Below, piece by piece: positions 1 to 64,000 of a stretch of DNA of 64,000 bases. The position numbers and the translations under genes are program-made. The notes beneath the pieces were generated by a model that searched no databases, was not told the origin of the DNA, and saw only the letters and a program-made list of their open reading frames with translations. Within the stretch, counting starts at the first letter, position 1, and every line of letters starts with the position of its first letter. Location: the NCBI RefSeq assembly GCF_002224125.1, contig NZ_NCSM01000042.1, positions 127,223-191,222 on the forward strand, read 5' to 3'. The stretch is from Streptomyces sp. NBS 14/10 (GTDB lineage: Bacteria; Actinomycetota; Actinomycetes; Streptomycetales; Streptomycetaceae).

Positions 1-1
1 G

Positions 2-424
2 GCCTACAACCTCATCACGGCGGCCATGAACGCCGCGGTGGCCCGGTACAACAACCTCAGCGACCTGGGCAAGAACATCACCGTGCGCTACGACCCCGGT
101 GTGCCCACCGCCGACGGAAACATCAACGGAACCATCCGCTTCGGCCAACGCGCCTATATGACCGAGCGGACCGCCCTGCACGAGATCGCCCACACCATCG
201 GCGTGGGCACCAGCTCGGGCTGGTCCTCTCTCGGCGGCAGTGGCACCTGGCGCGGTGCGCAGGCCACGGCGCTCGTCAAGCGGTTCGACGGTTCGGGCGC
301 CACGCTGTCCACCGGTGGCGGACACTTCTGGCCGTACGGGCTGAACTACGAGAACGAGTTCTCGAACACGGCCGCCGACCGCCATGTCCAGATCGTCGTC
401 GCCATGGTGGCCGACGGTCTGTGA
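2..424 (+). CDS. Putative secreted zinc metallopeptidase, C-terminal part (5' end outside window)
   Basis: The reading frame is open from the first complete codon, so the gene begins upstream of the window; about 140 residues are visible. A zinc-site motif HEIAHTIGVG (HExxHxxG) lies at about nt 179-208, preceded by a strand-rich stretch, as in metzincin-like secreted proteases. A later segment, GGHFWPYGLNYENEFS, is rich in aromatic residues and may complete the active site. No clear third HExxHxxGxxH/D ligand is visible, so the exact family is not assigned. The last codons (Asp-Gly-Leu-stop) are repeated three times in tandem. The substrate is unknown. Confidence 0.6.
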   Translation, partial: AYNLITAAMNAAVARYNNLSDLGKNITVRYDPGVPTADGNINGTIRFGQRAYMTERTALHEIAHTIGVGTSSGWSSLGGSGTWRGAQATALVKRFDGSGATLSTGGGHFWPYGLNYENEFSNTAADRHVQIVVAMVADGL

Positions 425-457
425 GTTGACGGTCTATGAGTTGACGGTCTGTGAGTT
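413..457. repeat. Three tandem copies of a 15-bp unit carrying the stop codon
   Basis: The unit GACGGTCTGTGAGTT occurs at 413-427, 428-442 (one change, CTG to CTA) and 443-457. Because 15 is a multiple of three, each copy reads Asp-Gly-Leu-stop in the frame of the upstream protease, giving three consecutive in-frame stop codons. The array ends exactly where the stop codon of the convergent LysR gene begins. Confidence 0.9.
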
Positions 458-1350
458 CAGGACACCCCGAGCCGTGGCTCGCGGGTGAGGGCGGCGGCCA
501 GTCGGTGCAGGGCGGGGTTCGGGCTGTCCGGGCTCCAACAGGCGTGCAGGGTCACGGAGTGGGCGTCGGCCGGGGCGAGCTCCCGGTACCGGACGCCGTG
601 CACCCCCATCGTCATGATCGAGCGCGGTATCAGCGCACAGCCGAGCCCCGCCCGCACCAGCGCCAGCATGGTCGGCACCTGTGAGGTCAGCTGGCTGACC
701 GCGTAGCGGTCCACGCCGATCATGGCCGCGCAGATGTCGTGCAGATACCGGGAGCCCTCGGGGGTGTAGCCGATGTAGTCGTCGGCGACGTCCGCGAGGG
801 CGACCGGGTCCTCGGCGCGGGCCAGCGCATGGTCGGCGGGGACGGCGAGCACCAGGTCCTCGGAGTGCACCAGGACCGACTGGTACTGGTCGGGGATCGG
901 CGGCCGGACGAGGCCCAAGTCGATCTCCAGATCGGCCAGCGCCGCGAACTGGTCCGGGCTGACGAGTTCCGTCAGTTCCACGGAGACATCGGGGAGGTGG
1001 CGGTTCACCAGGTCGAGGACGTCGGCGAGTATCGCGTACGCCCCAATCGCGGTGAAGGCCAGCCGCAGTGTCCCCGCACGGCCCTCGGCGGCGTGGCGGG
1101 CGGCGACCGGCGCGGCGTCCAGCAGGGCCAGGACTCGACGGCAGTGGTCGAGAAGGGCCTGGCCCGCCGCGGTGAGACGGGTGCCCCGGCCGGTGCGCTC
1201 GAAGAGCACGACGCCCAGGCTTCGCTCCAGCGCCTGGATCTGGCGGGTCAGCGGCGGCTGGGTCATGTTGAGCCGTGCCGCGGCACGGCCGAAGTGCTGT
1301 TCCTCTGCGACGGCGACGAAACCACGGAGCTGTTGCAGAGAGAAGTCCAT
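457..1350 (-). CDS. LysR-family transcriptional regulator
   Basis: About 297 residues, the usual LysR length. An N-terminal winged helix-turn-helix (about residues 1-62: FVAVAEEQHFGRAAARLNMTQ, then PPLTRQIQALE) is followed by a periplasmic-binding-like effector domain (about 90-295). The start is placed at ATG 1350 because family members begin MDFxLxQLRxF; a GTG at 1359 in frame is possible and neither has a clear ribosome site. It lies 74 bp downstream of the FAD monooxygenase gene on the same strand, so it is probably the pathway-specific regulator of the NRPS locus and may be co-transcribed with it. The effector is unknown; the assignment to the cluster is inference from position. Confidence 0.85.
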   Translation of the reverse strand: MDFSLQQLRGFVAVAEEQHFGRAAARLNMTQPPLTRQIQALERSLGVVLFERTGRGTRLTAAGQALLDHCRRVLALLDAAPVAARHAAEGRAGTLRLAFTAIGAYAILADVLDLVNRHLPDVSVELTELVSPDQFAALADLEIDLGLVRPPIPDQYQSVLVHSEDLVLAVPADHALARAEDPVALADVADDYIGYTPEGSRYLHDICAAMIGVDRYAVSQLTSQVPTMLALVRAGLGCALIPRSIMTMGVHGVRYRELAPADAHSVTLHACWSPDSPNPALHRLAAALTREPRLGVS

Positions 1351-1424
1351 GCCGGTCACGGTATCGCCGAGGGCCGCGGGGCCACAGCGGTGTGCGCTGT
1401 GGCCCCGTCACGGCAGCCGCGGTG

Positions 1425-2594
1425 TCAGGCGTGGATCCCGGGGAACGTGAGGACGTCCCGCTGCTGCTCCGCGAAGGCCGCGTAGGTCGTCGCGCGCAGT
1501 TGTTCGTCCCGTTCGTGCCGCTGCCCCGGGTCCTCCAGTTGCTCCTGTTCGCTCAGCGCGCGGGAGCCGAGGACCATGGCCCGGTTGCGCTCGCGGCGCT
1601 GGTCCTCGTAGCTGCGCAGTCCTGCGGTCAGATCGCCGGAGCGGGCCAGTGTTCCGGCCAGGACGACGGCGTCCTCGATGGCCATCCCGGCTCCCTGGGC
1701 GAGGCTGGTGAGCATGGGGTGCGCGGCGTCTCCGAGGAGGGTGACACGGCCGTCGCCCCACTGTTCCAGGAAGTCGCGGTCACGGGCCGGGATGGCGATG
1801 ATGTCCTTTTCGGGGGTTACGCGGATGGCCGCCTGGACCTCGTCCGCCCAGCCTTCGTACGCCTGGACGATCTCCTCCTTCGTGCCCTGCCAGTCGGCGG
1901 CCCGTTCGACGGACATGTTCTTGGTGCCGAACCAGTAGGTCTGTCCGTGTCCCACGTCCAGCAGGCCGAATCGCTGTCCGCTTCCCCAGTAGTGGAGGAC
2001 CGATCCGGTCTCGAAGTTCGGGTGGCTGAACGGGACGATGGCGAGCCAGCACACATACCCGGCCTCCCGCACCGGTTCCGGGCCGGTGATCTGGCGGCGG
2101 ATGGCGGAGTTGATCCCGTCGGCCCCGATGACGATGTCGCCATGGGCCTCGCTGCCGTCGGCGAAGCGCACGGTCGCTCCGTCCGGCCGGGTCTCGTAGC
2201 CGACGGCGGCGGCGCCGAGGGTGATGGGGGTGTCTCCCACCGCTTCCAGCAGGCCCTGCTGCAAGGCGCTGCGGCTGATGACCACGGTGGGTGGCAGACC
2301 CAGTTCGTCGCTCAGCTCCGGGATGGGGAACCAGGTGATGTGGTTGCCCTCGGCGTCGTTGATGCCGAAGCGCTGGAGCACCTGCCCGCGCTTTTCGAGG
2401 CCGATGTCGAGGCCGAGGGCTCCCAGCGCGGCGCCGCCGTTGCTCAGCACGCCGAGGCCGGAGCCGGCGGCTTTCAGCTCGGTGGCGCGCTCGTACACCT
2501 CGACGTCGAAGTCGACCTGGCGCAGCGCGGCGGCCAGCGTGAGACCGCCGATCCCTGCCCCGATGACCACTGCTTTGGGCCGGTGGGATGTCAT
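1425..2594 (-). CDS. FAD-dependent (class A) monooxygenase of the NRPS cluster
   Basis: A 389-residue single-component flavoprotein hydroxylase of the PHBH/UbiH fold. Visible motifs are the N-terminal dinucleotide-binding GAGIGG in VVIGAGIGGLTLAAAL, the central DG motif (IGADGINSAIRR) and the GD motif with the FAD ribityl contact (LLGDAAHPMLTSLAQGAGMA). Such enzymes insert one oxygen into an aromatic or activated substrate using NAD(P)H. The start codon overlaps the NRPS stop in an ATGA at 2591-2594, so translation is coupled to the NRPS and the enzyme very likely acts on the peptide product or a precursor. The true substrate cannot be read from sequence. Confidence 0.88.
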   Translation of the reverse strand: MTSHRPKAVVIGAGIGGLTLAAALRQVDFDVEVYERATELKAAGSGLGVLSNGGAALGALGLDIGLEKRGQVLQRFGINDAEGNHITWFPIPELSDELGLPPTVVISRSALQQGLLEAVGDTPITLGAAAVGYETRPDGATVRFADGSEAHGDIVIGADGINSAIRRQITGPEPVREAGYVCWLAIVPFSHPNFETGSVLHYWGSGQRFGLLDVGHGQTYWFGTKNMSVERAADWQGTKEEIVQAYEGWADEVQAAIRVTPEKDIIAIPARDRDFLEQWGDGRVTLLGDAAHPMLTSLAQGAGMAIEDAVVLAGTLARSGDLTAGLRSYEDQRRERNRAMVLGSRALSEQEQLEDPGQRHERDEQLRATTYAAFAEQQRDVLTFPGIHA

Positions 2595-5500
2595 AGAACT
2601 CGGTTTTCCCTTCGGAGATGGGTTGAGGGGTGCAGGATGTCGGCCATGGTCTTGGCCACATGGGCGACGCCGGGCTCCTCCATGATGGAGAGGTGGTCGC
2701 CGGGTATGCCGATGACCTGGATACGGCCGGTGGTCACCCGCTGCCAGCCGTTGGTGGGTTCGTAGTGCAGGCTGCCCGCGGCGCCGTGCATGGCTTCGAG
2801 GATCGCGGGGAGCGGTTCGTCGGCCCGTAGCAGGATGACGTCCTGGTCGTTGGTGCCCGGCCGGTAGTTCAGCGTGGCCAGCCAGTTCGCCCGGTAGAGG
2901 CGGAACAGGCGCTGGACGACGGTCCCCGAGCTGTCGGCGGGCAGCACGCCCAGGTCGACGGCGCACCGTGCGATATGTGCGAACTTCTCGTCCAGCGAGG
3001 TGGCGTGCTCGGGTATCGCCTCCAGCGGCGAGGCTCCGCCGCGTACGGGCCAGAGCAGTTCCCAGAAGAACCAGCCGAGCAGCGCGTCGTCGGTGTACAG
3101 CTCGCGGAGTCTGGGGTTCAGGGTGACCGTGTCCAGGATCAGCACGTCCGCCTGCTCGCCCTGCGCGCGGAGTTGCAGGGCCATTTCGAAGGCGACGAAC
3201 CCGCCGAAGGAGTAGCCGCTGATCTTGTACGGGCCTTCGGGCTGGATCCGTTTGACCGCGGCGAGGTAGTTGCGGGCCATGTCCGGAATGGTGTCCAGCG
3301 GTTCGGTGCCGGGGTCGGCGCCGGCCGCCTGGAGGGCGTACAGGGGCTGGTCGGGGTCGAGGTGTTTGGCGAAGGGCAGGAAGCACAGCACATTGCCGCC
3401 CATGGGGTGGACCATGAAGAGCGGGGTCCGGCCACCCGACGGGTTGAGCGGCACGATCGGGTCGAAGCAGGCCGGTGTCGCCGCGCCGGATCCCAGCCGG
3501 TCGGCCATGGCGGCCACGGTGGGCGCGGCGATGAACTCCGACAGCGGAATGACGGTGCCGAAGCGCTGTTCCAGGGTGGCGATCAGCCGCATCGCGGTCA
3601 GTGAGGTGCCGCCGAGGTCGAACATGGAGTCGTGGATGCCGACTTCGGGCAGATGCAGCAGGTCCGCGAGGATTTCGGCGAGGGCCTTCTCCAGCGGGGT
3701 GCGCGGCGGGGTGGTGTCGTGGTCGGCCGGCGCTTCGAGGGGGATGGCCCGCAGGGCGGCGTCGTCGCGTTTGCCGCTGGGGGTGGACGGCATGGCGGGG
3801 AGCCACTGGACGTAGGACGGGACCATGTAGTCGGGGAGCGTTTCGCGCAACCGGCTGCGGAGCGCGCCGGTGTCCACCGTCGACGGGTCACCAGTGAGAA
3901 ACGCCACCAGGACCGTGTCCGTACCGGGGCGGTTGTGGGCGACGACGGCGGCCTCCGCGATACCGGGGTGGCGGGGGGCGAGGTCGCGGATCGCCAACTC
4001 CACCTCGGCCGTCTCGACGCGGAATCCGCGGACCTTGACCTGGGTGTCGGCGCGGCCGGTGCATACGATCTCGCCGCCCGGCAGGGCGAAGCCGAGGTCG
4101 CCGGAGCGGTAGAAGCGGCCGGACCTGCCGGGCAGCGTGACGAAGCGTTCCTTGGTCAGGTCGTCGCGGCCCAGATAGCCCCGTGCGACGGTGGCGCCGC
4201 CGAGATACAGCTCGCCCGTCACCCCGGGCGGTACGGGGCGCAGCCGCGGGTCCACCACGACCACGTGGGCGCCGTCGACGGCGGTCCCCACCGGGGGGAG
4301 GTCCGGGAAGTCGGCCGGCGGTCCGGTCAGGGTGTGGCGGGTGACCACATGGGTCTCGGTGGGGCCGTACTGGTTCTCCAGCACCATCCCGGGCAGGGCC
4401 GAGCACAGTCGGCGGACCTCGTCGGTGATCCTCAGCTGTTCGCCGCTGGAGACGATGACGCGCAGCGCGGCCGGGGTGAGGCCCAGCGCCTCGGCGGCCA
4501 GCGCCAGTTGCTGGAGGGCGATGGAGGGAACGAAGACGCGCTCGACCCGTTCCCGGTGCAACAGGCGTACCAGGGCCGGCATGTCCCTGCGGATCTCCTC
4601 CGGCACCAGCCGGAGGGTGCCGCCCGCGCACAGGGTGGAGAAGATCTCCTGGAGGGAGACATCGAAGCTCAGCGGCGCGTACTGCAGGGTGATGCCCTGC
4701 GCGGCGCTGGGGGCGCGGTTCTGCCAGGAGACGAGGGTGGCCAGGGTGCGGTGGGGGATGTCGACCCCCTTGGGCCGCCCGGTGGAGCCCGAGGTGAACA
4801 GGACACACGCGGTGCCGTCCAGGGCGATCGCGGGGAGGGGCGGGGCGGAGGTGTCCTCGGTGGGCGGTTCGGCGATCTCCTCGAACCGTACGATCCGCGA
4901 GGCGCGGCCGAGGGGGGCGTCGTGCCGGCCGGTGGTGACGATATGGCGGGGATCCGCCGCTTCGATCATGTAGGAGAGCCGGGTGGCGGGGTATCCGGTG
5001 TCCAGGGGCATGACCGCCGCTCCGGCCCGCATGATGCCCAGGATGGCCGCGATCACCTCGGGCGACCGGTCGGCCGCGACACCGACGACATCGCCGGTGC
5101 GCACCCCCAGGGCGAGCAGGTTGCGGGCCACGGCCTCGGTCGTCCGGTCGAGCCGCGCGTAGGTCCACTGCTCGTCCTCGGTTGCCAGGGCGAGGGCGTC
5201 CGGGGTGCGTAAGGCCTGGTCCGCGAACCCGTCCAGCACACTCGGTGGCGCCTTGTCGGCGGCGGTGAGCGGCTGTGGCACGGCGGTGAGGAAGTCCCAG
5301 CCGGGCTGCTCCTGGGGGTGGTGGACCATCCGGTCCAGGACCCGGGTGTAGTAGTCGGCGAACACACCGACCTGGTCCCGGGTGACCGTCTGGCCGTCGT
5401 TGTCGATACGCAGCCAGATGCTCTGGTCGACGGGGTCCGTCACGGCGTTGACCAGCAGCGAGAAGTTGGTCTCCTCGACGGTGCGCAGCTCCGTCAGCTC

Positions 5501-8500
5501 CAGCCCCGGCTCCCGGAGCGCGTCCGTGAGCTGCTGGAACCGTACGTAGTTGAACACCGTCTCGAACAGCGGGCCGCCGCCGTGCGCCTCCTGGATGGCG
5601 CTGATCGGGTAGTGGCGGTAGGGATACGCGCTCTGCTCGCGCCCGAACGCCTCCCGCACCGCGTCCAGCCAGCTGTCCTGGGCCGTGTTCACCCTCATGG
5701 GAAGGGTGTTGAGGAACAGCCCGACCATGCGCTCGGCATGCGGGTGTTCCGGGCGGCCGTGTGCGATGAGACCGGTCATGATGTCGTCGCGCCCGGACAG
5801 CAGCCGCAGGGTCATGCAGTGGGCGGCGAATAGCACCGACTTCACCGGCAGCGCCTGAGCGCGGGCGAAGGCCCGTACGTCGTCGCCGAGCCGGGCCGGC
5901 AGGTCGAAGCGGTGCGATCCGCGTACGCCCGCGGCCGACGGCGGCTGGTGCGGGCGGTACGAGCCGAGAGCGGTGGGTTCGCCTCCGGCGAGCTCCTCGC
6001 GCCAGTACCGGCGGTCTTCCTCCGACGCCAGGGCCCGTCGTTCGGCCAGCAGGTGTGCGGCGGGCGAGGGCAGGCGGACCTCGGGCGCCGGGGTCGGATG
6101 CAGGCCCAGGGCATGCCCGTAGTCACGCAGCAGTTCGCCCATGAGATTGGCGACGCTCGCCCCGTCGAACAGGGCGTGGTGGAAGCTCAGGACCAAGTCG
6201 ACCGCGCTGCGGCGGACATGGACGCGCAGCGCGTACAGCGGGGCGGTGGCAGTGGCGGCGTCAATGGAGTACTCGTGGTGGCGGCGTTCTTCGATATGCC
6301 GCGCCACCTCCGCTTCCGCGTCGTCGATGTCACGGGACCGCAGATCGACGATGTCGAGGCTGTCGTTTATGGCCGGGTGCACCAGCTGCAGCGGTTCGGT
6401 GAACCCGGCCAGGCCGAAGCTGGTGCGCAGCGCCGGGTGGCGCCGTACGAGCCCGCCGAAGGCCGCGCGGAAGTGTCCCTCGTCCCAGTCGCAACGCAGC
6501 GTGTAGCGGAACACGTCCTTGTACAGGGACGATCCCCGGCGCTGACGGCTGTGGTAGATCAGGCCGAGTTGCATCCGGGTGAGCGGATAGGCGTCCGAGA
6601 CCGAGCCGAGCCGCGCCCGGTCGATACCGGAGACGGTGTCGAAGGGGCTCGGTTCCGCCAAGGGATCGGAGGGGGATGCGTCGAGGACGGCCCGCGCGGC
6701 CAGGCGGGCGACGGTGGAGTGCCGTACGAGATCGGCCAGCGGGAAGCGCAGACCGCGCTGCTCGGCCAGGGCGCGGACCCGCAGCATCTGCAGCGAGTCG
6801 CCGCCGAGCGCGTAGTAGTCGTCCTCGGCGCCCACCGGACCGCACCGCAGGACCTCGGACCATACGTCCGCCAGGATCTGTTCCGCGGAGGTGAGCGGGC
6901 GTGTGGCCGGTGCGCCGCCGCGGGCCACCGGTTCCGGCAGCGCCCGGCGGTCGGCCTTGCCGTTGGGGGTCAGCGGAATGTGGTCGAGCCGCATCAGCAG
7001 CGCCGGGATCATGAACTCCGGTAAATCTTCCGCCAGTTGGCGGCGCACGTCGACGGCGTCGAGCTCGTCGTCGGAGACGTAGTAGCCGACCAGGTGGACA
7101 CCCCGTTCGTCATCGGTGCGGTCCACGACCAGCGCGTCGCGGATGCCGGGCACGGCGGTCAGGGCCCGGCCGACCTCGCCCGGCTCCACCCGGTTCCCGC
7201 GGATCTTCACCTGGTCGTCGAGGCGGCCGAGGTATTCGAGGGAGCCGTCGGCGAGCCACCGTACGAGGTCACCGGTGCGGTACAGACTGCCTTCGCCGGT
7301 GAACGGGTCGCCGATGAACCGCTCCGCCGTAAGGTCGGGCCGGTTCAGATATCCCGCGGCCACCCCGGCGCCGCCGATCCACAGCTCGCCCGGGACACCT
7401 GTGGGCTGCGGCTGCCCGTCCTCCCCGACCACGTACAGACAGGTGTTGTCGATCGGCCGTCCGATGGGCACGCGGCCGACGGGGCGGCCGGGGTCCCCGG
7501 GGCAGTCGTGGAAGGTCACATCGACGGTCGCCTCGGTCGGGCCGTACAGGTTCACCAGGTCCGGCGTGGCACGCTCCCCGTCGTGGAAGAGCCGGTTGAA
7601 CCGGTCGACGCGGGCGGCCGGCAGCGCCTCTCCGCTGCAGAAGACACGGCGCAGCGTCTCCGTGTCGGCGCGCAGGTCCGGGGTCTGCTCCGCGGCGTCG
7701 AGGAAGGCGCCGAGCATGGACGGTACGAAGTGCGCGACGGTGACGCGCCGGTCGCGGATGGTCCGGCCGAGCACCCGAGGGTCCTTCTCACCGCCGGGCG
7801 GCAGCAGGGCCACGCTCGCTCCCTCAACCGCCCACCAGAACAGCTCCCATACGGACACATCGAAGGACACGGGGGTCTTCTGGAGCAGTACGTCGCCCTC
7901 GCCGATCGGGTACGCGCGCTGCATCCAGGCCAGCCGGTTGACCACCGAGTGGTGCCGGACCTGGACGCCCTTGGGCTTGCCGGTGGAGCCGGAGGTGTAG
8001 ATCACATACGCGAGGTCCGAGCCGTCGGCCGCCCGCTCGAGCGGGGAGTCGTCGCCGTGCAGCAGATCCGCGACACGGTGCACGGGTACGCCCTCCGCCA
8101 CCGCGCTCTCCGGCATGCGCTCGTCCGACGCCAGCACGGCGGCCGGACGGCTGTCGTCGAGCAGGAAGCGGATGCGCTCGCGTGGATATCCCGGGTCCAC
8201 CGGGACATAGGCGCCGCCCGCCTTGCCCACCCCCATCAGCGCGATGAGCAGGTCGGGGCCGCGCTCCAGCGAGACGGCGACCCGGTCGCCCGGGCCCACG
8301 CCGTCCGCTCGCAGCGCCCGGGCGACCTGGTTGGCCCGTGCGTCGAGTTCGGCGTACGTCAGGGCGTCGTCCAGGCCGGGGCCCACCACGGCGATCCGCT
8401 CCGGAGCGCGGGCGACCTGGCGCTCGAAGAGCCCGGAGAGGGTGACGTCCCGCGGATACGCGACGCGGTCTCCCTGGCCGCGCCGGATCAGCTCTTCCCG

Positions 8501-9805
8501 CTCCGAGGCCGGGAGCATCGGCGCCGCGGACACCGGCCCGTCGGCCAGGTCCACGCCCCCTTCCAGCAGATACTTCAGGTGCCCGGCCATCGCCTCGATG
8601 GGGTAGTCGTCGTCGAAGACGTCCGTGGCGTAGTCCAGGTCGAAGCGGATCTCCTGCGCGTTGTCGAAGTCCAGCACCACCACCGAGAGGGCATCCTGCT
8701 CGTGGCAGGGCGATTCCATCCACGTCTCGAGGTCGATGCCCGGGCCGGGGCCCGGGCGTCCGGCCCGGAGATAGGACAACGTCACATCGAACAACTGCCG
8801 GTTACCGCCGTGGAGTCCCGGTAACGCGCGTACGACGTCCCCGAGGGCCACCCGCTCGTGTCGGCGCAGTGCACGGGTGGCGCTCCGCGTCCGGTTGACG
8901 ATGTCGCGCAGCGGCTTTCCGCCGTGGGCGGGCAGGAGCAGGGGCAGCGTGTTCGCGAAATGCCCGACGGTGTCCATGAACTCACCCGGCCGGTTCAGGA
9001 CCGGAACGCCCAGGATCACCTCCTCGGTGCGATGCACCCGCGTCAGGTAGGCGCCCAGCATCGTGGCGATATAGGGAAACAGTGGCAGTTGGGCCTTGCG
9101 GACGCGTTCCGCCCATGAACGGTCCAGTGTGAAGGAGTGGCGCGCGCCTGCGCGGGGGGCGCCCGCCGGCTTCCTGGGGAACAGCGCGGGGACCGCGCCG
9201 ACGAGGGCGGAGCGGTGGGCCTCCAGGTCCGCGGTGTTCTCCTCGGATCCCTGGTAGGCGGCATCCCGCGCGGAGAACGAGCGGTACGGCGGCGCGCCGC
9301 TTTCCGCGGCGGCTCCGCCCGCCACCAGCGACGCGTAATCGTCGAGAATCCGGCCGCTCGTCAGGGCGAGCGACCAGCCGTCCATCACCAGGTGGTGCGC
9401 GACCAGTTGGAGGTGTGTCACGCGGGGGCCCTCCACCAGGATCGCCACCCGGACCATCGGCTGATCGCGCAGCGGCATCGGGCGCTGCTGGAATGCGCGC
9501 ACCCAGCGGCGGCAGGCCGCCGCCGGATCGCTTTCCCGTGACAGGTCGGTCGTTTCTACAGCGGGCGGCTGGGGTTCGACCCACTGACGGGGTGTCCCGT
9601 CCTGGTCGTCGAATCGCAGACGCAGAGCGTCATGACGCCGCAGGGCTTGCTCGGCACACTGGCGGAGGACGCCGAGATTCACATCCCCGGTGAGCTTTTC
9701 GTGAAATGAGACACTGTACTGCGGTGATTCCTCGGACTGTGCGGCGGAGACCCAGATGTCGAGCTGATATCGCGTCAAGGGGAAGGGTTTAGCGGGCGAA
9801 TTCAT
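2591..9805 (-). CDS. Dimodular non-ribosomal peptide synthetase C-A(Ser)-T-C-A-T-TE
   Basis: 2404 residues. Order: condensation C1 (about 8-445, HHLVMDG near 140), adenylation A1 (about 470-960), carrier T1 (GGDSL, Ser1004), C2 (about 1055-1490, HHALFDG near 1208), A2 (about 1520-2010), carrier T2 (GGTSL, Ser2068), thioesterase (about 2120-2400, GYSFGG with Ser2199, GDH near 2370). Reading the specificity pockets by alignment to GrsA positions gives DVWHFSLVDK for A1, the classical EntF-type serine code. A2 reads DVQFVSQVVK, which starts like proline/pipecolate codes but matches none I know exactly. Both A10 lysines are present. No epimerase or methyltransferase is seen, and no MbtH gene is nearby. 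The N-terminal C domain implies an acyl or aryl cap on serine. ATG 9805 was chosen because GGAG sits 9 nt upstream. Confidence 0.93.
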   Translation of the reverse strand: MNSPAKPFPLTRYQLDIWVSAAQSEESPQYSVSFHEKLTGDVNLGVLRQCAEQALRRHDALRLRFDDQDGTPRQWVEPQPPAVETTDLSRESDPAAACRRWVRAFQQRPMPLRDQPMVRVAILVEGPRVTHLQLVAHHLVMDGWSLALTSGRILDDYASLVAGGAAAESGAPPYRSFSARDAAYQGSEENTADLEAHRSALVGAVPALFPRKPAGAPRAGARHSFTLDRSWAERVRKAQLPLFPYIATMLGAYLTRVHRTEEVILGVPVLNRPGEFMDTVGHFANTLPLLLPAHGGKPLRDIVNRTRSATRALRRHERVALGDVVRALPGLHGGNRQLFDVTLSYLRAGRPGPGPGIDLETWMESPCHEQDALSVVVLDFDNAQEIRFDLDYATDVFDDDYPIEAMAGHLKYLLEGGVDLADGPVSAAPMLPASEREELIRRGQGDRVAYPRDVTLSGLFERQVARAPERIAVVGPGLDDALTYAELDARANQVARALRADGVGPGDRVAVSLERGPDLLIALMGVGKAGGAYVPVDPGYPRERIRFLLDDSRPAAVLASDERMPESAVAEGVPVHRVADLLHGDDSPLERAADGSDLAYVIYTSGSTGKPKGVQVRHHSVVNRLAWMQRAYPIGEGDVLLQKTPVSFDVSVWELFWWAVEGASVALLPPGGEKDPRVLGRTIRDRRVTVAHFVPSMLGAFLDAAEQTPDLRADTETLRRVFCSGEALPAARVDRFNRLFHDGERATPDLVNLYGPTEATVDVTFHDCPGDPGRPVGRVPIGRPIDNTCLYVVGEDGQPQPTGVPGELWIGGAGVAAGYLNRPDLTAERFIGDPFTGEGSLYRTGDLVRWLADGSLEYLGRLDDQVKIRGNRVEPGEVGRALTAVPGIRDALVVDRTDDERGVHLVGYYVSDDELDAVDVRRQLAEDLPEFMIPALLMRLDHIPLTPNGKADRRALPEPVARGGAPATRPLTSAEQILADVWSEVLRCGPVGAEDDYYALGGDSLQMLRVRALAEQRGLRFPLADLVRHSTVARLAARAVLDASPSDPLAEPSPFDTVSGIDRARLGSVSDAYPLTRMQLGLIYHSRQRRGSSLYKDVFRYTLRCDWDEGHFRAAFGGLVRRHPALRTSFGLAGFTEPLQLVHPAINDSLDIVDLRSRDIDDAEAEVARHIEERRHHEYSIDAATATAPLYALRVHVRRSAVDLVLSFHHALFDGASVANLMGELLRDYGHALGLHPTPAPEVRLPSPAAHLLAERRALASEEDRRYWREELAGGEPTALGSYRPHQPPSAAGVRGSHRFDLPARLGDDVRAFARAQALPVKSVLFAAHCMTLRLLSGRDDIMTGLIAHGRPEHPHAERMVGLFLNTLPMRVNTAQDSWLDAVREAFGREQSAYPYRHYPISAIQEAHGGGPLFETVFNYVRFQQLTDALREPGLELTELRTVEETNFSLLVNAVTDPVDQSIWLRIDNDGQTVTRDQVGVFADYYTRVLDRMVHHPQEQPGWDFLTAVPQPLTAADKAPPSVLDGFADQALRTPDALALATEDEQWTYARLDRTTEAVARNLLALGVRTGDVVGVAADRSPEVIAAILGIMRAGAAVMPLDTGYPATRLSYMIEAADPRHIVTTGRHDAPLGRASRIVRFEEIAEPPTEDTSAPPLPAIALDGTACVLFTSGSTGRPKGVDIPHRTLATLVSWQNRAPSAAQGITLQYAPLSFDVSLQEIFSTLCAGGTLRLVPEEIRRDMPALVRLLHRERVERVFVPSIALQQLALAAEALGLTPAALRVIVSSGEQLRITDEVRRLCSALPGMVLENQYGPTETHVVTRHTLTGPPADFPDLPPVGTAVDGAHVVVVDPRLRPVPPGVTGELYLGGATVARGYLGRDDLTKERFVTLPGRSGRFYRSGDLGFALPGGEIVCTGRADTQVKVRGFRVETAEVELAIRDLAPRHPGIAEAAVVAHNRPGTDTVLVAFLTGDPSTVDTGALRSRLRETLPDYMVPSYVQWLPAMPSTPSGKRDDAALRAIPLEAPADHDTTPPRTPLEKALAEILADLLHLPEVGIHDSMFDLGGTSLTAMRLIATLEQRFGTVIPLSEFIAAPTVAAMADRLGSGAATPACFDPIVPLNPSGGRTPLFMVHPMGGNVLCFLPFAKHLDPDQPLYALQAAGADPGTEPLDTIPDMARNYLAAVKRIQPEGPYKISGYSFGGFVAFEMALQLRAQGEQADVLILDTVTLNPRLRELYTDDALLGWFFWELLWPVRGGASPLEAIPEHATSLDEKFAHIARCAVDLGVLPADSSGTVVQRLFRLYRANWLATLNYRPGTNDQDVILLRADEPLPAILEAMHGAAGSLHYEPTNGWQRVTTGRIQVIGIPGDHLSIMEEPGVAHVAKTMADILHPSTHLRRENRVL

Positions 9806-9909
9806 TGTCACGATCTCCGGGTGAGACGTTGGGGGCCGGCTACCGGTCGAACGAAGGAATGAGAAGGACTGCGGACAAAAGAACGCGAAGGACCCGTGGC
9901 GAGGGCGGA

Positions 9910-10893
9910 CTAGTACCAGCGCACCAGTGCCGCGGCGGCGTTCATACCGCCGCCGATGGAGGCCAGCAGGAGGATTTCCCCTCGCTCCAGGGGCCGGTCC
10001 CGGTCTGCCGCACACAGAGTGACGGGAATGGAGGCGCCCGCGGTGTTCCCCAGGTGGGGAGCGGTGAGCGGCATACGCTTACGGTCGATTCCCGTCATAT
10101 CGGCGAAGGACTCCAACAGGCGGGGGTTCGCCTGATGGAAGATGAACCGGTCAATTCCTCCCAGACTCAACCCGGCGTCGTCCAGGACCTGGTCCACGAT
10201 CTTGGGCAGAGTCGTGTGCACATACTGCCGGATCGCACGCCCGTCCATCTTCAGGAAATTCTGCCCGGATTGGAGCGCGGTCCGATCGAGCGGCAGGGCC
10301 GTGCCGCCGGCCGGCACTCCGACGAGATGGTGGAGGGCGCCATCGCTGATGGTCCGCATGGCCAGCAGTCCGTAGCCCTCCGGTACGGGGCCGAGCAGCA
10401 CGGCTCCGGCACCGTCCCCGAAGAGGCTCACGGTGCTCCGGTCGGTGCGGTCCATGATGGTGGAGAACATATCGGCGCCCACCACCAGCACATGTTCGGT
10501 ATCCGGCGACGCCGACCGCAGACCGTCGGCGACGGCCATGCCGTACAGGAAGCCACTGCACACCGCGTTGACATCGAAGGCCGGCATGACGCGCAGCCCG
10601 AGTTTGTGCTGCACGATGGCTGCCGTCGCCGGCTGGGGCACATCGGGCGTACAGGTGGTCAGTATCAGAGCGTCGATCAGCTCCGCGGCGCCGTCGCATT
10701 CGGAGAAGATCTGCCGCACCGCGCGCACCGCGAGATCCGAGGTGGCCGTTCCGGTGCTCGCATACCGTCTCTCGAGAATTCCCGTGCGTTCGTGGATCCA
10801 TTCCTCCGATACGCCGGCCCATTCGGCTATCTGATCGTTTCCGACCACGCGATCGGGTACATGAGATCCGATGCTGATGATCCCTGTGGGCAT
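9910..10893 (-). CDS. Beta-ketoacyl-ACP synthase III-like (FabH-like) condensing enzyme
   Basis: 327 residues from ATG 10893 (MPTGIISIG), the normal FabH length. The thiolase-fold catalytic triad is intact: Cys112 in NAVCSGF, His253 in FHQANPRLL and Asn283 in LGNTAGAS. These enzymes perform decarboxylative condensation of an acyl-CoA with malonyl-ACP, or act as acyltransferases in secondary metabolism. It is the first gene of the leftward unit, 104 bp ahead of the NRPS, so it probably makes or transfers the acyl group used by the NRPS starter condensation domain (inference). The frame stays open to a GTG at 11010; the extra 39 codons have mixed codon bias, so a longer N-terminus cannot be excluded. 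Confidence 0.85.
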   Translation of the reverse strand: MPTGIISIGSHVPDRVVGNDQIAEWAGVSEEWIHERTGILERRYASTGTATSDLAVRAVRQIFSECDGAAELIDALILTTCTPDVPQPATAAIVQHKLGLRVMPAFDVNAVCSGFLYGMAVADGLRSASPDTEHVLVVGADMFSTIMDRTDRSTVSLFGDGAGAVLLGPVPEGYGLLAMRTISDGALHHLVGVPAGGTALPLDRTALQSGQNFLKMDGRAIRQYVHTTLPKIVDQVLDDAGLSLGGIDRFIFHQANPRLLESFADMTGIDRKRMPLTAPHLGNTAGASIPVTLCAADRDRPLERGEILLLASIGGGMNAAAALVRWY

Positions 10894-11010
10894 GGGGAAA
10901 TCCAGTTCGTCGATGGCCAGGCGGCGCGCATGGCGGCCCTGGCCCAGGGAAGGAAAACAGGAATCGCGCTGTTCCTTGAATTTCTTCTCGTCGACAGTCG
11001 GCGGACTCAC

Positions 11011-11368
11011 ATGGAAAGGGATGCCTCGACGGAGGGAAGCTTAGCCTGCGCCAGAGAAATCAGTCACTGTGACGTGCACCACTTTATTCCTCCGATGAAC
11101 GGTGGCCCATAGTCCGTTTTCAGTCCCCGTCACTTCAAACTGACATAGTTCTGCCATACATGGATTTCCGGGTCAACGTAAAACGGCGTCAGTTACGGCT
11201 GAAAATGCGCGAGGGCACGGCACCCTACCCCGGCAGCCCCCGTCGGACGGGCTCTTGAGGTACGGCCGAAGGTCCCCGGGGCCCACCCGCGATGTCACAT
11301 CCAGGGCCTCCCGGTCCGTCCAGAAGTCGGTGATGCATCAGATGCCGCACTTCGAAAGGGACAGAAAA
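11011..11368. other. Divergent intergenic region between the FabH-like and MMPL genes
   Basis: About 360 bp with lower GC than its surroundings, from which the leftward biosynthetic unit and the rightward exporter diverge. It must hold both promoters, but I see no clear -35/-10 pairs. Interrupted TTTTCAG and CTGAAAA tracts (near 11118 and 11199) face each other and could be part of a regulator site; this is weak. The exporter start is preceded by GAAAGGGA. Confidence 0.5.
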
Positions 11369-13609
11369 ATGCTTGACAGGCTGGCCAGACTGGTCATCCG
11401 GCGCCGAGTGGCGGTTCTTGTGGTGAGTCTCGTACTCGCCGTGGCCGGAGGAATCGCGAGTACGACCCTCTTCAGCAAATTGGCCGCGGGCGGGTTCGAC
11501 GACCCGCACTCGGAGTCCGGACGCGCCGTCAAGATGCTCTCCGACACGTTCGGCCAAGGCCAGCCCAACCTCACCGTGCTCGTCACCGTCGACGGCAGGG
11601 TGGACGATCCCGCCGCCCGGACCGCCGCCGGCGAGCTCACCCGGGAGCTGAGCAAGGAGCCCGGAGTCGAGAACGTCACCTCTTACTGGACGGCGGGCAA
11701 ACCGCCCCGGATGAAGAGCAGAAACGGCGATGCGGCCCTGATCACCGGCACGGTGACCGGCGACGACTCCACGGCGCAGAAGCGCGTGGCCGAGCTGGCC
11801 GATGCCTACGAGGGCGAACGAGCCGGTCTCGACGTGACGTTCGGCGGCAATACGAAGTTCCAGGCCGAGTTTCTGGAGCAGGGCCAGAAGGACGCCCAGA
11901 CCGGCGAGATCATCGCCATCCCCCTCACTCTGGTCGTGCTGGTCTTCGTCTTCGGAAGTCTGATGGCCGCCGCCCTTCCGCTGATCGTCGCCATCGTCGC
12001 GATGATGCTCTCCATGGGGCTGATGTGGCTCCTGGCGGAGATGACGGCCGTCGGATCCCTCTCCGCAAGCGTCGTGACCCTGCTGGGTCTGGGGCTCGCG
12101 ATCGACTACAGCCTGCTCTTCGTCAACCGCTACCGGGAGGAACTGGCCTCCGGGAAGCAGACCGAGGAGGCGCTGCGGGCGACGATGACCTCGGCCGGGC
12201 GGACGGTGCTCTTCTCGACGCTCACGGTGGCGGTGGCCTCCAGCTCCATGGTGTGGTTTCCGCTTCTGGCCGTACGGTCCATGGGCTACGCGGGCGCGCT
12301 GACCGCGGTGCTGTCCGGTGCGGCCGCGCTGCTCGTGCTCCCCTCGGTGCTCGCCATGCTGGGTGACCGGATCGAGCGCGGCCGGGTCATCGGCCGCAAG
12401 AAGCGCGCCGCCGGGGCCGCGGAGGGCGACGGTGCCGCCGCGAACGGGTTCTGGCACCGCCTGGCGACGCTGGTGATGCGGCGTCCCCTGCCGATCGCCA
12501 CGGCGGTCACGCTCTTTCTGCTGCTGCTCGGCGCACCGTTCCTCGGCATCAACATCGGCATGCCGGACGAGCGCGTGATGCCGGAGTCGTCGTCCGCGCG
12601 CCGGGTCGCCACCGCCGTCAAGGAGGACTTCGTCGGCAGCGGGCAGAACGCGCTGGTGGTGATCGCGCCCGAGGGCGGATCGGACGAGAAGGCCGTCGAG
12701 GGGTACGCGAAGCGGTTGTCATCGCTGCCCGGTGTCGCCGCGGTGCGCACCTCCACCGGAAGCTACGCGGAAGGCGACCTCGCCACCCCCACTGACCAGC
12801 AGTCACGCGGCTTCGCCGCCAAGGGCGCCGTCTACTTCTCGGTGATGCCGGCGTCGGACAGCCCGGACGAGGCCGGGCAGATCGTCGGCGAGATCAGGGA
12901 CAGCGAGGCGCCGTTCGATGTCCTGGTGGGCGGTATGGCGGCCACCAACGAGGACGCGGCGTCCGCTCTGGTGGAGTGGCTGCCGTACGCGCTGGGCACA
13001 CTGCTGCTCGCGATGCTGGTGCTGCTGTTCCTGGTCACCGGGAGCGTTCTGCTGCCCTTCCTGGCCGTGGTGCTCAGCCTGCTCAGCCTGACGGCGACGT
13101 TCGGAGCGCTGGTGTGGGTGTTCCAGGACGGCCATCTGGCGGGGCTGTTCGGCGGTTTCACCGTGACCGGCAATATCGCGGCGACGATCCCGGTGATCCT
13201 CTTCGGCCTCGCCTTCGGTCTGGCCATGGACTACCAGGTGTTTCTGCTGTCCCGTATGCGGGAGGAGTACGAGCTGACGGGTTCCCCGACGAAGGCCGTG
13301 ACCCATGCTCTGGAGCACACAGGTCGGATCGTGACCGCCGCCGCGGTGGCCATTTCGATCGTCTTCCTCGCGTTCACGGCGTCGGACATCTCCCTGGTGA
13401 AGGCGTACGGTGTCGGGCTTCCGCTCGCAGTCCTGATGGACGCGACGCTCATCCGCGGTGTGCTGCTCCCCGCCGCGATGCGGCTGGGCGGCGGGGCCAC
13501 CTGGTGGGCGCCGCCGCGGCTTCGGCGGCTGCACGCCCGCCTCGGCCTGCGGGAGGAGGCACACCCGTCACGGCCGCGGAAGGAGCGGGAGCAGACGCCG
13601 GCCGGCTGA
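11369..13609 (+). CDS. MMPL/RND-family membrane transporter
   Basis: 746 residues in two repeats, each with one transmembrane helix, a periplasmic loop and five further helices. The first loop opens with the GGFDDPHSES segment characteristic of actinobacterial MMPL proteins. Helix-rich blocks lie at about 10-30, 185-340, 380-400 and 550-710, with conserved GLGLAIDYSLLFVNRYREE and GLAFGLAMDYQVFLLSRMRE (the Asp-Tyr pairs of the proton relay). Proteins of this family export lipids and lipopeptides using the proton gradient. It is divergent from the FabH/NRPS unit, so it probably exports the NRPS product. ATG 11369 was chosen for the family-typical N-terminus and the upstream AAAGGG; the frame is open to 11255. 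Confidence 0.9.
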   Translation: MLDRLARLVIRRRVAVLVVSLVLAVAGGIASTTLFSKLAAGGFDDPHSESGRAVKMLSDTFGQGQPNLTVLVTVDGRVDDPAARTAAGELTRELSKEPGVENVTSYWTAGKPPRMKSRNGDAALITGTVTGDDSTAQKRVAELADAYEGERAGLDVTFGGNTKFQAEFLEQGQKDAQTGEIIAIPLTLVVLVFVFGSLMAAALPLIVAIVAMMLSMGLMWLLAEMTAVGSLSASVVTLLGLGLAIDYSLLFVNRYREELASGKQTEEALRATMTSAGRTVLFSTLTVAVASSSMVWFPLLAVRSMGYAGALTAVLSGAAALLVLPSVLAMLGDRIERGRVIGRKKRAAGAAEGDGAAANGFWHRLATLVMRRPLPIATAVTLFLLLLGAPFLGINIGMPDERVMPESSSARRVATAVKEDFVGSGQNALVVIAPEGGSDEKAVEGYAKRLSSLPGVAAVRTSTGSYAEGDLATPTDQQSRGFAAKGAVYFSVMPASDSPDEAGQIVGEIRDSEAPFDVLVGGMAATNEDAASALVEWLPYALGTLLLAMLVLLFLVTGSVLLPFLAVVLSLLSLTATFGALVWVFQDGHLAGLFGGFTVTGNIAATIPVILFGLAFGLAMDYQVFLLSRMREEYELTGSPTKAVTHALEHTGRIVTAAAVAISIVFLAFTASDISLVKAYGVGLPLAVLMDATLIRGVLLPAAMRLGGGATWWAPPRLRRLHARLGLREEAHPSRPRKEREQTPAG

Positions 13610-13641
13610 CCGCCGACCGGCGTGAGCGGCTCCCGGTCAGC
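13605..13641. terminator. Possible bidirectional terminator
   Basis: An 8-bp inverted repeat, GCTGACCG (13605-13612) and CGGTCAGC (13634-13641), lies between the convergent MMPL and metalloprotease genes. The loop is long (21 nt) and there is no T-tract, so support is moderate. Confidence 0.4.
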
Positions 13642-13647
13642 GGTGGC

Positions 13648-14367
13648 TCAGGACAGGAAACTGCCGTACGGGCCGTTCAGGATCCCGTTCTTCTGGGACT
13701 GGTTGAAGTGACAGTTCGGGTAGTCGTAGAACGACGCGGACATCGGTGTGCCGTCGGTGAACGTGGAGTCGGGCAGACCCAAGGCATGGCCCAGCTCGTG
13801 CACCATGCCGCCGTACCACCGGTTCATATTGCCGTTGGTACCGGCGGCACCGTCGGCGTCGTGACCGCTGAGGATCACCCAGCCGCCGCCACCGCCGCCA
13901 CCGGAGACGTTCTGCTGCTCGGCGCTGATCTCGCCGACGCACAGCCAGCGCGAGTCCGGGGCGTTGAGAGCCAGCTTGCGCATCAGCTCCTGCTGCATGT
14001 TGAAGACCACCCACCAGTACGGGTCGTCGCCGTTCCGCGTGTTCTCGTACCAGGCCCGGTTGTGGTCGCCGTTGACCACCTCGACCGCCGGGTTGTTCAG
14101 CGTGAAGGTCTTGCCGAGTTCCTGGCGGTAGTAGCGCTGTGCCTCCTTCATCACATTGGTGATGCCATCGGGGTAACGCTGGTCGAGTGCCACATCCGTG
14201 GGCTTGAGCCAGAACACTCGCACGGTCTTGGACGGCGGGGCGGCGGCCGAACGCGCCGTCGCCTCCGTCGCCGCCTCGGCGACCCCCGTCAACACCCCGG
14301 AGCCCAACGCTGCCATCCCCGCGGTCGCGGTCAGCACCGCGCGGCGCGTCATCTTGCGACTATCCAC
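13648..14367 (-). CDS. Tat-exported snapalysin-like zinc metalloprotease
   Basis: 239 residues. A twin-arginine signal (MTRRAVLTATAGMAALGSG) is followed by an Ala-rich region. The catalytic domain has the metzincin site VHELGHALGLPD (HExxHxxGxxD) and a Met-turn (TPMSASFYD), the pattern of MEROPS M7 snapalysins, small extracellular proteases of Streptomyces. The start is set at GTG 14367, which has a perfect AGGAGG six bases upstream, giving MDSRKMTRRAVLT; the ATG at 14352 and an upstream ATG lack a ribosome site. The protein is somewhat longer than classical snapalysin and holds a seven-glycine run before the active site. A strong dyad lies upstream (14422-14450). Confidence 0.85.
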   Translation of the reverse strand: MDSRKMTRRAVLTATAGMAALGSGVLTGVAEAATEATARSAAAPPSKTVRVFWLKPTDVALDQRYPDGITNVMKEAQRYYRQELGKTFTLNNPAVEVVNGDHNRAWYENTRNGDDPYWWVVFNMQQELMRKLALNAPDSRWLCVGEISAEQQNVSGGGGGGGWVILSGHDADGAAGTNGNMNRWYGGMVHELGHALGLPDSTFTDGTPMSASFYDYPNCHFNQSQKNGILNGPYGSFLS

Positions 14368-14373
14368 CGAACA

Positions 14374-14379
14374 CCTCCT
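14374..14379 (-). promoter_or_regulatory. Ribosome binding site fixing the metalloprotease start
   Basis: AGGAGG on the minus strand, six bases before GTG 14367. It is the only good Shine-Dalgarno near the candidate starts. Confidence 0.85.
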
Positions 14380-14421
14380 CGATGAACCAGTACATGACAA
14401 GACGAAGCTAGCACCAACTTA

Positions 14422-14450
14422 CGGTATTGCGAATATCGTTCGAAATACCG
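14422..14450. promoter_or_regulatory. 29-bp dyad, likely operator of the metalloprotease gene
   Basis: Outer arms CGGTATT (14422-14428) and AATACCG (14444-14450) enclose inner arms CGAA (14430-14433) and TTCG (14439-14442) around a five-base centre; 11 of 14 position pairs are complementary. It lies about 55 bp upstream of the metalloprotease GTG in an AT-richer intergenic region, where a repressor or activator would bind. The binding protein is unknown. Confidence 0.6.
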
Positions 14451-14462
14451 AAAACGCCTGGA

Positions 14463-14514
14463 CGGCGGGGCCTTAACGGACACCTTCGAAGAAGGTGTGC
14501 CCGAAGCCCCGCCG
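14463..14514. terminator. Two-tier hairpin downstream of the P450 gene
   Basis: An inner hairpin, ACACCTTC (14480-14487), loop GAA, GAAGGTGT (14491-14498), is nested inside an outer pair CGGCGGGGC (14463-14471) and GCCCCGCCG (14506-14514). It begins 15 bp after the end of the leftward P450 gene and is a convincing GC-rich terminator. Confidence 0.7.
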
Positions 14515-14528
14515 CCCCGGAGCGCGGG

Positions 14529-15794
14529 TCAGCCCAGAGCGGGGGTGAACTCCACCGGGAGGGCCGCGATGCCCCGCAACCAGATGGAGGACCGCCACAC
14601 AAGCTCCTCGGGCGCCACGGCCAGCAACACATCCGGCAGCCGGTCGAGCAGCACCTCGATCGCCGTCATGGCGATCACCTCGGCCAGCTCCCGGGCCGGC
14701 ACCGGGCAGCTGTGCTCGCCGTGGCTGAACGACATATGGGCCTGGTTGCCCGTCGTGCCGGCCCGGAAATCCGGCCGTACGCTCGGATCCGCGTTGGCCG
14801 CCGCGAGGCCCAGAACCAGACAGTCGCCCTTCTTGATGCGCTGTCCGCCGAGGGTGGTGTCCTCGGCGGCCCAGCGCCCGATGAAGGCGGGAACCGGGGT
14901 GTTCTCCCACAGCACCTCGTTCAGCGCCTGGCCGATGCTGCGCCGCCCGCCTGACATGGTGACCGCGAACCGCTCGTCCGTCAGCATCAGCCCCAGCGCG
15001 TTGCCGATCCAGTCGGTCGTGCTCTGATGGCTGGCGTACACCGTGCCGATCAGATCGTTGACGATCTCCTCGTCGGTGAGCGCCGCCCGGTGCGCCGCCA
15101 TCTGCGCCGGGATGCCCGGCATACCGGGGTTGCTCCGCACCTCGGCCATCAGCGTCACCATGCGGTTGTGCACCCGCTGGTACGCGGCCACGCTGCCCTC
15201 GTTGGCGCTGACCATCTCGACCGTGTCGCGCTGGATGGCCACCGCCGTGTCCGGGGCCAGGCCGAACAGCCGGGTCACCACCCGGATCGGCACCTGGCTG
15301 GCGTAGTCGGCCACCAGCTCGGCGCGGCCACTGCCCGCGAAGGTGTCGATCAGCTCGTCGGCCACGCGCTCGGACTCGGCGCGCAACTCGAACTGGTCCA
15401 CCGACGCCAATGCGTCGAACATCGCCTCGGCCCGCCGCACGTGCTCGGCGCCCTCGGCGAACAGCATGGTCGGCCGGTAGCCGACGAACGGCATCAGCGG
15501 CCAGTCGGCCGGGATGTACTCCCATGCGTGCCACCGGCGCGAGTCACGGGCGAAGAGCGTGGGATCGGAGGTGACACGGTGCAACTCCCGGTAGCCGAGC
15601 ACAAGCCAGGCGGGGATGTCGCCGTCGAGCAGGATCGGCGCCACCGCGCCATGGTCCCGGCGCAACCGCCGGTAGAGCTCCGCCGGGTCGGCCTGAAGCT
15701 CCTCGGTGTGCATCCGTACGGCGCCGGGGTGCGCCGGGCAGCCGGTGAGAGACGATGGGCCGTCGACCGGCGAGGGGTGGTGCACGTTCGTCAC
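14529..15794 (-). CDS. Cytochrome P450 lacking the ExxR arginine (CYP157-like)
   Basis: 421 residues from GTG 15794 (GGAG eight bases upstream). The haem-binding loop FSHGEHSCPV places the thiolate ligand at Cys363. Three hallmarks are altered. The K-helix ExxR is E293-V-L-W296, with Trp for Arg. The I-helix reads ASHQSTT (254-260), where the usual acid is Gln and the first Thr is Ser. The Gly/Ala two residues after the cysteine is Val. Streptomyces CYP157 proteins are known to lack the ExxR arginine, so this is probably a CYP157 relative rather than a decayed gene; the frame is fully intact. It stands alone, with its own terminator. Substrate and redox partner are unknown. Confidence 0.85.
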   Translation of the reverse strand: MTNVHHPSPVDGPSSLTGCPAHPGAVRMHTEELQADPAELYRRLRRDHGAVAPILLDGDIPAWLVLGYRELHRVTSDPTLFARDSRRWHAWEYIPADWPLMPFVGYRPTMLFAEGAEHVRRAEAMFDALASVDQFELRAESERVADELIDTFAGSGRAELVADYASQVPIRVVTRLFGLAPDTAVAIQRDTVEMVSANEGSVAAYQRVHNRMVTLMAEVRSNPGMPGIPAQMAAHRAALTDEEIVNDLIGTVYASHQSTTDWIGNALGLMLTDERFAVTMSGGRRSIGQALNEVLWENTPVPAFIGRWAAEDTTLGGQRIKKGDCLVLGLAAANADPSVRPDFRAGTTGNQAHMSFSHGEHSCPVPARELAEVIAMTAIEVLLDRLPDVLLAVAPEELVWRSSIWLRGIAALPVEFTPALG

Positions 15795-15933
15795 GCTGTC
15801 AGCTCCGGGGCGAAGGAGGCGGGAAGTCCAGGGAGTATACGTACAGGTGAGCCGGTCGTCAGCGGCTGAACCTCCCGCAATGACGTCCCGCCATGAGAAC
15901 CCGCGACTTTCCACGCACGGTAATCTCGGCGAG

Positions 15934-16431
15934 ATGAACGACCCCTCCCCCATCGGCCCCTTGGACATCCTTACGGCGCTCGGCGCGCCGTTCCGGCTGC
16001 ATGAGCACCCCGACGCTCTCGGCTCCCTGGAGGCGTGCGCCGCGCTGGGTGTTCCGCTGGAGCAGACCGTCAAGACCCTCGCCTTCGTCACCCCCGAGGA
16101 CCAACTCCTGCTGGCGGCGCTGCCCGGCCACGCACGGTTGCGGTACGGCGCGCTGGCCCGTGCGGCCGGGATCCGCCGCGCCGATCTGTCCCCGGCCGGG
16201 GCCGACCGGCTGGCGCGGGCGGGGATGCGGCCCGGCGGGGTCTGCCCCGTGTCCGCGGACCGGGCCGCGGCGGTGGTGTTCGACGAGACCATAAGCGGCC
16301 TGGGGCGGGTGCACTGCGGCAGCGGCCGGCCCGACAGCAGCATCGAGATCGATACGGCGGATCTCATGGCCGCCGTCCCCACAGCCGTGAGCGCGCCGAT
16401 CGCCGACCTCCCGACCAACCAACCGGCGTAA
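15934..16431 (+). CDS. YbaK/EbsC-type aminoacyl-tRNA editing domain protein
   Basis: 165 residues forming a single YbaK/ProX-like domain. Family features are the N-terminal helix with LEACAALGVPLEQTVKTLAF (the conserved Lys of the deacylase pocket) and the C-terminal substrate loop with GSGRPDSSIEID. Such stand-alone domains hydrolyse mischarged tRNAs such as Cys- or Ala-tRNA(Pro), or related aminoacyl-tRNAs. It is divergent from the P450 gene. ATG 15934 is chosen for family length; an in-frame ATG at 15880 lacks a ribosome site. Confidence 0.8.
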   Translation: MNDPSPIGPLDILTALGAPFRLHEHPDALGSLEACAALGVPLEQTVKTLAFVTPEDQLLLAALPGHARLRYGALARAAGIRRADLSPAGADRLARAGMRPGGVCPVSADRAAAVVFDETISGLGRVHCGSGRPDSSIEIDTADLMAAVPTAVSAPIADLPTNQPA

Positions 16432-16485
16432 CCGACCGCGCCACGCCGGATCAGCTCCAGGCGTTGCCGGTGGGCGCGGCGTCCT

Positions 16486-16530
16486 CGGCCTGCCCGCGCG
16501 AGTCCCGATGGGCCAAGCGCGGGCAGGCCG
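16486..16530. terminator. Strong bidirectional hairpin terminator
   Basis: A perfect 14-bp stem, CGGCCTGCCCGCGC (16486-16499) and GCGCGGGCAGGCCG (16517-16530), with a 17-nt loop and CCTTTCCT following. It lies between the convergent YbaK-like and GH85 genes and can end both transcripts. Confidence 0.8.
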
Positions 16531-16550
16531 CCTTTCCTCCGCTACGCGCT

Positions 16551-19220
16551 CTAGTTGCCGCGCAGCACCGTCGTGACCTTGTTCCCGGCGTAGTCCTCCA
16601 GCACGGCGACGACCTTGCTGGTGGAGCCGGCCATGGTCACCGTCATCGCCGGGCGGGTGGTGCGGCCGCGGACGATATACGGCTTGTTGCCCGACCCGTA
16701 CGTCGTGGCGAACGACTTGGGCTGCCCGTCCTCCAGCACGGTCAGCGTGTGCCAGTCGGCAAGTGTCGGGCGGGAGAAGGTGAAGGTGTTGCCCGAGATC
16801 TTGACGGCGGTGGCGGGGTAGGGGCTGATCTCGGTGTCGGCGAAGGTGCCGCGTACGCCTGTGGCCGTGCCGTTCTCGGTCTTTGCGGTGAGGAGGTATT
16901 CGTCCCCGTTGACGGGTACGCCGGTCAGGGTCGCGCTCGTCTGCTGACCGGTCACCGTGACCTTCTTGGTGAAGGGGTTGGCGGTGTCGAGGCTGCGGAC
17001 CTCCAGCGTGAGTGGCTGACCGGTCTGCCTCGGGGACCATGTCGCCTTCAGCGTCCCGTCGGAGCCTGCCTTGGCGGTCAGGTCGGCCGGGGCCGAGGAC
17101 AGATCGAAGGGCACGGTCGCGGGTTTGCTCCGGGATCCGTCGGGGCCGACCGCGACGAGCTTGATCGTCCCTGAGGTGGCGGTGAACCGCTTGACGTAGT
17201 AGACGTCGTCGTAGATGCCACCGAGGTAGGTGTCGTCGAGGTAGACGTCGTAGCGGCGGACCGTGTCGTAGTCGCTTCGCTGCCACGACAGGAACAGCTC
17301 GTCGCTGCCCGGCAGCAACTGGTCGATGCGCAGCTTCTCGGGCTTGGCCGGGGTGCGGTCGACACCGTCGTGCAGGGCCAGGGCGCCCAGGTTGACCTGG
17401 TAGTTCTCGATCGGCTGTGCCCCGGCGGCGACCACGAGGCCAAGCGAGGCGATGTGCTCACCGGCGTACTTCGACAGGTCGGCGGACACGGTGGTCCAGC
17501 CCTCGGTGCGCTTACCGGAGCCGGACAGCGGCACCTGCACCACCTTGCTCGGGTCGGAGGCCAGCACCAGCGCGAGCCGGAGCTGCGAGTCGTCGTCCGC
17601 CGAGGGCTTGTTGTACGTCAGGGAGAGGGACGACCCGGCCTTGACGTTCAGGTCGGTCTTGTAGAGGCGTACGGTGTTGTCGCTGTCGAGCCTGCCACTG
17701 AGCACCAGCGAGCTGCCCCCGTTGTACGCCCCGATCTTCTGGTAGGAGAAGCGGCCGGCCGGCGTGTACTTCGGGCCGTAGTCGAAGTCGGCCTTGAGCG
17801 GCGAGCTCGCGGCGTCGATCCACCACTGCCAGGTCACCGGGATGTCCTGGAGGTTGATGTTGCCCCATTCGGCGCCGTTGGAGAGCTTGCCGTCGCTCCA
17901 GGTCGACAGGCCGTGTCCGGTGTTGAAGGATGTCGCGAAGGTGCTGCCCTTGATGACCGAGCGCTCGGCGACGTACTCCGAGATGCCCTTCCAGCTGCCC
18001 TCGGGCGTGGTGGCCCCCTGGGACGAGCCGGTCCACCAGCGGCGTTCCCGGTCGAAGACCGCCGACTGGGCCTTGTCGTCGGTCTTGTTCGCGTAGTCGG
18101 AGGAGACGAAGTCGGCGCCCAGCGTGGCGATGGCGTTCATGGGCGCGCCGTCGGTGCCGAGGTTGTTGTCGAGGTTGTACGGCTGGTCGAACTGGTACAT
18201 GCCCGCCTCTACGCCGGCGAACACGCTCTTGCGGGGGTTGAGGCCCAGGCTCTCCGCGTAGCCCTTCGACCGGGTGAGCTTGGACTTGTCCCACCAGTAG
18301 TTGAGGAAGACCGAGTCGGACACATCGCCCTCGGCCTTGTCCCGGACGAACGGGGCGTTGACCGAGTTGAACTCGTTCTGGTACGAGACCCTGCCGCTGG
18401 TGTTGTCGATGGAGTCGTACCACTGCACATACAGGCCGCCGGCGCGCAGCTGCTTGAGGAAGCGCTTGAAGGTGGGGATGTCGGCCGCGGCGACCGTGTC
18501 CTCCTGGTTGAAGAAGTAGCCGTCGAAGCCGTAGTACTTGGCGACCTCGACGAGCTTCGCGGCGGCGGGGAAGTTGCCGGCGGCGTCCCGGACGAGCAGT
18601 TCGGAGTACGTCTGGTCGCCCCGGTCGTTCGGGGAGAAGAAGATGCAGCCCAGCGACCGCACGCCGTTCGCGTGGGCGGCGTTGGTGTAACCGGGGTTGG
18701 GCAGGTTGACCGCCCCGAACTCGAACCACTTCTCCTTCCAGTCGAGGTTGGGGTCGTAGTAGTTCACGGGCACGCCCTCGGTCGGCATACCGTGCCAGGA
18801 GGCGTACACATCGGAGTACTGCCAGTAGTTGAAGAGGTACTGGCTGAACTCGTTGGTGTACGGGTGGCTCTCGAAGAACGCGTTGCCGTAGTCGCCCGCG
18901 AGGGTCAGCTGTTGGGTGTCGGCGGGCAGCGCCGGGTTGCGCTGGGTGGTGGCATCGGGGGCTATCCGGGTCTGCAGCGGCACCTTGGCGCGCAGCAGCT
19001 CGGCGTCGGTGTCGTCGGCGGGGTTCCAGCGCAGCAGGTCGGTGGAGGAGTAGCCATGCTGGTAGGGCTGGTTGGCGCCGACGGCGCTCTCCCCCGGCCA
19101 GGGGAGGGTGTCGCCGGCCACGGCGGTGCCCGCGCCCAGGGTCAGGGCCAGTGCCGCTGCCAGGGCACCGGTGCGTGCACGGGCCGAGGCCCGTCTTCTG
19201 GTGTTGCCTTGTCGTGCCAT
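16551..19220 (-). CDS. Secreted endo-beta-N-acetylglucosaminidase, GH85
   Basis: 889 residues. A Sec/Tat-like signal (ARARTGALAAALALTLGAG, ending near AVA-GD) precedes a GH85 TIM barrel (about 60-450). The family catalytic pair Asn238 and Glu240 lies in YFFNQED; GH85 enzymes use substrate assistance by the GlcNAc acetamido group. C-terminal beta-sandwich and Fn3-like domains (about 500-889) probably bind carbohydrate. The reaction is hydrolysis of the chitobiose core of N-glycans, releasing the oligosaccharide from glycoproteins outside the cell. It is the last gene of the leftward glycan operon, 42 bp after the GH5-like gene, and is the only secreted enzyme in it. Confidence 0.93.
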   Translation of the reverse strand: MARQGNTRRRASARARTGALAAALALTLGAGTAVAGDTLPWPGESAVGANQPYQHGYSSTDLLRWNPADDTDAELLRAKVPLQTRIAPDATTQRNPALPADTQQLTLAGDYGNAFFESHPYTNEFSQYLFNYWQYSDVYASWHGMPTEGVPVNYYDPNLDWKEKWFEFGAVNLPNPGYTNAAHANGVRSLGCIFFSPNDRGDQTYSELLVRDAAGNFPAAAKLVEVAKYYGFDGYFFNQEDTVAAADIPTFKRFLKQLRAGGLYVQWYDSIDNTSGRVSYQNEFNSVNAPFVRDKAEGDVSDSVFLNYWWDKSKLTRSKGYAESLGLNPRKSVFAGVEAGMYQFDQPYNLDNNLGTDGAPMNAIATLGADFVSSDYANKTDDKAQSAVFDRERRWWTGSSQGATTPEGSWKGISEYVAERSVIKGSTFATSFNTGHGLSTWSDGKLSNGAEWGNINLQDIPVTWQWWIDAASSPLKADFDYGPKYTPAGRFSYQKIGAYNGGSSLVLSGRLDSDNTVRLYKTDLNVKAGSSLSLTYNKPSADDDSQLRLALVLASDPSKVVQVPLSGSGKRTEGWTTVSADLSKYAGEHIASLGLVVAAGAQPIENYQVNLGALALHDGVDRTPAKPEKLRIDQLLPGSDELFLSWQRSDYDTVRRYDVYLDDTYLGGIYDDVYYVKRFTATSGTIKLVAVGPDGSRSKPATVPFDLSSAPADLTAKAGSDGTLKATWSPRQTGQPLTLEVRSLDTANPFTKKVTVTGQQTSATLTGVPVNGDEYLLTAKTENGTATGVRGTFADTEISPYPATAVKISGNTFTFSRPTLADWHTLTVLEDGQPKSFATTYGSGNKPYIVRGRTTRPAMTVTMAGSTSKVVAVLEDYAGNKVTTVLRGN

Positions 19221-19262
19221 ATTGCTTTCCTCGCTTTCCTTCGCATTCCCCAGGGTCTGTCG

Positions 19263-20570
19263 TCAAAGGGGGCGTCCGGCCTGGGTGTGCGCTCGGTTGA
19301 GTACTTCCGCGTCGCTGACCGAGCTGTAGAAGGTGCGCCCGGTCGGCTCGGCGTGGATGAGGGATTCGATGCCACGGGCGCTCAGTGCGTCCGGGTCCGC
19401 GGCGGATGTGGATGTGGCCAGGGCGGGGCGCGCTCCGGCGCGGGCACGGTCCATCCACGCCTCGAACACCCCGCCGCCCGGGGCGAGTTCGGCGCGGGAG
19501 ACGGGGACGTCCTCGTCGTCGACCGGAATCACGACGGCCTCCCGCCGAGGCGACGGGCGGGGGCGGTCGCGGAGCTCGTCGGCGAGTGCGGCGAAGCGCC
19601 GCCCGATCGGCTTCACCGCGCCGTCGGCGTCGATCAGACCGAGGCTGTGCTCGAGATCGGGGAAGTCCCCGAGTCGGCGTGACACATCGTGCGAGCACCA
19701 CCAGGTGATGCCCCACAGCGCCTCGCTGTCGGCCGCGGTCCGTACCGTCCGTTCGCAGAAATCGGGCGCCTGGTCCTCGGTGAGGTGGTTCAGCGGGGCT
19801 CCGACCTCCTGGAGCCACACCGGGCGGGCGGGGTCGGTGGCGAAGGCGCGGGAGAGCTCGATGAGGTAGGCGGCGTGGTGGACGCTCTCATGGGACATGG
19901 CGCCGTACCCCTGCGCCGTCCCGTTGAAGATCCACGAGTGCACCACGCTCATCTGGCCGTACCGGCTGGAGTGGGCCGGGACGAAGGGGTGGCCGTCGGC
20001 GTACCAGACGGCGTCGTATTCGGCGTTGAGCCGAAAGTGGCGGGGGTCGCGCGGCCCGGTGCCGTGCAGGGCATCGAGCCAGGACGTCACCTGGGGGGTG
20101 GTGGCGGGCATCCGGTTGGGGTGCACCGTCGAGGTGAACTGGTTGACCTCGTTGCCCAGGGTCAGCCCGAGGAAGTTGGGCAGATCGTGCAGCTGCTCGT
20201 CGAACGCCTCGACCAGCAGGGCCTGGGCGGCGATGGCGTCGGGGTCGCTGAACATGCTGCGCCGGTGCCAGTTCGCCAGCCAGCTCGGCACGAAGTCGAA
20301 GCCGGACAGATGTCCTTGGAGGACATCGACACTGGCGTCGAGTCCGGCGTCGCCGGCGATCTCCACGACCTCGCGGATGTCCTGGAGGGCGCGGCGGCGG
20401 ATCAGGGTCCGGTTCGGCTGTACCACGGGCCACAGCGGCAGGATGCGTACGTGGTCGATGCCCAGGCCGGCCAGGGCCTTCATATCGCGGCGGCTGGCCT
20501 CCCGGTCCGGGGCCAGCCAGGAGTAGAACCAGTCCTGGGAAGGCGTGTAGTTGACTCCAAACCTCAGCAT
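19263..20570 (-). CDS. GH5-like glycoside hydrolase, probable beta-mannosidase
   Basis: 435 residues, no signal peptide, so cytoplasmic. A clan GH-A TIM barrel with acid/base Glu141 (LGNEVNQF) and nucleophile Glu255 (LQEVGAP). The layout fits the GH5_18 type, members of which cleave Man-beta-1,4-GlcNAc from N-glycan cores; assignment to that subfamily is from memory of the fold and context, not from a search. In this operon an intracellular beta-mannosidase is exactly what is needed after GH38 has removed alpha-mannoses. The gene starts 1 bp after the permease stop codon. Confidence 0.75.
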
Positions 20571-20571
20571 G

Positions 20572-21441
20572 TCAACCTTTCAGGCCGCCGGCTTCCAGCC
20601 CGCGGAAGAAGTAGCGCTGCAAGACGGCGAAGAACGCCACGATGGGAAGCAGGGCGATGATGGTGCCGGCCGCGATCAGGCGCGGGTCGTCGTAGAAGGT
20701 GCCCCGCAGCCGGTTCAGGCCGACGGTGAGGGTGTAGTTCTGTTCGTCCGACAGGACGATCAGGGGCCAGAGGAAGTCGTTCCACGAGCCGACGAACGCG
20801 AAGATCGCCACCACCGTGATCACGCCCTTGACCTGCGGCACGGATACCCGGATGAACCGCTGCCAGGCGTTGGCGCCATCCACGATGGCGGCCTCTTCGA
20901 ACTCCGCGGGGAGGTTGCGGAACGCGTTGCGCATCAGCAGCACGTTCAGCGCCGCCACCAGCGTCGGCAGGGCGACCCCGAACAGCGTGTTCACCAGCCC
21001 GGCGGTTCTGACCGTGAGGAACTGGGCGATCAGCACGGTCTCGGACGGGACCAGCAGGGCGGCCACGACGACCGCGGTCGCCAGGCCCCTGCCGCGGAAC
21101 CGCAGCTTGCCCAGGGCGTAGCCGGCGCAGGTGGCGCCGACAACGTTGCCAACCACGGCCATGGCCGCCACCGCCAGCGAGTTCAGCAGATAGCGCGGCA
21201 CCGGAACACGGTCGAGCACCGTGGCAAAGTGGTCGAGGGTGGGGTGTTCGGGGATCACCGCGGGCGGCCGGGTGTACAGCGGTTCACCGGAGCCTTTGAG
21301 GGACAGCGAGAGCTGCCACACCAGCGGTCCGGCGAGGAGCACGGCCATGAGTACGAGGATGAGATAGCGCGCCACGGAGCCCGGCCGGGCCCTGCGCCGC
21401 CGAGTGGCCGTGGTGTGCGAGCGGGAAGAGAGCCGAGCCAT
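20572..21441 (-). CDS. Carbohydrate ABC transporter permease (MalG type)
   Basis: 289 residues, six predicted transmembrane helices and the EAA loop [20 protein letters not shown] that docks the ATPase. It is the second inner-membrane subunit of a CUT1-type sugar importer. Its start codon shares one base with the stop of the preceding permease gene (TGATG), indicating coupled translation. No ATPase gene is in the operon; Streptomyces CUT1 importers commonly share MsiK. Confidence 0.9.
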
Positions 21442-22397
21442 CAGGAACTCCTCTGCCTGCGCTGCACGGCGAGTTGTACGAGCAGCAGCGCGCCGAGGAC
21501 CACGAACATGAAGAGGCTGATCGCGCCCGCGTACCCGGTACGCGCCTGCAGCCCGGTGCCTTCCCGCTGGATCAGCATGGTCATGGTCAGATCGCCGCCG
21601 CCCACTCCCCCGGTGCCGCCGGTGAGCACGTAGATCTCGCCGAACACCCGGAAGGCCGCCACGGAGGACAGCACGGCGATGAGCGTCATCGTCGAACGCA
21701 CCCCGGGGACCGTGACGTTGAGGAAGGTGCGCACCACACCGGCGCCGTCCATCGCCGCCGCGTCGTACAGGCTCTGGTCGATATTGGCCAGGGCCGCGAG
21801 GTAGATGACCATGTAGTAGCCCAGGCCGGTCCATACGGTGACGAACATCGCGCTGAAGAGCAGCAGCCACCGGTCGCTGAGGAAGGGTACGGGCTCGGCG
21901 ACCAGGTGGAGCGTGTCGAACAGCGCGTTGACCAGACCCCGCTTGTCGAGCATGTTCGTCCAGATCAGCCCGACGACCACGGGCGACATGACGACGGGCA
22001 GATACATGGTGGTGCGGAAGAAACCCGAAAGCCGTCCCGCGCCGCTCACCAGCGTGGCGAGGATGAGCGGGAGGACCACCATGCAGGGCACCACGCACAC
22101 GGTGTAGAGCGTGGAGTTCAGCAGGGCGGTGGTGAAGCGCTCGTCGGCGAACATCCGGTGGAAGTTCTCCCAGCCGACGTACTGCCCCTGCCGCAGCAGG
22201 GTCGAGTCCGTGAAGGCCAGCCCCAGGGTGTTCGCGAACGGCACCATGACCATGAGCACGATGACGGTCAGCCCGGGCAGCAGAAACAGCCACGGGGTCA
22301 GGAACCAGCGGTGCGTGGCCAGGACGGTCCCCCCGCGGCGAGACGGGCGGCCGCCGCCTCGCTTGAGGGGGGTCCCAGGCCGGGCTTCGATGGTCAC
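21441..22397 (-). CDS. Carbohydrate ABC transporter permease (MalF type)
   Basis: 318 residues from GTG 22397, which overlaps the stop of the binding-protein gene as GTGA. Six transmembrane helices; the EAA loop is SLYDAAAMDGAGVVRTFLNV. It forms the translocation pore with the following permease. The chosen start gives the usual short basic N-terminus (MTIEARPGTPLKRGGGRPS); the frame stays open upstream but overlaps the binding protein. Confidence 0.9.
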   Translation of the reverse strand: MTIEARPGTPLKRGGGRPSRRGGTVLATHRWFLTPWLFLLPGLTVIVLMVMVPFANTLGLAFTDSTLLRQGQYVGWENFHRMFADERFTTALLNSTLYTVCVVPCMVVLPLILATLVSGAGRLSGFFRTTMYLPVVMSPVVVGLIWTNMLDKRGLVNALFDTLHLVAEPVPFLSDRWLLLFSAMFVTVWTGLGYYMVIYLAALANIDQSLYDAAAMDGAGVVRTFLNVTVPGVRSTMTLIAVLSSVAAFRVFGEIYVLTGGTGGVGGGDLTMTMLIQREGTGLQARTGYAGAISLFMFVVLGALLLVQLAVQRRQRSS

Positions 22398-23701
22398 TTG
22401 TTGGCGTCCAGCCGCTCGTTGGAGTACTTGACGGAGTCGTCCAGCGCCTTCTTCACCGACTTCTTGCCCAGCAGCGCCTGCGCTATCTGCTCGCGCAGCG
22501 TCTGGCTGTCGGCCGACCCGGAGAACGCCGGCGGCCACCACACGACCGCCTTCTTCACCTGGGCGGTGCTCTCCAGCCGCACCTTGGTGGCCGGGTCCCC
22601 GTCGTCCTTGGTGAAGTACGCGTCGTCCAGCGTCCCGGCCGACGAGGGGAAGACCGACGCCTTCTTGGCGAAGGCGAGCTGGTTGGTCGAGTCCGTCACG
22701 TACTTGGCGAAGGCGAGCGCGAGGGACTGGTTCTTGCTGTTGGCGTTGACGACCAGGGACTCGATGTACATGTTGGGCGCGCTGCTGTTGATCCGGGGCC
22801 CGATGCCCAGGTTCTTGTAGACCTTGGGCGCGGTGGCCTTCAGATCGTCCAGCGTGTACGAGCTGCCGGGCAGATAGGCCAGGCGGCCCGCCTTGAACTC
22901 CTCGACCTCCTTGGTCTGCAGGTTGTTCAGCGCCTCCTCGTCCATCCCCTTCTTGGCGTACAGCTTGCGGAACCGCTCGACGTACTCCACGCCCTTGGCG
23001 TCGTTGTAGGTGAACTTCTCACCGCGCTCGTCCATGAGCGGCACGCCGTACTCGCCGAAGGTCTCGATGGCGGGCATCCTGGCGATCATCATCGTGTCCG
23101 AGCACTTCTCGGCCATGGTCTCCGCCTGGTCGAACAGCTCGTCGTAGGTGGCGGGAAGCTTGTCGGGGTTCAGCCCGCACTTCTTGAACAGGGCCTTGTT
23201 GAAGAAGGACGGACCGGTGTTCAGGTACCACGGATAGCCGTACGTGCCACCGCCCAGGCCGTCGAACGTCATGGCCTCCCACGCCTTGTCCAGATACTTG
23301 CCCTCGGCCTTCGGGTCGGCCTTGCTCAGGTCGAGCAGGACGCCTGCCTGCGCCAGGGTGTAGGCGGCCTCCGGCCCCATGTCGACCACGTCGGGGAGGG
23401 AGTTGGCCGCGGCGTCGGCGGACAGCTTGTCCTGGTAGCCCTCGGCGGGCTGGTCCACCCACTTGATATCGGTGCCCGGGTGGGCCTTCTCGAACGCGGC
23501 GATGAGGTCGTTGAAGTACGAGGTGAACTTGTCGTTCTTCAGATTCCAGGTCTGGAAGGTGATCTTGCCGGACACCTTTCCGTCCGGTGCCTTCGCCGAG
23601 GTGTCGCCGCCGCCACCGCCGCCGGTGACACAGGCGGACAGCAGCAACGATCCAAGGGCCAGTCCCGCGGTGAGCGCGGCCCGTCTTCCTGCTGACTTCA
23701 T
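22394..23701 (-). CDS. Sugar-binding lipoprotein of the glycan ABC importer
   Basis: 435 residues. A lipoprotein signal (MKSAGRRAALTAGLALGSLL, then lipobox LSAC) is followed by a Gly-rich linker and a cluster B/D solute-binding fold with aromatic ligand-contact segments (YGYPWYLNTGPSFFN, VWWPPAFSG). It captures the released oligosaccharide outside the membrane. It overlaps the GH38 gene by an ATGA at 23698-23701. The predicted ligand is a mannose-rich N-glycan oligosaccharide, by context. Confidence 0.9.
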   Translation of the reverse strand: MKSAGRRAALTAGLALGSLLLSACVTGGGGGGDTSAKAPDGKVSGKITFQTWNLKNDKFTSYFNDLIAAFEKAHPGTDIKWVDQPAEGYQDKLSADAAANSLPDVVDMGPEAAYTLAQAGVLLDLSKADPKAEGKYLDKAWEAMTFDGLGGGTYGYPWYLNTGPSFFNKALFKKCGLNPDKLPATYDELFDQAETMAEKCSDTMMIARMPAIETFGEYGVPLMDERGEKFTYNDAKGVEYVERFRKLYAKKGMDEEALNNLQTKEVEEFKAGRLAYLPGSSYTLDDLKATAPKVYKNLGIGPRINSSAPNMYIESLVVNANSKNQSLALAFAKYVTDSTNQLAFAKKASVFPSSAGTLDDAYFTKDDGDPATKVRLESTAQVKKAVVWWPPAFSGSADSQTLREQIAQALLGKKSVKKALDDSVKYSNERLDANK

Positions 23702-26700
23702 TCGTCTTCTCCTGACATGGGGTGGGTGGTGGCGCCTTCGGGTCGGGGGGCGATGCGCAGGGTCGCCACCTGGAAGGGGCCGAGTTCCAGGGCCGCGCCG
23801 TCGGCGGGACGGCGCGCGCCGGCCGAGGTCCGGGGCAGGGCCGTGGACAGGTGGTCCTTGGCTGCGTCCTCGGCGGCTTCTTCGGTCGGGAGTGCGCGTT
23901 CCAGCAGGTCGGTCTCCCATACGACGGCGTCCGCGGCGAGCCCGGCACAGGGCCGGAGCAGGGCTCGCGCCCGGGCGCCCTGCGTCTCGTAGACCCGTAC
24001 GACGAGGTCGCCGGAGCCGTCGTCGGCGAGCTTGACCCAGTCGACGATGGCGTGGCCCGTCAGCGGCTCGATGGCCACCAGCGGTTCCCGCGGTGGGAGC
24101 GCCGCGATGTCGGGCGCGTTGAACAACGACGCGGCCTCCACCGCGGCGGGCACATCCGCACCGGGCAGCAGCGCCCAGCGGAAGTGGTGGCGGCCCACAT
24201 CGGCGTCCGGGTCCGGGAAGCGGCTGCCGCGCAGCAGCGACAGCCGGACGACGGTGGAGTCGCGGTCGGCGCGGGCGTCGGCGCCGTACATGGTGTCGTT
24301 GAGGATCGCCAGCCCAAAGGCGCCGTCGGCCACCTGGATGTACCGGTGCATGGCGGCCTCGAACATCGCGTCCTCCGCCCCGGTGTTCACCAGGAGTGGC
24401 CGCTCGACGTAGCCGTACTGCGTCTCGTACCGGGCCGTACGTGCCACGACGTGGACCGGCAGAGCGACCTTGAGCAGGCGCTCACGCTCCTGCCAGTCGA
24501 CCTCGCACTCCGTCTCGAACCGTCCGGTGCCCGCCCTCAGCCACATCGTCAGCGTGACGGTCGACGCGCCGAACCGCCGGACGACCTCGACGCCGGCGTC
24601 GGGTCCGTCCTGGACCACGGTCCGGCTGGTGACGTCGTCGACCACCTGGAAGTGCCGCAGGGCGTGCCGGTCCACGTCCCATGCGTCCCACCGCACCGGC
24701 TCGTCGCGGAACAGCTGCAGTACGCCCGCGCGCCCGCCGGGCGGCACCACCTCCCGGCCGCCGCGCAGGTCGACGAGCGAGGTGATGTGGCCGTCGGCGT
24801 CGATGACGACCCGCAGCAGGCCGTCGTCCAGGACAGTCGCACCGGCTTCCCCGTCGGCGATCCGGACGGGGTCCGGATCGCTCTCGGCGTCGGCGGTGCG
24901 TGCCGATACGAACGGAGGAAGCAACTCTGCCGTCCGTCCGGCCGTCTTCCTGTCCGTCGTAGTGCCCAGGGCCTTGGCCGCCTCGTCGATGAGCTCCCGC
25001 AGGCGGGCCTCGGTCGCCCGGTAGGTGTCGCGGGCCTCGCGGTGCACCCAGCTGATCGAGGTGCCCGGCAGGATGTCGTGGAACTGGTGCAGAAGCACGG
25101 TGCGCCAGATCTCGTCGAGGCGATCCTTCGGATAGGGTGCCCCGCGCAGGACCGTGGCCGCCGCGCTCAGATACTCGGCCGCCCTGAGCAGCGATTCGCA
25201 GGCCCGGTTGTGCCGCTTCATCGCCACCTGGGAGGTCAGGGTGCCCCGGTGCAGCTCCAGGTACAGCTCGCCGCGGTGGACGGGTGCCAGCGGCGGCGCG
25301 ACCGACTCGACCTCGCGCAGCTCCGCCTCGGCGTCCTCGAAGAACTCCGCCGGAGTCCGGGACACCACGCGTGGCGCGCCCTCCAGGTCGGCGAGGCGGC
25401 GCAGCCGTTCGGCCATCTCCCGGGTGGGCCCGCCGCCGCCGTCGCCATAGCCGTAGGGCAACAGCGAGTGGGAGGCGATCGCCTTGTCCTTGAAGGTGGT
25501 GACCGCGTGGCGCAGTTCGCGGGCGGTGACCTCGGCGGCATAGGTCTCGGCGGGTGGGAAGTGGGTGAAGATCCGGGTGCCGTCGATGCCCTCCCACCAG
25601 AAGGAGTGGTGCGGGAAGGTCGTGGTGTCGTTCCAGGAGATCTTCTGGGTCAGGAACCAGCGGGCCCCGGCCCGGCGCGCCAACTGCGGCAGCGCGCCCG
25701 AATAGCCGAAGGAGTCCGGCAGCCACACCTCCCGCGCCTCGATGCCGAAGCGGTCGAGGAAGTAGCGCTTGCCGTAGGTCAGTTGGCGCACCAGCGACTC
25801 GCCGGTGGGTATGACGCCGTCCGGCTCCACCCACATCCCGCCGACCGGCACCAGTTGCCCGCGCTCGACGTGGTCCCGTACCCGTGCGAAGAGTTCGGGG
25901 TAGTGCTCTTCGAGCCAGGCGAAGTGCTGGGCCGCCGACATGGTGTAGACGAGATCGGGATGGGCGTCCAGCAGCGCGAGGGCGTTGGAGACGGTCCTGG
26001 CGAGTTTGCGCACCGTCTCGCGCAGCGGCCACAGCCACGCCGAGTCCATATGCGCATGCCCCACCGCGGTGATGCGGTGGGCGGAGGAGTGCGCGGGCGC
26101 GGCCAGGAGCGGGGCGAGGACGGCGCGTGCCCGGTGGGCGCTGCCTTCTGCGTCCGCCTCGTCGTAAACGTCCAGAGCGTGCTCGATTCCGCGGAGCAGC
26201 CGCCAGTGGCGCGGCTCGTCCTCGGTGAGTTCGGCGGCCAGACCGCCGAGCACGTCGAGGTCGGACAGGAGCGCGTACACCTCCGGCGAGAACACGGCGG
26301 TCTCCGCGCGCCGCAGCCGGAACTGCTCGAACGGCTCCTGCGCGCCCTTCTCACCGTGCTCGGTGACGACGAAGGGCGGCAGCCCCAACAGGAGCGGGTT
26401 GGCCGCGGCCTCCACATACAGTTCGAAGTGGCCGTCGGAGTCGAGCAATCCGCAGCCGGCGGGACCTTCGCCGAGCCGGATCGCCGTCTGCCGCGGGTGC
26501 AGCCCCTTGACGATGGTGCCGTCCGGTGTGAAGACCAAGCCCTCGCAGTGACCGCCGACGGAGTGGTCGAACCAGCCCAGGTCGAGCAGGAGGTCGATCG
26601 CTCCGGGGGTTTGGGGCTCGACCTCGCCGCGGATACGGAACCAGGTCGTGGACCACGGCGGCCCCCAGGCGTCGCCCAGGGCGAAGGGGCGGTAGTCGGG

Positions 26701-26883
26701 ACGGCCGCGCCGGGGTTCCGGCGTCAGCCCGAGCGCATGACGGGGGCTCACCGGCTCGCCGTCGTCCCCGACCGCCCATGCCTCGATCTCAACTGCCCCC
26801 AGACGGCGGTGGACCTGGGGAAGGATGCGTTCCCGACGCACGCGGTCGAGTCGCTCGAGCGTCCTGCTGAAGTGATTGTGCAT
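23698..26883 (-). CDS. Alpha-mannosidase, GH38
   Basis: 1061 residues, cytoplasmic. The N-terminal lid domain is followed by the GH38 catalytic domain with the zinc-binding HAHMDSAWLW (Asp280) and the nucleophile Asp390 in WLPDSFGYSG, a helical domain, and beta-sandwich domains to the C-terminus. It removes alpha-linked mannose from imported glycans. ATG 26883 (GGAGAG upstream) is chosen; the frame is open to 26982, but that would place the start inside the operator region. It is the first gene of the operon, directly downstream of two LacI-type palindromes. Confidence 0.93.
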   Translation of the reverse strand: MHNHFSRTLERLDRVRRERILPQVHRRLGAVEIEAWAVGDDGEPVSPRHALGLTPEPRRGRPDYRPFALGDAWGPPWSTTWFRIRGEVEPQTPGAIDLLLDLGWFDHSVGGHCEGLVFTPDGTIVKGLHPRQTAIRLGEGPAGCGLLDSDGHFELYVEAAANPLLLGLPPFVVTEHGEKGAQEPFEQFRLRRAETAVFSPEVYALLSDLDVLGGLAAELTEDEPRHWRLLRGIEHALDVYDEADAEGSAHRARAVLAPLLAAPAHSSAHRITAVGHAHMDSAWLWPLRETVRKLARTVSNALALLDAHPDLVYTMSAAQHFAWLEEHYPELFARVRDHVERGQLVPVGGMWVEPDGVIPTGESLVRQLTYGKRYFLDRFGIEAREVWLPDSFGYSGALPQLARRAGARWFLTQKISWNDTTTFPHHSFWWEGIDGTRIFTHFPPAETYAAEVTARELRHAVTTFKDKAIASHSLLPYGYGDGGGGPTREMAERLRRLADLEGAPRVVSRTPAEFFEDAEAELREVESVAPPLAPVHRGELYLELHRGTLTSQVAMKRHNRACESLLRAAEYLSAAATVLRGAPYPKDRLDEIWRTVLLHQFHDILPGTSISWVHREARDTYRATEARLRELIDEAAKALGTTTDRKTAGRTAELLPPFVSARTADAESDPDPVRIADGEAGATVLDDGLLRVVIDADGHITSLVDLRGGREVVPPGGRAGVLQLFRDEPVRWDAWDVDRHALRHFQVVDDVTSRTVVQDGPDAGVEVVRRFGASTVTLTMWLRAGTGRFETECEVDWQERERLLKVALPVHVVARTARYETQYGYVERPLLVNTGAEDAMFEAAMHRYIQVADGAFGLAILNDTMYGADARADRDSTVVRLSLLRGSRFPDPDADVGRHHFRWALLPGADVPAAVEAASLFNAPDIAALPPREPLVAIEPLTGHAIVDWVKLADDGSGDLVVRVYETQGARARALLRPCAGLAADAVVWETDLLERALPTEEAAEDAAKDHLSTALPRTSAGARRPADGAALELGPFQVATLRIAPRPEGATTHPMSGEDE

Positions 26884-26920
26884 GCGTGGTTCTCTCCGCG
26901 GAGGAGGAGCGACAGGCCAT

Positions 26921-26934
26921 CTAATACGTTTTAG
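26921..26934. promoter_or_regulatory. LacI-type operator, proximal to GH38
   Basis: CTAATACGTTTTAG is a palindrome about the central CG with one mismatched pair, the usual form of a LacI/CcpA-class operator. It lies 37 bp upstream of the GH38 start. Confidence 0.8.
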
Positions 26935-26956
26935 TAGTAGCGCGAGTGGCCGCAGA

Positions 26957-26970
26957 CTAATACGTTTCAG
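26957..26970. promoter_or_regulatory. LacI-type operator, proximal to lacI
   Basis: CTAATACGTTTCAG repeats the first site with one change. The two centres are 36 bp apart in the short gap between the divergent GH38 and LacI genes, so one regulator can control both the operon and itself. Confidence 0.78.
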
Positions 26971-27036
26971 TTCGGCGGTCACCGCAGCGCGTTGTCACGT
27001 TTGCGTAAAGTCCATGTGCGCCACGATGGAGGGTCG

Positions 27037-28152
27037 ATGTCACCGAAGAAGAACGCCTCGTCAGGAGCGGAGGCGGACTCGGGCTCCCCCGGACGCACGC
27101 CGACCGGGGAGCCGCCGCCCCGGCTGCGCAGCACCGACATCGCACGCCTCGCGGGCGTCTCCGTGGCGGCCGTGTCCATCGCGGTCAACGGGCGCCCCGG
27201 TCTGAGCGATGCGACCCGCAAGCGCATCCTCGATGTCGCGGATGAACTCAACTGGCGCCCGCACCTGGCCGCTCGGGCGCTCAAGGGCGCGACCAACGAC
27301 GTGGTCGGCATCGTCATCGCCCGTCCCGCGCGCACGTTGGGCGTCGAGCCGTTCTTCGCCCAGTTCCTCTCCGGACTGCAGTCCTGCCTGTCCAACCGGG
27401 GGATCGCCACCCAGTTGCTCATCGTCGAGGACACCGCGACCCAGATCGCGGTCTATCGGCGCTGGGCGGCCGAGAACCGCGTCGATGGGCTCGTCCTGCT
27501 CGACCTCGCGGTCGACGACGTACGGCCACAGCTCGTCGCCGATCTCGGCATCCCCGCGGTGGTGCTGGGAAGCCACGGCAACCCCATGCCGCTGACCAGC
27601 GTCTGGGTGGACGACCACGCCGCGACGGTCAGCATCCTGGACCATCTGGTCGGCCTCGGACACCGGCGCATCGGCCACGTCAGCGGCACCGTGTCCTACC
27701 AGCACACCCAGCGCCGGCTGCGGGCGATCGACGAAGTACGCGACTCGGCCGGCATCGACGTGACGTCCATCGCCACCGACTACTCCGACGCCCAGGGCGC
27801 GTCGGCGACCCGCCGGCTGCTGGAAGCGCAGCCGCGCTACACGGCGGTCGTCTACGACAACGACGTGATGGCGGTCGCCGGACTCGGCGTGGCCACCGAG
27901 ATGGGCATCCCCGTGCCCGACGAGGTGTCCGTCGTGTCCTTCGACGACTCCGTCCTCACCACCATGGCGCGCCCCACCCTCACCGCGCTCACCCGCGACA
28001 CCTTCGCACTCGGCACGCTCACGGCCACCGAACTGCTCCGCGTCATGGCCGAACGCCCCCAACCCCGCCCCGTCCAGGCCCCCACGCCCCAGCTCGTCGT
28101 ACGGCAGAGCACCGCCCCTCCCGCCGAGGGGACGCACGTCAGCCGAGGCTGA
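27037..28152 (+). CDS. LacI-family regulator of the N-glycan operon
   Basis: 371 residues. A hydrophilic 30-residue leader precedes the LacI helix-turn-helix (about 32-90, [20 protein letters not shown] and the hinge helix [11 protein letters not shown]), then a periplasmic-binding-like ligand domain (about 95-350). ATG 27037 has GGAGG four bases upstream. It is divergent from GH38, with two palindromic operators between them, the standard arrangement for a substrate-relieved local repressor. The inducer is predicted to be an oligosaccharide from N-glycan breakdown. Confidence 0.9.
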
Positions 28153-28173
28153 ACCTGGCGCCGCGCGGGGAGT

Positions 28174-29436
28174 TCACACCAGATCGACAGCCATGGGATT
28201 GTCGAATTTCCGGCGCATATAAGAGAGATCCTTGAGAAGGTCTGCCGAAGTGAACCGCCCGCCACCACCCCGCCGCGGAGAGCCGCCGAGCGGCAGGGCG
28301 CCGGTGGACTCCCAGCGCAACCGGCCGTCGTCGTCGATGAAGCTGCGTGTGTCTCCTCTGTTGTCCGGGTGTAAGCAGTAGGGGATGTCCAAATACCCCC
28401 GCTTGAAGGCCAGCAGCAGCGCGCGGCCCACATCGGGGGCGAGGTTCAGCACCGCGCCGACCAGCGCCGCCGCCTCCTCGTACGTACGGGAGTCGGCGTC
28501 GTCGGCGGCGCGGGCGCGGGCCTGCGGGACGCGTCCGGCCGCCCAGGCCGCGTACTCCAGAGCGCGCACATTCTCGTCGATGGTGGGGATGCGCCGTGAT
28601 TCGGAAGCCGTCTTGACGATCAGCCGCTGTGCGCCGCCGACGACCGCGAGCTCCGCCGCCTGGCCGAGCAGCCGGTAGGCGCCGTCGAGTGTTTCGGGGT
28701 AGAGGCCCATGTAGGTGTAGACGACGACATGCCAGTCGACGGCCGGCAGCAGCTCGCCGCACAGCCGCCGCAGCGCCGCGATGGCCTCCCTGTCCTGCGT
28801 CGGGTCGGTCTGCTGGGCGTAGCTGACGGACACGCTGCGGATGCCGTGCTGGACGAAGAACAGGGCCTCGAGCACGCTGATGGCCACGAGTTGGCTGGGC
28901 GGGCAGAGCTGTCCGAGCATGCAGCCGCCGAACGTCTCCAGGTGGGGCTCCATCCCGGTGTCACGGAGCTGCGCGAAGAGTTCGCAGCTCACCTCCCAGT
29001 TGCGCACGGACTCGGACAGCGGTGTGCGGCCGTACGGCAGGCAGTAGGAGACGGGGCCGCCCTCGGTGGCGCCCAGGCGTACGGGGAGCAGTGCGCGGAA
29101 GATGTCCACCGGGTTCGCCGAGCCGTGCCGTACCTGTACGGGGAAGTCCTCGCCCTGGATGCCGGACAGCACCAGTGCGGTGGTGGCGGCGGGGTGGCTG
29201 ACCAGCGGGTAGCCGTTGAGGTCGATTCCCTCGCGCAGGGCGGTGGCGACGGCGTCCAGGCGTCCCACCCGGGTGTGCGCGTCGACGGTGATGGTGCCGA
29301 CGGTACGGGCGGCGGCCCCGCGGGTCGCGGCGAGCCCGGCGCGCATGGCGGCCGGATCGCTGAACCCCATGCGGGGTTGTACGACGAGTCGGCCATGCGC
29401 CGCACCGGCCCGGACGAATGCCCCGAAGTCCACCAC
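28174..29436 (-). CDS. glmE: Glutamate (methylaspartate) mutase, catalytic subunit E
   Basis: 420 residues, a TIM-barrel subunit of the coenzyme B12-dependent glutamate mutase, which interconverts L-glutamate and (2S,3S)-3-methylaspartate. Recognisable blocks are the substrate-binding GSANPVDIFRALLP, EGGPVSYCLPYGR and ETFGGCMLGQLCPP, and IVKTASESRRIPTI. It follows the small subunit gene by 14 bp. No methylaspartase or mesaconase is near, so it is not a complete fermentation pathway; in Streptomyces such pairs often supply 3-methylaspartate to natural products. No such assembly line adjoins it here. Confidence 0.9.
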   Translation of the reverse strand: MVDFGAFVRAGAAHGRLVVQPRMGFSDPAAMRAGLAATRGAAARTVGTITVDAHTRVGRLDAVATALREGIDLNGYPLVSHPAATTALVLSGIQGEDFPVQVRHGSANPVDIFRALLPVRLGATEGGPVSYCLPYGRTPLSESVRNWEVSCELFAQLRDTGMEPHLETFGGCMLGQLCPPSQLVAISVLEALFFVQHGIRSVSVSYAQQTDPTQDREAIAALRRLCGELLPAVDWHVVVYTYMGLYPETLDGAYRLLGQAAELAVVGGAQRLIVKTASESRRIPTIDENVRALEYAAWAAGRVPQARARAADDADSRTYEEAAALVGAVLNLAPDVGRALLLAFKRGYLDIPYCLHPDNRGDTRSFIDDDGRLRWESTGALPLGGSPRRGGGGRFTSADLLKDLSYMRRKFDNPMAVDLV

Positions 29437-29450
29437 GGCCTACCGCTCGC

Positions 29451-29930
29451 TCATCGCGCGCCGTGGGCCTGGGCGAGGGGCCGGCCCGGGCTGTGGGTGA
29501 CCGTGACGGACAGCGCGGCGGCGAAGGCCCGCAGGGTGGCGGCCGGGTCGCTGCCCTCCTCGACGACCACGTCGAATCCGGCCGCCCGAAGCTCCTGTGC
29601 GCGGACGCCGTCCACGCCCTTGACGCCGAGCTTTCCGCCGATCACCACCGGGGTGGCGGTGAGCCGGTGGTCGGCCCGCAGTTTCTTGATGACCCGCAGT
29701 CCGTCCTGGTAGCCATGGCCGTTGACGCTGCTCACCGCGATGAACGCGGGGGCGATTTCGGCGCATCGGGTCACCAGCAGATCGTCGGGGACGCAGGGGC
29801 CCAGGTTCACCACGGAAAAACCCAGTTCCTCGATGAGTAACTGAAGGAACACCAGATTCCAGGTGTGGGAGTCCGAGGCCATCGTGGTCACGACGGCGGT
29901 CCGTCTCGTATCGGTTCGCTGATCGGTCAT
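29451..29930 (-). CDS. glmS: Glutamate mutase, cobalamin-binding subunit S
   Basis: 159 residues, a flavodoxin-like B12 domain. The lower-ligand motif usually written DxHxxG appears as D-S-H-T-W-N in MASDSHTWNLVFLQ, so His is kept but the Gly is Asn; the later SSVNGHG and VIGGKLG segments complete the nucleotide-tail pocket. ATG 29930 was chosen (AAGGGGG ten bases upstream). It pairs with the E subunit to form the active mutase. Confidence 0.88.
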   Translation of the reverse strand: MTDQRTDTRRTAVVTTMASDSHTWNLVFLQLLIEELGFSVVNLGPCVPDDLLVTRCAEIAPAFIAVSSVNGHGYQDGLRVIKKLRADHRLTATPVVIGGKLGVKGVDGVRAQELRAAGFDVVVEEGSDPAATLRAFAAALSVTVTHSPGRPLAQAHGAR

Positions 29931-30433
29931 ATGACCGTTCCCCCTTCTGATAGTTCCATGGGTCTCATACGGCCACCTCGACACGCGCGTGGTCCGCGAT
30001 GAACAGCGGGAACCGCGGCAGCCTCACGCGGGAAAATCAGGAAGAAGCCGGGGGTCGAATTCGTCGACCTGGTCTGGGAAGAAACCCCGAGAATCGACAG
30101 GGAATTCCATTGACCGCAATGCAGCCATCCGGCAGCAAGGACATGCTCGACAACACGCAGAAATTCCCCCGCCCCGCGCGAAAGTGGACATTGCGCCCGT
30201 CGGCGCCTTCTCCCATCGGAAGACGGACCCCGCGTTCCGGAACCTCCGAGAAAAGCCCATGAGAGACCTCGTCACCCTAACCCGCGGGGCTGATACGGAG
30301 TCAAGGTTTTCTCACCGGCATATTAGTCGCGGTGAAGCTTTTACCCTTTGTCGTGCGGGCAACTCGCCGCGTCATTCCGCGATTTGCGGCAGAGGGCCGT
30401 ATCCGCCCGGCTCGGCTATGACTTGGCCCTGAC
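29931..30433. other. Non-coding, lower-GC region upstream of glmS
   Basis: About 500 bp without a convincing gene in any frame; base composition is lower in GC than its neighbours. It must contain the glmS promoter on the minus strand. I looked for the cobalamin-riboswitch B12 box on that strand and did not find it. Confidence 0.5.
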
Positions 30434-30606
30434 CAGACCGGCGTCGTCGGCCTCGTCGCGATCGCGCTCCTGCTGCTCTCGGGGCTGCGGCGCCGACTGC
30501 TGCCGGCCGCGCTGGGTGGCGCCGTCCTGGCAGTGCTGCTGGCGCCCGGTGCCTGGACAGTCAGTGTTCCCGGGTCCACCTCCGCGATGGGCGACCACTG
30601 CGCCAC
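30434..30606 (+). pseudogene. Remnant of a membrane glycosyltransferase (GT39/ArnT-like) C-terminus
   Basis: One frame reads a hydrophobic helix GLVAIALLLLSGL, a basic turn RRRLLPAALGG, and a second helix AVLAVLLAPGAWTVSVPG ending in STSAMGD, which resembles the end of the multi-spanning glycosyltransferases often found beside two-component genes in Streptomyces. The upstream part of the gene is missing and there is no start codon, so this is a fragment. Identification is tentative. Confidence 0.4.
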
Positions 30607-30663
30607 GGTCCCTGCCTCCGCCTACGGAGGCAGCACCGACGGCTCTGGAAGCCAGGCGCCACC

Positions 30664-30863
30664 CAGTTTCCCCACCGCATCCTCGTCGTCGAGGACGACC
30701 CCGGCATCTGCCTGCTACTGGAGTCGGCCCTGGGCCTGTCCGGATACCAGGTGAGCAGCGCCGCCACGGGGCGCGACTCCCTGCTGGAGTCGAGCGCTTC
30801 CGCCCCGACGTCCTGTTTTGCTCGATGTGATGCTTCCCGACCTCGACGGCTTCGAGGTCACCC
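30664..30863 (+). pseudogene. OmpR-type response regulator, N-terminal half (interrupted)
   Basis: The receiver-domain start HRILVVEDDPGICLLLESAL is clear, followed by LSGYQVSSAATGRDSLLE, then in other frames VERFRPDVL and LDVMLPDLDGFEVT, which includes the phosphoacceptor Asp. At least two indels (near 30790 and 30815) shift the frame, and the start is also out of frame with the likely N-terminus. At 30863 the coding sequence stops at the border of the IS element and resumes at 33006. The gene is therefore dead in two ways. Confidence 0.85.
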
Positions 30864-32222
30864 GAAGCGTCTCTCATCGGCTTGGGTTTCCTGGGTGATC
30901 CCGGGTGTTCGGGATCGTGTAGGAGGGTGACTCGGCCACGGCTGTCCCCGGGTGGGGGTGGTGTGGGCGTGGCGGTGGAAGCCTGCCCCGAGTCTGGCCC
31001 CGTCCGGCCGGTGTGGCCGGGCGGGGGTGCCGATCGTGGTCGGTCCCTGCTGCCGTGAACACCGCTGGCCGCGGTGGGTCGGGTGCGTGGGGGTCCACCC
31101 CGCCGGACGCTTGCCACCCGGCCGCACCCTGGTTGGGGTGCGGTTGCCGGGTGGGGCGGGGACCCTGCGCCGCTTCCCGGGCACAGGGCGTGTTGCTGTG
31201 GGTCCGCTCTTGGTGCGGTCCCAGGTCTGCCGCTGGACCGTGCTCGCCCGGTCCAGGGCCTCGACCACCGTACGGATCACGAAGGTGCCGCTGCTGCGGT
31301 CGAGGCTGGTCTTGTGCTGGTGCGTGAGGCCGCGGCCGCCGATCCTCTGCCAGGCGGCGTTGTCCCGGCCGGTGCTGTACTCACACGTGGTGTTCGGGCA
31401 GGTGGCCCATGCCCAGCCCGGCGCCTGATTGTTGGGGGCTTTGTGGTGGCGGAAGGCGGTCAGGCACCGGGGGCAGTACTTCGACGTGCCCCGGGGCGGG
31501 ACGATGACCACCGCGATGCCGTGAGCGGTGGCCTGGTGGCGCAGGTGGCTGACGATGGCGCCGCGCACTGTCTGGGACAGGCGGGTGTTGAGTGTGCGGC
31601 CCTTGCCGCGCGCCTCCATGTCCCTCAGGTCCTCCAGGTAGATGACGCTCGCCCCGGCGGCTATCGCGTGGTCGGTCATGAAGCGGGCCGCCGCCCGGAC
31701 CAGGGCCGCGTTCAGCCGGGTACGGCGCCGGGCCACGCGCTCTTGCTCGGTTTGAAGGACGGCGAGCTTGGCCACCAGCCAGGGGTTCGGGCGCATCCCG
31801 CGTTCCTGGCGGGAGGCGATCAGGACGCCCAGCTGGTCGATGCGGGCGCTGATGTGCTCGCCGTGGATGCGCAGCCGGTCGGCCTTGGAGAGCACCCCTC
31901 CCGCACGGAAGTACACCGGGTGCCCGTCGGTCAACGCACGGGGCTGGGTCTCGTGGGTGAGGTGGAGGGTACCGCCGGTGAGCAGGGTGTTCAGCCCCCA
32001 GTCGAATGCCACCGCGATGCGGTGTCCGGCCCGCTCCGGCTTCGGGGCGGCAAGCGCGTAGGGCACATCGAGAAGCAGCCGACCCTCACGGACGCGCAAG
32101 GTCGGGGCGCACAGCACCGCGGTGGCGGGCACATGCGGCGGCAACCGGAACCGGATACGCACCGGATGCCAGTCGGCCCGGCAGACGGGCGCGGGCTTCA
32201 CCGGCAGCCGCACCGTCAACAC
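30858..32222 (-). CDS. tnpB: TnpB-like RNA-guided nuclease, RuvC and zinc-finger part
   Basis: 454 codons from GTG 32222. RuvC residues are visible: Asp in VAFDWGLNTLLTGG, Glu in IYLEDLRDMEARG, and the last Asp in TGRDNAAWQRIG, with a zinc finger CPRC...C...C between them. The C-terminal 110 residues are basic and Pro-rich. The stop codon at 30858-30860 lies just outside the inferred element border, so the flank supplies it. Upstream, in the same frame, the TAA at 32226-32228 separates this part from an N-terminal portion, with only GGT between stop and GTG. In Streptomyces the family is usually one long protein, so this gene is probably split by a nonsense mutation; coupled re-initiation is possible. 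Confidence 0.75.
   Translation of the reverse strand: MLTVRLPVKPAPVCRADWHPVRIRFRLPPHVPATAVLCAPTLRVREGRLLLDVPYALAAPKPERAGHRIAVAFDWGLNTLLTGGTLHLTHETQPRALTDGHPVYFRAGGVLSKADRLRIHGEHISARIDQLGVLIASRQERGMRPNPWLVAKLAVLQTEQERVARRRTRLNAALVRAAARFMTDHAIAAGASVIYLEDLRDMEARGKGRTLNTRLSQTVRGAIVSHLRHQATAHGIAVVIVPPRGTSKYCPRCLTAFRHHKAPNNQAPGWAWATCPNTTCEYSTGRDNAAWQRIGGRGLTHQHKTSLDRSSGTFVIRTVVEALDRASTVQRQTWDRTKSGPTATRPVPGKRRRVPAPPGNRTPTRVRPGGKRPAGWTPTHPTHRGQRCSRQQGPTTIGTPARPHRPDGARLGAGFHRHAHTTPTRGQPWPSHPPTRSRTPGITQETQADERRFG
30879..30896. repeat. Left subterminal inverted repeat of the IS
   Basis: GGCTTGGGTTTCCTGGGT, 15 bp inside the left border. It is the reverse complement, with one mismatch, of 32969-32986. 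Confidence 0.8.
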
Positions 32223-32225
32223 ACC

Positions 32226-32953
32226 TTAGCGGAACGGACCTTGGGGGCAGCGTTCGATGGTGGCGAGCTGCTTGTCGACCGCCGCGAGCACCACCTGCCC
32301 ACCCGCCCCCGGTGCCTGCTCGCACTCGGTCAGGCCCGCCGGCAGCCGCCCGTACCGGGCCTGGAAGGCGGCGATCTGCCGAGTCCGGGCCAGCAACACA
32401 CCGCTCGCCACCACCGGGCCCTCGGGCAGCGCAGCGCGCAGCACCTCCCACTCCGCCTCGGTACGCCGGGCGGGGTCGGCGGGCCAGGTCGCCAGGAGCG
32501 CGGCGGTGACCCCCCCCCCGCCTGCTCCTGCGCGATCCGCACCACCCGATCCGGCACATACACACCCTCCGGCACCTCCACCGCCCAGCCCAGCCGCCGC
32601 AACGCCATCCACCCCTGCGACGGCAGCGACACGCCCGACCGGTCGACGCCAGAGGCGAGCCGGGCCAGATCGGGCACGTTCCAGTGTTCCTGGACCACCC
32701 CTGCCGCCAGCGACCTGACCACAGCGGCAAGCCACCCGGCCCGCTCCACCAAAGCCGCCTCACCGAGCTGTTCCCCACTCACCGCATCCACACCCCGCAG
32801 CGCGCGGGCGCAGGCCGCCGCGACCTGCTGCGCCTCCCCCTCACCCACCACAACCCTGCGCCGCACCCCAACCACCCCCTCACACGCCTCGACTCGCAAC
32901 GGCCTGACGATCACATCAACGACCAAACCCCCGTACGGGTTACGCACACCCAT
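32226..32953 (-). pseudogene. N-terminal part of the TnpB-like protein, frameshifted at a C10 run
   Basis: From ATG 32953 the frame reads MGVRNPYGGLVVDVIVRPL and continues through VQEHWNVPDLARLASGV to VVRIAQEQAGGG. At a run of ten cytosines (32510-32519) the coding frame changes and continues as VTAALLATWPADPARRTEAE to CPQGPFR-stop at 32226. The two pieces have the same codon bias and together precede the RuvC part in frame, so they look like one broken gene. The homopolymer may be a true mutation, a slippage site or a sequencing error. Confidence 0.65.
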
Positions 32954-32968
32954 TCACCCCACCGCGAA

Positions 32969-32986
32969 ACCCAGGAAACCCAGGCC
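32969..32986. repeat. Right subterminal inverted repeat of the IS
   Basis: ACCCAGGAAACCCAGGCC, 19 bp inside the right border, the partner of 30879-30896. Confidence 0.8.
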
Positions 32987-33005
32987 AAACGTTCCACTGT
33001 TAACG

Positions 33006-33534
33006 GACCCTGCGCGCGGTCGGTGTGCGCACACCGGTCCCGTTCCTGACGGCCCGCACCGAGGTCGGCGACCGCATCGCCGGCCTCGGTGCGGGCGGCG
33101 ACGACTACGTCGGCAAGCCGTTCAGCATCAAGGAGGTGCTGCTGCGCATCCGCGCCATCCTGCGCCGTACGGGGCACGATGTCCCGTACGAGGTGGGCGA
33201 GGACGAGGCCGAGGTGCTGCGCTACGCGGACCTCGAACTGGACGAGCGGGCACATGAGGTCCATCGGGCGGGGCAGTGCATCCCGCTGTCCCCGACCGAG
33301 TTCAAGCTGCTCGCCTTCCTGATGGAGAACCCCAACCGGGTGTTGAGCAAGACCCAGATCCTGGACCGCGTCTGGGGCTACGACTTCTCCGGCGACGGCC
33401 GCATCGTCGAAACGTATGTGAGATACCTGCGGCGCAAGATCGACCACCTCGATCCGCCACTGATCCACACCCAGCGGGGCGTGGGGTACTGCCTGCGCCT
33501 GCCGCGCGACCACACCCCGTGGACCGAGGGATGA
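33006..33534 (+). pseudogene. OmpR-type response regulator, C-terminal half (interrupted)
   Basis: The fragment resumes at TLRAVGVRTPVPFLTARTEV with the receiver Thr and Lys (DDYVGKPFSIKE), then a full winged-helix DNA-binding domain (LSPTEFKLLAFLMENPNRVL to VETYVRYLRRKIDH and RGVGYCLRLP). It ends in an ATGA overlap with the histidine kinase start. An in-frame GTG at 33025 could initiate a product with the DNA-binding domain but without the phosphorylated Asp. Confidence 0.85.
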
Positions 33535-35057
33535 TCCGCCGGATCCGGCTGCGCGCCGCCAAACGGCCCGGGTCGTTGCGCAGCCGCCTGGTGTGGGGTG
33601 CGGCGCTGCTGGCCGCCGTGGCGGTGCTCGCCGCTCAGACCATCGGATTCCTGGTGCTGCGCTCATGGTTGCTCAACCGCGTCGATCAGCAGCTCGACGA
33701 CTTCGTCCTGCCGCGGCAGGCCTTCGCCCGTGACGTCGATCCCGAGCGGGTGCCCCGGCCGCCGAACCCCGGCTCGGTGACCCTGCCCTCCGACTTCCGC
33801 CTCACCTTCTTCGACGCGGCGGGCCACAAGCGGGGCATTCTCGGCGGTGGCAAGGCTCCGGGGCCGGATCTGCCGGGTTCCGTCGGCCGGTTGCATCTTG
33901 CCGACGGCCGCCCGGCCACCGTTGCCGCCGTCTCGGGTGACGGCCGCTGGCGGATCCAGAAGAAGGCCGCACCCGGTCACACCTCGTATGTCGTCGCACT
34001 GCCCCTGGACACATTCGACGGTGCGACCTCCAAGTTGCTGTGGCTCAATGCCATCGTGCTGGCCGCCACCCTCACCGGTCTGATCGCGCTCAGCCGGTGG
34101 GTGGTCCGGATCGGGCTGCTGCCGCTGACCCGTATGGAGCGCTCGGCACAGGACATCACGGTCAGCGATCTGAGCCTGCGGCTGCCGGACACCGATCCCC
34201 GTACCGAGACGGGCCGCCTCGGCACCGTGCTGAACACGATGCTGGAGAGGCTGGAACAAGCCCTCCGTGAACGCGAATCCTCCGAGGCCCGGCTGCGCCG
34301 GTTCGTCGCCGACGCCGGACACGAACTGCGCACACCGCTGACGTCCATCCAGGGCTTCGCCGAACTGGCCCTGCGCCATGAGGGACAGTCGAGCGCCGAA
34401 CGGCGCGAGGCCGACCGGCTGATCGTCCAGAACGCCGAGCAGATCAGCCTGCTGGTCGACGATCTCCTGCTGCTGGCCAAGCTGGACAAGGAACCCGACT
34501 ACCGCAGCGAGCGGGTCGATCTGCTGTCGGTCGCCGCCGACTCCGTGAGCGCGGCGGCACACCAGAGCCATGGACACCCGATCAGGCTGGGCGCCCTCGG
34601 CACCGGGGCAGCCTCCGAGGAGGAGGATCTGGAACTGGCCGAGACGACCGGCGATCCCCACCGGCTGCGGCAGGTCGTGGGCAATCTGCTGTCCAACGCG
34701 CTGACCCACACCCCGCCCGGTACGCGAGTGGACGTACGCGTGGGCCCCGCCACCGGCGGCACGGACCGCCCCGGCCGGACGAGCCCGTCGCCACCGCTGC
34801 GGGAAGGGGCGCGGATCTGTGTGCTGGAGGTGGCGGACCACGGCCCCGGACTGTCCCCGGAAGCCGCCGAGCGGGTCTTCGAACGCTTCTACCGGGTCGA
34901 CCCGTCCCGCTCCCACGACCACGGCGGCTCCGGCCTCGGCCTGGCCATCGCGAGCGCGATCGCCCAGGGCCACGGCGGCCGGCTGGAACTCGAGACGGTG
35001 ATGGGCCGCGGCAGCGTTTTCCGGATCGTGCTGCCCGCGGATTCCGGTACGCCTTGA
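33531..35057 (+). CDS. Sensor histidine kinase of the broken two-component system
   Basis: 508 residues. One transmembrane helix (about 19-42), a periplasmic sensor region (about 43-165), a second helix (about 167-190), HAMP domain, dimerisation box with His264 in ADAGHELRTPLTS, and HATPase domain (N-box VVGNLLSNALTH, DHGPGLSP, GSGLGLAIA). All catalytic motifs are intact. It is translationally coupled by ATGA to a response regulator gene that has been destroyed by an IS, so it now lacks its cognate partner here. The HATPase domain has a Ser/Pro/Gly-rich insertion near residues 405-420. Confidence 0.92.
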   Translation: MIRRIRLRAAKRPGSLRSRLVWGAALLAAVAVLAAQTIGFLVLRSWLLNRVDQQLDDFVLPRQAFARDVDPERVPRPPNPGSVTLPSDFRLTFFDAAGHKRGILGGGKAPGPDLPGSVGRLHLADGRPATVAAVSGDGRWRIQKKAAPGHTSYVVALPLDTFDGATSKLLWLNAIVLAATLTGLIALSRWVVRIGLLPLTRMERSAQDITVSDLSLRLPDTDPRTETGRLGTVLNTMLERLEQALRERESSEARLRRFVADAGHELRTPLTSIQGFAELALRHEGQSSAERREADRLIVQNAEQISLLVDDLLLLAKLDKEPDYRSERVDLLSVAADSVSAAAHQSHGHPIRLGALGTGAASEEEDLELAETTGDPHRLRQVVGNLLSNALTHTPPGTRVDVRVGPATGGTDRPGRTSPSPPLREGARICVLEVADHGPGLSPEAAERVFERFYRVDPSRSHDHGGSGLGLAIASAIAQGHGGRLELETVMGRGSVFRIVLPADSGTP

Positions 35058-35113
35058 GACACGTGCCAACCGCCTTGCCTCAGGCCCGATTTCGGGACCG
35101 TCCTCGGGGCCGT

Positions 35114-35137
35114 CCTCGGGCGAACAGCCGCCCGAGG
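35114..35137. terminator. Hairpin after the histidine kinase gene
   Basis: Nine-bp stem CCTCGGGCG / CGCCCGAGG with loop AACAGC, 57 bp after the kinase stop and before the LLM gene. A duplicated CCGTCCTCGGG precedes it. No T-tract. Confidence 0.6.
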
Positions 35138-35163
35138 CGGCCGGTACTGCCTATGCTCGCTGC

Positions 35164-36159
35164 ATGATCGACCTGCCGCTCTCCGCGCTGGAAGTCGCCA
35201 TGGTCCAGGCCGGCACGCGGGCCGTGGACACGCTGCGCGACACCACGGCCTTCGCCCAGCGTCTCGACGCCCTCGGCTACCGCCGGCTCTGGTACGCCGA
35301 GCACCACCACTCCCCCGCCATCGGCGCGTTCCCGCCCGTCGTGCTCACCGCCCATGCGGCCGCGTCGACTTCGGCCATCCGCCTGGGCTCGGGAGGTGTT
35401 CTCGCGCCCAACCACGCCCCCATCATGCTGGCGGAACAGTTCGGCACACTCGCCGCGCTGCACCCCGACCGGATCGATCTGGGCATCGGCCGCGGTCCCG
35501 GCACCTTCGACGAGTCCACCGCCCGGGCGCTGCGGCGCGGCGCCGGGCCGACGACGGACGACGAGTACCGGGATGATGTGGCCTCCATGCTGCGGTTCCT
35601 GGTCGACGAGGTCGCGCTCGGCCCGCTTCCGGAGCCGTGGCTGCTGTCCTCCAGTACCGCGGGTGCCGCGCTCGCCGCGGAACTCGGCCTGCCCATCGCC
35701 TTCGCCCATCACATCCGCCCCGACAACACCCTGGCCGCGCTCGACCATTACCGTGCACACTTCGCCCCCTCCCCGTGGTGTGGCCGCCCCCGCGTGCTGG
35801 TGTGCGTGGAGACGGTGTGCGCCGAGACGCAGGAGGAGGCGGTACGGCTGGCCGGCCCGATGAACGTCGTCAAGGCCGGGCTCCTCAAGGGACACAGCGA
35901 GATCCCGTTCCCCACGCCCGCCGAGGCGTCCGCGCACCCGTTCACCGCGGAGGAGCGGCAGGCGCTGGCGGCCTTCGGGGCCCAGCAGGCGTACGGCACC
36001 CCCGAGACCGTCGTGCGGCGCCTGGCGGAACTGGCGGACGCGACCGGCGCGGACGAACTGATGCTGGTGACACCGGTCCATGCGTTGGCGGCCCGGCTGC
36101 GGTCGTACGAACTCGTCAAGCAGCACGCCCACGGGCCACGTCCGTCCGCTCCCCGCTGA
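35164..36159 (+). CDS. LLM-class flavin-dependent oxidoreductase
   Basis: 331 residues, luciferase-like TIM barrel of the MsnO8 type. The N-terminal LDALGYRRLWYAEHHHSP and IRLGSGGVLAPNHAPIMLAEQ, and the DRIDLGIGRGPG block, are standard. It would use FMN or F420 to oxidise an unknown small substrate. It stands alone between a terminator-like hairpin and the ABM gene on the other strand, so there is no pathway clue. Confidence 0.88.
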   Translation: MIDLPLSALEVAMVQAGTRAVDTLRDTTAFAQRLDALGYRRLWYAEHHHSPAIGAFPPVVLTAHAAASTSAIRLGSGGVLAPNHAPIMLAEQFGTLAALHPDRIDLGIGRGPGTFDESTARALRRGAGPTTDDEYRDDVASMLRFLVDEVALGPLPEPWLLSSSTAGAALAAELGLPIAFAHHIRPDNTLAALDHYRAHFAPSPWCGRPRVLVCVETVCAETQEEAVRLAGPMNVVKAGLLKGHSEIPFPTPAEASAHPFTAEERQALAAFGAQQAYGTPETVVRRLAELADATGADELMLVTPVHALAARLRSYELVKQHAHGPRPSAPR

Positions 36160-36206
36160 CGGTGGTGGCCGGAGCGGGCCGGGACCGGTTCGGTCCCGGC
36201 CGCCGG

Positions 36207-36503
36207 TCATGAGGCAAGGACGGAGCGTACGTGCTCGACCTGCGGCGCGGCGGCGAAGTACGGGCCGACGAGGGCCCGCCACCGGGTGAAGGCGTCGGAC
36301 TGGCGGAAGGTCACGGTGTGGTGTTCCAGGGTCTCCCACCGCACCATGAGCCGGTAGCGGGACGGTTCCTCGACGCTGCGGGTGAGGTCGATTCCCGCGC
36401 AGCCGTCCGCGGCGAGGAAGAGCGGGACGGCCTCGGCCACGGCCTTCTCGAACTCCTCCTCGCTGCCGGGGCGGACCTCGATCTGGGCGATCTCCGTGAT
36501 CAT
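36207..36503 (-). CDS. Antibiotic biosynthesis monooxygenase (ABM) domain protein
   Basis: 98 residues forming one dimeric ferredoxin-like ABM domain (MITEIAQIEVRPGSEEEF to YFAAAPQVEHVRSV). Members include cofactor-free quinone-forming oxygenases, haem-degrading enzymes and proteins of unknown role; the conserved VRWETLEHHTVTFRQSDAF is typical. It follows the RraA-like gene by 77 bp on the same strand and may be co-transcribed with it. Confidence 0.8.
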   Translation of the reverse strand: MITEIAQIEVRPGSEEEFEKAVAEAVPLFLAADGCAGIDLTRSVEEPSRYRLMVRWETLEHHTVTFRQSDAFTRWRALVGPYFAAAPQVEHVRSVLAS

Positions 36504-36580
36504 GCTCTGCTCCGTCTTCAGTCGGTGATCCCGGTCGCCACGAGAGTACGGGGTGCGTCCACGCGGGCGTAGATCGGCAG

Positions 36581-37075
36581 CTACCCGATCGACGTGGTTG
36601 CCGGAAGCAGCACCACCCCGTCCTCGTCGGCGTGCAGGATGTCGCCGGTGGTGAAGGTGACACCGCCGAAGGACACCGGAACGTCGACCTCGCCCTGCCC
36701 GGCCTTCCCGCTCTTGCGCGGGTTGGTGCCGAGGGCCTGCACACCGACGGACACGCGGGCCAGGGCGGCGACGTCCCGGACCGCGCCGAGGATCACGACG
36801 CCTGCCCAGCCGTTGTCCCGGGCGCGTTCGGCCATGAGGTCGCCGAGCAGCGCGGTGTGCAGGGAGGCGCGGCCGTCGACGACCACGACGTGTCCGTCGC
36901 CGGGCTCGCTGAGCAGGGTGTGCAGCAGCGCGTTGTCGTTGTGGCAGGAGACGGTCCGGATCGGCCCCGAGAAGGAGCGGACGGCCCCGTACGAGGTGAA
37001 CTGGACGTCGCAGACCCGCAGTTGGCCGCCGTACTGGTCGGCGAGGTCGGCGGTGGGGGTCGCGGTGGCGGGCAT
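36581..37075 (-). CDS. RraA/HMG-aldolase-like protein
   Basis: 164 residues of the RraA fold. The key GAVRDVAAL carries the Arg-Asp pair that in 4-hydroxy-4-methyl-2-oxoglutarate aldolases binds substrate and the divalent metal, and DVQFTSYG and GDGHVVVVDG also match. Family members either cleave 4-hydroxy-2-oxo acids to pyruvate or oxaloacetate plus a keto acid, or inhibit RNase E. Its position, divergent from a lactonase and near MFS and aconitase genes, favours a catabolic aldolase; this is inference. Confidence 0.75.
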   Translation of the reverse strand: MPATATPTADLADQYGGQLRVCDVQFTSYGAVRSFSGPIRTVSCHNDNALLHTLLSEPGDGHVVVVDGRASLHTALLGDLMAERARDNGWAGVVILGAVRDVAALARVSVGVQALGTNPRKSGKAGQGEVDVPVSFGGVTFTTGDILHADEDGVVLLPATTSIG

Positions 37076-37118
37076 CGGGTCCTCCTGGGACGGGAGCGGA
37101 GACGGAACCTACAGCCAT

Positions 37119-37148
37119 TGTTGTATCAAACGTCGCACAGATACAATT
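37119..37148 (+). promoter_or_regulatory. Promoter and GntR-type operator between rraA-like and lactonase genes
   Basis: TTGTATCA (37122-37129) and AGATACAA (37140-37147) form an inverted repeat with a 10-bp spacer. It overlaps a plausible promoter for the lactonase gene, TTGTTG (37119-37124), 18 bp, TACAAT (37143-37148). The same element with the same geometry recurs at 40644-40669. Confidence 0.7.
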
Positions 37149-37184
37149 CTCTCACCGGATCAGCCACCAGGGACAGGAGCCGAT

Positions 37185-38306
37185 GTGACCCTCACCGCCA
37201 ACAGTTCCACCCTCGCCTACGTGGGATCCCGGACCACGGCCGCACGCGAAGGCCGGGGCAAGGGCATCGAGGCGTACGACGTCGGACCCGACGGCGAGGG
37301 CTGGACACTGCTCCAGACCGTCGAGCTGGACAATCCGACGTTCCTGGCCATCGACCGCACTCGGCGCTTCCTGTACGCGGTGCACGGCGACCTCAGCCAC
37401 GTCAGCGCCTACCGCATCGATCCGGCCTCCGGGCTGCTCACCGCGCTCGGGCAGCAGGAGACCGGCGGCCGCAATCCGGCGCATCTCGCGGTGGATCCGT
37501 CCAACCGTTTCCTGGTGGTGGCCAACCACTCCTCCGGGACGGTGGCGACCCTCCCCCTGCTGGACGACGGCCGGCTCGGCCCGCTCGCCGATCTGCTCTC
37601 CCTGCCGGGCGAGCCGGGCCCGCACCGCGGCGAACAGACCGGCGCCAAGCCGCACCACGTGCCCTTCTCGCCCGACGGCCGCTTCATCGTCGTACCGGAC
37701 AAGGGGCTGGACCGGATCTTCACGCTCGCACTGGACACGGGATCCGGGAAGCTGTCGTACGGCCCCGTCCCGTCCGTCGCGACCCGTGAGTTCGCCGGCC
37801 CCCGGCACCTCGCCTTCCACCCCCATCTGCCGTACGCGTACACCGTCGACGAAGTGCGCTCGACGGTGACCTGCTACCACTGGGACGCCGGGCGCGGTGC
37901 TCTCCGAGCGCTCCAGGTCCTCGCCGGCACCGAGCCGACGACGACCGGTGACAGCCGGGGCGCGGAGATCGCGGTCAGCCCGGACGGGCGGTTCGTGTAC
38001 GCCTCCAACCGCGGTGGCGCGGGGGACACCAGCCCGGGCGGGCCCGAGCCCGACACCATCGGGGTGTTCAAGGTGTCCGCGAAGACGGGGCTGCTGCGGC
38101 CCGTGGGCTGGACCTCCACCGGGGGCATCCGGCCGCGGTTCTTCTGTCTGAGCCCGGACGGCCGGAAGCTGTACGCCGCCAATGAGCGCAGCCACACCAT
38201 CGTCACCTACGACGTCGACGCCGTGAGCGGCGGGCTCCGGCCCACCGGCCATGTGGTGCACACCGGCTCGCCGGTGTGTGTCCTCTTCCTCCGCCGGGAT
38301 TCGTAG
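37185..38306 (+). CDS. Lactonase-family seven-bladed beta-propeller protein
   Basis: 373 residues of the 6-phosphogluconolactonase / carboxymuconate cyclase propeller family. Blades repeat around SPDGRF or similar turns (FSPDGRFIVVPDKG, VSPDGRFVYASNRGG, LSPDGRKLYAANERS). GTG 37185 has AGGAG five bases upstream; an ATG two bases earlier is out of frame. Probably opens a sugar-acid or dicarboxylate lactone. It starts a unit continuing into the GntR gene 9 bp downstream. Confidence 0.85.
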   Translation: MTLTANSSTLAYVGSRTTAAREGRGKGIEAYDVGPDGEGWTLLQTVELDNPTFLAIDRTRRFLYAVHGDLSHVSAYRIDPASGLLTALGQQETGGRNPAHLAVDPSNRFLVVANHSSGTVATLPLLDDGRLGPLADLLSLPGEPGPHRGEQTGAKPHHVPFSPDGRFIVVPDKGLDRIFTLALDTGSGKLSYGPVPSVATREFAGPRHLAFHPHLPYAYTVDEVRSTVTCYHWDAGRGALRALQVLAGTEPTTTGDSRGAEIAVSPDGRFVYASNRGGAGDTSPGGPEPDTIGVFKVSAKTGLLRPVGWTSTGGIRPRFFCLSPDGRKLYAANERSHTIVTYDVDAVSGGLRPTGHVVHTGSPVCVLFLRRDS

Positions 38307-38315
38307 GATGAGGCT

Positions 38316-39251
38316 TTGCCGACCCACCACATGAAGAGCGCAGGAGCGATGTCGCGGCCCAATCTGACCACCTCCATGGCCACCCGACTGGTGGACCTGA
38401 TGCGCCGCAGCGGCCTCGAAGAGGGCGCCCATGTCACCGAGCAGTGGGCGGCTGACGAGTTGGAGGTCTCCCGTACGCCGGTGCGCAAGGCCATGGTCTT
38501 CCTGGCCGAGGTCGGCATCCTCGACCGGATCCCCAACCGCGGCTTCTTCCTCGCGCGTGACGCGGCCGCCCTCGCCCGGCCGGATCTGAGCGAGGGCGAG
38601 GACGTGGAGCAGTCGGCGTACTTCGAGATCGCGGACGACTACGTCGGCGGCCGCTTCACCGGCTCCTTCACCGCGGCCGACATCGGCCGCCGCTACCGGC
38701 TCACCCCCCGCCAGGCCGACCGGGTGCTGTCCCGGATGGAGGGCGAGGACCTGGTGCGGCGCAAGGCGGGCGGCCGGGGCTGGGAGTTCCAGCACGTCAT
38801 GGCCACCGCCGACGCACATGACCAGAGCTACCGGTTCCGGATGATCATCGAGCCGGCCGCACTGCTCGAGCCGGGCTTCACCGTGGACACCGACGCTTTC
38901 GCACGCCATCGGCAGCAGCAGGAAGCCCTGCTGCACGGGGACATCCTGCTGCTGCCGCGCGCCGAACTGTTCCAGGTCAACGCCTCGTTCCACGAGATGC
39001 TGGTGGGCTGCTCCGGCAACCAGTTCCTGCTCGACGCCGTACGGCGGCAGAACCGGCTGCGCCGGCTGATCGAGTACCGCCACCAGATCGACCGCTCCCG
39101 CCTCGCCAACCAGGCCCGGGAGCATCTGAGGCTCCTGGACCTGGTGGAGAGCGGGGACCTGAAGGAGGCATCCGCCTTCCTCGGCGCGCATCTGGACAGG
39201 GTGCGGTCGATCAAGACCGGGATCGGCGAGGAGAGCCGGCCGGAGAGCTAG
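38316..39251 (+). CDS. GntR-family regulator with two winged-helix domains and an FCD-like domain
   Basis: Up to 311 residues. A first winged helix (VTEQWAADELEVSRTPVRKA to RGFFLA) is followed by a second one (FTAADIGRRYRLTPRQADRV to RKAGGRGWEF) and a C-terminal all-helical FCD domain (from RMIIEPAALLEPGF). Most GntR proteins have only one DNA-binding domain. The start is uncertain: TTG 38316 has AGGA seven bases upstream and follows the lactonase stop by 9 bp; ATG 38331 and ATG 38349 are in frame but poorly spaced from any ribosome site. Its likely operators are at 37122-37147 and 40644-40669. Confidence 0.82.
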   Translation: MPTHHMKSAGAMSRPNLTTSMATRLVDLMRRSGLEEGAHVTEQWAADELEVSRTPVRKAMVFLAEVGILDRIPNRGFFLARDAAALARPDLSEGEDVEQSAYFEIADDYVGGRFTGSFTAADIGRRYRLTPRQADRVLSRMEGEDLVRRKAGGRGWEFQHVMATADAHDQSYRFRMIIEPAALLEPGFTVDTDAFARHRQQQEALLHGDILLLPRAELFQVNASFHEMLVGCSGNQFLLDAVRRQNRLRRLIEYRHQIDRSRLANQAREHLRLLDLVESGDLKEASAFLGAHLDRVRSIKTGIGEESRPES

Positions 39252-40600
39252 GACGTGACCGGCGAGGTCTGCTGAGCCTGGTCCGAGGTCGCGCTGGAGT
39301 CGACCGGGGGTGTCCCGCCTCCGCCCACCCTGATGGCCAGGGTGAGGACGAAGGCCACGGCGGTCAGCGCGCCCAGGAACAACAGGCCGCCGGTGGCGCT
39401 CCCCGTCGAGCCCTTGGCCCAGCCGATCGCGTACGGGCCGAAGAACCCGCCGAGGTTGCCGATGGAGTTGACCACCGCGACCGCGACGGCGGCCGTGGAG
39501 CGGGTCAGAAACAGCGTCGGCAGCGCCCAGAACGGCGATTTGAAGCTGTACATGCCGGTCAGCGAGATGGCGATCAGGGACATGCCCAGCACCGGCGAGT
39601 GGACGAAGCCCGCCGCACACAGGGCGACGGCCGCCAGCGCCAGCGGGATCGCCGAATGCAGCTTGCGCTCGGCCAGCCGGTCGGAGCGGCGCGACCACCA
39701 CACCATGCCCACCGCGGCGACGACATACGGAATCGCGCTGATGAAACCGATCGCGGTGTTGCCGAGACCGGAGGAGAACTCCTTCACGATCTGCGGCAGC
39801 CAGTAGCCGACGCCGAGGCTGCCGGCCTGGTAGACGAAGTAGATGACGGCCAGCAACAGCACTTTGGGGTCGGCCATCACCTTCAGCGTGCTCAGCTTCC
39901 TCGCCTGCGGGTTGGCCTGCTGTTCCTTGTCCAGCTCCGCCGTCAGCCACTGGCGCTGGCGCTCGGTCAGCCACTTCGCGTCGGTCGGCTTCTCGGTGAG
40001 CACGAAGTAGCAGGCGATGCCGAGCAGCACGGCCGGGGCGCCCTCCAGGATGAACATCCAGCGCCAGCCGCTGAGCCCGAACCAGTCGACATGGTCCATG
40101 ATCAGCGCGCTGAGCGGGGCGGCGAGGACGTACGAGGCGGGGATCGCGGTCAGGAACAGCGCGGTGGCGGTGGCGACCTCCTTCTTGCGGAACCAGTACG
40201 TGAGGTAGACGACGATGCCGGGGAAGAACCCGGCCTCGGCCACGCCCAGCAGGAAACGCAGGACGTAGAGCTGGGTGGCGGAGTGGGTGAAGGCCATGAC
40301 GGTGGCGAGGATGCCCCAGCTGACCAGGATCCGGGCGATCCAGCGGCGGGCGCCGAACCGGGCGAGCGCCAGGTTGCTGGGCACCTCGAAGAGGAAGTAG
40401 CCCCAGAAGAACAGGCCGGCGGCCAGGCCGAACGCCTGACTGCTCAGGCCCAGTTCCTTGTTCATCTCCAGGGCGGCGAACCCGATGTTCGCGCGGTCGA
40501 TGTAGTTCACGACGTAGAGCAGGAAGAGGAACGGGAGGATGCGCCGGGAAACGGTGCGCATCGTCGCGGTGGCCTCGCTCTGATCGACGTTGATCGCCAT
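39248..40600 (-). CDS. MFS transporter, anion:cation symporter (ACS) family
   Basis: 450 residues, 12 predicted transmembrane helices. The N-terminal YVVNYIDRANIGFAALEM, the motif A loop and GVAEAGFFPGIVVYLTYWF are characteristic of the ACS group, which takes up organic anions such as tartrate, hexuronates, glucarate and phthalate. GGAG six bases before ATG 40600 fixes the start. It converges on the GntR gene, the two stop codons sharing CTAG. It probably imports the acid metabolised by the neighbouring enzymes. Confidence 0.88.
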   Translation of the reverse strand: MAINVDQSEATATMRTVSRRILPFLFLLYVVNYIDRANIGFAALEMNKELGLSSQAFGLAAGLFFWGYFLFEVPSNLALARFGARRWIARILVSWGILATVMAFTHSATQLYVLRFLLGVAEAGFFPGIVVYLTYWFRKKEVATATALFLTAIPASYVLAAPLSALIMDHVDWFGLSGWRWMFILEGAPAVLLGIACYFVLTEKPTDAKWLTERQRQWLTAELDKEQQANPQARKLSTLKVMADPKVLLLAVIYFVYQAGSLGVGYWLPQIVKEFSSGLGNTAIGFISAIPYVVAAVGMVWWSRRSDRLAERKLHSAIPLALAAVALCAAGFVHSPVLGMSLIAISLTGMYSFKSPFWALPTLFLTRSTAAVAVAVVNSIGNLGGFFGPYAIGWAKGSTGSATGGLLFLGALTAVAFVLTLAIRVGGGGTPPVDSSATSDQAQQTSPVTS

Positions 40601-40643
40601 GAGGGGCTCCAGACGGCTCAAACGGCTGAGCGGGTTGAGCGGG

Positions 40644-40669
40644 TTGTATCAATGAGCGGCGTGAGACAA
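40644..40669. promoter_or_regulatory. Second GntR-type operator, upstream of MFS and aconitase genes
   Basis: TTGTATCA (40644-40651), ten bases, TGAGACAA (40662-40669), the same geometry as 37122-37147 with a mismatch in the second arm. It sits in the divergent gap between the MFS transporter and the aconitase gene. Confidence 0.68.
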
Positions 40670-40823
40670 TATGAGTGCGATACACCGCGAGGTCAAGGCA
40701 CCAGCAGGCATGTTTGTACTTCCTTGAATCGCCGATGCAATCTCACCGATGGCTGAGGCAATCCGCTGATGTGCTCTCGCCGATCTCGCCGACACACCAC
40801 CATGCCGACGACAGCAGGGGATC

Positions 40824-43469
40824 ATGAACGCCGACCACACCGCTGTGCTCACCGTCGAGGGACGCCCGTACCGCTATCAGCCCCTGGACCGGATCCTGCC
40901 CTCCGTGGAGCTGGACGCGCTGCCGTACGCGGTGCGGGTGCTGCTGGAGAACGTGGCACGACGCTCTCCCCAGGCGCTGCCGGACATGGTGGCGCGGGCC
41001 CGCGCCGGAAGCGGAGTCGGCGAGGTGCCGGTGCATCCGAACCGGATCATGCTGCACGACACCACATGTCTCCCGGCCCTGGCCGACTTCGCGGCCATGC
41101 GCGACAGCGTCGCCGAACTCGGCGGGGACCCCGAACGGCTCCAGCCGTCGATCCCCGTGGACCTGACCGTGGACCACTCCGTGATCGTCGAGGAGTACGG
41201 CCGCGCCGACGCCGTCGAGCGCAACCTCCTGATCGACTTCCGCCGCAACGGCGAGCGGTACGAGATGGTGAAGTGGGCCGAGCGCAGCGTACGCAACTTC
41301 CGGGTGGTCCCGCCCGGCACCGGGATCATCCACCAGGTCAACATGGAGGCGCTGGCCCGGGTGGTGTGGATGTCGGACCCGGAGGACGGCGGTCTGCCCT
41401 GGCTGCATCCGGACGTACTCGTCGCCACCGACAGCCACACCCCGATGATCAACGCCCTGGGCGTCGTCGGCTGGGGCGTTGGCGGCCTCGAAGGACAGGC
41501 CGCCATGCTCGGCGAACCGGTCACCATCCCCCACCCGGATGTGGTCGGCGTCCGGCTGACCGGCCGGCTGCGCCCCGGTGTCGGCGCCACCGATCTCGCG
41601 CTGACCCTCACCGAGCTGCTGCGCGCCACGGGCGTGGTGAACAAGTTCGTCGAGTTCTGCGGTGCCGGCGTCACCACGCTGGGCTGGGCCGAACGCGCCG
41701 CGGTGTCCAACATGGCGCCCGAGTACGGCGCGACCTGCGTCTACTTCCCGTACGACGACGAGACCGCCGCATATCTGCGGCTGAGCGGACGGGACGAGGA
41801 ACACGTACGTCTCGTCGACGCCTATCTCACCGCCCAGGGCCTCAAGCGCACCGAAGACCGCCCCGTCCCCCGCTACGACCAGCTGCTCGACCTCGATCTG
41901 GGCACCGTCGAGCCCAGCGTGGCCGGCCCGAACCTGCCACACCAGCGGCTGCCGCTGTACCGGGTCCCGGCCTCGTTCCGGCAGGCGGCGGGCCGTACGA
42001 CCACCGCGGCCGGCACCTTCGGAGAACCGCTGCCCGACGGCCCGGTCGCCATCGCCGCCATCACCAGCTGCACCAACACCGCCAACCCGGCCCTGATCGT
42101 GCAGGCGGGTCTGCTCGCCGAGCGGGCGGTCCGGGCGGGGCTGACCGCCAAGCCCTGGGTCAAGACGTCGCTCTCCCCCGGCTCACGGGTCGTCGAGGAG
42201 TATCTGCGCGAGGCCGGGCTGCTGCCCGCCCTGGAGCAGACCGGGTTCCATATCGTCGGCTTCGGCTGTATGACCTGCATCGGCAACTCGGGCCCGCTGC
42301 ACCCGGCGATGGAACACCTCGCGGAGGAGGGAGCGGCCGAGCCGGTGGCCGTCCTGTCCGGCAACCGCAACTTCGCGGGCCGGGTCAACCCGCGGATCTC
42401 CCTGTCGTATCTCGCCTCCCCGCCGCTGGTCGTCGCCTACGCCCTGGCCGGCTCGGTCCTGCACGACTTCGACCATGAGCCTTTGGGGACCGACCGCGAA
42501 GGCCGCCCCGTCCATCTCAAGGACCTGTGGCCCTCCGATGAGGACGTCGCCGCGTGTGTCGCGCGGTTCGTACGGCCGGAGATGTTCCGCGCCAACGCCG
42601 CGCGCATCCGGCAGGGCACCCGGGCCTGGCAGGAGATCGACGCACCCGGCGGCACCCGCTTCCCCTGGGCCCCGGAGTCGACGTATATCCGCCGCCCTCC
42701 GCATCTCACAGAGCTGTCCGCCCACCCGCCGGCCCACCTGAAGATCGACCGGGCCAGGGTCCTGCTGCTGCTCGGCGACAACGTCACGACCGACCACATC
42801 TCCCCCGCGGGCGCCGTCCCCGCCCGCAGCGCGGCCGGACAGTGGCTCACCGAGCGCGGGGTCGCCCGCCGCGATCTCAACCAGTACTCCACGCGCCGCA
42901 GCAACCACGAGGTCATGCTGCGCGGCGCCTTCACCAACGCCGCAGTCACCAATCTGCTGCTCAACGCCCCCGACGCGCAGCCGGAACCCGGCGGCCGTGC
43001 GTACACGGCCGACGGCACCCGCGTCCTGCCCGTCCACCAGGCCGCGCCGACCTACCGGGAGGCGGGCTGCGACCTGGTCGTCGTCGCCGGCCGCAACTAC
43101 GGGGCCGGCTCCAGCCGGGACTGGGCGGCCAAGGCCCAGGCCCTGCTGGGGGTGCGGGCGGTGATCGCCGAGTCGTACGAACGCATCCACCGCTCCAATC
43201 TGATCGGCATGGGCGTTCTGCCGTTCGAGTTCGCCGAGGGCGACGACGCGTCGTCCCATCCCTTCACCAGCGAACAGGAGCTGTCCTTCGAAGGGCTCGA
43301 CAGCCTGACCGTCGGCACCAACCGTGTCACCCTCCATCTGCGCGGCCCGGAAGCCGGCCATGCCACCGCGGTGCTACGGCTGCGGATCTTCTCCGGCCAG
43401 GAGCTGGACTACCTCCGGCACGGGGGCATCCTGCCGTACGTGGTCCGCCGCGCCCTCGCCACGTCATGA
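40824..43469 (+). CDS. Aconitase-family hydratase (AcnA type)
   Basis: 881 residues, full AcnA architecture with N-terminal three-domain core, linker and swivelling domain (GRNYGAGSSRDWAAKAQ). The [4Fe-4S] ligands are present: Cys416 in SCTNT, Cys482 and Cys485 in GCMTCIGN. Substrate residues RNF and RRSNHEVM are also conserved. Aconitases isomerise citrate and isocitrate; AcnD relatives act on 2-methylcitrate. Because it is divergent from a carboxylate transporter and shares its operator, a specialised catabolic role is likelier than the housekeeping TCA enzyme, but this is inference. Confidence 0.9.
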   Translation: MNADHTAVLTVEGRPYRYQPLDRILPSVELDALPYAVRVLLENVARRSPQALPDMVARARAGSGVGEVPVHPNRIMLHDTTCLPALADFAAMRDSVAELGGDPERLQPSIPVDLTVDHSVIVEEYGRADAVERNLLIDFRRNGERYEMVKWAERSVRNFRVVPPGTGIIHQVNMEALARVVWMSDPEDGGLPWLHPDVLVATDSHTPMINALGVVGWGVGGLEGQAAMLGEPVTIPHPDVVGVRLTGRLRPGVGATDLALTLTELLRATGVVNKFVEFCGAGVTTLGWAERAAVSNMAPEYGATCVYFPYDDETAAYLRLSGRDEEHVRLVDAYLTAQGLKRTEDRPVPRYDQLLDLDLGTVEPSVAGPNLPHQRLPLYRVPASFRQAAGRTTTAAGTFGEPLPDGPVAIAAITSCTNTANPALIVQAGLLAERAVRAGLTAKPWVKTSLSPGSRVVEEYLREAGLLPALEQTGFHIVGFGCMTCIGNSGPLHPAMEHLAEEGAAEPVAVLSGNRNFAGRVNPRISLSYLASPPLVVAYALAGSVLHDFDHEPLGTDREGRPVHLKDLWPSDEDVAACVARFVRPEMFRANAARIRQGTRAWQEIDAPGGTRFPWAPESTYIRRPPHLTELSAHPPAHLKIDRARVLLLLGDNVTTDHISPAGAVPARSAAGQWLTERGVARRDLNQYSTRRSNHEVMLRGAFTNAAVTNLLLNAPDAQPEPGGRAYTADGTRVLPVHQAAPTYREAGCDLVVVAGRNYGAGSSRDWAAKAQALLGVRAVIAESYERIHRSNLIGMGVLPFEFAEGDDASSHPFTSEQELSFEGLDSLTVGTNRVTLHLRGPEAGHATAVLRLRIFSGQELDYLRHGGILPYVVRRALATS

Positions 43470-43492
43470 ACGTTCCATCCTCACCCATACAT

Positions 43493-43510
43493 CAACCGGT
43501 TAACCGGTTG
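43493..43510. promoter_or_regulatory. Perfect 18-bp palindrome CAACCGGTTAACCGGTTG (site A)
   Basis: Best copy of an operator found also at 44456, 48785 and 49625. It lies between the 3' ends of the convergent aconitase and GntR genes, not in front of any recognisable gene. A good ribosome site, GGGAGGA, with a TTG codon follows at 43522-43535, as if a lost gene once began here. Confidence 0.75.
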
Positions 43511-43547
43511 CAGAGCCCCCTGGGAGGATCCGTTGCTCCCTACACCT

Positions 43548-44261
43548 TCACCGCCGCCCGCCGAGCCGAGCGCGCAGCCGACGGGTCGCCGAGTCCATAT
43601 GGGCGTGCATGGCCGCCCGCGCCGCACGCGGGTTCTTGGCCCGTACGGCCTCCAGTACGGCGTCGTGCTCGCCGAGCCGCCCCTCCCCCGGCTTACGGAT
43701 GTTCTGCCGGATCCACACCGCCACCAGCGCCTCCAGCCGGGCCTGGAGGCCGGCCAGGGCGCTGTTGTGCGAGGCCTGGGCCAGCGCCCGGTGGAAGGCC
43801 AGATCGGCCTCCAGATAGCGCTCGGGGTCGTCGTGTTCTGCCGCCATCTTGGCCAGATGGGCCTCCAGGGCGGTGACGTCGTTGTCCGTCCTGCGCAGGG
43901 CGGCCAGCTCCGCGAGGTCGACCTCCACGCACGCCCGCGCCTCCAGGAGCTCGTCCATGGTGTGGTCGCCCAGCATCAGCCCCCACTCCAGGACCTGCGG
44001 CAACAGGTCCGAGGTGGCGCCGCGCAGATAGGTGCCGTCGCCCTGCCGGATCTCCAGGAGCCCGAGCAGCGACAGGGACTTGAGCGCTTCGCGCACGGCC
44101 GAGCGGCCCACGCCGAAGGTCTCCGCGAGCTCCCGCTCGGGCGGCAGCCGGTCACCGGCCTTGAGCTGGCCCGACACCAGCAGATGATCCAGCAGGCGGC
44201 GCGCCACCTCCACCGCGGGAGCCTGCGGCTCCTCCCGTTCGATCCGTGCCAGCCCGGCCAT
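43548..44261 (-). CDS. GntR/FadR-type regulator (FCD domain), paralogue 1
   Basis: 237 residues. N-terminal winged helix (KAGDRLPPERELAETFGVGR, SAVREALKSLSLLGLLEIRQ) and an FCD ligand domain with the metal-binding pattern Asp/His (EADLAFHRAL, EHDAVLEAV). GGAGG eight bases before ATG 44261 sets the start; the frame is open to 44324. It is divergent from the ABC importer operon. It is the same length as paralogue 2 at 48857 and similar throughout, and both probably bind the CAACCGGTTAACCGGTTG element. Confidence 0.9.
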   Translation of the reverse strand: MAGLARIEREEPQAPAVEVARRLLDHLLVSGQLKAGDRLPPERELAETFGVGRSAVREALKSLSLLGLLEIRQGDGTYLRGATSDLLPQVLEWGLMLGDHTMDELLEARACVEVDLAELAALRRTDNDVTALEAHLAKMAAEHDDPERYLEADLAFHRALAQASHNSALAGLQARLEALVAVWIRQNIRKPGEGRLGEHDAVLEAVRAKNPRAARAAMHAHMDSATRRLRARLGGRR

Positions 44262-44411
44262 GCCCGCAGCCTCCCCAATCCGGTGGTCCCCCGGCGCGGC
44301 AGGACTGTCGCGCACGATCGACACCGTAACCCTCCGCGACCCCGATGCCGTACGCCCGGGGTCGCACGTCCGCCGCCCGGAAATCCCGGCACGATCTCCA
44401 GTCGATCCCCC

Positions 44412-44438
44412 GTCGAGCTCCGGTCGAGCTCCGGTCGA
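44412..44438. repeat. Tandem 11-bp repeat
   Basis: GTCGAGCTCCG at 44412-44422 and 44423-44433, then a partial copy GTCGA, in the divergent promoter region. Confidence 0.85.
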
Positions 44439-44455
44439 CAGGAACCAACCTAGCG

Positions 44456-44491
44456 CAAATGGTTGACAGGTAGACCGGTTGCGGTCATCGT
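44456..44491 (+). promoter_or_regulatory. Promoter with operator site B, upstream of the ABC importer
   Basis: A -35 box TTGACA (44463-44468) with a poor -10 (CATCGT, 44486-44491) after 17 bp. The stretch 44456-44473 (CAAATGGTTGACAGGTAG) matches site D at 14 of 18 bases and has the -35 box at the same offset, so a repressor bound here would cover the promoter. Confidence 0.6.
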
Positions 44492-44605
44492 CTTCGAAAC
44501 CAACGGGAGCAGCGCCGACGCCCTCACACCGGCGGATTCAGCCGCCGGGTTCGGTGCTCTCGACGCAGCTGACAGCGCCGTCGCGCCCATACGAGAAGAG
44601 CCCCC

Positions 44606-45778
44606 ATGTTTTCCACCCGTTTCGGCCGCGTAGCCGCAGCGGAACCCGATCTCAGGCCGTCGCGCCGCGGCGTTCTGCGCGGCACCGCCGGCGCCTGCGC
44701 CCTCGCCGTCACCGGCGGCGCGCTCAGCGGCTGTACCACCACGGATGCGAACGCCGCCGCGCAGCCGAACCCCGGCTACTACCCCGCCTCGTACGAGAAG
44801 ATCGTCGACGCCTCGCGCCGCGAGAAGAAGCTCCTCATCTACTCGAACACCTCGCAGACCGCCTGGCAGCCGATCTTCGATGCCTTCACGGACCACTACC
44901 CGTGGCTGGCGGACATCCGGGCCACCAACCTCGGCAGCTCCGCCGTCTACGAGCGGTACTACAGCGAGGCCGCCACCGGCGGCTCCCCCGCCGACCTGCT
45001 GGTCTCCAACGGCGGACCCCTCTGGGGGGACTACGCCAAGCGCAAACTGGCCGCCGACTACACCTCGCCGGAGAAGGGCCACCTGCCGGACTGGGCCGAG
45101 ATGATGTCCGGCGTCTGGGTGTTCTCCACCGACCCCGTGGTCGTCCTGTACAACCGCAAGACCCTCGACGCGTCCCAGTACCCCAAGGGCCTCGTCTCCC
45201 TGGCGGACATCGCCGAGGCCAAGCCGTCCCGCTTCCGCGGCAAGTTCGGCGTGTACGACCCCAGCAACGCCTACGGATACTCCACCAACCAGGGCTACAC
45301 CAGCACGGTCGCGGGCGGCTGGGAGACCTTCGCCCGCATCCTGCCCTTCGCCCGGGCGGACCACTCGTCGGGCACGCTCGTGGAGAAGGTCGTCTCGGGC
45401 GAGTACGACGCCTCGTTCAACCTCAGCGGCGGTGTGGCCGTACCGGCCGCCGAGGGCAGCGGCGGCCTGCTCGGCTGGTCGTACTGCGCCGAGGGGACCG
45501 TCGTCGTCCCCCGTGCGGCGTCGATCGTCAAAACGGCGCCGCACGCCAACGCCGCGCGCCTCTTCGTCGACTTCCTGCTCTCCGCCGAGGGCCAGGCCAC
45601 GGTCGCCAAGGGCGGTCTGACGCCGTACCGGGAGGGCGTGGCGCAGGACGACACCGACAGCCTCCAGGACATCCGGCGCAAGCTCGGCTCCGACCGCGTG
45701 CACCTCTACCGCTACACCGAGGTGCCGGAGGAGACACAGGACAAGTACCTCGCGCGCTGGGAGAAGGCCATGGGCTGA
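44606..45778 (+). CDS. ABC transporter substrate-binding lipoprotein (Fe3+/2-AEP-like class)
   Basis: 390 residues. A twin-arginine lipoprotein signal (SRRGVLRGTAGACALAVTGG and lipobox ALSGC) precedes a class II binding protein fold of the FbpA/AfuA type (LLIYSNTSQTAWQPIF, YNRKTLDASQYPKGLVSLAD). The family binds iron, 2-aminoethylphosphonate, polyamines or other small anions. Given its regulation together with acid-sugar enzymes, a small carboxylate is likely here. First gene of a three-gene importer operon. Confidence 0.85.
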   Translation: MFSTRFGRVAAAEPDLRPSRRGVLRGTAGACALAVTGGALSGCTTTDANAAAQPNPGYYPASYEKIVDASRREKKLLIYSNTSQTAWQPIFDAFTDHYPWLADIRATNLGSSAVYERYYSEAATGGSPADLLVSNGGPLWGDYAKRKLAADYTSPEKGHLPDWAEMMSGVWVFSTDPVVVLYNRKTLDASQYPKGLVSLADIAEAKPSRFRGKFGVYDPSNAYGYSTNQGYTSTVAGGWETFARILPFARADHSSGTLVEKVVSGEYDASFNLSGGVAVPAAEGSGGLLGWSYCAEGTVVVPRAASIVKTAPHANAARLFVDFLLSAEGQATVAKGGLTPYREGVAQDDTDSLQDIRRKLGSDRVHLYRYTEVPEETQDKYLARWEKAMG

Positions 45779-45867
45779 CCCGCCCGCCCGTCACCCACCG
45801 CCCTTCGCCGCCGTCACCACCGGCACTGCCGGCAGCACCGGCATCGTCATCCTCGTACGGAGTCGCC

Positions 45868-47643
45868 ATGGCCACTCAGACACCCCCGGCGCCCACCCCG
45901 CCACGCACCTTGCGGGCGGGCGAGCTGGGCACACCGCACTACCGGCGCCTGTTCGGCGCCGGCCGTGAAGTCACCATCCACTGGCTGACGTTCCTCGTCA
46001 CCGCCGCGCTCGTGCTCGCCCCGGTCCTCCCGATCCTCTACCAGTCGGTCCGCAACCAGCCGCTGTACGCCGCGGGCGGGGCTTTCACCCTGTCGAACTA
46101 CGTCCACCTCTTCACCGAGGCGGAGTTCGGCACGATCATCCTCAACACCCTGCTCTTCGCCGTGCTGACCACGGTGTTCGCCCTCGCGATAGCCATCCCG
46201 ATGGCGATCCTGCTGGAGCGGACGAAGTTCCCCGCGGCCCGGCTGATCGGCCAGGTGCTGCGCTGGCCGATCTACATCTCCCCGCTCGTCCTGGCCTTCG
46301 GCTGGATCGTGGTCTACGGCCCGGCCGGGTTTCTGACGACCGCGCTGCGCCAGGGCATGGGCTGGGTGCCGTGGAACCTCTACTCGCTGCCCGGTATGGC
46401 CTTCGTCGAGGCCGTCGCCCAGGTCCCCGTCGCGTATCTCTTCTGCGCCAACGCGCTCGCGGCGTCGGACACCTCGCTGGAGAACGCGGCCCGCACCGTG
46501 GGCGCTGGGCCGATGCGCATCCTGCGGTCCATCGTCGTCCCCATGCTGCGGCCGCCGGTGCTCTACGCCGGGCTGCTCATCTTCGGCACGGCGGTCGAGA
46601 CCCTTTCCATCCCGCTGATCCTCGGCCAACCGTCGGAGATCACCCTCTTCTCCAGCTTCCTCTACGAGCAGGGCATCGACGCCGTCAGCCCGGACTACGG
46701 CCTCCTCGGCGCGGCCTCCACCTTCATGCTGGTGACCACCGTGGGCCTGGTCGTGGTGCAGGCGCGGCTGCTCAAGCACGCCCAGCGGTTCGTCTCGGTG
46801 CGCGGCAAGGCGACCCGTTCGAACCTTCTGGACATCGGGGGCTGGAAATGGGCGGGCTTCGCCTTCGTGGGGGTGTACATCGTCTTCGGCGCCCTGCTGC
46901 CGATGATCGCGCTGATCATGCGCGCGTTCACCTCACTGCTCACCCCGCTGGTGAACCCGCTGAATCTGCTGACCCTCGACAACTTCCGGCTGATCTTCTC
47001 CTACGCGCCCTACACCGAGTCGATCACCAACAGCATCACCGTGGCCTTCATCGGCGCGGTCGCCGTGACCGTGTTCGGCACCATCGTGGTCCTGGTGTCC
47101 CGCCGCTCCGACTTCCGGCTGGCCCGGCTGCTGGAGACCACCGCGCAGTCCCCGCACGCGGTGCCGGGGCTCATCATCGGCATCGGCTTCTTCTGGGCCT
47201 TCGCCTGGATGCCCGGCGGGGACGCGATCCGCGGCACGCTGCTCGCGCTGGTCATCGCCTTCGGGGTACGGGCCCTGCCGTCGGCGTACGGGGCCATCTC
47301 ACCGGCGACCATGCAACTGGGCAGCGAGCTCGACAACGCCGCCCGGGTCGCCGGAGCCGACTGGTGGCGCACCGTCTCCCGGATCCTGCTGCGCCTGCTG
47401 GTGCCCGCGATGCTCGCCTCCTTCCTGCTCATCTGGACCCAGATGATCCGCGAGTACGCGCCCGCCATGTTCCTCGCGGGGGCCGAGTCCCAGGTCATCG
47501 GCACCACCGCCATCGATCTGTGGACCCAGGGCGAGACCGGCTCCGTCGCCGCGCTCGCCACCCTGCAGATCGCCGTCACCGCCGTCGTCGCCGGCCTGGC
47601 CGGACTCCTGCTGAAGGGCAAGAAGGAGAAGAGCAATGCCTGA
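45868..47643 (+). CDS. ABC transporter permease, fused double-domain (FbpB type)
   Basis: 591 residues with two binding-protein-dependent permease domains in one chain, about 12 helices. EAA loops occur at about residues 205-225 (SLENAARTVGAGPMRILRSI) and 485-505 (ELDNAARVAGADWWRTVSRI). ATG 45868 has GGAG five bases upstream; the open frame extends far upstream but overlaps the binding protein gene. Such fused permeases go with FbpA-like binding proteins and act with one ATPase dimer. Confidence 0.9.
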   Translation: MATQTPPAPTPPRTLRAGELGTPHYRRLFGAGREVTIHWLTFLVTAALVLAPVLPILYQSVRNQPLYAAGGAFTLSNYVHLFTEAEFGTIILNTLLFAVLTTVFALAIAIPMAILLERTKFPAARLIGQVLRWPIYISPLVLAFGWIVVYGPAGFLTTALRQGMGWVPWNLYSLPGMAFVEAVAQVPVAYLFCANALAASDTSLENAARTVGAGPMRILRSIVVPMLRPPVLYAGLLIFGTAVETLSIPLILGQPSEITLFSSFLYEQGIDAVSPDYGLLGAASTFMLVTTVGLVVVQARLLKHAQRFVSVRGKATRSNLLDIGGWKWAGFAFVGVYIVFGALLPMIALIMRAFTSLLTPLVNPLNLLTLDNFRLIFSYAPYTESITNSITVAFIGAVAVTVFGTIVVLVSRRSDFRLARLLETTAQSPHAVPGLIIGIGFFWAFAWMPGGDAIRGTLLALVIAFGVRALPSAYGAISPATMQLGSELDNAARVAGADWWRTVSRILLRLLVPAMLASFLLIWTQMIREYAPAMFLAGAESQVIGTTAIDLWTQGETGSVAALATLQIAVTAVVAGLAGLLLKGKKEKSNA

Positions 47644-48730
47644 GCTGGTCGTCGAGAATCTCAAGAAGTCCTTCGCCGGCAACTCCGTGCTGGAGGACAT
47701 CAACTTCACCGTCGCCGACGGCGAGTTCTTCACCCTGCTGGGCCCGTCGGGCTGCGGCAAGTCCACCACCCTCGCCTGTGTGGCGGGCCTGGAACACCCC
47801 GATTCCGGCACCATACGCGTCGGTGACCGCGTGTTCTTCGACGGCGATCCGCGCTCCGCGGTGCCGCCGGAGGGCCGCAACCTGGGGCTGGTCTTCCAGT
47901 CGTACGCGCTGTGGCCGCATATGACCATCGCCGACAACCTCGCCCTGCCGCTGAAGCTGCGCAAGGTCTCCAAGGCCGAGCAGAAGCGCCTGATCGACGA
48001 CGCGCTCGACAAGGTCGACATGCTGCATCTGCGCGACCGCTATCCGCATCAGCTCTCCGGCGGCCAGCAGCAGCGCGTCGCCCTCGCCCGCGGCATCGTC
48101 TACGCCCCGGGGGTACTGCTGCTGGATGAGCCGCTGTCCAACCTGGACGCCAAGATGCGTGACCAGGCCCGTATGTGGCTCAAGGCGCTGCAGCGCGAGG
48201 TCGGCATCACCACGGTGTATGTCACCCACGACCAGATCGAGGCCATGTCCCTGTCCGACCGGATCGCCGTGTTCATGCACGGCCGCCTCCAGCAGGTGGG
48301 CACCCCGACCGAGATCTACGAGACCCCGGCCACCCCGGAGGTCGCGGGCTTCATCGGCCGGTGCAATCTGCTGGAGGGCCGGATCGACGGGGCTCCGGCG
48401 GAGGGCAGGACGGTCCGGGTCGAACTCGGCACGACCGGCCGCCACTTGGAGGTCGTACGGACGCAGGGCGTCAGGGAGGGCCAGAGCGCGACCGTGGGAC
48501 TGCGCTCCGAACGCATCACGCTCGCCGAGCGGGCGGATGTGGCCGGGGACGGGGTCAATGTGCTCCGGGCGGAGATCAGGCAGTGTTCCTACACGGGAGC
48601 CCGCTTCGAGTACCAACTCGCCGTCGGCGACCTCGACATCCACGCCGAGAGCTCCATCCGCCACGAGGGACACGAGATCAATCTGCTCATCCGGCCCGAG
48701 GACTGCCTCCTCTACCCGGTGGCGGGCTGA
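47636..48730 (+). CDS. ABC transporter ATP-binding protein (PotA/FbpC type)
   Basis: 364 residues. Walker A GPSGCGKST, Q-loop FQSYALWPHM, signature LSGGQQQRVALARG, Walker B VLLLDEPLSNLDA and the switch His (VTHDQIEAM) are all present, followed by a TOBE domain (about 245-360). It overlaps the permease gene by 8 bp, with AAGGAG before ATG 47636. It energises the importer encoded by the two preceding genes. Confidence 0.93.
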   Translation: MPELVVENLKKSFAGNSVLEDINFTVADGEFFTLLGPSGCGKSTTLACVAGLEHPDSGTIRVGDRVFFDGDPRSAVPPEGRNLGLVFQSYALWPHMTIADNLALPLKLRKVSKAEQKRLIDDALDKVDMLHLRDRYPHQLSGGQQQRVALARGIVYAPGVLLLDEPLSNLDAKMRDQARMWLKALQREVGITTVYVTHDQIEAMSLSDRIAVFMHGRLQQVGTPTEIYETPATPEVAGFIGRCNLLEGRIDGAPAEGRTVRVELGTTGRHLEVVRTQGVREGQSATVGLRSERITLAERADVAGDGVNVLRAEIRQCSYTGARFEYQLAVGDLDIHAESSIRHEGHEINLLIRPEDCLLYPVAG

Positions 48731-48784
48731 TCCGCGTCTGCCCGCCGGCGGGGGCCGGGCGCGGCGTCCGGCCCCCTCATTGGC

Positions 48785-48821
48785 CAACCGGTTAACCGGA
48801 TTGGCCCATAGGTCATAGAAT
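48785..48821 (+). promoter_or_regulatory. Promoter with operator site C, upstream of GntR paralogue 2
   Basis: The stretch from 48785 reads CAACCGGTTAACCGG followed by ATTG, 16 of 18 matches to site A, with a perfect core palindrome CCGGTTAACCGG (48788-48799). The -35 box TTAACC (48792-48797) lies inside it and a good -10, TAGAAT (48816-48821), follows after 18 bp. This indicates autoregulation. Confidence 0.7.
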
Positions 48822-48856
48822 TCAGCCATCACGTCATGACAGAAGTGAGGAATTCA

Positions 48857-49570
48857 ATGGCCGAACTCGCCAGGATCACGGTCGAGCCGCGGGAGCCGCT
48901 GGCCGCCGAGGTGTCCCGCCGCCTGATCGAGTATCTGATGTCAGGCGAGGTGCAGCCGGGCGACCGCATCCCCTCCGAGCGGCAGCTCACCGAGATGCTG
49001 GGGGTGAACCGGCCCACCGTGCGCGAGGCGATCAAGTCGCTGGGCTTCCTCGGCCTGCTGGAGATCCGCCAGTCCAGCGGGACGTACTTCCGGGGCACCG
49101 ACTCCGCCGTGCTCTACCGCCTGTTCGAACTGGGCCTGGTGCTCGGCGAGCGGGGCGCCCGGGACATGGTGCGGGCCCGCGCGGAGCTCGAGGTCGTCGT
49201 GGCGGGCCTGGCCGCACAGGCCCGTGACAGTTCGGGCGTCGAGCTGCTGCGCGCCCGGCTGGCCGCCATGCGGGAGTGCCCGGACGAGGCGTTCCCCGAG
49301 GCGGACACGGCCTTCCACGCGGCACTGGCGGAGCTGGCCGGCAACACGGTGCTGCGGGACATGCTCAAGGGCATGCGGGCGATGATCCAGCGCGGCTGGG
49401 TGCAGCGCACCGGCGCCGTACGGTCCCGGGAGGTGGCCTACGCCGACCATGTGCCCATCTTCGAAGCGGTCGAGAAGGGTGACACCGAGGCCGCCCGCGC
49501 GGCGATGGCCCGGCACATGGACGGGGCGTCCCAGCGACTGATGGAAGCCCTCGAACAGCGCCAGGCATAG
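48857..49570 (+). CDS. GntR/FadR-type regulator (FCD domain), paralogue 2
   Basis: 237 residues with the same plan as paralogue 1: winged helix (QPGDRIPSERQLTEMLGVNR, PTVREAIKSLGFLGLLEIRQ) then an FCD domain (EADTAFHAAL, YADHVPIFEAVEKGD). GAGG six bases before ATG 48857 supports this start; an ATG at 48836 is in frame but has no ribosome site. Preceded by operator site C and followed by site D in front of the acid-sugar operon, it is the likely repressor of that operon. Confidence 0.9.
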   Translation: MAELARITVEPREPLAAEVSRRLIEYLMSGEVQPGDRIPSERQLTEMLGVNRPTVREAIKSLGFLGLLEIRQSSGTYFRGTDSAVLYRLFELGLVLGERGARDMVRARAELEVVVAGLAAQARDSSGVELLRARLAAMRECPDEAFPEADTAFHAALAELAGNTVLRDMLKGMRAMIQRGWVQRTGAVRSREVAYADHVPIFEAVEKGDTEAARAAMARHMDGASQRLMEALEQRQA

Positions 49571-49579
49571 CCGGTTCAG

Positions 49580-49606
49580 GGGCCGCCGGACACGTTCCAG
49601 CGGCCC
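49580..49606 (+). terminator. Hairpin after GntR paralogue 2
   Basis: GGGCCGC (49580-49586) pairs with GCGGCCC (49600-49606), just after the GntR stop codon and before operator site D. No T-tract. Confidence 0.5.
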
Positions 49607-49624
49607 TCGGCATTCCCATAAGAT

Positions 49625-49660
49625 CAACCGGTTGACCGGTTGACCAGATACTTCTAGAGT
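49625..49660 (+). promoter_or_regulatory. Promoter with operator site D, acid-sugar operon
   Basis: CAACCGGTTGACCGGTTG (49625-49642) overlaps a -35 box TTGACC (49632-49637); a -10-like TAGAGT (49655-49660) follows after exactly 17 bp. The operator differs from the perfect palindrome at one central base. Confidence 0.75.
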
Positions 49661-49714
49661 GGCGGCACGGGACCCTTCCCGGTCCCCGTCTACCGGAAGA
49701 GGTAAGAACCCCCG

Positions 49715-50425
49715 GTGATCGAATCCCATCCTCTGGTCGCCATGATCCATGCCGTACCGACCGGAGCCCGTATCGCCCAGCAGGCGTTCGCGCGAGAGTT
49801 CCCCCAGGCCACGGTCTGGAACGTGCTGGACGACCGGCTTCTCGACGACGCCCGCGACGCCGGCGGGCTCACCGAAGCGCTGCGCCGGCGCATGCTCCGG
49901 CTGATCGGGCACACCATGGACGGCGGCGCCCACGGCCTGCTGCTGACCTGCTCCTCCTACGGGGAAGTGGTGGACACCGCCCGCGCGCTGTGGGACGTGC
50001 CCGTCCTCAAGTCCGACGAGGCCCTGTTCAAGGCCGCCCTGGCCGGCCCGTTCGAGCGCATCGCCGTCGTCGCCTCCACCCCACCCGCCGTTCCGGCGGC
50101 CGTGGCCCAGCTCGAAGCGCTCATCCCGATGGTGCGGCGCGACCGGCCGGTCGACCTCGTGACCGCGCTGAGCGAGGCCGCGGCCGACGCGGACACGCCG
50201 GAGGCGACCGCCCGCCATCTCGCCGATGCCCTGACGGCCGCCGACGCCGCCGACGCCGACGCGGTGCTGCTGGCCCAGTACTCCCTGGCCCCGGCCCGGG
50301 ACGCGCTGGCCGAGCTGCTGGAGGTCCCCGTACTCGACGGTGCCGGCGCCGCCGCCCGGGAACTGCGTGGACTGCTCATCCCCGATACGGGGCAGCCCGC
50401 CCCCGCCGCGGCGGTCGCGCCATGA
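49715..50425 (+). CDS. Asp/Glu/hydantoin racemase-superfamily protein with one catalytic Cys
   Basis: 236 residues from GTG 49715. The first catalytic cysteine is present (LLLTCSSYGE), but the second half has VLLAQYSLAPARDAL where racemases carry the second cysteine, so a two-base racemase mechanism is unlikely. Relatives include maleate isomerase, arylmalonate decarboxylase and uncharacterised members in acid-sugar operons. It is the first gene of the five-gene operon and overlaps the next by ATGA. Its step in the pathway is unknown. Confidence 0.75.
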   Translation: MIESHPLVAMIHAVPTGARIAQQAFAREFPQATVWNVLDDRLLDDARDAGGLTEALRRRMLRLIGHTMDGGAHGLLLTCSSYGEVVDTARALWDVPVLKSDEALFKAALAGPFERIAVVASTPPAVPAAVAQLEALIPMVRRDRPVDLVTALSEAAADADTPEATARHLADALTAADAADADAVLLAQYSLAPARDALAELLEVPVLDGAGAAARELRGLLIPDTGQPAPAAAVAP

Positions 50426-51300
50426 CCGCGCCCCTGTCCTGGCCGCTGGCCTACCCGGTCGCCGGCGACGACTGCCGTTCGCCCGTGGCGCTCGGCTTCG
50501 ACGCACCGTTCGCCGAAGCCGTCCGGCAGCTGGCCGAACTCGGGTACGACGGCCTCGAAGTCCAGGTCCGTGAGACCAGTGCGCGCGACGCCGATGCCAT
50601 GCGCCAAACCGCCGAGCGCAGCGGGCTGAAGGTCCTCGGTGTCGCCACTGGCCCCATCGCCGCGCAGGACCATCTGACGCTGACCGACCCCTCGCCGGAC
50701 GTACGCCGCCACGCGCTCGACCGGCTGCTGGGCGCGGCCCGCCTCGCCGGGGCCCTCGGTGTTCCGCTCACCCTCGGCCAGGTCCGCGGCACCTTTCTGC
50801 CGGGTCTTGAGGATGTACAGCGGACCTGGGCCGAACGCGCCGTCAAGCAGCTGGCGTACGAAGCGGCCGCCCGCGGCAGCCGACTGCTGCTCGAACCGCA
50901 GTCACGTACCAACACCTCCCTGTGGCACACCCCCGACCAGGCCCGTGCCGCCGTTGCCGCGCTCGGCGCACCGGTCGGTCTTGTGCTGGACACCCATCAC
51001 CTCGAAGCCGAGGGCGTCGATGCCGTCCAGGCCGTCGCTGACCACGCCCCGCTGACCGGCTGTGCGCAGTTCGCGGCGCCGGGCACACGGGGCCCGCTGA
51101 CCGTCGGCGACCACCGGCTGCCCGCCCTGCTGCGCGCCCTGCGCGAGGGCGGCTTCGCCGGGTGGCTGACGCCGGAACACACCCAGGGCGGCGACAGCTT
51201 CAAGGCCGCCGCCCGGTCCCGGGCGGCCCTCGCCGATGCCGCCGGCGCCCTGACCCCGCACCCCGTACCGACTGTTTTCCAGAGAGGAACCGCACCATGA
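50422..51300 (+). CDS. TIM-barrel sugar isomerase (AP-endonuclease family 2 / OtnI-like)
   Basis: 292 residues of the xylose-isomerase-like barrel. Expected metal ligands appear as Glu in LLLEPQSRTNTS, Asp/His in VLDTHHLEAEG, and Glu in WLTPEHTQGGD. The fold is that of hydroxypyruvate isomerase and OtnI, which converts 2-oxo-tetronate to 3-oxo-tetronate. Its place between a hydroxyacid dehydrogenase and a DUF1537 kinase supports that role. ATGA overlaps link it to both neighbours. Confidence 0.78.
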   Translation: MTAPLSWPLAYPVAGDDCRSPVALGFDAPFAEAVRQLAELGYDGLEVQVRETSARDADAMRQTAERSGLKVLGVATGPIAAQDHLTLTDPSPDVRRHALDRLLGAARLAGALGVPLTLGQVRGTFLPGLEDVQRTWAERAVKQLAYEAAARGSRLLLEPQSRTNTSLWHTPDQARAAVAALGAPVGLVLDTHHLEAEGVDAVQAVADHAPLTGCAQFAAPGTRGPLTVGDHRLPALLRALREGGFAGWLTPEHTQGGDSFKAAARSRAALADAAGALTPHPVPTVFQRGTAP

Positions 51301-52382
51301 GCAGCACCACCTACCGCCTCGGCGTCCTGGAGGGCGACGGTATCGGCCCCGAGATCGTCCCTTCCTCCGTCGAGATCGCCGCCGCCGCTGCCCAGGCGGC
51401 CGGCGTCTCCGTCGACTGGGTGCCCCTGCCGCTGGGCGCCACCGCGATCGAGTCGCACGGCACCCCCGTTCCCGATGAGACAAGGGAGGCCCTGGCCGGT
51501 CTGGACGGCTGGTATCTCGGCCCGCACGACTCCGTCAGCTACCCCGAGCCGCACAAGTCCGCCCTCAACCCCTCGGGCACCCTGCGCAAGCACTTCAAGC
51601 TGTTCGCCAATATCCGCCCCGCCAAGAGCTTCCCCGGCGCGAAGGCCGTCTGCGACAGCGCCGACCTGGTCATCGTCCGAGAGAACACCGAAGGGTTCTA
51701 CGCCGACCGCAACACCTTCGCGGGCACGGGCGAGTTCATGCCCACCCCCGATACGGCGATCATGATGGGTATCGTCACCCGCGCGGCCACCGAACGGGTC
51801 GCCCGCGTCGCCTTCGACCTGGCCCGTTCGCGCCGTAAGAAGCTCACCATCGTCCACAAGGCCAACGTCCTCAAGCTCACCACCGGCCTGTTCCGCACCG
51901 TGTGCCAGGAAGTCGCCCAGGACTACCCGGACATCGAGGTGGACGACTTCCACATCGACGCCATGACCGTGCATCTGGTGCGCCGGGCCCAGGACTTCGA
52001 TGTCATCGTCACGGAGAACATGTTCGGCGACATCCTCTCCGACCTGGCCGGCGAGATCTCCGGCTCGCTGGGCACCGCCCCGTCCATCAACGCCTCCGCC
52101 ACCACCGCCATGGCCCAGGCGTCCCACGGCTCCGCCCCCGACATCGCCGGGCAGAACATCGCCAACCCGGTCGCCATGATCCTCTCCGGCGCGATGCTGT
52201 TCGAGTGGCTGGCCGCCAAGCACGGCGACGAGGCGCTGGCCACGACCGCGAAGCTCATCGAGGCGGGTGTGGCCGATGCCATCGCCGCCGGTATCTCCAC
52301 CCGTGACCTCGGGGGCACCGCCTCCACCACCGAGTTCACCGCCGCCGTCATCAAGGCCGTCACCGCCGCCGGCCGGCACTGA
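51297..52382 (+). CDS. Isopropylmalate/tartrate dehydrogenase-family NAD-dependent decarboxylating-type dehydrogenase
   Basis: 361 residues with the beta-decarboxylating dehydrogenase fold: LGVLEGDGIGPEIV, the substrate loop SGTLRKHFKLFANIRP, RENTEGFYADR, HKANVLKLT, and metal ligands in FHIDAMTVHLV and VTENMFGDILSDLAGEISGS. Family members oxidise isopropylmalate, isocitrate, D-malate or tartrate; here a C4 sugar acid such as threonate or erythronate is the likely substrate. Using this fold in the dehydrogenase slot, normally filled by an LtnD/DenD-type enzyme, is notable. Confidence 0.85.
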   Translation: MSSTTYRLGVLEGDGIGPEIVPSSVEIAAAAAQAAGVSVDWVPLPLGATAIESHGTPVPDETREALAGLDGWYLGPHDSVSYPEPHKSALNPSGTLRKHFKLFANIRPAKSFPGAKAVCDSADLVIVRENTEGFYADRNTFAGTGEFMPTPDTAIMMGIVTRAATERVARVAFDLARSRRKKLTIVHKANVLKLTTGLFRTVCQEVAQDYPDIEVDDFHIDAMTVHLVRRAQDFDVIVTENMFGDILSDLAGEISGSLGTAPSINASATTAMAQASHGSAPDIAGQNIANPVAMILSGAMLFEWLAAKHGDEALATTAKLIEAGVADAIAAGISTRDLGGTASTTEFTAAVIKAVTAAGRH

Positions 52383-52393
52383 CCCATCGTGCC

Positions 52394-52422
52394 CCGGGGC
52401 GGGCCCGCGCCGCCCGCCCCGG
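52394..52422 (+). terminator. Intercistronic GC hairpin between dehydrogenase and kinase genes
   Basis: An 11-bp perfect stem, CCGGGGCGGGC (52394-52404) and GCCCGCCCCGG (52412-52422), with a 7-nt loop, 11 bp after the dehydrogenase stop. It may attenuate transcription or protect the upstream mRNA rather than end the operon. Confidence 0.6.
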
Positions 52423-52429
52423 CCCCCAT

Positions 52430-52451
52430 GCTCCATCAGCGCTCCATCAGC
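52430..52451. repeat. Tandem duplication of 11 bp
   Basis: GCTCCATCAGC occurs twice in direct succession, between the hairpin and the kinase ribosome site. Confidence 0.85.
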
Positions 52452-52474
52452 ACGTCCGAGGAGAGACCACGACC

Positions 52475-53749
52475 ATGACCCTGCGCATCGGCTGCGTAGC
52501 CGACGATTTCACCGGCGGCACCGATGTCGCCGCCGCCTTCCGGCGGGCCGGCCTGCGCACCGCTCTGGTCTTCGGCGTCCCGGGCGTCACCACCGCGCTG
52601 CCCCCCGACTGCGACGCCGCCGTCGTCGCGCTCAAGTCCCGCTCCGTCCCCGCCGACGAGGCCGTCGTCGGCTCCGTCACCGCCCAGCGCCGGCTGTGGG
52701 CCATGGGCGCGGCACAGATCTACTTCAAGTACTGCTCCACCTTCGACTCCACCGCCCAGGGCAACATCGGCCCGGTCACCGACGCCCTCATGCACACCGG
52801 CGGAGCCGGCGCCACCCTGCACTGCCCGGCCTTCCCGCTGGGTGGCCGGACGGTCTACCAGGGCCACCTCTTCGTCCATGACCAACTGCTGTCCGACTCG
52901 CCCCTGCGCCACCACCCCCTCAACCCCATGACGGACTCCGCCCTGGTTCGCCTGCTGTCCGCGCAGACCCCGCACCCCGTCGCCCTGATCGACTGGCCGA
53001 CCGTACGCCGCGGGGTCGACGCCGTCCGCGACGCGCTCACCGCGCATCAGCAGGCCGGTGCCCGGCACATCGTCGCCGACGCCCTCACCGACGACGACCT
53101 CGCCGTCCTCGGCGCCGCCGCCCTCGAACTCCCCGTCGTCGCGGGCGCCGCCGGGCTGGCCGAAGGGCTCGGCCGCGCCTACCCGGCCACCGGCCCCGCC
53201 ACCAGCGCCCCCGTGCCGTACCAGGGTCGCGCCGCGGTGCTGGCGGGCAGCTGCTCCGCCCGCACCCTGGAGCAGATCGCCCGGTTCCGCGCCGCCGGTC
53301 TGCCCTCCCGCCACCTCGACGTCCTGGCCGCCGCGGCAGGCCGCGACATCGCGGGCGAAGCCCTCGACTGGTACGACGCCCAGGACCCCGAGCTGCCCGT
53401 CCTGATCCACGCCTCCGCCTCCCCCGAAGAACTCGCCGCCGTCCAGGCCGAGTTGGGCGTCGCCGAAGCCGCCGCCCAGGCCGAGGAGCTGCTCGGCACG
53501 CTCGCCGCCCACCTCGTCGAACGCGGCGTACGACGCCTTCTGGTCGCGGGCGGGGAGACCTCCGGCGCCGTCACCACCGCCCTGGGCATCCGCGCGGTGC
53601 TGGTCGGCGAGGAAGCCGATCCCGGAGTGCCGTGGACCTACGCCGAGACCGAGGCCGGCGAGCTCGCCCTCATGCTCAAGTCCGGCAACTTCGGCGCCCC
53701 GGACCTGTTCACCCGCGCCCTCGACGCCACCGGCAAGGAGCAGACATGA
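52475..53749 (+). CDS. otnK: Four-carbon acid sugar kinase (DUF1537), 3-oxo-tetronate kinase-like
   Basis: 424 residues with both DUF1537 domains: N-terminal VADDFTGGTDVA and the signature FKYCSTFDSTAQGNIGP, C-terminal nucleotide-binding VAGGETSGAV and LKSGNFGAPDLF. DUF1537 kinases phosphorylate C4 sugar acids; the OtnK group makes 3-oxo-tetronate 4-phosphate, and the adjacent OtnC-like gene supports that assignment over the PdxA2-linked threonate kinases. GAGGAGAG precedes the ATG. Confidence 0.87.
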   Translation: MTLRIGCVADDFTGGTDVAAAFRRAGLRTALVFGVPGVTTALPPDCDAAVVALKSRSVPADEAVVGSVTAQRRLWAMGAAQIYFKYCSTFDSTAQGNIGPVTDALMHTGGAGATLHCPAFPLGGRTVYQGHLFVHDQLLSDSPLRHHPLNPMTDSALVRLLSAQTPHPVALIDWPTVRRGVDAVRDALTAHQQAGARHIVADALTDDDLAVLGAAALELPVVAGAAGLAEGLGRAYPATGPATSAPVPYQGRAAVLAGSCSARTLEQIARFRAAGLPSRHLDVLAAAAGRDIAGEALDWYDAQDPELPVLIHASASPEELAAVQAELGVAEAAAQAEELLGTLAAHLVERGVRRLLVAGGETSGAVTTALGIRAVLVGEEADPGVPWTYAETEAGELALMLKSGNFGAPDLFTRALDATGKEQT

Positions 53750-54408
53750 CCGCCTACACCGCGTACACCGCCTACACCGATGAGAAGGCCGCCCGTGCGC
53801 TGGTGGTACGCACCGCCCGCTCGCTGTTCAGCCGCGGTCTGACCCACGGCTCCACCGGCAACCTGTCCGTCCGTCTCGCCGATGGCAGCCTTCTGCTCAC
53901 CCCCACCGGGTCCAGCCTCGGCACGGTCGAAGCGGCCGAGCTGTCCCGCACCGACCTCACCGGCCGACACCTCGACGGGCCCCGGCCGACCAAGGAGGCG
54001 TTTCTGCACGCCGCTTTCTACCGGGCCCGCCCCGCCGCCCACGCGGTGGTTCATCTGCACTCCACCCACGCCACCGCGGTCTCCTGCCTCGCCGGCGTCG
54101 ACCCCGCCGACGCGCTGCCCCCACTCACCGCGTACTACGCCATGCGCGTGGGCACCCTGCCGCTGCTCCCCTACCACGCCCCCGGCGACAGCAGCCTGGA
54201 ACCGCTCGCCGAGCGGACGGCCCGCGGCCACCATGCTCTCCTCCTGGCCAACCACGGACCCGTCGTCGCGGAAGCCACCCTGGAGAAGGCCGCCGACGCG
54301 ATCGAGGAGCTTGAGCAGACCGCCAAGCTCCACCTTCTCCTCCGGGGACACGCCACCCGCCCCCTCACCCCCGAGCAGGCCGCCGCGCTCGCGCCCGCCT
54401 CATCCTGA
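53746..54408 (+). CDS. otnC: Class II aldolase/adducin-type enzyme, 3-oxo-tetronate 4-phosphate decarboxylase-like
   Basis: 220 residues. The fold is recognised by STGNLSVRL, the acidic TKEAFLHAAF, the zinc ligands HLHSTHATAV and the third His in LLANHGPVV. OtnC enzymes decarboxylate 3-oxo-tetronate 4-phosphate to dihydroxyacetone phosphate, which enters glycolysis. Overlaps the kinase by ATGA, with AAGGAG five bases upstream. The N-terminus carries a repeated Thr-Ala-Tyr (three times). Its 3' end overlaps the convergent TetR gene by 9 bp. Confidence 0.87.
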   Translation: MTAYTAYTAYTDEKAARALVVRTARSLFSRGLTHGSTGNLSVRLADGSLLLTPTGSSLGTVEAAELSRTDLTGRHLDGPRPTKEAFLHAAFYRARPAAHAVVHLHSTHATAVSCLAGVDPADALPPLTAYYAMRVGTLPLLPYHAPGDSSLEPLAERTARGHHALLLANHGPVVAEATLEKAADAIEELEQTAKLHLLLRGHATRPLTPEQAAALAPASS

Positions 54409-55053
54409 CGTCGCGAGCAGTCCGTTGACCACCAAGCCGGCCAGCATGTCCGCCATGGCATCCATCTGGTGCGGCGAGGTGGCTTCGGGCCTGCCCAGGC
54501 GCCGCGCCAAAGGCACCTCCACCATTCCGGAGATCGGGCCGATGATGGCGAAGAACAGCACATGCATCGGGAGGGGCGCCATCCGCCCGGCGGCCACCAG
54601 CCGTTCGATACTGGGCACCAGGGTCTGCAGCGTCGGCTCGATGAAATTCTCGTAGAGATAGTCCAATCGCTCCGAGTCCTGGGTGACTTCCTCGACGAAG
54701 AGCCGCGCCATCAGCGGCGTGTCCGCCGCCGTCCGGTAGAAGCCGCTGATGATGCGCCGCAACCGCTCGGCATCGTCGACCGAGGGGTCCACCTCCGGCA
54801 GCCGCGCCAGCTGCGCGCCCAGCGCCGAGTCCACCACCGCGCGCCAGAACGCCGCCTTGGATCCGTACCGATCGTTGATGAAGTTGTGGCTGACGCCCAG
54901 ACGGCGGGCCAGCTCACGCGCGGAAGCGCGGTCGTAACCCAGCTCCGCGAAGGCTTCGAGCCCGCGCAGCAGAATGCTCTCCTCCTCCGGCACCGCGGGA
55001 GTGTCCGCACCGGGGCGCCCCGGCCGTCGCGCGGACCCGGCCCTTGCTCCCAC
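54400..55053 (-). CDS. TetR-family regulator
   Basis: 217 residues. The N-terminal helix-turn-helix (ASARELARRLGVSHNFINDR, then YGSKAAFWRAVV) is clear; the C-terminal ligand domain ends at LAGLVVNGLLATSG. GTG 55053 is chosen because GGAGG lies five bases upstream; the in-frame ATG four codons earlier overlaps that ribosome site. It is divergent from an FAD monooxygenase and a DHA2 efflux pump, with two palindromic operators between, so it is their likely drug-responsive repressor. Confidence 0.88.
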   Translation of the reverse strand: MGARAGSARRPGRPGADTPAVPEEESILLRGLEAFAELGYDRASARELARRLGVSHNFINDRYGSKAAFWRAVVDSALGAQLARLPEVDPSVDDAERLRRIISGFYRTAADTPLMARLFVEEVTQDSERLDYLYENFIEPTLQTLVPSIERLVAAGRMAPLPMHVLFFAIIGPISGMVEVPLARRLGRPEATSPHQMDAMADMLAGLVVNGLLATSG

Positions 55054-55058
55054 CTTTA

Positions 55059-55063
55059 CCTCC
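55059..55063 (-). promoter_or_regulatory. Ribosome binding site supporting GTG start of the TetR gene
   Basis: GGAGG on the minus strand, five bases before GTG 55053. Confidence 0.7.
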
Positions 55064-55148
55064 ATGACTGCTCGCCGGCCCCCATGACTGTGTGCCGGCG
55101 CCTGTGTGGTCTGTGCTCCGCAATTTTAGAGCCCACGAACACGTTATT

Positions 55149-55160
55149 TGACACGTGTCA
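55149..55160. promoter_or_regulatory. TetR-type operator 1
   Basis: TGACACGTGTCA, a perfect 12-bp palindrome. It overlaps a -35-like TTGACA (55148-55153); TATAAC follows at 55168-55173, a short 14-bp spacing. Confidence 0.75.
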
Positions 55161-55174
55161 GACTCCCTATAACC

Positions 55175-55186
55175 TGACAGGTGTCA
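55175..55186. promoter_or_regulatory. TetR-type operator 2
   Basis: TGACAGGTGTCA, the same palindrome with a mismatched centre, 26 bp centre-to-centre from operator 1. Confidence 0.72.
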
Positions 55187-55239
55187 GAAGGATCTCCGGC
55201 ACAGGGAGATCGTCGTGACCGACCTCAAAGGCGCCCCCC

Positions 55240-56415
55240 ATGGCAACTCAGTCACTTCCCCCACCCCCCGCGCGGCGTGCCGTGATCGTCGGCTCCGGCA
55301 TATCCGGACTCGCCGCGGCCCTGACCCTGCACCGGGCCGGCTGGCGGCCCCTGATCGTCGAACGCGCGCCCCGGCGGCGTACCGGCGGCTACTTCGTCCG
55401 TTTCTTCGGCCCCGGCTACGCCGCCGCCGAACGCCTGGGCATCCTGGACGCGCTCCCCCAGCGCACCGTCCCCGACGGGCGTATGTACGAGATCGCCCGC
55501 AGCGGCCGCGTCACCCCGGGCATCACCTATCCGAGCCATGCCGACGGCACCCCGCTGCGGATCCTGCTCCGCAGCGATCTGGAACGGGTCCTGTACGACG
55601 AGGTCCACGACCTGGTCGAGATCCGCTACGGAGTCGGGCCCGCGGCCATCACCCAGGACCGCCACCAGGTGACCGTCACCCTGACCGACGGTTCGGTGGA
55701 GACCGCGGACCTGCTCATCGGCGCCGACGGCATCCACTCCACCGTCCGCTCCCTGGTCTTCGGCCCGGAAGACCTCTACCGCAAGGACTTCGACCACGCC
55801 GTGGCCGCCTGCGTCATCGACGGCGAGCTGCCCGGCGTACGCGACGGCGACACCCTGGTCGCCACCGCCCCCGGCCGCTCGGCCTGGATCAACACCTACG
55901 TCGACCATCCCCCGGTGGCCTTCATGCTCTACCGCACGCCCTGGCCCTCCGCGGAGGTCCGCAGGAATCCCTCCGAGGCGCTGCGCGAGGCGTTCGGTGA
56001 CTTCGACGGCGCCATCGTGCCGGCCGTGCTGGACGCGCTGGACCGCTCCGAGTCCGTGCTCTTCGACCAGGTCAGCCAGATCCACATCAACCGCTGGAGC
56101 CGGGGCCGGGTGGTCCTGCTCGGCGATTCCGCCTGGTGCATGACCCTCTACTCAGGACAGGGTTCCGGGATGGGCATCGCAGGCGCCGAGCTGCTGGGCC
56201 GGCGGCTGCTGGGTGAGCACGCCGACATCCCCGCCGCCCTCGGCGCCTGGGAGCAGCAACTGCGCCCGCTGACCACCCGCTACCAGAAGCAGGCGCTGTT
56301 CATGCAGCACATGTTCATGCCCGTCAACCGGTTCGGACACCTCGCCCGCCGTACCGCCATCCGCGCGATCTCCAGCCCGGTCGGCGTCAAGATCGCCAAG
56401 GCTGTCAAGCGCTGA
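55240..56415 (+). CDS. FAD-dependent monooxygenase (aromatic-ring/antibiotic type)
   Basis: 391 residues. FAD-binding GSGISGL in VIVGSGISGLAAALTLHRAG, DG motif IGADGIHSTVRSL and GD motif VVLLGDSAWCMTLYSGQGSG. With a TetR regulator and a DHA2 pump it forms a typical xenobiotic-handling unit, so drug inactivation is plausible; the substrate is not known. A GTG at 55215 with GGGAG upstream begins a different, Pro-rich frame that overlaps the first codons across a poly-C stretch, so either the start is misread by one base there or ATG 55240 is used with a weak AAAGG. Confidence 0.85.
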   Translation: MATQSLPPPPARRAVIVGSGISGLAAALTLHRAGWRPLIVERAPRRRTGGYFVRFFGPGYAAAERLGILDALPQRTVPDGRMYEIARSGRVTPGITYPSHADGTPLRILLRSDLERVLYDEVHDLVEIRYGVGPAAITQDRHQVTVTLTDGSVETADLLIGADGIHSTVRSLVFGPEDLYRKDFDHAVAACVIDGELPGVRDGDTLVATAPGRSAWINTYVDHPPVAFMLYRTPWPSAEVRRNPSEALREAFGDFDGAIVPAVLDALDRSESVLFDQVSQIHINRWSRGRVVLLGDSAWCMTLYSGQGSGMGIAGAELLGRRLLGEHADIPAALGAWEQQLRPLTTRYQKQALFMQHMFMPVNRFGHLARRTAIRAISSPVGVKIAKAVKR

Positions 56416-56490
56416 CGTCGCCCCGACGCCCGACGTCGACGAGCACACCCTTCACTTCACCCTGTCCCAGCCCTCCACCGGAGTTTCGTC

Positions 56491-58002
56491 ATGCCTCGAA
56501 CCCCGGCCGAAGCGCCGCCTGCCGGCGCGGCCGTCACGCCGCTCCCGTCCGCCGACGCACGGCCCCGCCATCGCTGGTGCATCCTCGCCGTCATCGGCGT
56601 GGCCCAGCTCATGGTCGTCCTCGACGCCACCATCGTGAACATCGCCCTGCCGTCGGCCCAGAAGGACCTGGGCTTCTCCGACGGCGACCGGCAGTGGATC
56701 GTCACCGCGTACGCCCTCGCCTTCGGCAGTCTGCTGCTGCTCGGCGGCCGTATCGCCGATCTCTTCGGCCGCAAGATGACCTTCCTCGTCGGCCTGGTCG
56801 GCTTCGCCGGCGCCTCCGCCTTCGGCGGCGCCGCCACCAGCTTCGACATGCTCGTCGCCGCCCGCGCCCTCCAGGGCGTGTTCGGCGCGCTGCTCGCCCC
56901 GGCGGCCCTCTCCCTGCTCACCGTCACCTTCACCGACGCCAGGGAGCGCGCCAAGGCCTTCGGCGTGTACGGCGCCATCGCCGGCTCCGGCGGCGCCATC
57001 GGTCTGCTCCTGGGCGGTGTGCTGACCGAACACCTCGACTGGCGCTGGACCCTCTACGTCAACCTCGCCTTCGCCGTCGTCGCCGTCATCGGCGGTGCGG
57101 TCCTGCTGCAGCGCTCCACCCGCGACACCAGCGTCACCATCGACATCCCGGGCGCCGTCCTCGTCGGCGGCGGTCTGTTCTGCCTGGTCTACGGCTTCTC
57201 CAACGCCGAGAGCCACGACTGGGACTCGCCCGCCACCTTCGGTTTCCTGGCCGCCGGAGCCGTTCTGCTCGCCGCCTTCACCTGGTGGCAGACCCGCGCC
57301 CCGCACCCACTACTGCCGCTGCGCATCCTGCTCGACCGCAACCGAGGCGCCTCCTTCGTCTCCGTCCTGATCAGCGGCGCCGGGATGTTCGGGGTCTTCC
57401 TCTTCCTCACCTACTACCTGCAGCAGAGCCTCGGCTACACCCCCATCAGGACCGGCCTGGCCTTCCTGCCCATGGTCGCCGCCCTCATGCTCACCTCGAC
57501 CCTCGCCACCACCACGCTCATCCCGCGCCTTGGTCCCAAGCCCGTGGTGCCCCTCGGTATGGGTCTGGCCGCCGCCGGCATGGCCTGGCTGACCGCCCTC
57601 GACCTGGACAGCGGCTACGCGGCCGACATCCTGCCCCCGCTGATCGTGGCCGGCCTCGGCCTCGGCCTGGTGATGGCCCCCGCGATGAGCCTGGCCACCT
57701 CCGGGGTGGCCGCCGAGGACTCCGGCGTCGCCTCGGCCGCCGTCAACACCATGCAGCAGGTCGGCGGCTCGCTCGGCACCGCCCTGCTCAACACCCTCTC
57801 CACCAGCGCCGTCACCAGCTATCTGGACGGCAGGAACCCCAAGGACCCAGCCGTCCTCGCCCACGCCGGTCTGGAGGGCTACTCCACGGCCTACTGGTGG
57901 TCGGCCGTCTTCTTCGCCGCCGGTGTGGTCGTCAGCGCCCTCCTCTACCGACGCGGCGCACCCGCCCAGGACGCCGACGCGGCGCCCGTCGTACACATGT
58001 GA
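56491..58002 (+). CDS. DHA2-family MFS drug efflux transporter (EmrB/QacA type)
   Basis: 503 residues, 14 predicted transmembrane helices. The first helix has the DHA2 motif VVLDATIVNIALPSAQ, then motif A (GGRIADLFGRKMTFLVG) and motif C (GAIAGSGGAIGLLLGGVLTE). Proton-driven export of drugs or metabolites is expected. It follows the monooxygenase gene by 75 bp, likely in one transcript under the TetR operators. Its last 71 bp overlap the 3' end of the convergent P-type ATPase gene. Confidence 0.9.
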   Translation: MPRTPAEAPPAGAAVTPLPSADARPRHRWCILAVIGVAQLMVVLDATIVNIALPSAQKDLGFSDGDRQWIVTAYALAFGSLLLLGGRIADLFGRKMTFLVGLVGFAGASAFGGAATSFDMLVAARALQGVFGALLAPAALSLLTVTFTDARERAKAFGVYGAIAGSGGAIGLLLGGVLTEHLDWRWTLYVNLAFAVVAVIGGAVLLQRSTRDTSVTIDIPGAVLVGGGLFCLVYGFSNAESHDWDSPATFGFLAAGAVLLAAFTWWQTRAPHPLLPLRILLDRNRGASFVSVLISGAGMFGVFLFLTYYLQQSLGYTPIRTGLAFLPMVAALMLTSTLATTTLIPRLGPKPVVPLGMGLAAAGMAWLTALDLDSGYAADILPPLIVAGLGLGLVMAPAMSLATSGVAAEDSGVASAAVNTMQQVGGSLGTALLNTLSTSAVTSYLDGRNPKDPAVLAHAGLEGYSTAYWWSAVFFAAGVVVSALLYRRGAPAQDADAAPVVHM

Positions 58003-60586
58003 GGCCCGCGGCCGAGCTCGAGGTGTCGGTCAGACGCCGCTGTGCCCACATGACGACATGTCCCAGGCCCGAGAGCGCGAAGGCGATCACAAGGTCGGTG
58101 GGTGGCAGCGGTTCGGTGCCCAACAGGGCGCGCAGGGGCGGCAGATAGACGCCCGCCACCTGGAGGGCCAGCGCCGTGGCCACGGCGACCAGCAGAAACG
58201 GATTGGCGAGGCTGCCCGGGCGGGCGCGGGAGCCCAGGGCGACGCCCAGTTGGGTGGCGCCGAGCACCAGGAACATCAGGGACTGCCAGGGGCGGTCGGT
58301 CTCCAGCGCCCACACCCCGGTCACCAGGGTGACAGCGCCGACGAAGGCCCCCATGGCGAGGATCCGGGGCCACAGGCCCGCACCCAACACGCTCTCCTCG
58401 GGGGGCCTCGGCGGGTGGCGCATCACGCCCGGGGCCACGGGTTCCGCGCCGAGGGCCACGCCGGGGAGACCGTGGGTGAGCAGGTTGATCCACAGAATCT
58501 GCGCGGGAAGCAGGGGCAGGGGCATACCGAAGAAGGGGCCGAGGAGCATCACCAGGATTTCCGCGGTCCCTCCGGAGAGTGCGTACAGCAGAAACCGGCG
58601 GACGTTGGCGTAGACGCGGCGGCCCTCCTCGACAGCGGCGACGACGGTGGCCAGGTTGTCGTCGGCGAGCACGAGGTCGGCCGCCTGGCGGGCCACTTCG
58701 GTGCCGCGCTGTCCCATGGCCACGCCGATGTCCGCCCGGCGCAGGGCCGGACCGTCGTTGACGCCGTCGCCGGTCATCGCCACCACCTGGCCCGCGGTGC
58801 GCCACGCCTGGACGATGTCCAGCTTCTGTTCGGGCGTGGTACGGGCGTAGACGCGCAGGGCGGTGAGCTCGCCCGCGGTGCCCTGGCGGATGCGCTCGCC
58901 CGTGGTGACCTCGTCCGCCCGGGCCACGATGCCAGAACGTGCCGCCACCGCGCGTGCGGTGAGGGGGTGATCGCCGGTGATGAGGACGGGGGTGATGCCG
59001 GCCCGTTCGCAGGCGGCGACGGTCGTCCGGGAGGTGTCGCGGGGCGGGTCGAGGATGCCGACGAGCCCGAGCAGCGACAGGCCGGTCTCCCAGGTGTCGG
59101 GGCCCTGGGGCTGTGGTCCCTGGTGGTCGCGTGAGGCGACGGCGAGGACCCGGTATCCGCCGCGGGCCAGTTCCTCGGCCCGGGCGGCGGCCTGGGAGAG
59201 CAGGTCCGGGGTGTCGGTGAGGACCGTGGGGCGGAGGACGGCCTCGGGCGCCCCCTTGCAGACGATGCGCAGCCCGCCGCCCGGTGTGCGGTGCACGGTC
59301 GTCATGCGCTTGCGCGCACTCTCGAACGGGACCTCGGAAACGCGTGGCAGTTCGCTCTCCAGCGCACTCCGGTCCAGGCCCAGTCGCGCTCCGGCCGTCA
59401 GCAGAGCGGCCTCGGTGGGGTCGCCCATCCCGCGCCACGGGGTGTCGTCGTCCGGCGGGGGTTCGAGCGCGGCGTCGTTGCACAGCATCGCGGCGCGCAG
59501 CAGAGCGGCCAGGTCGGGGGCGTCGCTCGCGGTCACCGTCCGGCCGTCGCGGGTGACACGGCCCTCCGGAGCGTAGCCGGTGCCGGTGACCGTGGCCTCG
59601 CCCTGTGGCGTCCACAGTTTTTCGGCGGCCATCCGGCCTTCGGTCAGGGTGCCGGTCTTGTCGGTGGCGAGCACCGTGACCGACCCCAGGGTCTCCACCG
59701 CGGGCAGCCGGCGGACGATGGCGTGCCGGTCCGCCATCCGCCGGGCCCCCAGCGCGAGGGCGAGGGTGATCACGGCGGGCAGGGACTCGGGTACGGCCGC
59801 GACGGCGAGGCTGATCGCGGCCACGACCATCAGCTCCACCGGCTGTCCGCGGACCAGCCCCAGGGCGAGCACCACCGCGCACAGCGCGACGGTGACGGCC
59901 GCCAGCGCCCGGCCGAACCGGGCCAGTCGGCGCTGTAGCGGGGTCAGGCCGGGCGCGGTTCCCATCAGGGCGGCGATCCGGCCGAGCGCGCTGTGCGCCC
60001 CGGTGCCGGTGATCTGGACACGTCCGCGGCCGCGGACGACGACCGTGCCCGCCGCCACGGTGTCCGCCGCCACGGTGCCGGGCGCTCCGTCCCCGGCCGC
60101 GGTCTTCTCCACCGGGACGGACTCGCCGGTCAGCGCCGACTCGTCGACCAGGAGCAGAGCCGCGTCGAGCACCGTGCCGTCCGCGGGCACGATGTCGCCT
60201 TCACCCAGCAGGACCAGGTCCCCCGGCACCACGTCGGCGGCCGGTACGGAACACTCCGCACCGTCGCGTACCACACAGGCGGCGGGGGCGCTCAGCGCCG
60301 AGAGTGCGGCCACGGCCCGTTCCGCCCGTACTTCTTGGACGACGCCGACCGCGGTGTTCACCGTGATCACGAGCAGGATCACCGCGGCGTCGGGCAGGTC
60401 TCCGGTGGCGAGGGTCAGCACGGCGGCCACCAGCAGCACCACGATCAGCGGATCGCGCAACTGCTGCAGCACGCGGCGCCACACGGGGGTGCGCCGCTCC
60501 TGGGCCACGACGTTGGCCCCGTACTCCCCCAGCCGCCGCGCCGCCTCCTCCCGTGACAACCCCTCCGTGACCCGGGGCCGTCCCAT
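57932..60586 (-). CDS. P-type cation-transporting ATPase (P2A-like)
   Basis: 884 residues. N-terminal cation-ATPase domain (VTEGLSREEAARRLGEYGAN), actuator with LLVDESALTGESVPVEK (TGES), phosphorylation Asp309 in ATDKTGTLTEG, nucleotide domain KGAPEAVLR, hinge MTGDGVNDGPALRRADIGVAMG, and six C-terminal helices with a PES ion site (AAVPESLPAV). Probably pumps Ca2+ or a related divalent cation. ATG 60586 is the family-type start; no strong ribosome site is visible. The C-terminal 24 residues are basic and overlap the MFS gene antisense. Confidence 0.9.
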   Translation of the reverse strand: MGRPRVTEGLSREEAARRLGEYGANVVAQERRTPVWRRVLQQLRDPLIVVLLVAAVLTLATGDLPDAAVILLVITVNTAVGVVQEVRAERAVAALSALSAPAACVVRDGAECSVPAADVVPGDLVLLGEGDIVPADGTVLDAALLLVDESALTGESVPVEKTAAGDGAPGTVAADTVAAGTVVVRGRGRVQITGTGAHSALGRIAALMGTAPGLTPLQRRLARFGRALAAVTVALCAVVLALGLVRGQPVELMVVAAISLAVAAVPESLPAVITLALALGARRMADRHAIVRRLPAVETLGSVTVLATDKTGTLTEGRMAAEKLWTPQGEATVTGTGYAPEGRVTRDGRTVTASDAPDLAALLRAAMLCNDAALEPPPDDDTPWRGMGDPTEAALLTAGARLGLDRSALESELPRVSEVPFESARKRMTTVHRTPGGGLRIVCKGAPEAVLRPTVLTDTPDLLSQAAARAEELARGGYRVLAVASRDHQGPQPQGPDTWETGLSLLGLVGILDPPRDTSRTTVAACERAGITPVLITGDHPLTARAVAARSGIVARADEVTTGERIRQGTAGELTALRVYARTTPEQKLDIVQAWRTAGQVVAMTGDGVNDGPALRRADIGVAMGQRGTEVARQAADLVLADDNLATVVAAVEEGRRVYANVRRFLLYALSGGTAEILVMLLGPFFGMPLPLLPAQILWINLLTHGLPGVALGAEPVAPGVMRHPPRPPEESVLGAGLWPRILAMGAFVGAVTLVTGVWALETDRPWQSLMFLVLGATQLGVALGSRARPGSLANPFLLVAVATALALQVAGVYLPPLRALLGTEPLPPTDLVIAFALSGLGHVVMWAQRRLTDTSSSAAGLTCVRRAPRRRPGRVRRVGRGGR

Positions 60587-60697
60587 GCGGCCAGTGTCGC
60601 ACCGGACACACCGCCCCGCCGCCACCGCGTCCCGAGCTGACACCGCGCGGAGGCGGGGGCAGGGTGGAGACATGGCAGCACGCGGGAAGGGCGGTGG

Positions 60698-63415
60698 ATG
60701 AGCCGGACACCGCCCGGGTGGACTTGGGCGTACGAGGGCTACGACCCGGCCGAGGAGCGGCTGAGGGAGTCCCTGTGCGCGCTCGGCAACGGCTACTTCG
60801 CCACCCGGGGCGCCCTCCCGGAGTGCGGCGCGGATGCCATGCACAGCCCCGGTACCTATGTGGCCGGGTGTTACAACCGGCTGGAGTCGCGGGTTGCGGG
60901 CCGGCGGGTGGAGAACGAGGACCTGGTCAACCTGCCCAACTGGCTGCCGTTGCGTTTCCGGGCCGATGGCGAGGACACCACCGGCAACTCCCCGGCACCG
61001 TGGCTCTCACCGGACACCCACCCCCCGCTCGACCACCGGCTGACCCTCGACCTGCGCGCGGGCATCCTGGAGCGCACCACGCGATACGTTGACGACGCCG
61101 GCCGGCATCTGGCCGTACGGCAGCTGCGCCTCGTCCACATGGGCGACCCGCATCTGGCGGCGCTGCGGACCGAGTTCACGGCGGAGGACTGGTCGGGGCG
61201 GCTGGAGGTGGAGTCGGCGCTGGACGGCGCGGTGGCCAACACCGGCGTCGCCCGGTACCGCGAGCTGGCCAACCGGCATCTGACCCATGTGCACACGGGC
61301 ACCGCGCCCAGCGGTCAAGTCGTCTGGCTGCGCTGCCGCACCACCACCTCCGACATCCGCGTCGGCATGGCCGCCCGCACCACCACCGACGGCGACACCG
61401 ACGCGACCACCCTCCACCGTCAGGAACGCGCCGGCCTCCTGCTGCGGCCGCTCATGGAGCCGGGCCGGACGGTGACCGTCGACAAACGCGTCGCCCTGCA
61501 CACCTCCCGCGACCCGGCCATCAGCGATCCCCTGCACGCCGCCGTGGACCGGGTGAGCCGTGCGCCGGACTTCGAAGCGCTCGCCGACGCCCACCGTGCG
61601 GCGTGGGAGCAGCTGTGGCGGGCGGGCGAGATGGACGTACCCGGCCAGGCGGGTCGGATCCTGCGGCTGCATCTGTTCCATCTGCTGCAGACGCTCTCCC
61701 CGCACACCGCGGACCTGGACGTCGGCGTGCCCGCGCGCGGACTGCACGGCGAGGCGTACCGGGGGCATGTGTTCTGGGACGAGCTGTTCGTCCTGCCCTA
61801 TCTGAACCTGCACCTCCCCGAGGTCTCCCGGGCGCTGCTCGACTACCGCCACCGACGGCTGGAGCGGGCGTGTTTCGCGGCCCGGGACGCCGGGCGGGCG
61901 GGCGCGATGTACCCGTGGCAGAGCGGCAGCGACGGCCGTGAGGAGACCCAGCGGCTGCATCTCAATCCGCGCTCGGGACGCTGGCTGCCCGATCACTCCC
62001 ACCTCCAGCACCATGTCGGCTCGGCCATCGCGTACAACGTGTGGCAGTACGGCGAGGCCACCGGCGACGCGGAGTTCATGCACACCAAGGGCGCGGAGAT
62101 GCTGCTGCAGATCGCCCGGTTCTGGGCCTCCGCGGCCAGCTGGGACGACGCCCGGGGACGGTATCGGATCCTCGGCGTGGTCGGCCCCGACGAGTATCAC
62201 GACGGCTACCCCGGCGCCTCCCGCCCCGGCATCGACGACAACACGTACACCAACGTCACCGCCGCATGGGTGCTCGCCCGCGCCCTCGATCTGCTGCGGT
62301 CCCTGCCCGAGCCGCGCCGCCGGGACCTGTTCGAACGCACCGCGCTCGCCGATACGGAGCTCGACCTCTGGCAGGACGTCTCCCGGAGGCTGCTGGTGCC
62401 CTGGCATCGCGGGGTGGTCAGCCAGTTCGACGGCTACGGCGAGCTCGCCGAGTTCGACTGGGACCGCTATCGCGAGCGGTACGGCGACATCCGGCGCCTC
62501 GACCGGATCCTGGAAGCCGAAGGCGACACGGTCAACCGCTACCAGGCTTCCAAACAGGCCGATGTGCTGATGCTCGGCTACCTCTTCGCGCCCGCCGAAC
62601 TGCACCGCGTCTTCCGCCGGCTCGGCCACGAGCTGGACGACACCACCTGGCGGCGCACCGTCGACTACTACCTGCGCCGCACCAGCCACGGCTCCACGCT
62701 CAGCAGCCTCGTCCACGCCTGGGTGCTGCCCCGGGTGCGGCGGGCGGAGGCGTGGCGCTTCTGCCAGGAGGCGCTGACCGGCGACATCGCCGATCTACAG
62801 GGCGGCACCACCGGGGAGGGCATCCACCTCGGCGCCATGGCCGGCACCCTCGACCTCGTACAGCGCGGCCTGACCGGACTCGAGCCCCGGGGCGGGGTGC
62901 TGCGGCTGGATCCCGCGCCGCTGCCCGAGCTGTCCCGGTTCGGGCTGTCCATCCGCTACCGGGGCCACTGGGGAGTGCGGCTGCGGCTGAGCGCCGGGCA
63001 GTTGCACATCACCGTACCGGCCTCCGACCGCGGGCCGATCGATGTGGCCCTGGCCGGCCGTACGGTCTCCGTGCCCCCGGGCGAGACGTGCCTGCTGCCC
63101 CTGCCCCCGCCCCTGCCACAAGGAGCGGACGGGTTATCCCTGCACGCGGCTTATTCGTGGGGGATCACGGCGACCGGACACCGGGCGTGGTGCACGGCCG
63201 ACTGCACCACCGGGCCGAGCCGGGGCGCCAGGGCGGCCCGGTGCCTGCGGCGGCCGATCATCAGCAGCCCGCTGCCCCCGGCCGCCCGTACGACGGCTTG
63301 CGCCGGGCTCTCGAGCCGGACCTCGTCGACCACCTCCACCCGGGGAAACTTCTTGCGCCACGGCCGCAGCACCTCGTCCAGCCGTGGACGGCCCGCAACG
63401 GGACACCACGGGTGA
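60698..63415 (+). CDS. GH65 family disaccharide phosphorylase-like enzyme
   Basis: 905 residues. N-terminal beta-sandwich, linker helices and (alpha/alpha)6 barrel with general acid Glu499 in VVGPDEYHDG and the phosphate-binding TSHGSTLSSLVHA. GH65 enzymes reversibly phosphorolyse trehalose, maltose, kojibiose or similar alpha-glucosides; Lys-Gln in ASKQADVLML agrees. No beta-phosphoglucomutase is beside it. Homology seems to end near LLPLPPPLPQGA (about nt 63130); the last 90 residues read antisense through the stress-protein gene and look non-native, suggesting a frameshift or lost stop at the 3' end. It is divergent from the P-type ATPase. Confidence 0.87.
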   Translation: MSRTPPGWTWAYEGYDPAEERLRESLCALGNGYFATRGALPECGADAMHSPGTYVAGCYNRLESRVAGRRVENEDLVNLPNWLPLRFRADGEDTTGNSPAPWLSPDTHPPLDHRLTLDLRAGILERTTRYVDDAGRHLAVRQLRLVHMGDPHLAALRTEFTAEDWSGRLEVESALDGAVANTGVARYRELANRHLTHVHTGTAPSGQVVWLRCRTTTSDIRVGMAARTTTDGDTDATTLHRQERAGLLLRPLMEPGRTVTVDKRVALHTSRDPAISDPLHAAVDRVSRAPDFEALADAHRAAWEQLWRAGEMDVPGQAGRILRLHLFHLLQTLSPHTADLDVGVPARGLHGEAYRGHVFWDELFVLPYLNLHLPEVSRALLDYRHRRLERACFAARDAGRAGAMYPWQSGSDGREETQRLHLNPRSGRWLPDHSHLQHHVGSAIAYNVWQYGEATGDAEFMHTKGAEMLLQIARFWASAASWDDARGRYRILGVVGPDEYHDGYPGASRPGIDDNTYTNVTAAWVLARALDLLRSLPEPRRRDLFERTALADTELDLWQDVSRRLLVPWHRGVVSQFDGYGELAEFDWDRYRERYGDIRRLDRILEAEGDTVNRYQASKQADVLMLGYLFAPAELHRVFRRLGHELDDTTWRRTVDYYLRRTSHGSTLSSLVHAWVLPRVRRAEAWRFCQEALTGDIADLQGGTTGEGIHLGAMAGTLDLVQRGLTGLEPRGGVLRLDPAPLPELSRFGLSIRYRGHWGVRLRLSAGQLHITVPASDRGPIDVALAGRTVSVPPGETCLLPLPPPLPQGADGLSLHAAYSWGITATGHRAWCTADCTTGPSRGARAARCLRRPIISSPLPPAARTTACAGLSSRTSSTTSTRGNFLRHGRSTSSSRGRPATGHHG

Positions 63416-63941
63416 AGGCGGTGACGTAGGCGAATTCCAGCAGGTTGTCCTGGGGGCCGTGCAGACTCAGCCCGACCACCACGTCCCGCTCGCGGACCCC
63501 GGACGTCCGTGTCTCCTCCACCCCGCCCGCGCGCACCAGGACCACCGGCCGCTCGGCGCGACCGACCACATAGAGGCTGATGTCACCGAGGAAGAAGCTC
63601 GCCAAGGGCTCCATGCCCCGCGATCCGAGCACCAGCATCCGCGACCGCGCCGCCGCTTCCAGCAGGGCTGTCTCGGCCTCCCGCGCGACCAGATCCTCCT
63701 CGATGGGCAGATCCGGGTGGCGCCGGCTGAGCTCCATGCGCGCGTCGTGCACGATCCGCTTGGCCCAGTAGTTCTGGTCATCCGCCGAGGGACTGTCCGG
63801 CGTGGGCGGGGACAGCAGGACCCACGCGTGCAGCAGACGCAGCCCGAGCTCCCGCCGCTCCGCCTCGGCGGCCGCCCAGCGCGCGGCGGCAAGGCTCTCC
63901 GGCGTTCCGTCGAGGCCCACGGTGACGACCTGTTCCTCCAT
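63151..63941 (-). pseudogene. Universal stress protein (two UspA domains), frameshifted
   Basis: From ATG 63941 (GGAG seven bases upstream) the first UspA domain is intact: VTVGLDGTPESLAAARWA at the start and the ATP-binding GSRGMEPLASFFLGDIS. The second domain begins VVVGLSLHGPQDNLLEFAY and reads to RAVHGWT near 63385, where the frame shifts; another frame continues LDEVLRPWRKKFPRVEVVDE to the second ATP motif GRRRHRAALAPRLG and CPVAVIPHE-stop at 63151. Unless this is a sequencing error the second domain is lost; the out-of-frame product would end at 63261. Confidence 0.8.
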
Positions 63942-64000
63942 GGCGTTGCTCCGTCTCATGCGTAACCGCTCGCGGTCAGAGGACCTTCCGCCCATGCCAT

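Follow-up and report, generated by a model that had tools for sequence, protein, structure and literature searches.

The question raised by this locus is what product a compact set of genes for a bimodular NRPS, a flavin monooxygenase and a stand-alone ketosynthase III (KSIII) would make, and to which family of pathways it belongs. The original prediction had proposed an acylated Ser-X dipeptide or its lactone and had placed the genes in no described family. Our analysis of the window (the whole 64-kb stretch of DNA) suggests that the cluster is very probably a divergent member of the Ser-Pro NRPS/LgnC-type Baeyer–Villiger family of bicyclic alkaloid pathways, operating by the mechanism set out below. 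It has two unusual features, namely a non-housekeeping KSIII that differs in clade from two of the three other cluster KSIIIs, with no ACP or reductase gene found in the cluster, and a Phe in the oxygenase in place of the Trp of all 48 relatives compared.

The genes originally named, for the monooxygenase, the NRPS, the KSIII and an MMPL transporter, are all present as judged by Pfam and coordinates (Table 1). The KSIII gene lies upstream of the NRPS gene on the same (−) strand, with a gap of 104 bp, and the NRPS stop codon and the monooxygenase ATG share a 4-bp overlap, which bears out the translational coupling that had been proposed; the monooxygenase reading frame is intact. A promoter and terminator scan of positions 9600–11500 gave no signal above chance.

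Table 1. Features of the locus, with the domains of the NRPS
Feature	Position	Strand	Evidence and remarks
LysR-type regulator	457-1359	-	PF00126/PF03466; just 3' of operon
FAD monooxygenase, LgnC/PxaB/BraC-type Baeyer-Villiger (by sequence)	1425-2594	-	389 aa; PF01494, alignments, tree
Bimodular NRPS, C-A(Ser)-T-C-A(Pro)-T-TE (predicted)	2591-9805	-	2404 aa; Pfam, motifs, specificity codes
TE, expected cyclase	2639-3424	-	Pfam; GYSFGG at residue 2197
A2, proline-type	3746-5188 (approximate)	-	code DVQFVSQVV
C2	5306-6598	-	Pfam at residues 1070-1500; HHALFDG at 1209
A1, serine (predicted)	6926-8428 (approximate)	-	code DVWHFSLVD
C1, starter-position condensation domain	8486-9805 (approximate)	-	Pfam; HHLVMDG at residue 137
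KSIII	9910-10893	-	327 aa; PF08545/PF08541
MMPL-family transporter, divergent	11369-13609	+	746 aa; PF03176

Pfam and motifs also confirm the C-A-T-C-A-T-TE order of the NRPS, in which the two T domains are marked by GGDSL at residue 1001 and GGTSL at residue 2065. The proposed starter-position C domain in a small acyl-Ser-X pathway is supported as well, and this C1 is 25–50% identical to the C1 of 47 relatives. With respect to specificity, the serine assignment of A1 holds in that the code DVWHFSLVD was found, a code that is exact in 41 of 43 relatives and that, at the usual code positions, equals the serine code of EntF. The A2 code starts with DVQ, as it does in 40 of the 43, and is matched in full (DVQFVSQVV) in six of them, one of which is L079, a legonmycin-like locus with a split NRPS. 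Judged by code alone, A1 would select Ser and A2 would select Pro. Both the proline-type A2 code and the LgnC-type nature of the monooxygenase had gone unnoticed in the original prediction.

A Ser-Pro NRPS paired with an LgnC-type Baeyer–Villiger oxygenase is a described family (PMC7820566, PMC11177316 and PMC11457151). Bacterial routes to pyrrolizidines, brabantamides and bicyclocarbamates center on this pairing, in which the NRPS has the order C-A-T-C-A-T-TE and the oxygenase comes after it. The view that the gene set has no described family is thus superseded. In 46 of 47 relatives, among them Xenorhabdus hominickii (L131), the oxygenase gene comes directly after the NRPS gene on the same strand, at a distance of no more than 76 nt; the relatives do not represent 47 independent events, as the set includes near-identical strains (L089, L090 and L130, with the same oxygenase).

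By sequence, the monooxygenase is a member of the LgnC-type Baeyer–Villiger clade. It shares a branch with 44 relatives at an SH-aLRT of 100, with five outside sequences falling apart from it. The identity of the window enzyme to the relatives found does not exceed 62%, and the tree gives it no well-supported close partner. The motifs of LgnC-type oxygenases are GxGxxG, YWWxTKN and GDAAH (PMC7820566). In our alignments these correspond to GAGIGG, YWFGTKN and GDAAH, such that the first and last are matched and the middle one differs at a single residue. The equivalents of LgnC H200, R207 and Y219 are kept as H201, R208 and Y220, whereas that of W221 is F222 (codon 1929–1931). In LgnC, H200, Y219 and W221 are needed for catalysis and the W221A mutant is inactive (PMC11457151), so the oxygenase considered here could be impaired or altered. 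Trp occupies the F222 position in 48/48 relatives (44 in one alignment and four in a later comparison), and Phe is found there in three of the five outside sequences (L134, L137 and L156); the His equivalent to LgnC H200 is absent from all five.

The KSIII has the triad C112/H253/N283 exactly as originally stated (Cys codon 10558–10560), together with a Gln in a PQP motif. Cys-His-Asn is common to this enzyme and 37 other aligned KSIIIs, all chosen because they matched it or came from a cluster. The window KSIII scores 264.2 bits against TIGR00747, below the cut-off of 292.1, and clears NF006829, a model for beta-ketoacyl-ACP synthase 3. The genome itself holds 14 matches to the fabH model. 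Three paralogues pass TIGR00747, one of which (C95) adjoins ACP-like and KS-like genes, as read from sequence and not by Pfam; the likely own fabH of the genome lies on another contig and is 31% identical to the window KSIII. Given this score and this separate fabH, a housekeeping FabH, the reading against which the original prediction had been set, was dropped.

Among the 47 relatives, a KSIII (35–38% identical to the window enzyme) was found in only three, a count that is a lower bound because some loci end at contig ends. In a quick tree without bootstrap, built from the best matches to the window KSIII, its own paralogues and cluster KSIIIs, those of L084 and L095 fall in another clade, and that of L085 is a long branch of unsure placement. 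One of the closest relatives (61%) lies in L103 alongside a KS and two SDR genes, and more distant ones accompany an aminotransferase and an acyl-CoA dehydrogenase (L111) or an enoyl-CoA hydratase (L113); such varied neighbors point to no single function. No ACP-like ORF of at least 50 aa was seen at 9700–11400, and no ACP, reductase or dehydratase gene was seen beside the KSIII in the cluster. In L095, a KSIII and an ACP gene adjoin the NRPS/oxygenase pair, and the aze locus of P. aeruginosa contains azeH/fabH2 and an ACP with azeB/azeC (PMC9040856, PMC3325935). The stand-alone KSIII originally called unusual is indeed non-housekeeping, but its association with such a pair has a precedent in aze (PMC9040856).

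The MMPL gene proposed as an exporter is real and may serve as one, but its membership in the cluster, and any role as a conserved exporter, is unsupported, as 43 LgnC-type loci of 15–21 kb gave no MMPL match (L226–L229 were left out of this count), and neither did four further loci scanned alongside, three of them outside loci and the fourth of 4 kb. LysR matches of 67–72 bits occur in 6 of these 47 loci, and in L076 and L081 the LysR gene adjoins the NRPS on the same strand; the link thus exists in a minority, and the LysR-type regulator is possibly a cluster regulator. ClpP self-resistance beside the cluster was also sought: no clpP was found within the window, and the five matches in the genome are all on other contigs. 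No azetidine-2-carboxylate synthase gene was found among the neighbor genes given to Pfam.

In the pathway that we favor, the KSIII would join an acyl-CoA to malonyl-ACP, starting a fatty tail that housekeeping FAS partners would reduce. C1 would acylate the Ser loaded by A1 onto T1, as the code indicates for the amino acid, and C2 would dehydrate the acyl-Ser and join it to the Pro specified by the A2 code, by analogy to LgnD-C2 (PMC8748450). By analogy again, the TE would release the chain by cyclization as a [5+6] indolizidinone, and the flavoenzyme, given its class by sequence, would put oxygen beside the ketone to form a [5+7] oxazepine-dione carbamate. The carbamate would then persist, contract to a pyrrolizidine or rearrange to a brabantamide-type product. 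This replaces the dipeptide or lactone of the original prediction. Counting against the full mechanism are F222, the ACP, reductase and dehydratase genes not seen beside the KSIII, the few relatives found with a KSIII, the commonness of KSIII-like genes (as in the 14 matches of this genome), the lack of clpP in the window and the divergence of the oxygenase, with its modest identities and missing tree partner.

An acylated Ser-X dipeptide or macrolactone in place of a bicyclic alkaloid is permitted by domain order alone, but appears very improbable in light of the proline-type A2 and the LgnC-clade oxygenase placed behind the NRPS as in nearly all relatives. A flavoenzyme that has lost the Baeyer–Villiger step, leaving an indolizidinone or a hydroxylated form, would fit the substitution of Trp unique to this family member, the inactivity of LgnC W221A and the Phe of three outside sequences. 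Nonetheless, H201, R208 and Y220 are kept, whereas all five outside sequences are without the His, and the reading frame and coupling to the NRPS are intact, so we regard such a loss as rather unlikely.

With respect to the KSIII, the enzyme may be a bystander, a recent arrival serving general lipid metabolism. C1 would then use acyl-CoA already available in the cell, much as isovaleryl-CoA serves the legonmycin NRPS. No KSIII was found at 44/47 relatives, isovaleryl-CoA is enough for legonindolizidine in vitro (PMC8748450), and the GC3 of the KSIII gene is 0.805 versus 0.89–0.90 for the LysR, oxygenase, NRPS and MMPL genes, which suggests a separate origin. Its position just ahead of the NRPS on the same strand, the KSIIIs of the other clade in L084 and L095 and azeH in aze argue against this, and we hold it to be a minority possibility. 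Alternatively, a ChlB3/CerJ-like acyltransferase would build no chain and would transfer a preformed acyl group, taken from CoA or another carrier, to a carrier protein or product, leaving the core unchanged. Stand-alone KSIII-like acyltransferases do occur in Streptomyces pathways (ChlB3; PMC9573744), and the cluster shows no ACP or reductase. The triad of ChlB3 and CerJ is, however, Cys-His-Asp in the same source, versus the Cys-His-Asn seen here and in the 37 aligned KSIIIs, which makes this role less likely; since NF006829 is also passed, we consider it doubtful.

The favored pathway has close counterparts. Pyrrolizixenamide biosynthesis (PxaA/PxaB, Xenorhabdus) uses the same Ser-Pro C-A-T-C-A-T-TE NRPS and a Baeyer–Villiger oxygenase (PMC11177316 and PMC11794875). 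The X. hominickii locus L131, a candidate counterpart, is 50% (oxygenase), 45% (A1) and 51% (TE) identical to ours, but has Trp at the F222 position and no KSIII that we found. Brabantamide biosynthesis (BraB/BraC, Pseudomonas) shares the NRPS architecture and oxygenase family, with BraC likened by description (PMC11177316); brabantamide tails are 3-hydroxylated and rhamnosylated, whereas Pfam shows no glycosyltransferase gene in our cluster. Legonmycin biosynthesis (LgnA-D, Streptomyces sp. MA37) differs in its use of Thr, a split NRPS and isovaleryl-CoA (PMC8748450), as compared with a Ser code and a single NRPS. In gene content, the aze locus for azetidomonamide/azabicyclene likewise unites an NRPS, a FAD monooxygenase and a stand-alone KSIII (PMC9040856, PMC3325935), but also has an ACP, a short-chain dehydrogenase, a P450, clpP2 and an MFS transporter, none of which was seen in our cluster; neither clpP nor a dedicated ACP, traits of the azetidomonamide/clipibicyclene subtype, was found here. 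The ClpP inhibitors clipibicyclene and metaze are NRPS-made bicyclocarbamates, as proposed here, yet have an azetidine in the ring system, and the metaze BGC includes clpP (PMC13386464).

Members of this family yield ClpP inhibitors and antibacterials, and the brabantamides gave rise to a drug candidate (PMC11177316 and PMC13386464). How a pathway settles on a pyrrolizidine, a carbamate or a brabantamide is understood only in part. With a C14 3-hydroxy tail, PxaB formed a brabantamide-type product efficiently in vitro, unlike with plain-tailed substrates (PMC11177316). It is a speculative further step that the KSIII might supply a 3-oxo or 3-hydroxy tail which, with the F222 site, diverts the [5+7] carbamate toward a novel product, such as one of brabantamide type in an actinomycete without glycosylation; on that reading, our locus would be a natural case of a tail-building gene setting ring chemistry. 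A natural Phe at a residue held essential, coupled with a likely tail-starter, offers a direct test of the active-site model and of a controlling influence of the tail on ring outcome.

The genes of interest lie at the left end of the window, on contig C65 of the 12.1-Mb Streptomyces sp. NBS 14/10 genome (G000), and are listed together with other features of the window in the table below. The NRPS and FAD monooxygenase genes overlap by 4 bp, and both the originally predicted domain order C-A-T-C-A-T-TE (Pfam matches and motifs) and the predicted ketosynthase III (KSIII) triad of C112, H253 and N283 (alignment) were borne out. Among the flanking genes checked, a GH85 glycosidase and solute-transport genes lie to the right of the cluster and a GH127 protein to the left. 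The MMPL protein may export the product; support for it as a conserved cluster exporter came from 0 of the 43 loci checked.

Features of the window, with strand and basis of assignment
Feature	Coordinates	Strand	Basis and remarks
LysR regulator	457-1359	-	Pfam
FAD monooxygenase	1425-2594	-	Pfam
NRPS	2591-9805	-	Pfam
KSIII	9910-10893	-	Pfam
MMPL gene	11369-13609	+	Pfam; divergent from KSIII
Immediate right neighbour of MMPL gene	13648-14400	-	~240 aa, signal-like start, zinc-protease-like motif HELGHALGL; unmatched in Pfam and NCBIfam
Methylaspartate mutase E-chain-like protein	28174-29436	-	PF06368
ORF with Cas12f1-like TNB domain	30858-32222	-	PF07282; possibly TnpB-type transposon protein
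Second FAD_binding_3 monooxygenase	55240-56415	+	Distant from NRPS

With respect to the oxygenase, matches at E ≤ 1e-70 were obtained in 36 of 392 genomes of the genus, our own included (36 matches lie outside it), and a search across the phylum gave matches in 2 of 296 genomes, again including our own. A second family draw yielded matches at E ≤ 1e-140 in 5 of 394 genomes, including our own, none closer than 61%. In the resulting set of 48 loci (our own, 36 from the genus search, seven named records and four from the second draw), the NRPS gene is followed by a co-oriented oxygenase gene no more than 76 nt away in 47 cases, the window among them; the sole exception is L096, where the two are divergent. 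The markers of LgnC-like enzymes are GxGxxG, YWWxTKN and GDAAH (PMC7820566), and the aligned window sequence reads GAGIGG, YWFGTKN and GDAAH. Phylogenetically, the window oxygenase and 44 relatives share one branch (SH-aLRT 100) opposite five outside sequences, and it has no well-supported close partner. Elsewhere in the set, locus L095 (10571-13111) encodes a fusion of an LgnC-type oxygenase with a PapA/condensation-like acyltransferase domain (PF16911, PF00668), and by frame length alone L067, L072, L083, L084 and L085 hold long oxygenase frames of 685-858 aa.

The legonmycin enzyme LgnC is described as requiring H200, Y219 and W221, with H200A and W221A inactive and Y219F showing a 95% loss (PMC11457151). 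The window equivalents are H201, Y220 and F222. Trp occupies the F222 position in 44/44 aligned relatives and in 4/4 further ones of the 48-locus set; Phe occurs there in three of the five outside sequences, all five of which lack the His. In the window enzyme the Phe could preserve, weaken or redirect the reaction.

Adenylation codes were taken from the core motifs of the window NRPS, at positions that we take to follow the standard scheme, and were transferred to relatives via alignment. The A1 serine code, DVWHFSLVD, is identical in 41 of 43 relatives; of the other two, L083 carries a single substitution and L079 reads DFWNVGMVH, presumably a threonine-type code. L079 appears legonmycin-like, with C-T-C-A-T-TE, an oxygenase and a separate A domain carrying this code. 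The A2 code is DVQFVSQVV; a DVQ start is found in 40 of 43 relatives (not in L084, L085 or L102), and the exact code recurs in six, including L079, whose NRPS is split in the legonmycin layout with A-T apart from the remainder. The second A domain of legonmycin has a predicted proline substrate (PMC8748450), the corresponding code in the Xenorhabdus hominickii locus is DVQYISQVI, and the Xenorhabdus product pyrrolizixenamide derives from serine and proline (PMC11794875). Taken together, these correspondences in code make proline the most likely identity of X in the originally predicted Ser-X product.

The KSIII scored 306 bits against the general model NF006829 (cut-off 249) and 264.2 bits against the fabH model TIGR00747, below its cut-off of 292.1. 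The genome holds 14 matches to TIGR00747, three of them above cut-off; the top-scoring one lies on contig C95, shares 31% identity with the window KSIII and is followed by ACP-like and KS-like genes, as read from the sequence. The closest relatives (L038-L042) are 61% identical, and in the wider locus of L038 this KSIII stands with a weakly KSIII-like gene, a KS and two SDR genes, an arrangement resembling a type II chain-building set. In the alignment, all 29 sequences L038-L066 and also L120 have a PQP or IQP motif whose Gln lies at a position presumably held by Phe87 in E. coli FabH; the motif is absent from the four own paralogues and from the KSIIIs of L084, L085 and L095.

Those three loci are the only ones of 47 relatives with a KSIII within the fetched stretches. 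The KSIIIs of L084 and L095, the latter adjoined by an ACP gene, cluster with L002, a paralogue from our own genome (support 94), and apart from the window KSIII; that of L085 is a long branch of unsettled placement. Judging from this separation in the tree, clusters of this type appear to have acquired a KSIII on two or more occasions. Third-position GC of the window KSIII gene, 0.805 versus 0.89-0.90 in its neighbours, fits a separate origin. At another locus of the genome (C62:577001-587000), the own paralogue grouping with the L084 and L095 KSIIIs has as neighbours an ACP-like gene of 76 aa and a KS-like one, as read from the sequence.

Gene content, domain order, codes, enzyme family and gene coupling are established at the sequence level. 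With respect to the pathway itself, the cluster showed no ACP or reductase genes of its own, so the KSIII would start the fatty tail together with the housekeeping versions of both. By analogy to characterized relatives, C2 would then effect dehydration (PMC8748450), and cyclizing release would give a [5+6] indolizidinone, which Baeyer–Villiger expansion could convert to a [5+7] carbamate that might undergo hydrolysis and contraction, or rearrangement (PMC11177316).

The original prediction regarded this composition as unfamiliar. The aze cluster of P. aeruginosa, however, is listed with an NRPS (azeB), an FAD-dependent monooxygenase (azeC), a KSIII (azeH/fabH2) and an acyl carrier protein (PMC9040856), as well as an MFS transporter at PA3336 (PMC3325935). 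NRPS, FAD monooxygenase and KSIII are thus common to both by gene listing, and aze therefore represents a described counterpart. No described Streptomyces case was recognized in the literature listings covered, although the work on clipibicyclene (Culp 2022) or azabicyclene (Patteson 2019) might contain one. None of the sequences recovered is more than 62% identical to the window lineage. The kind of cluster is already known; the new elements, within the material covered, are the pairing of a KSIII from this clade with a Ser-Pro/Baeyer–Villiger monooxygenase core and the Phe in the oxygenase active site.
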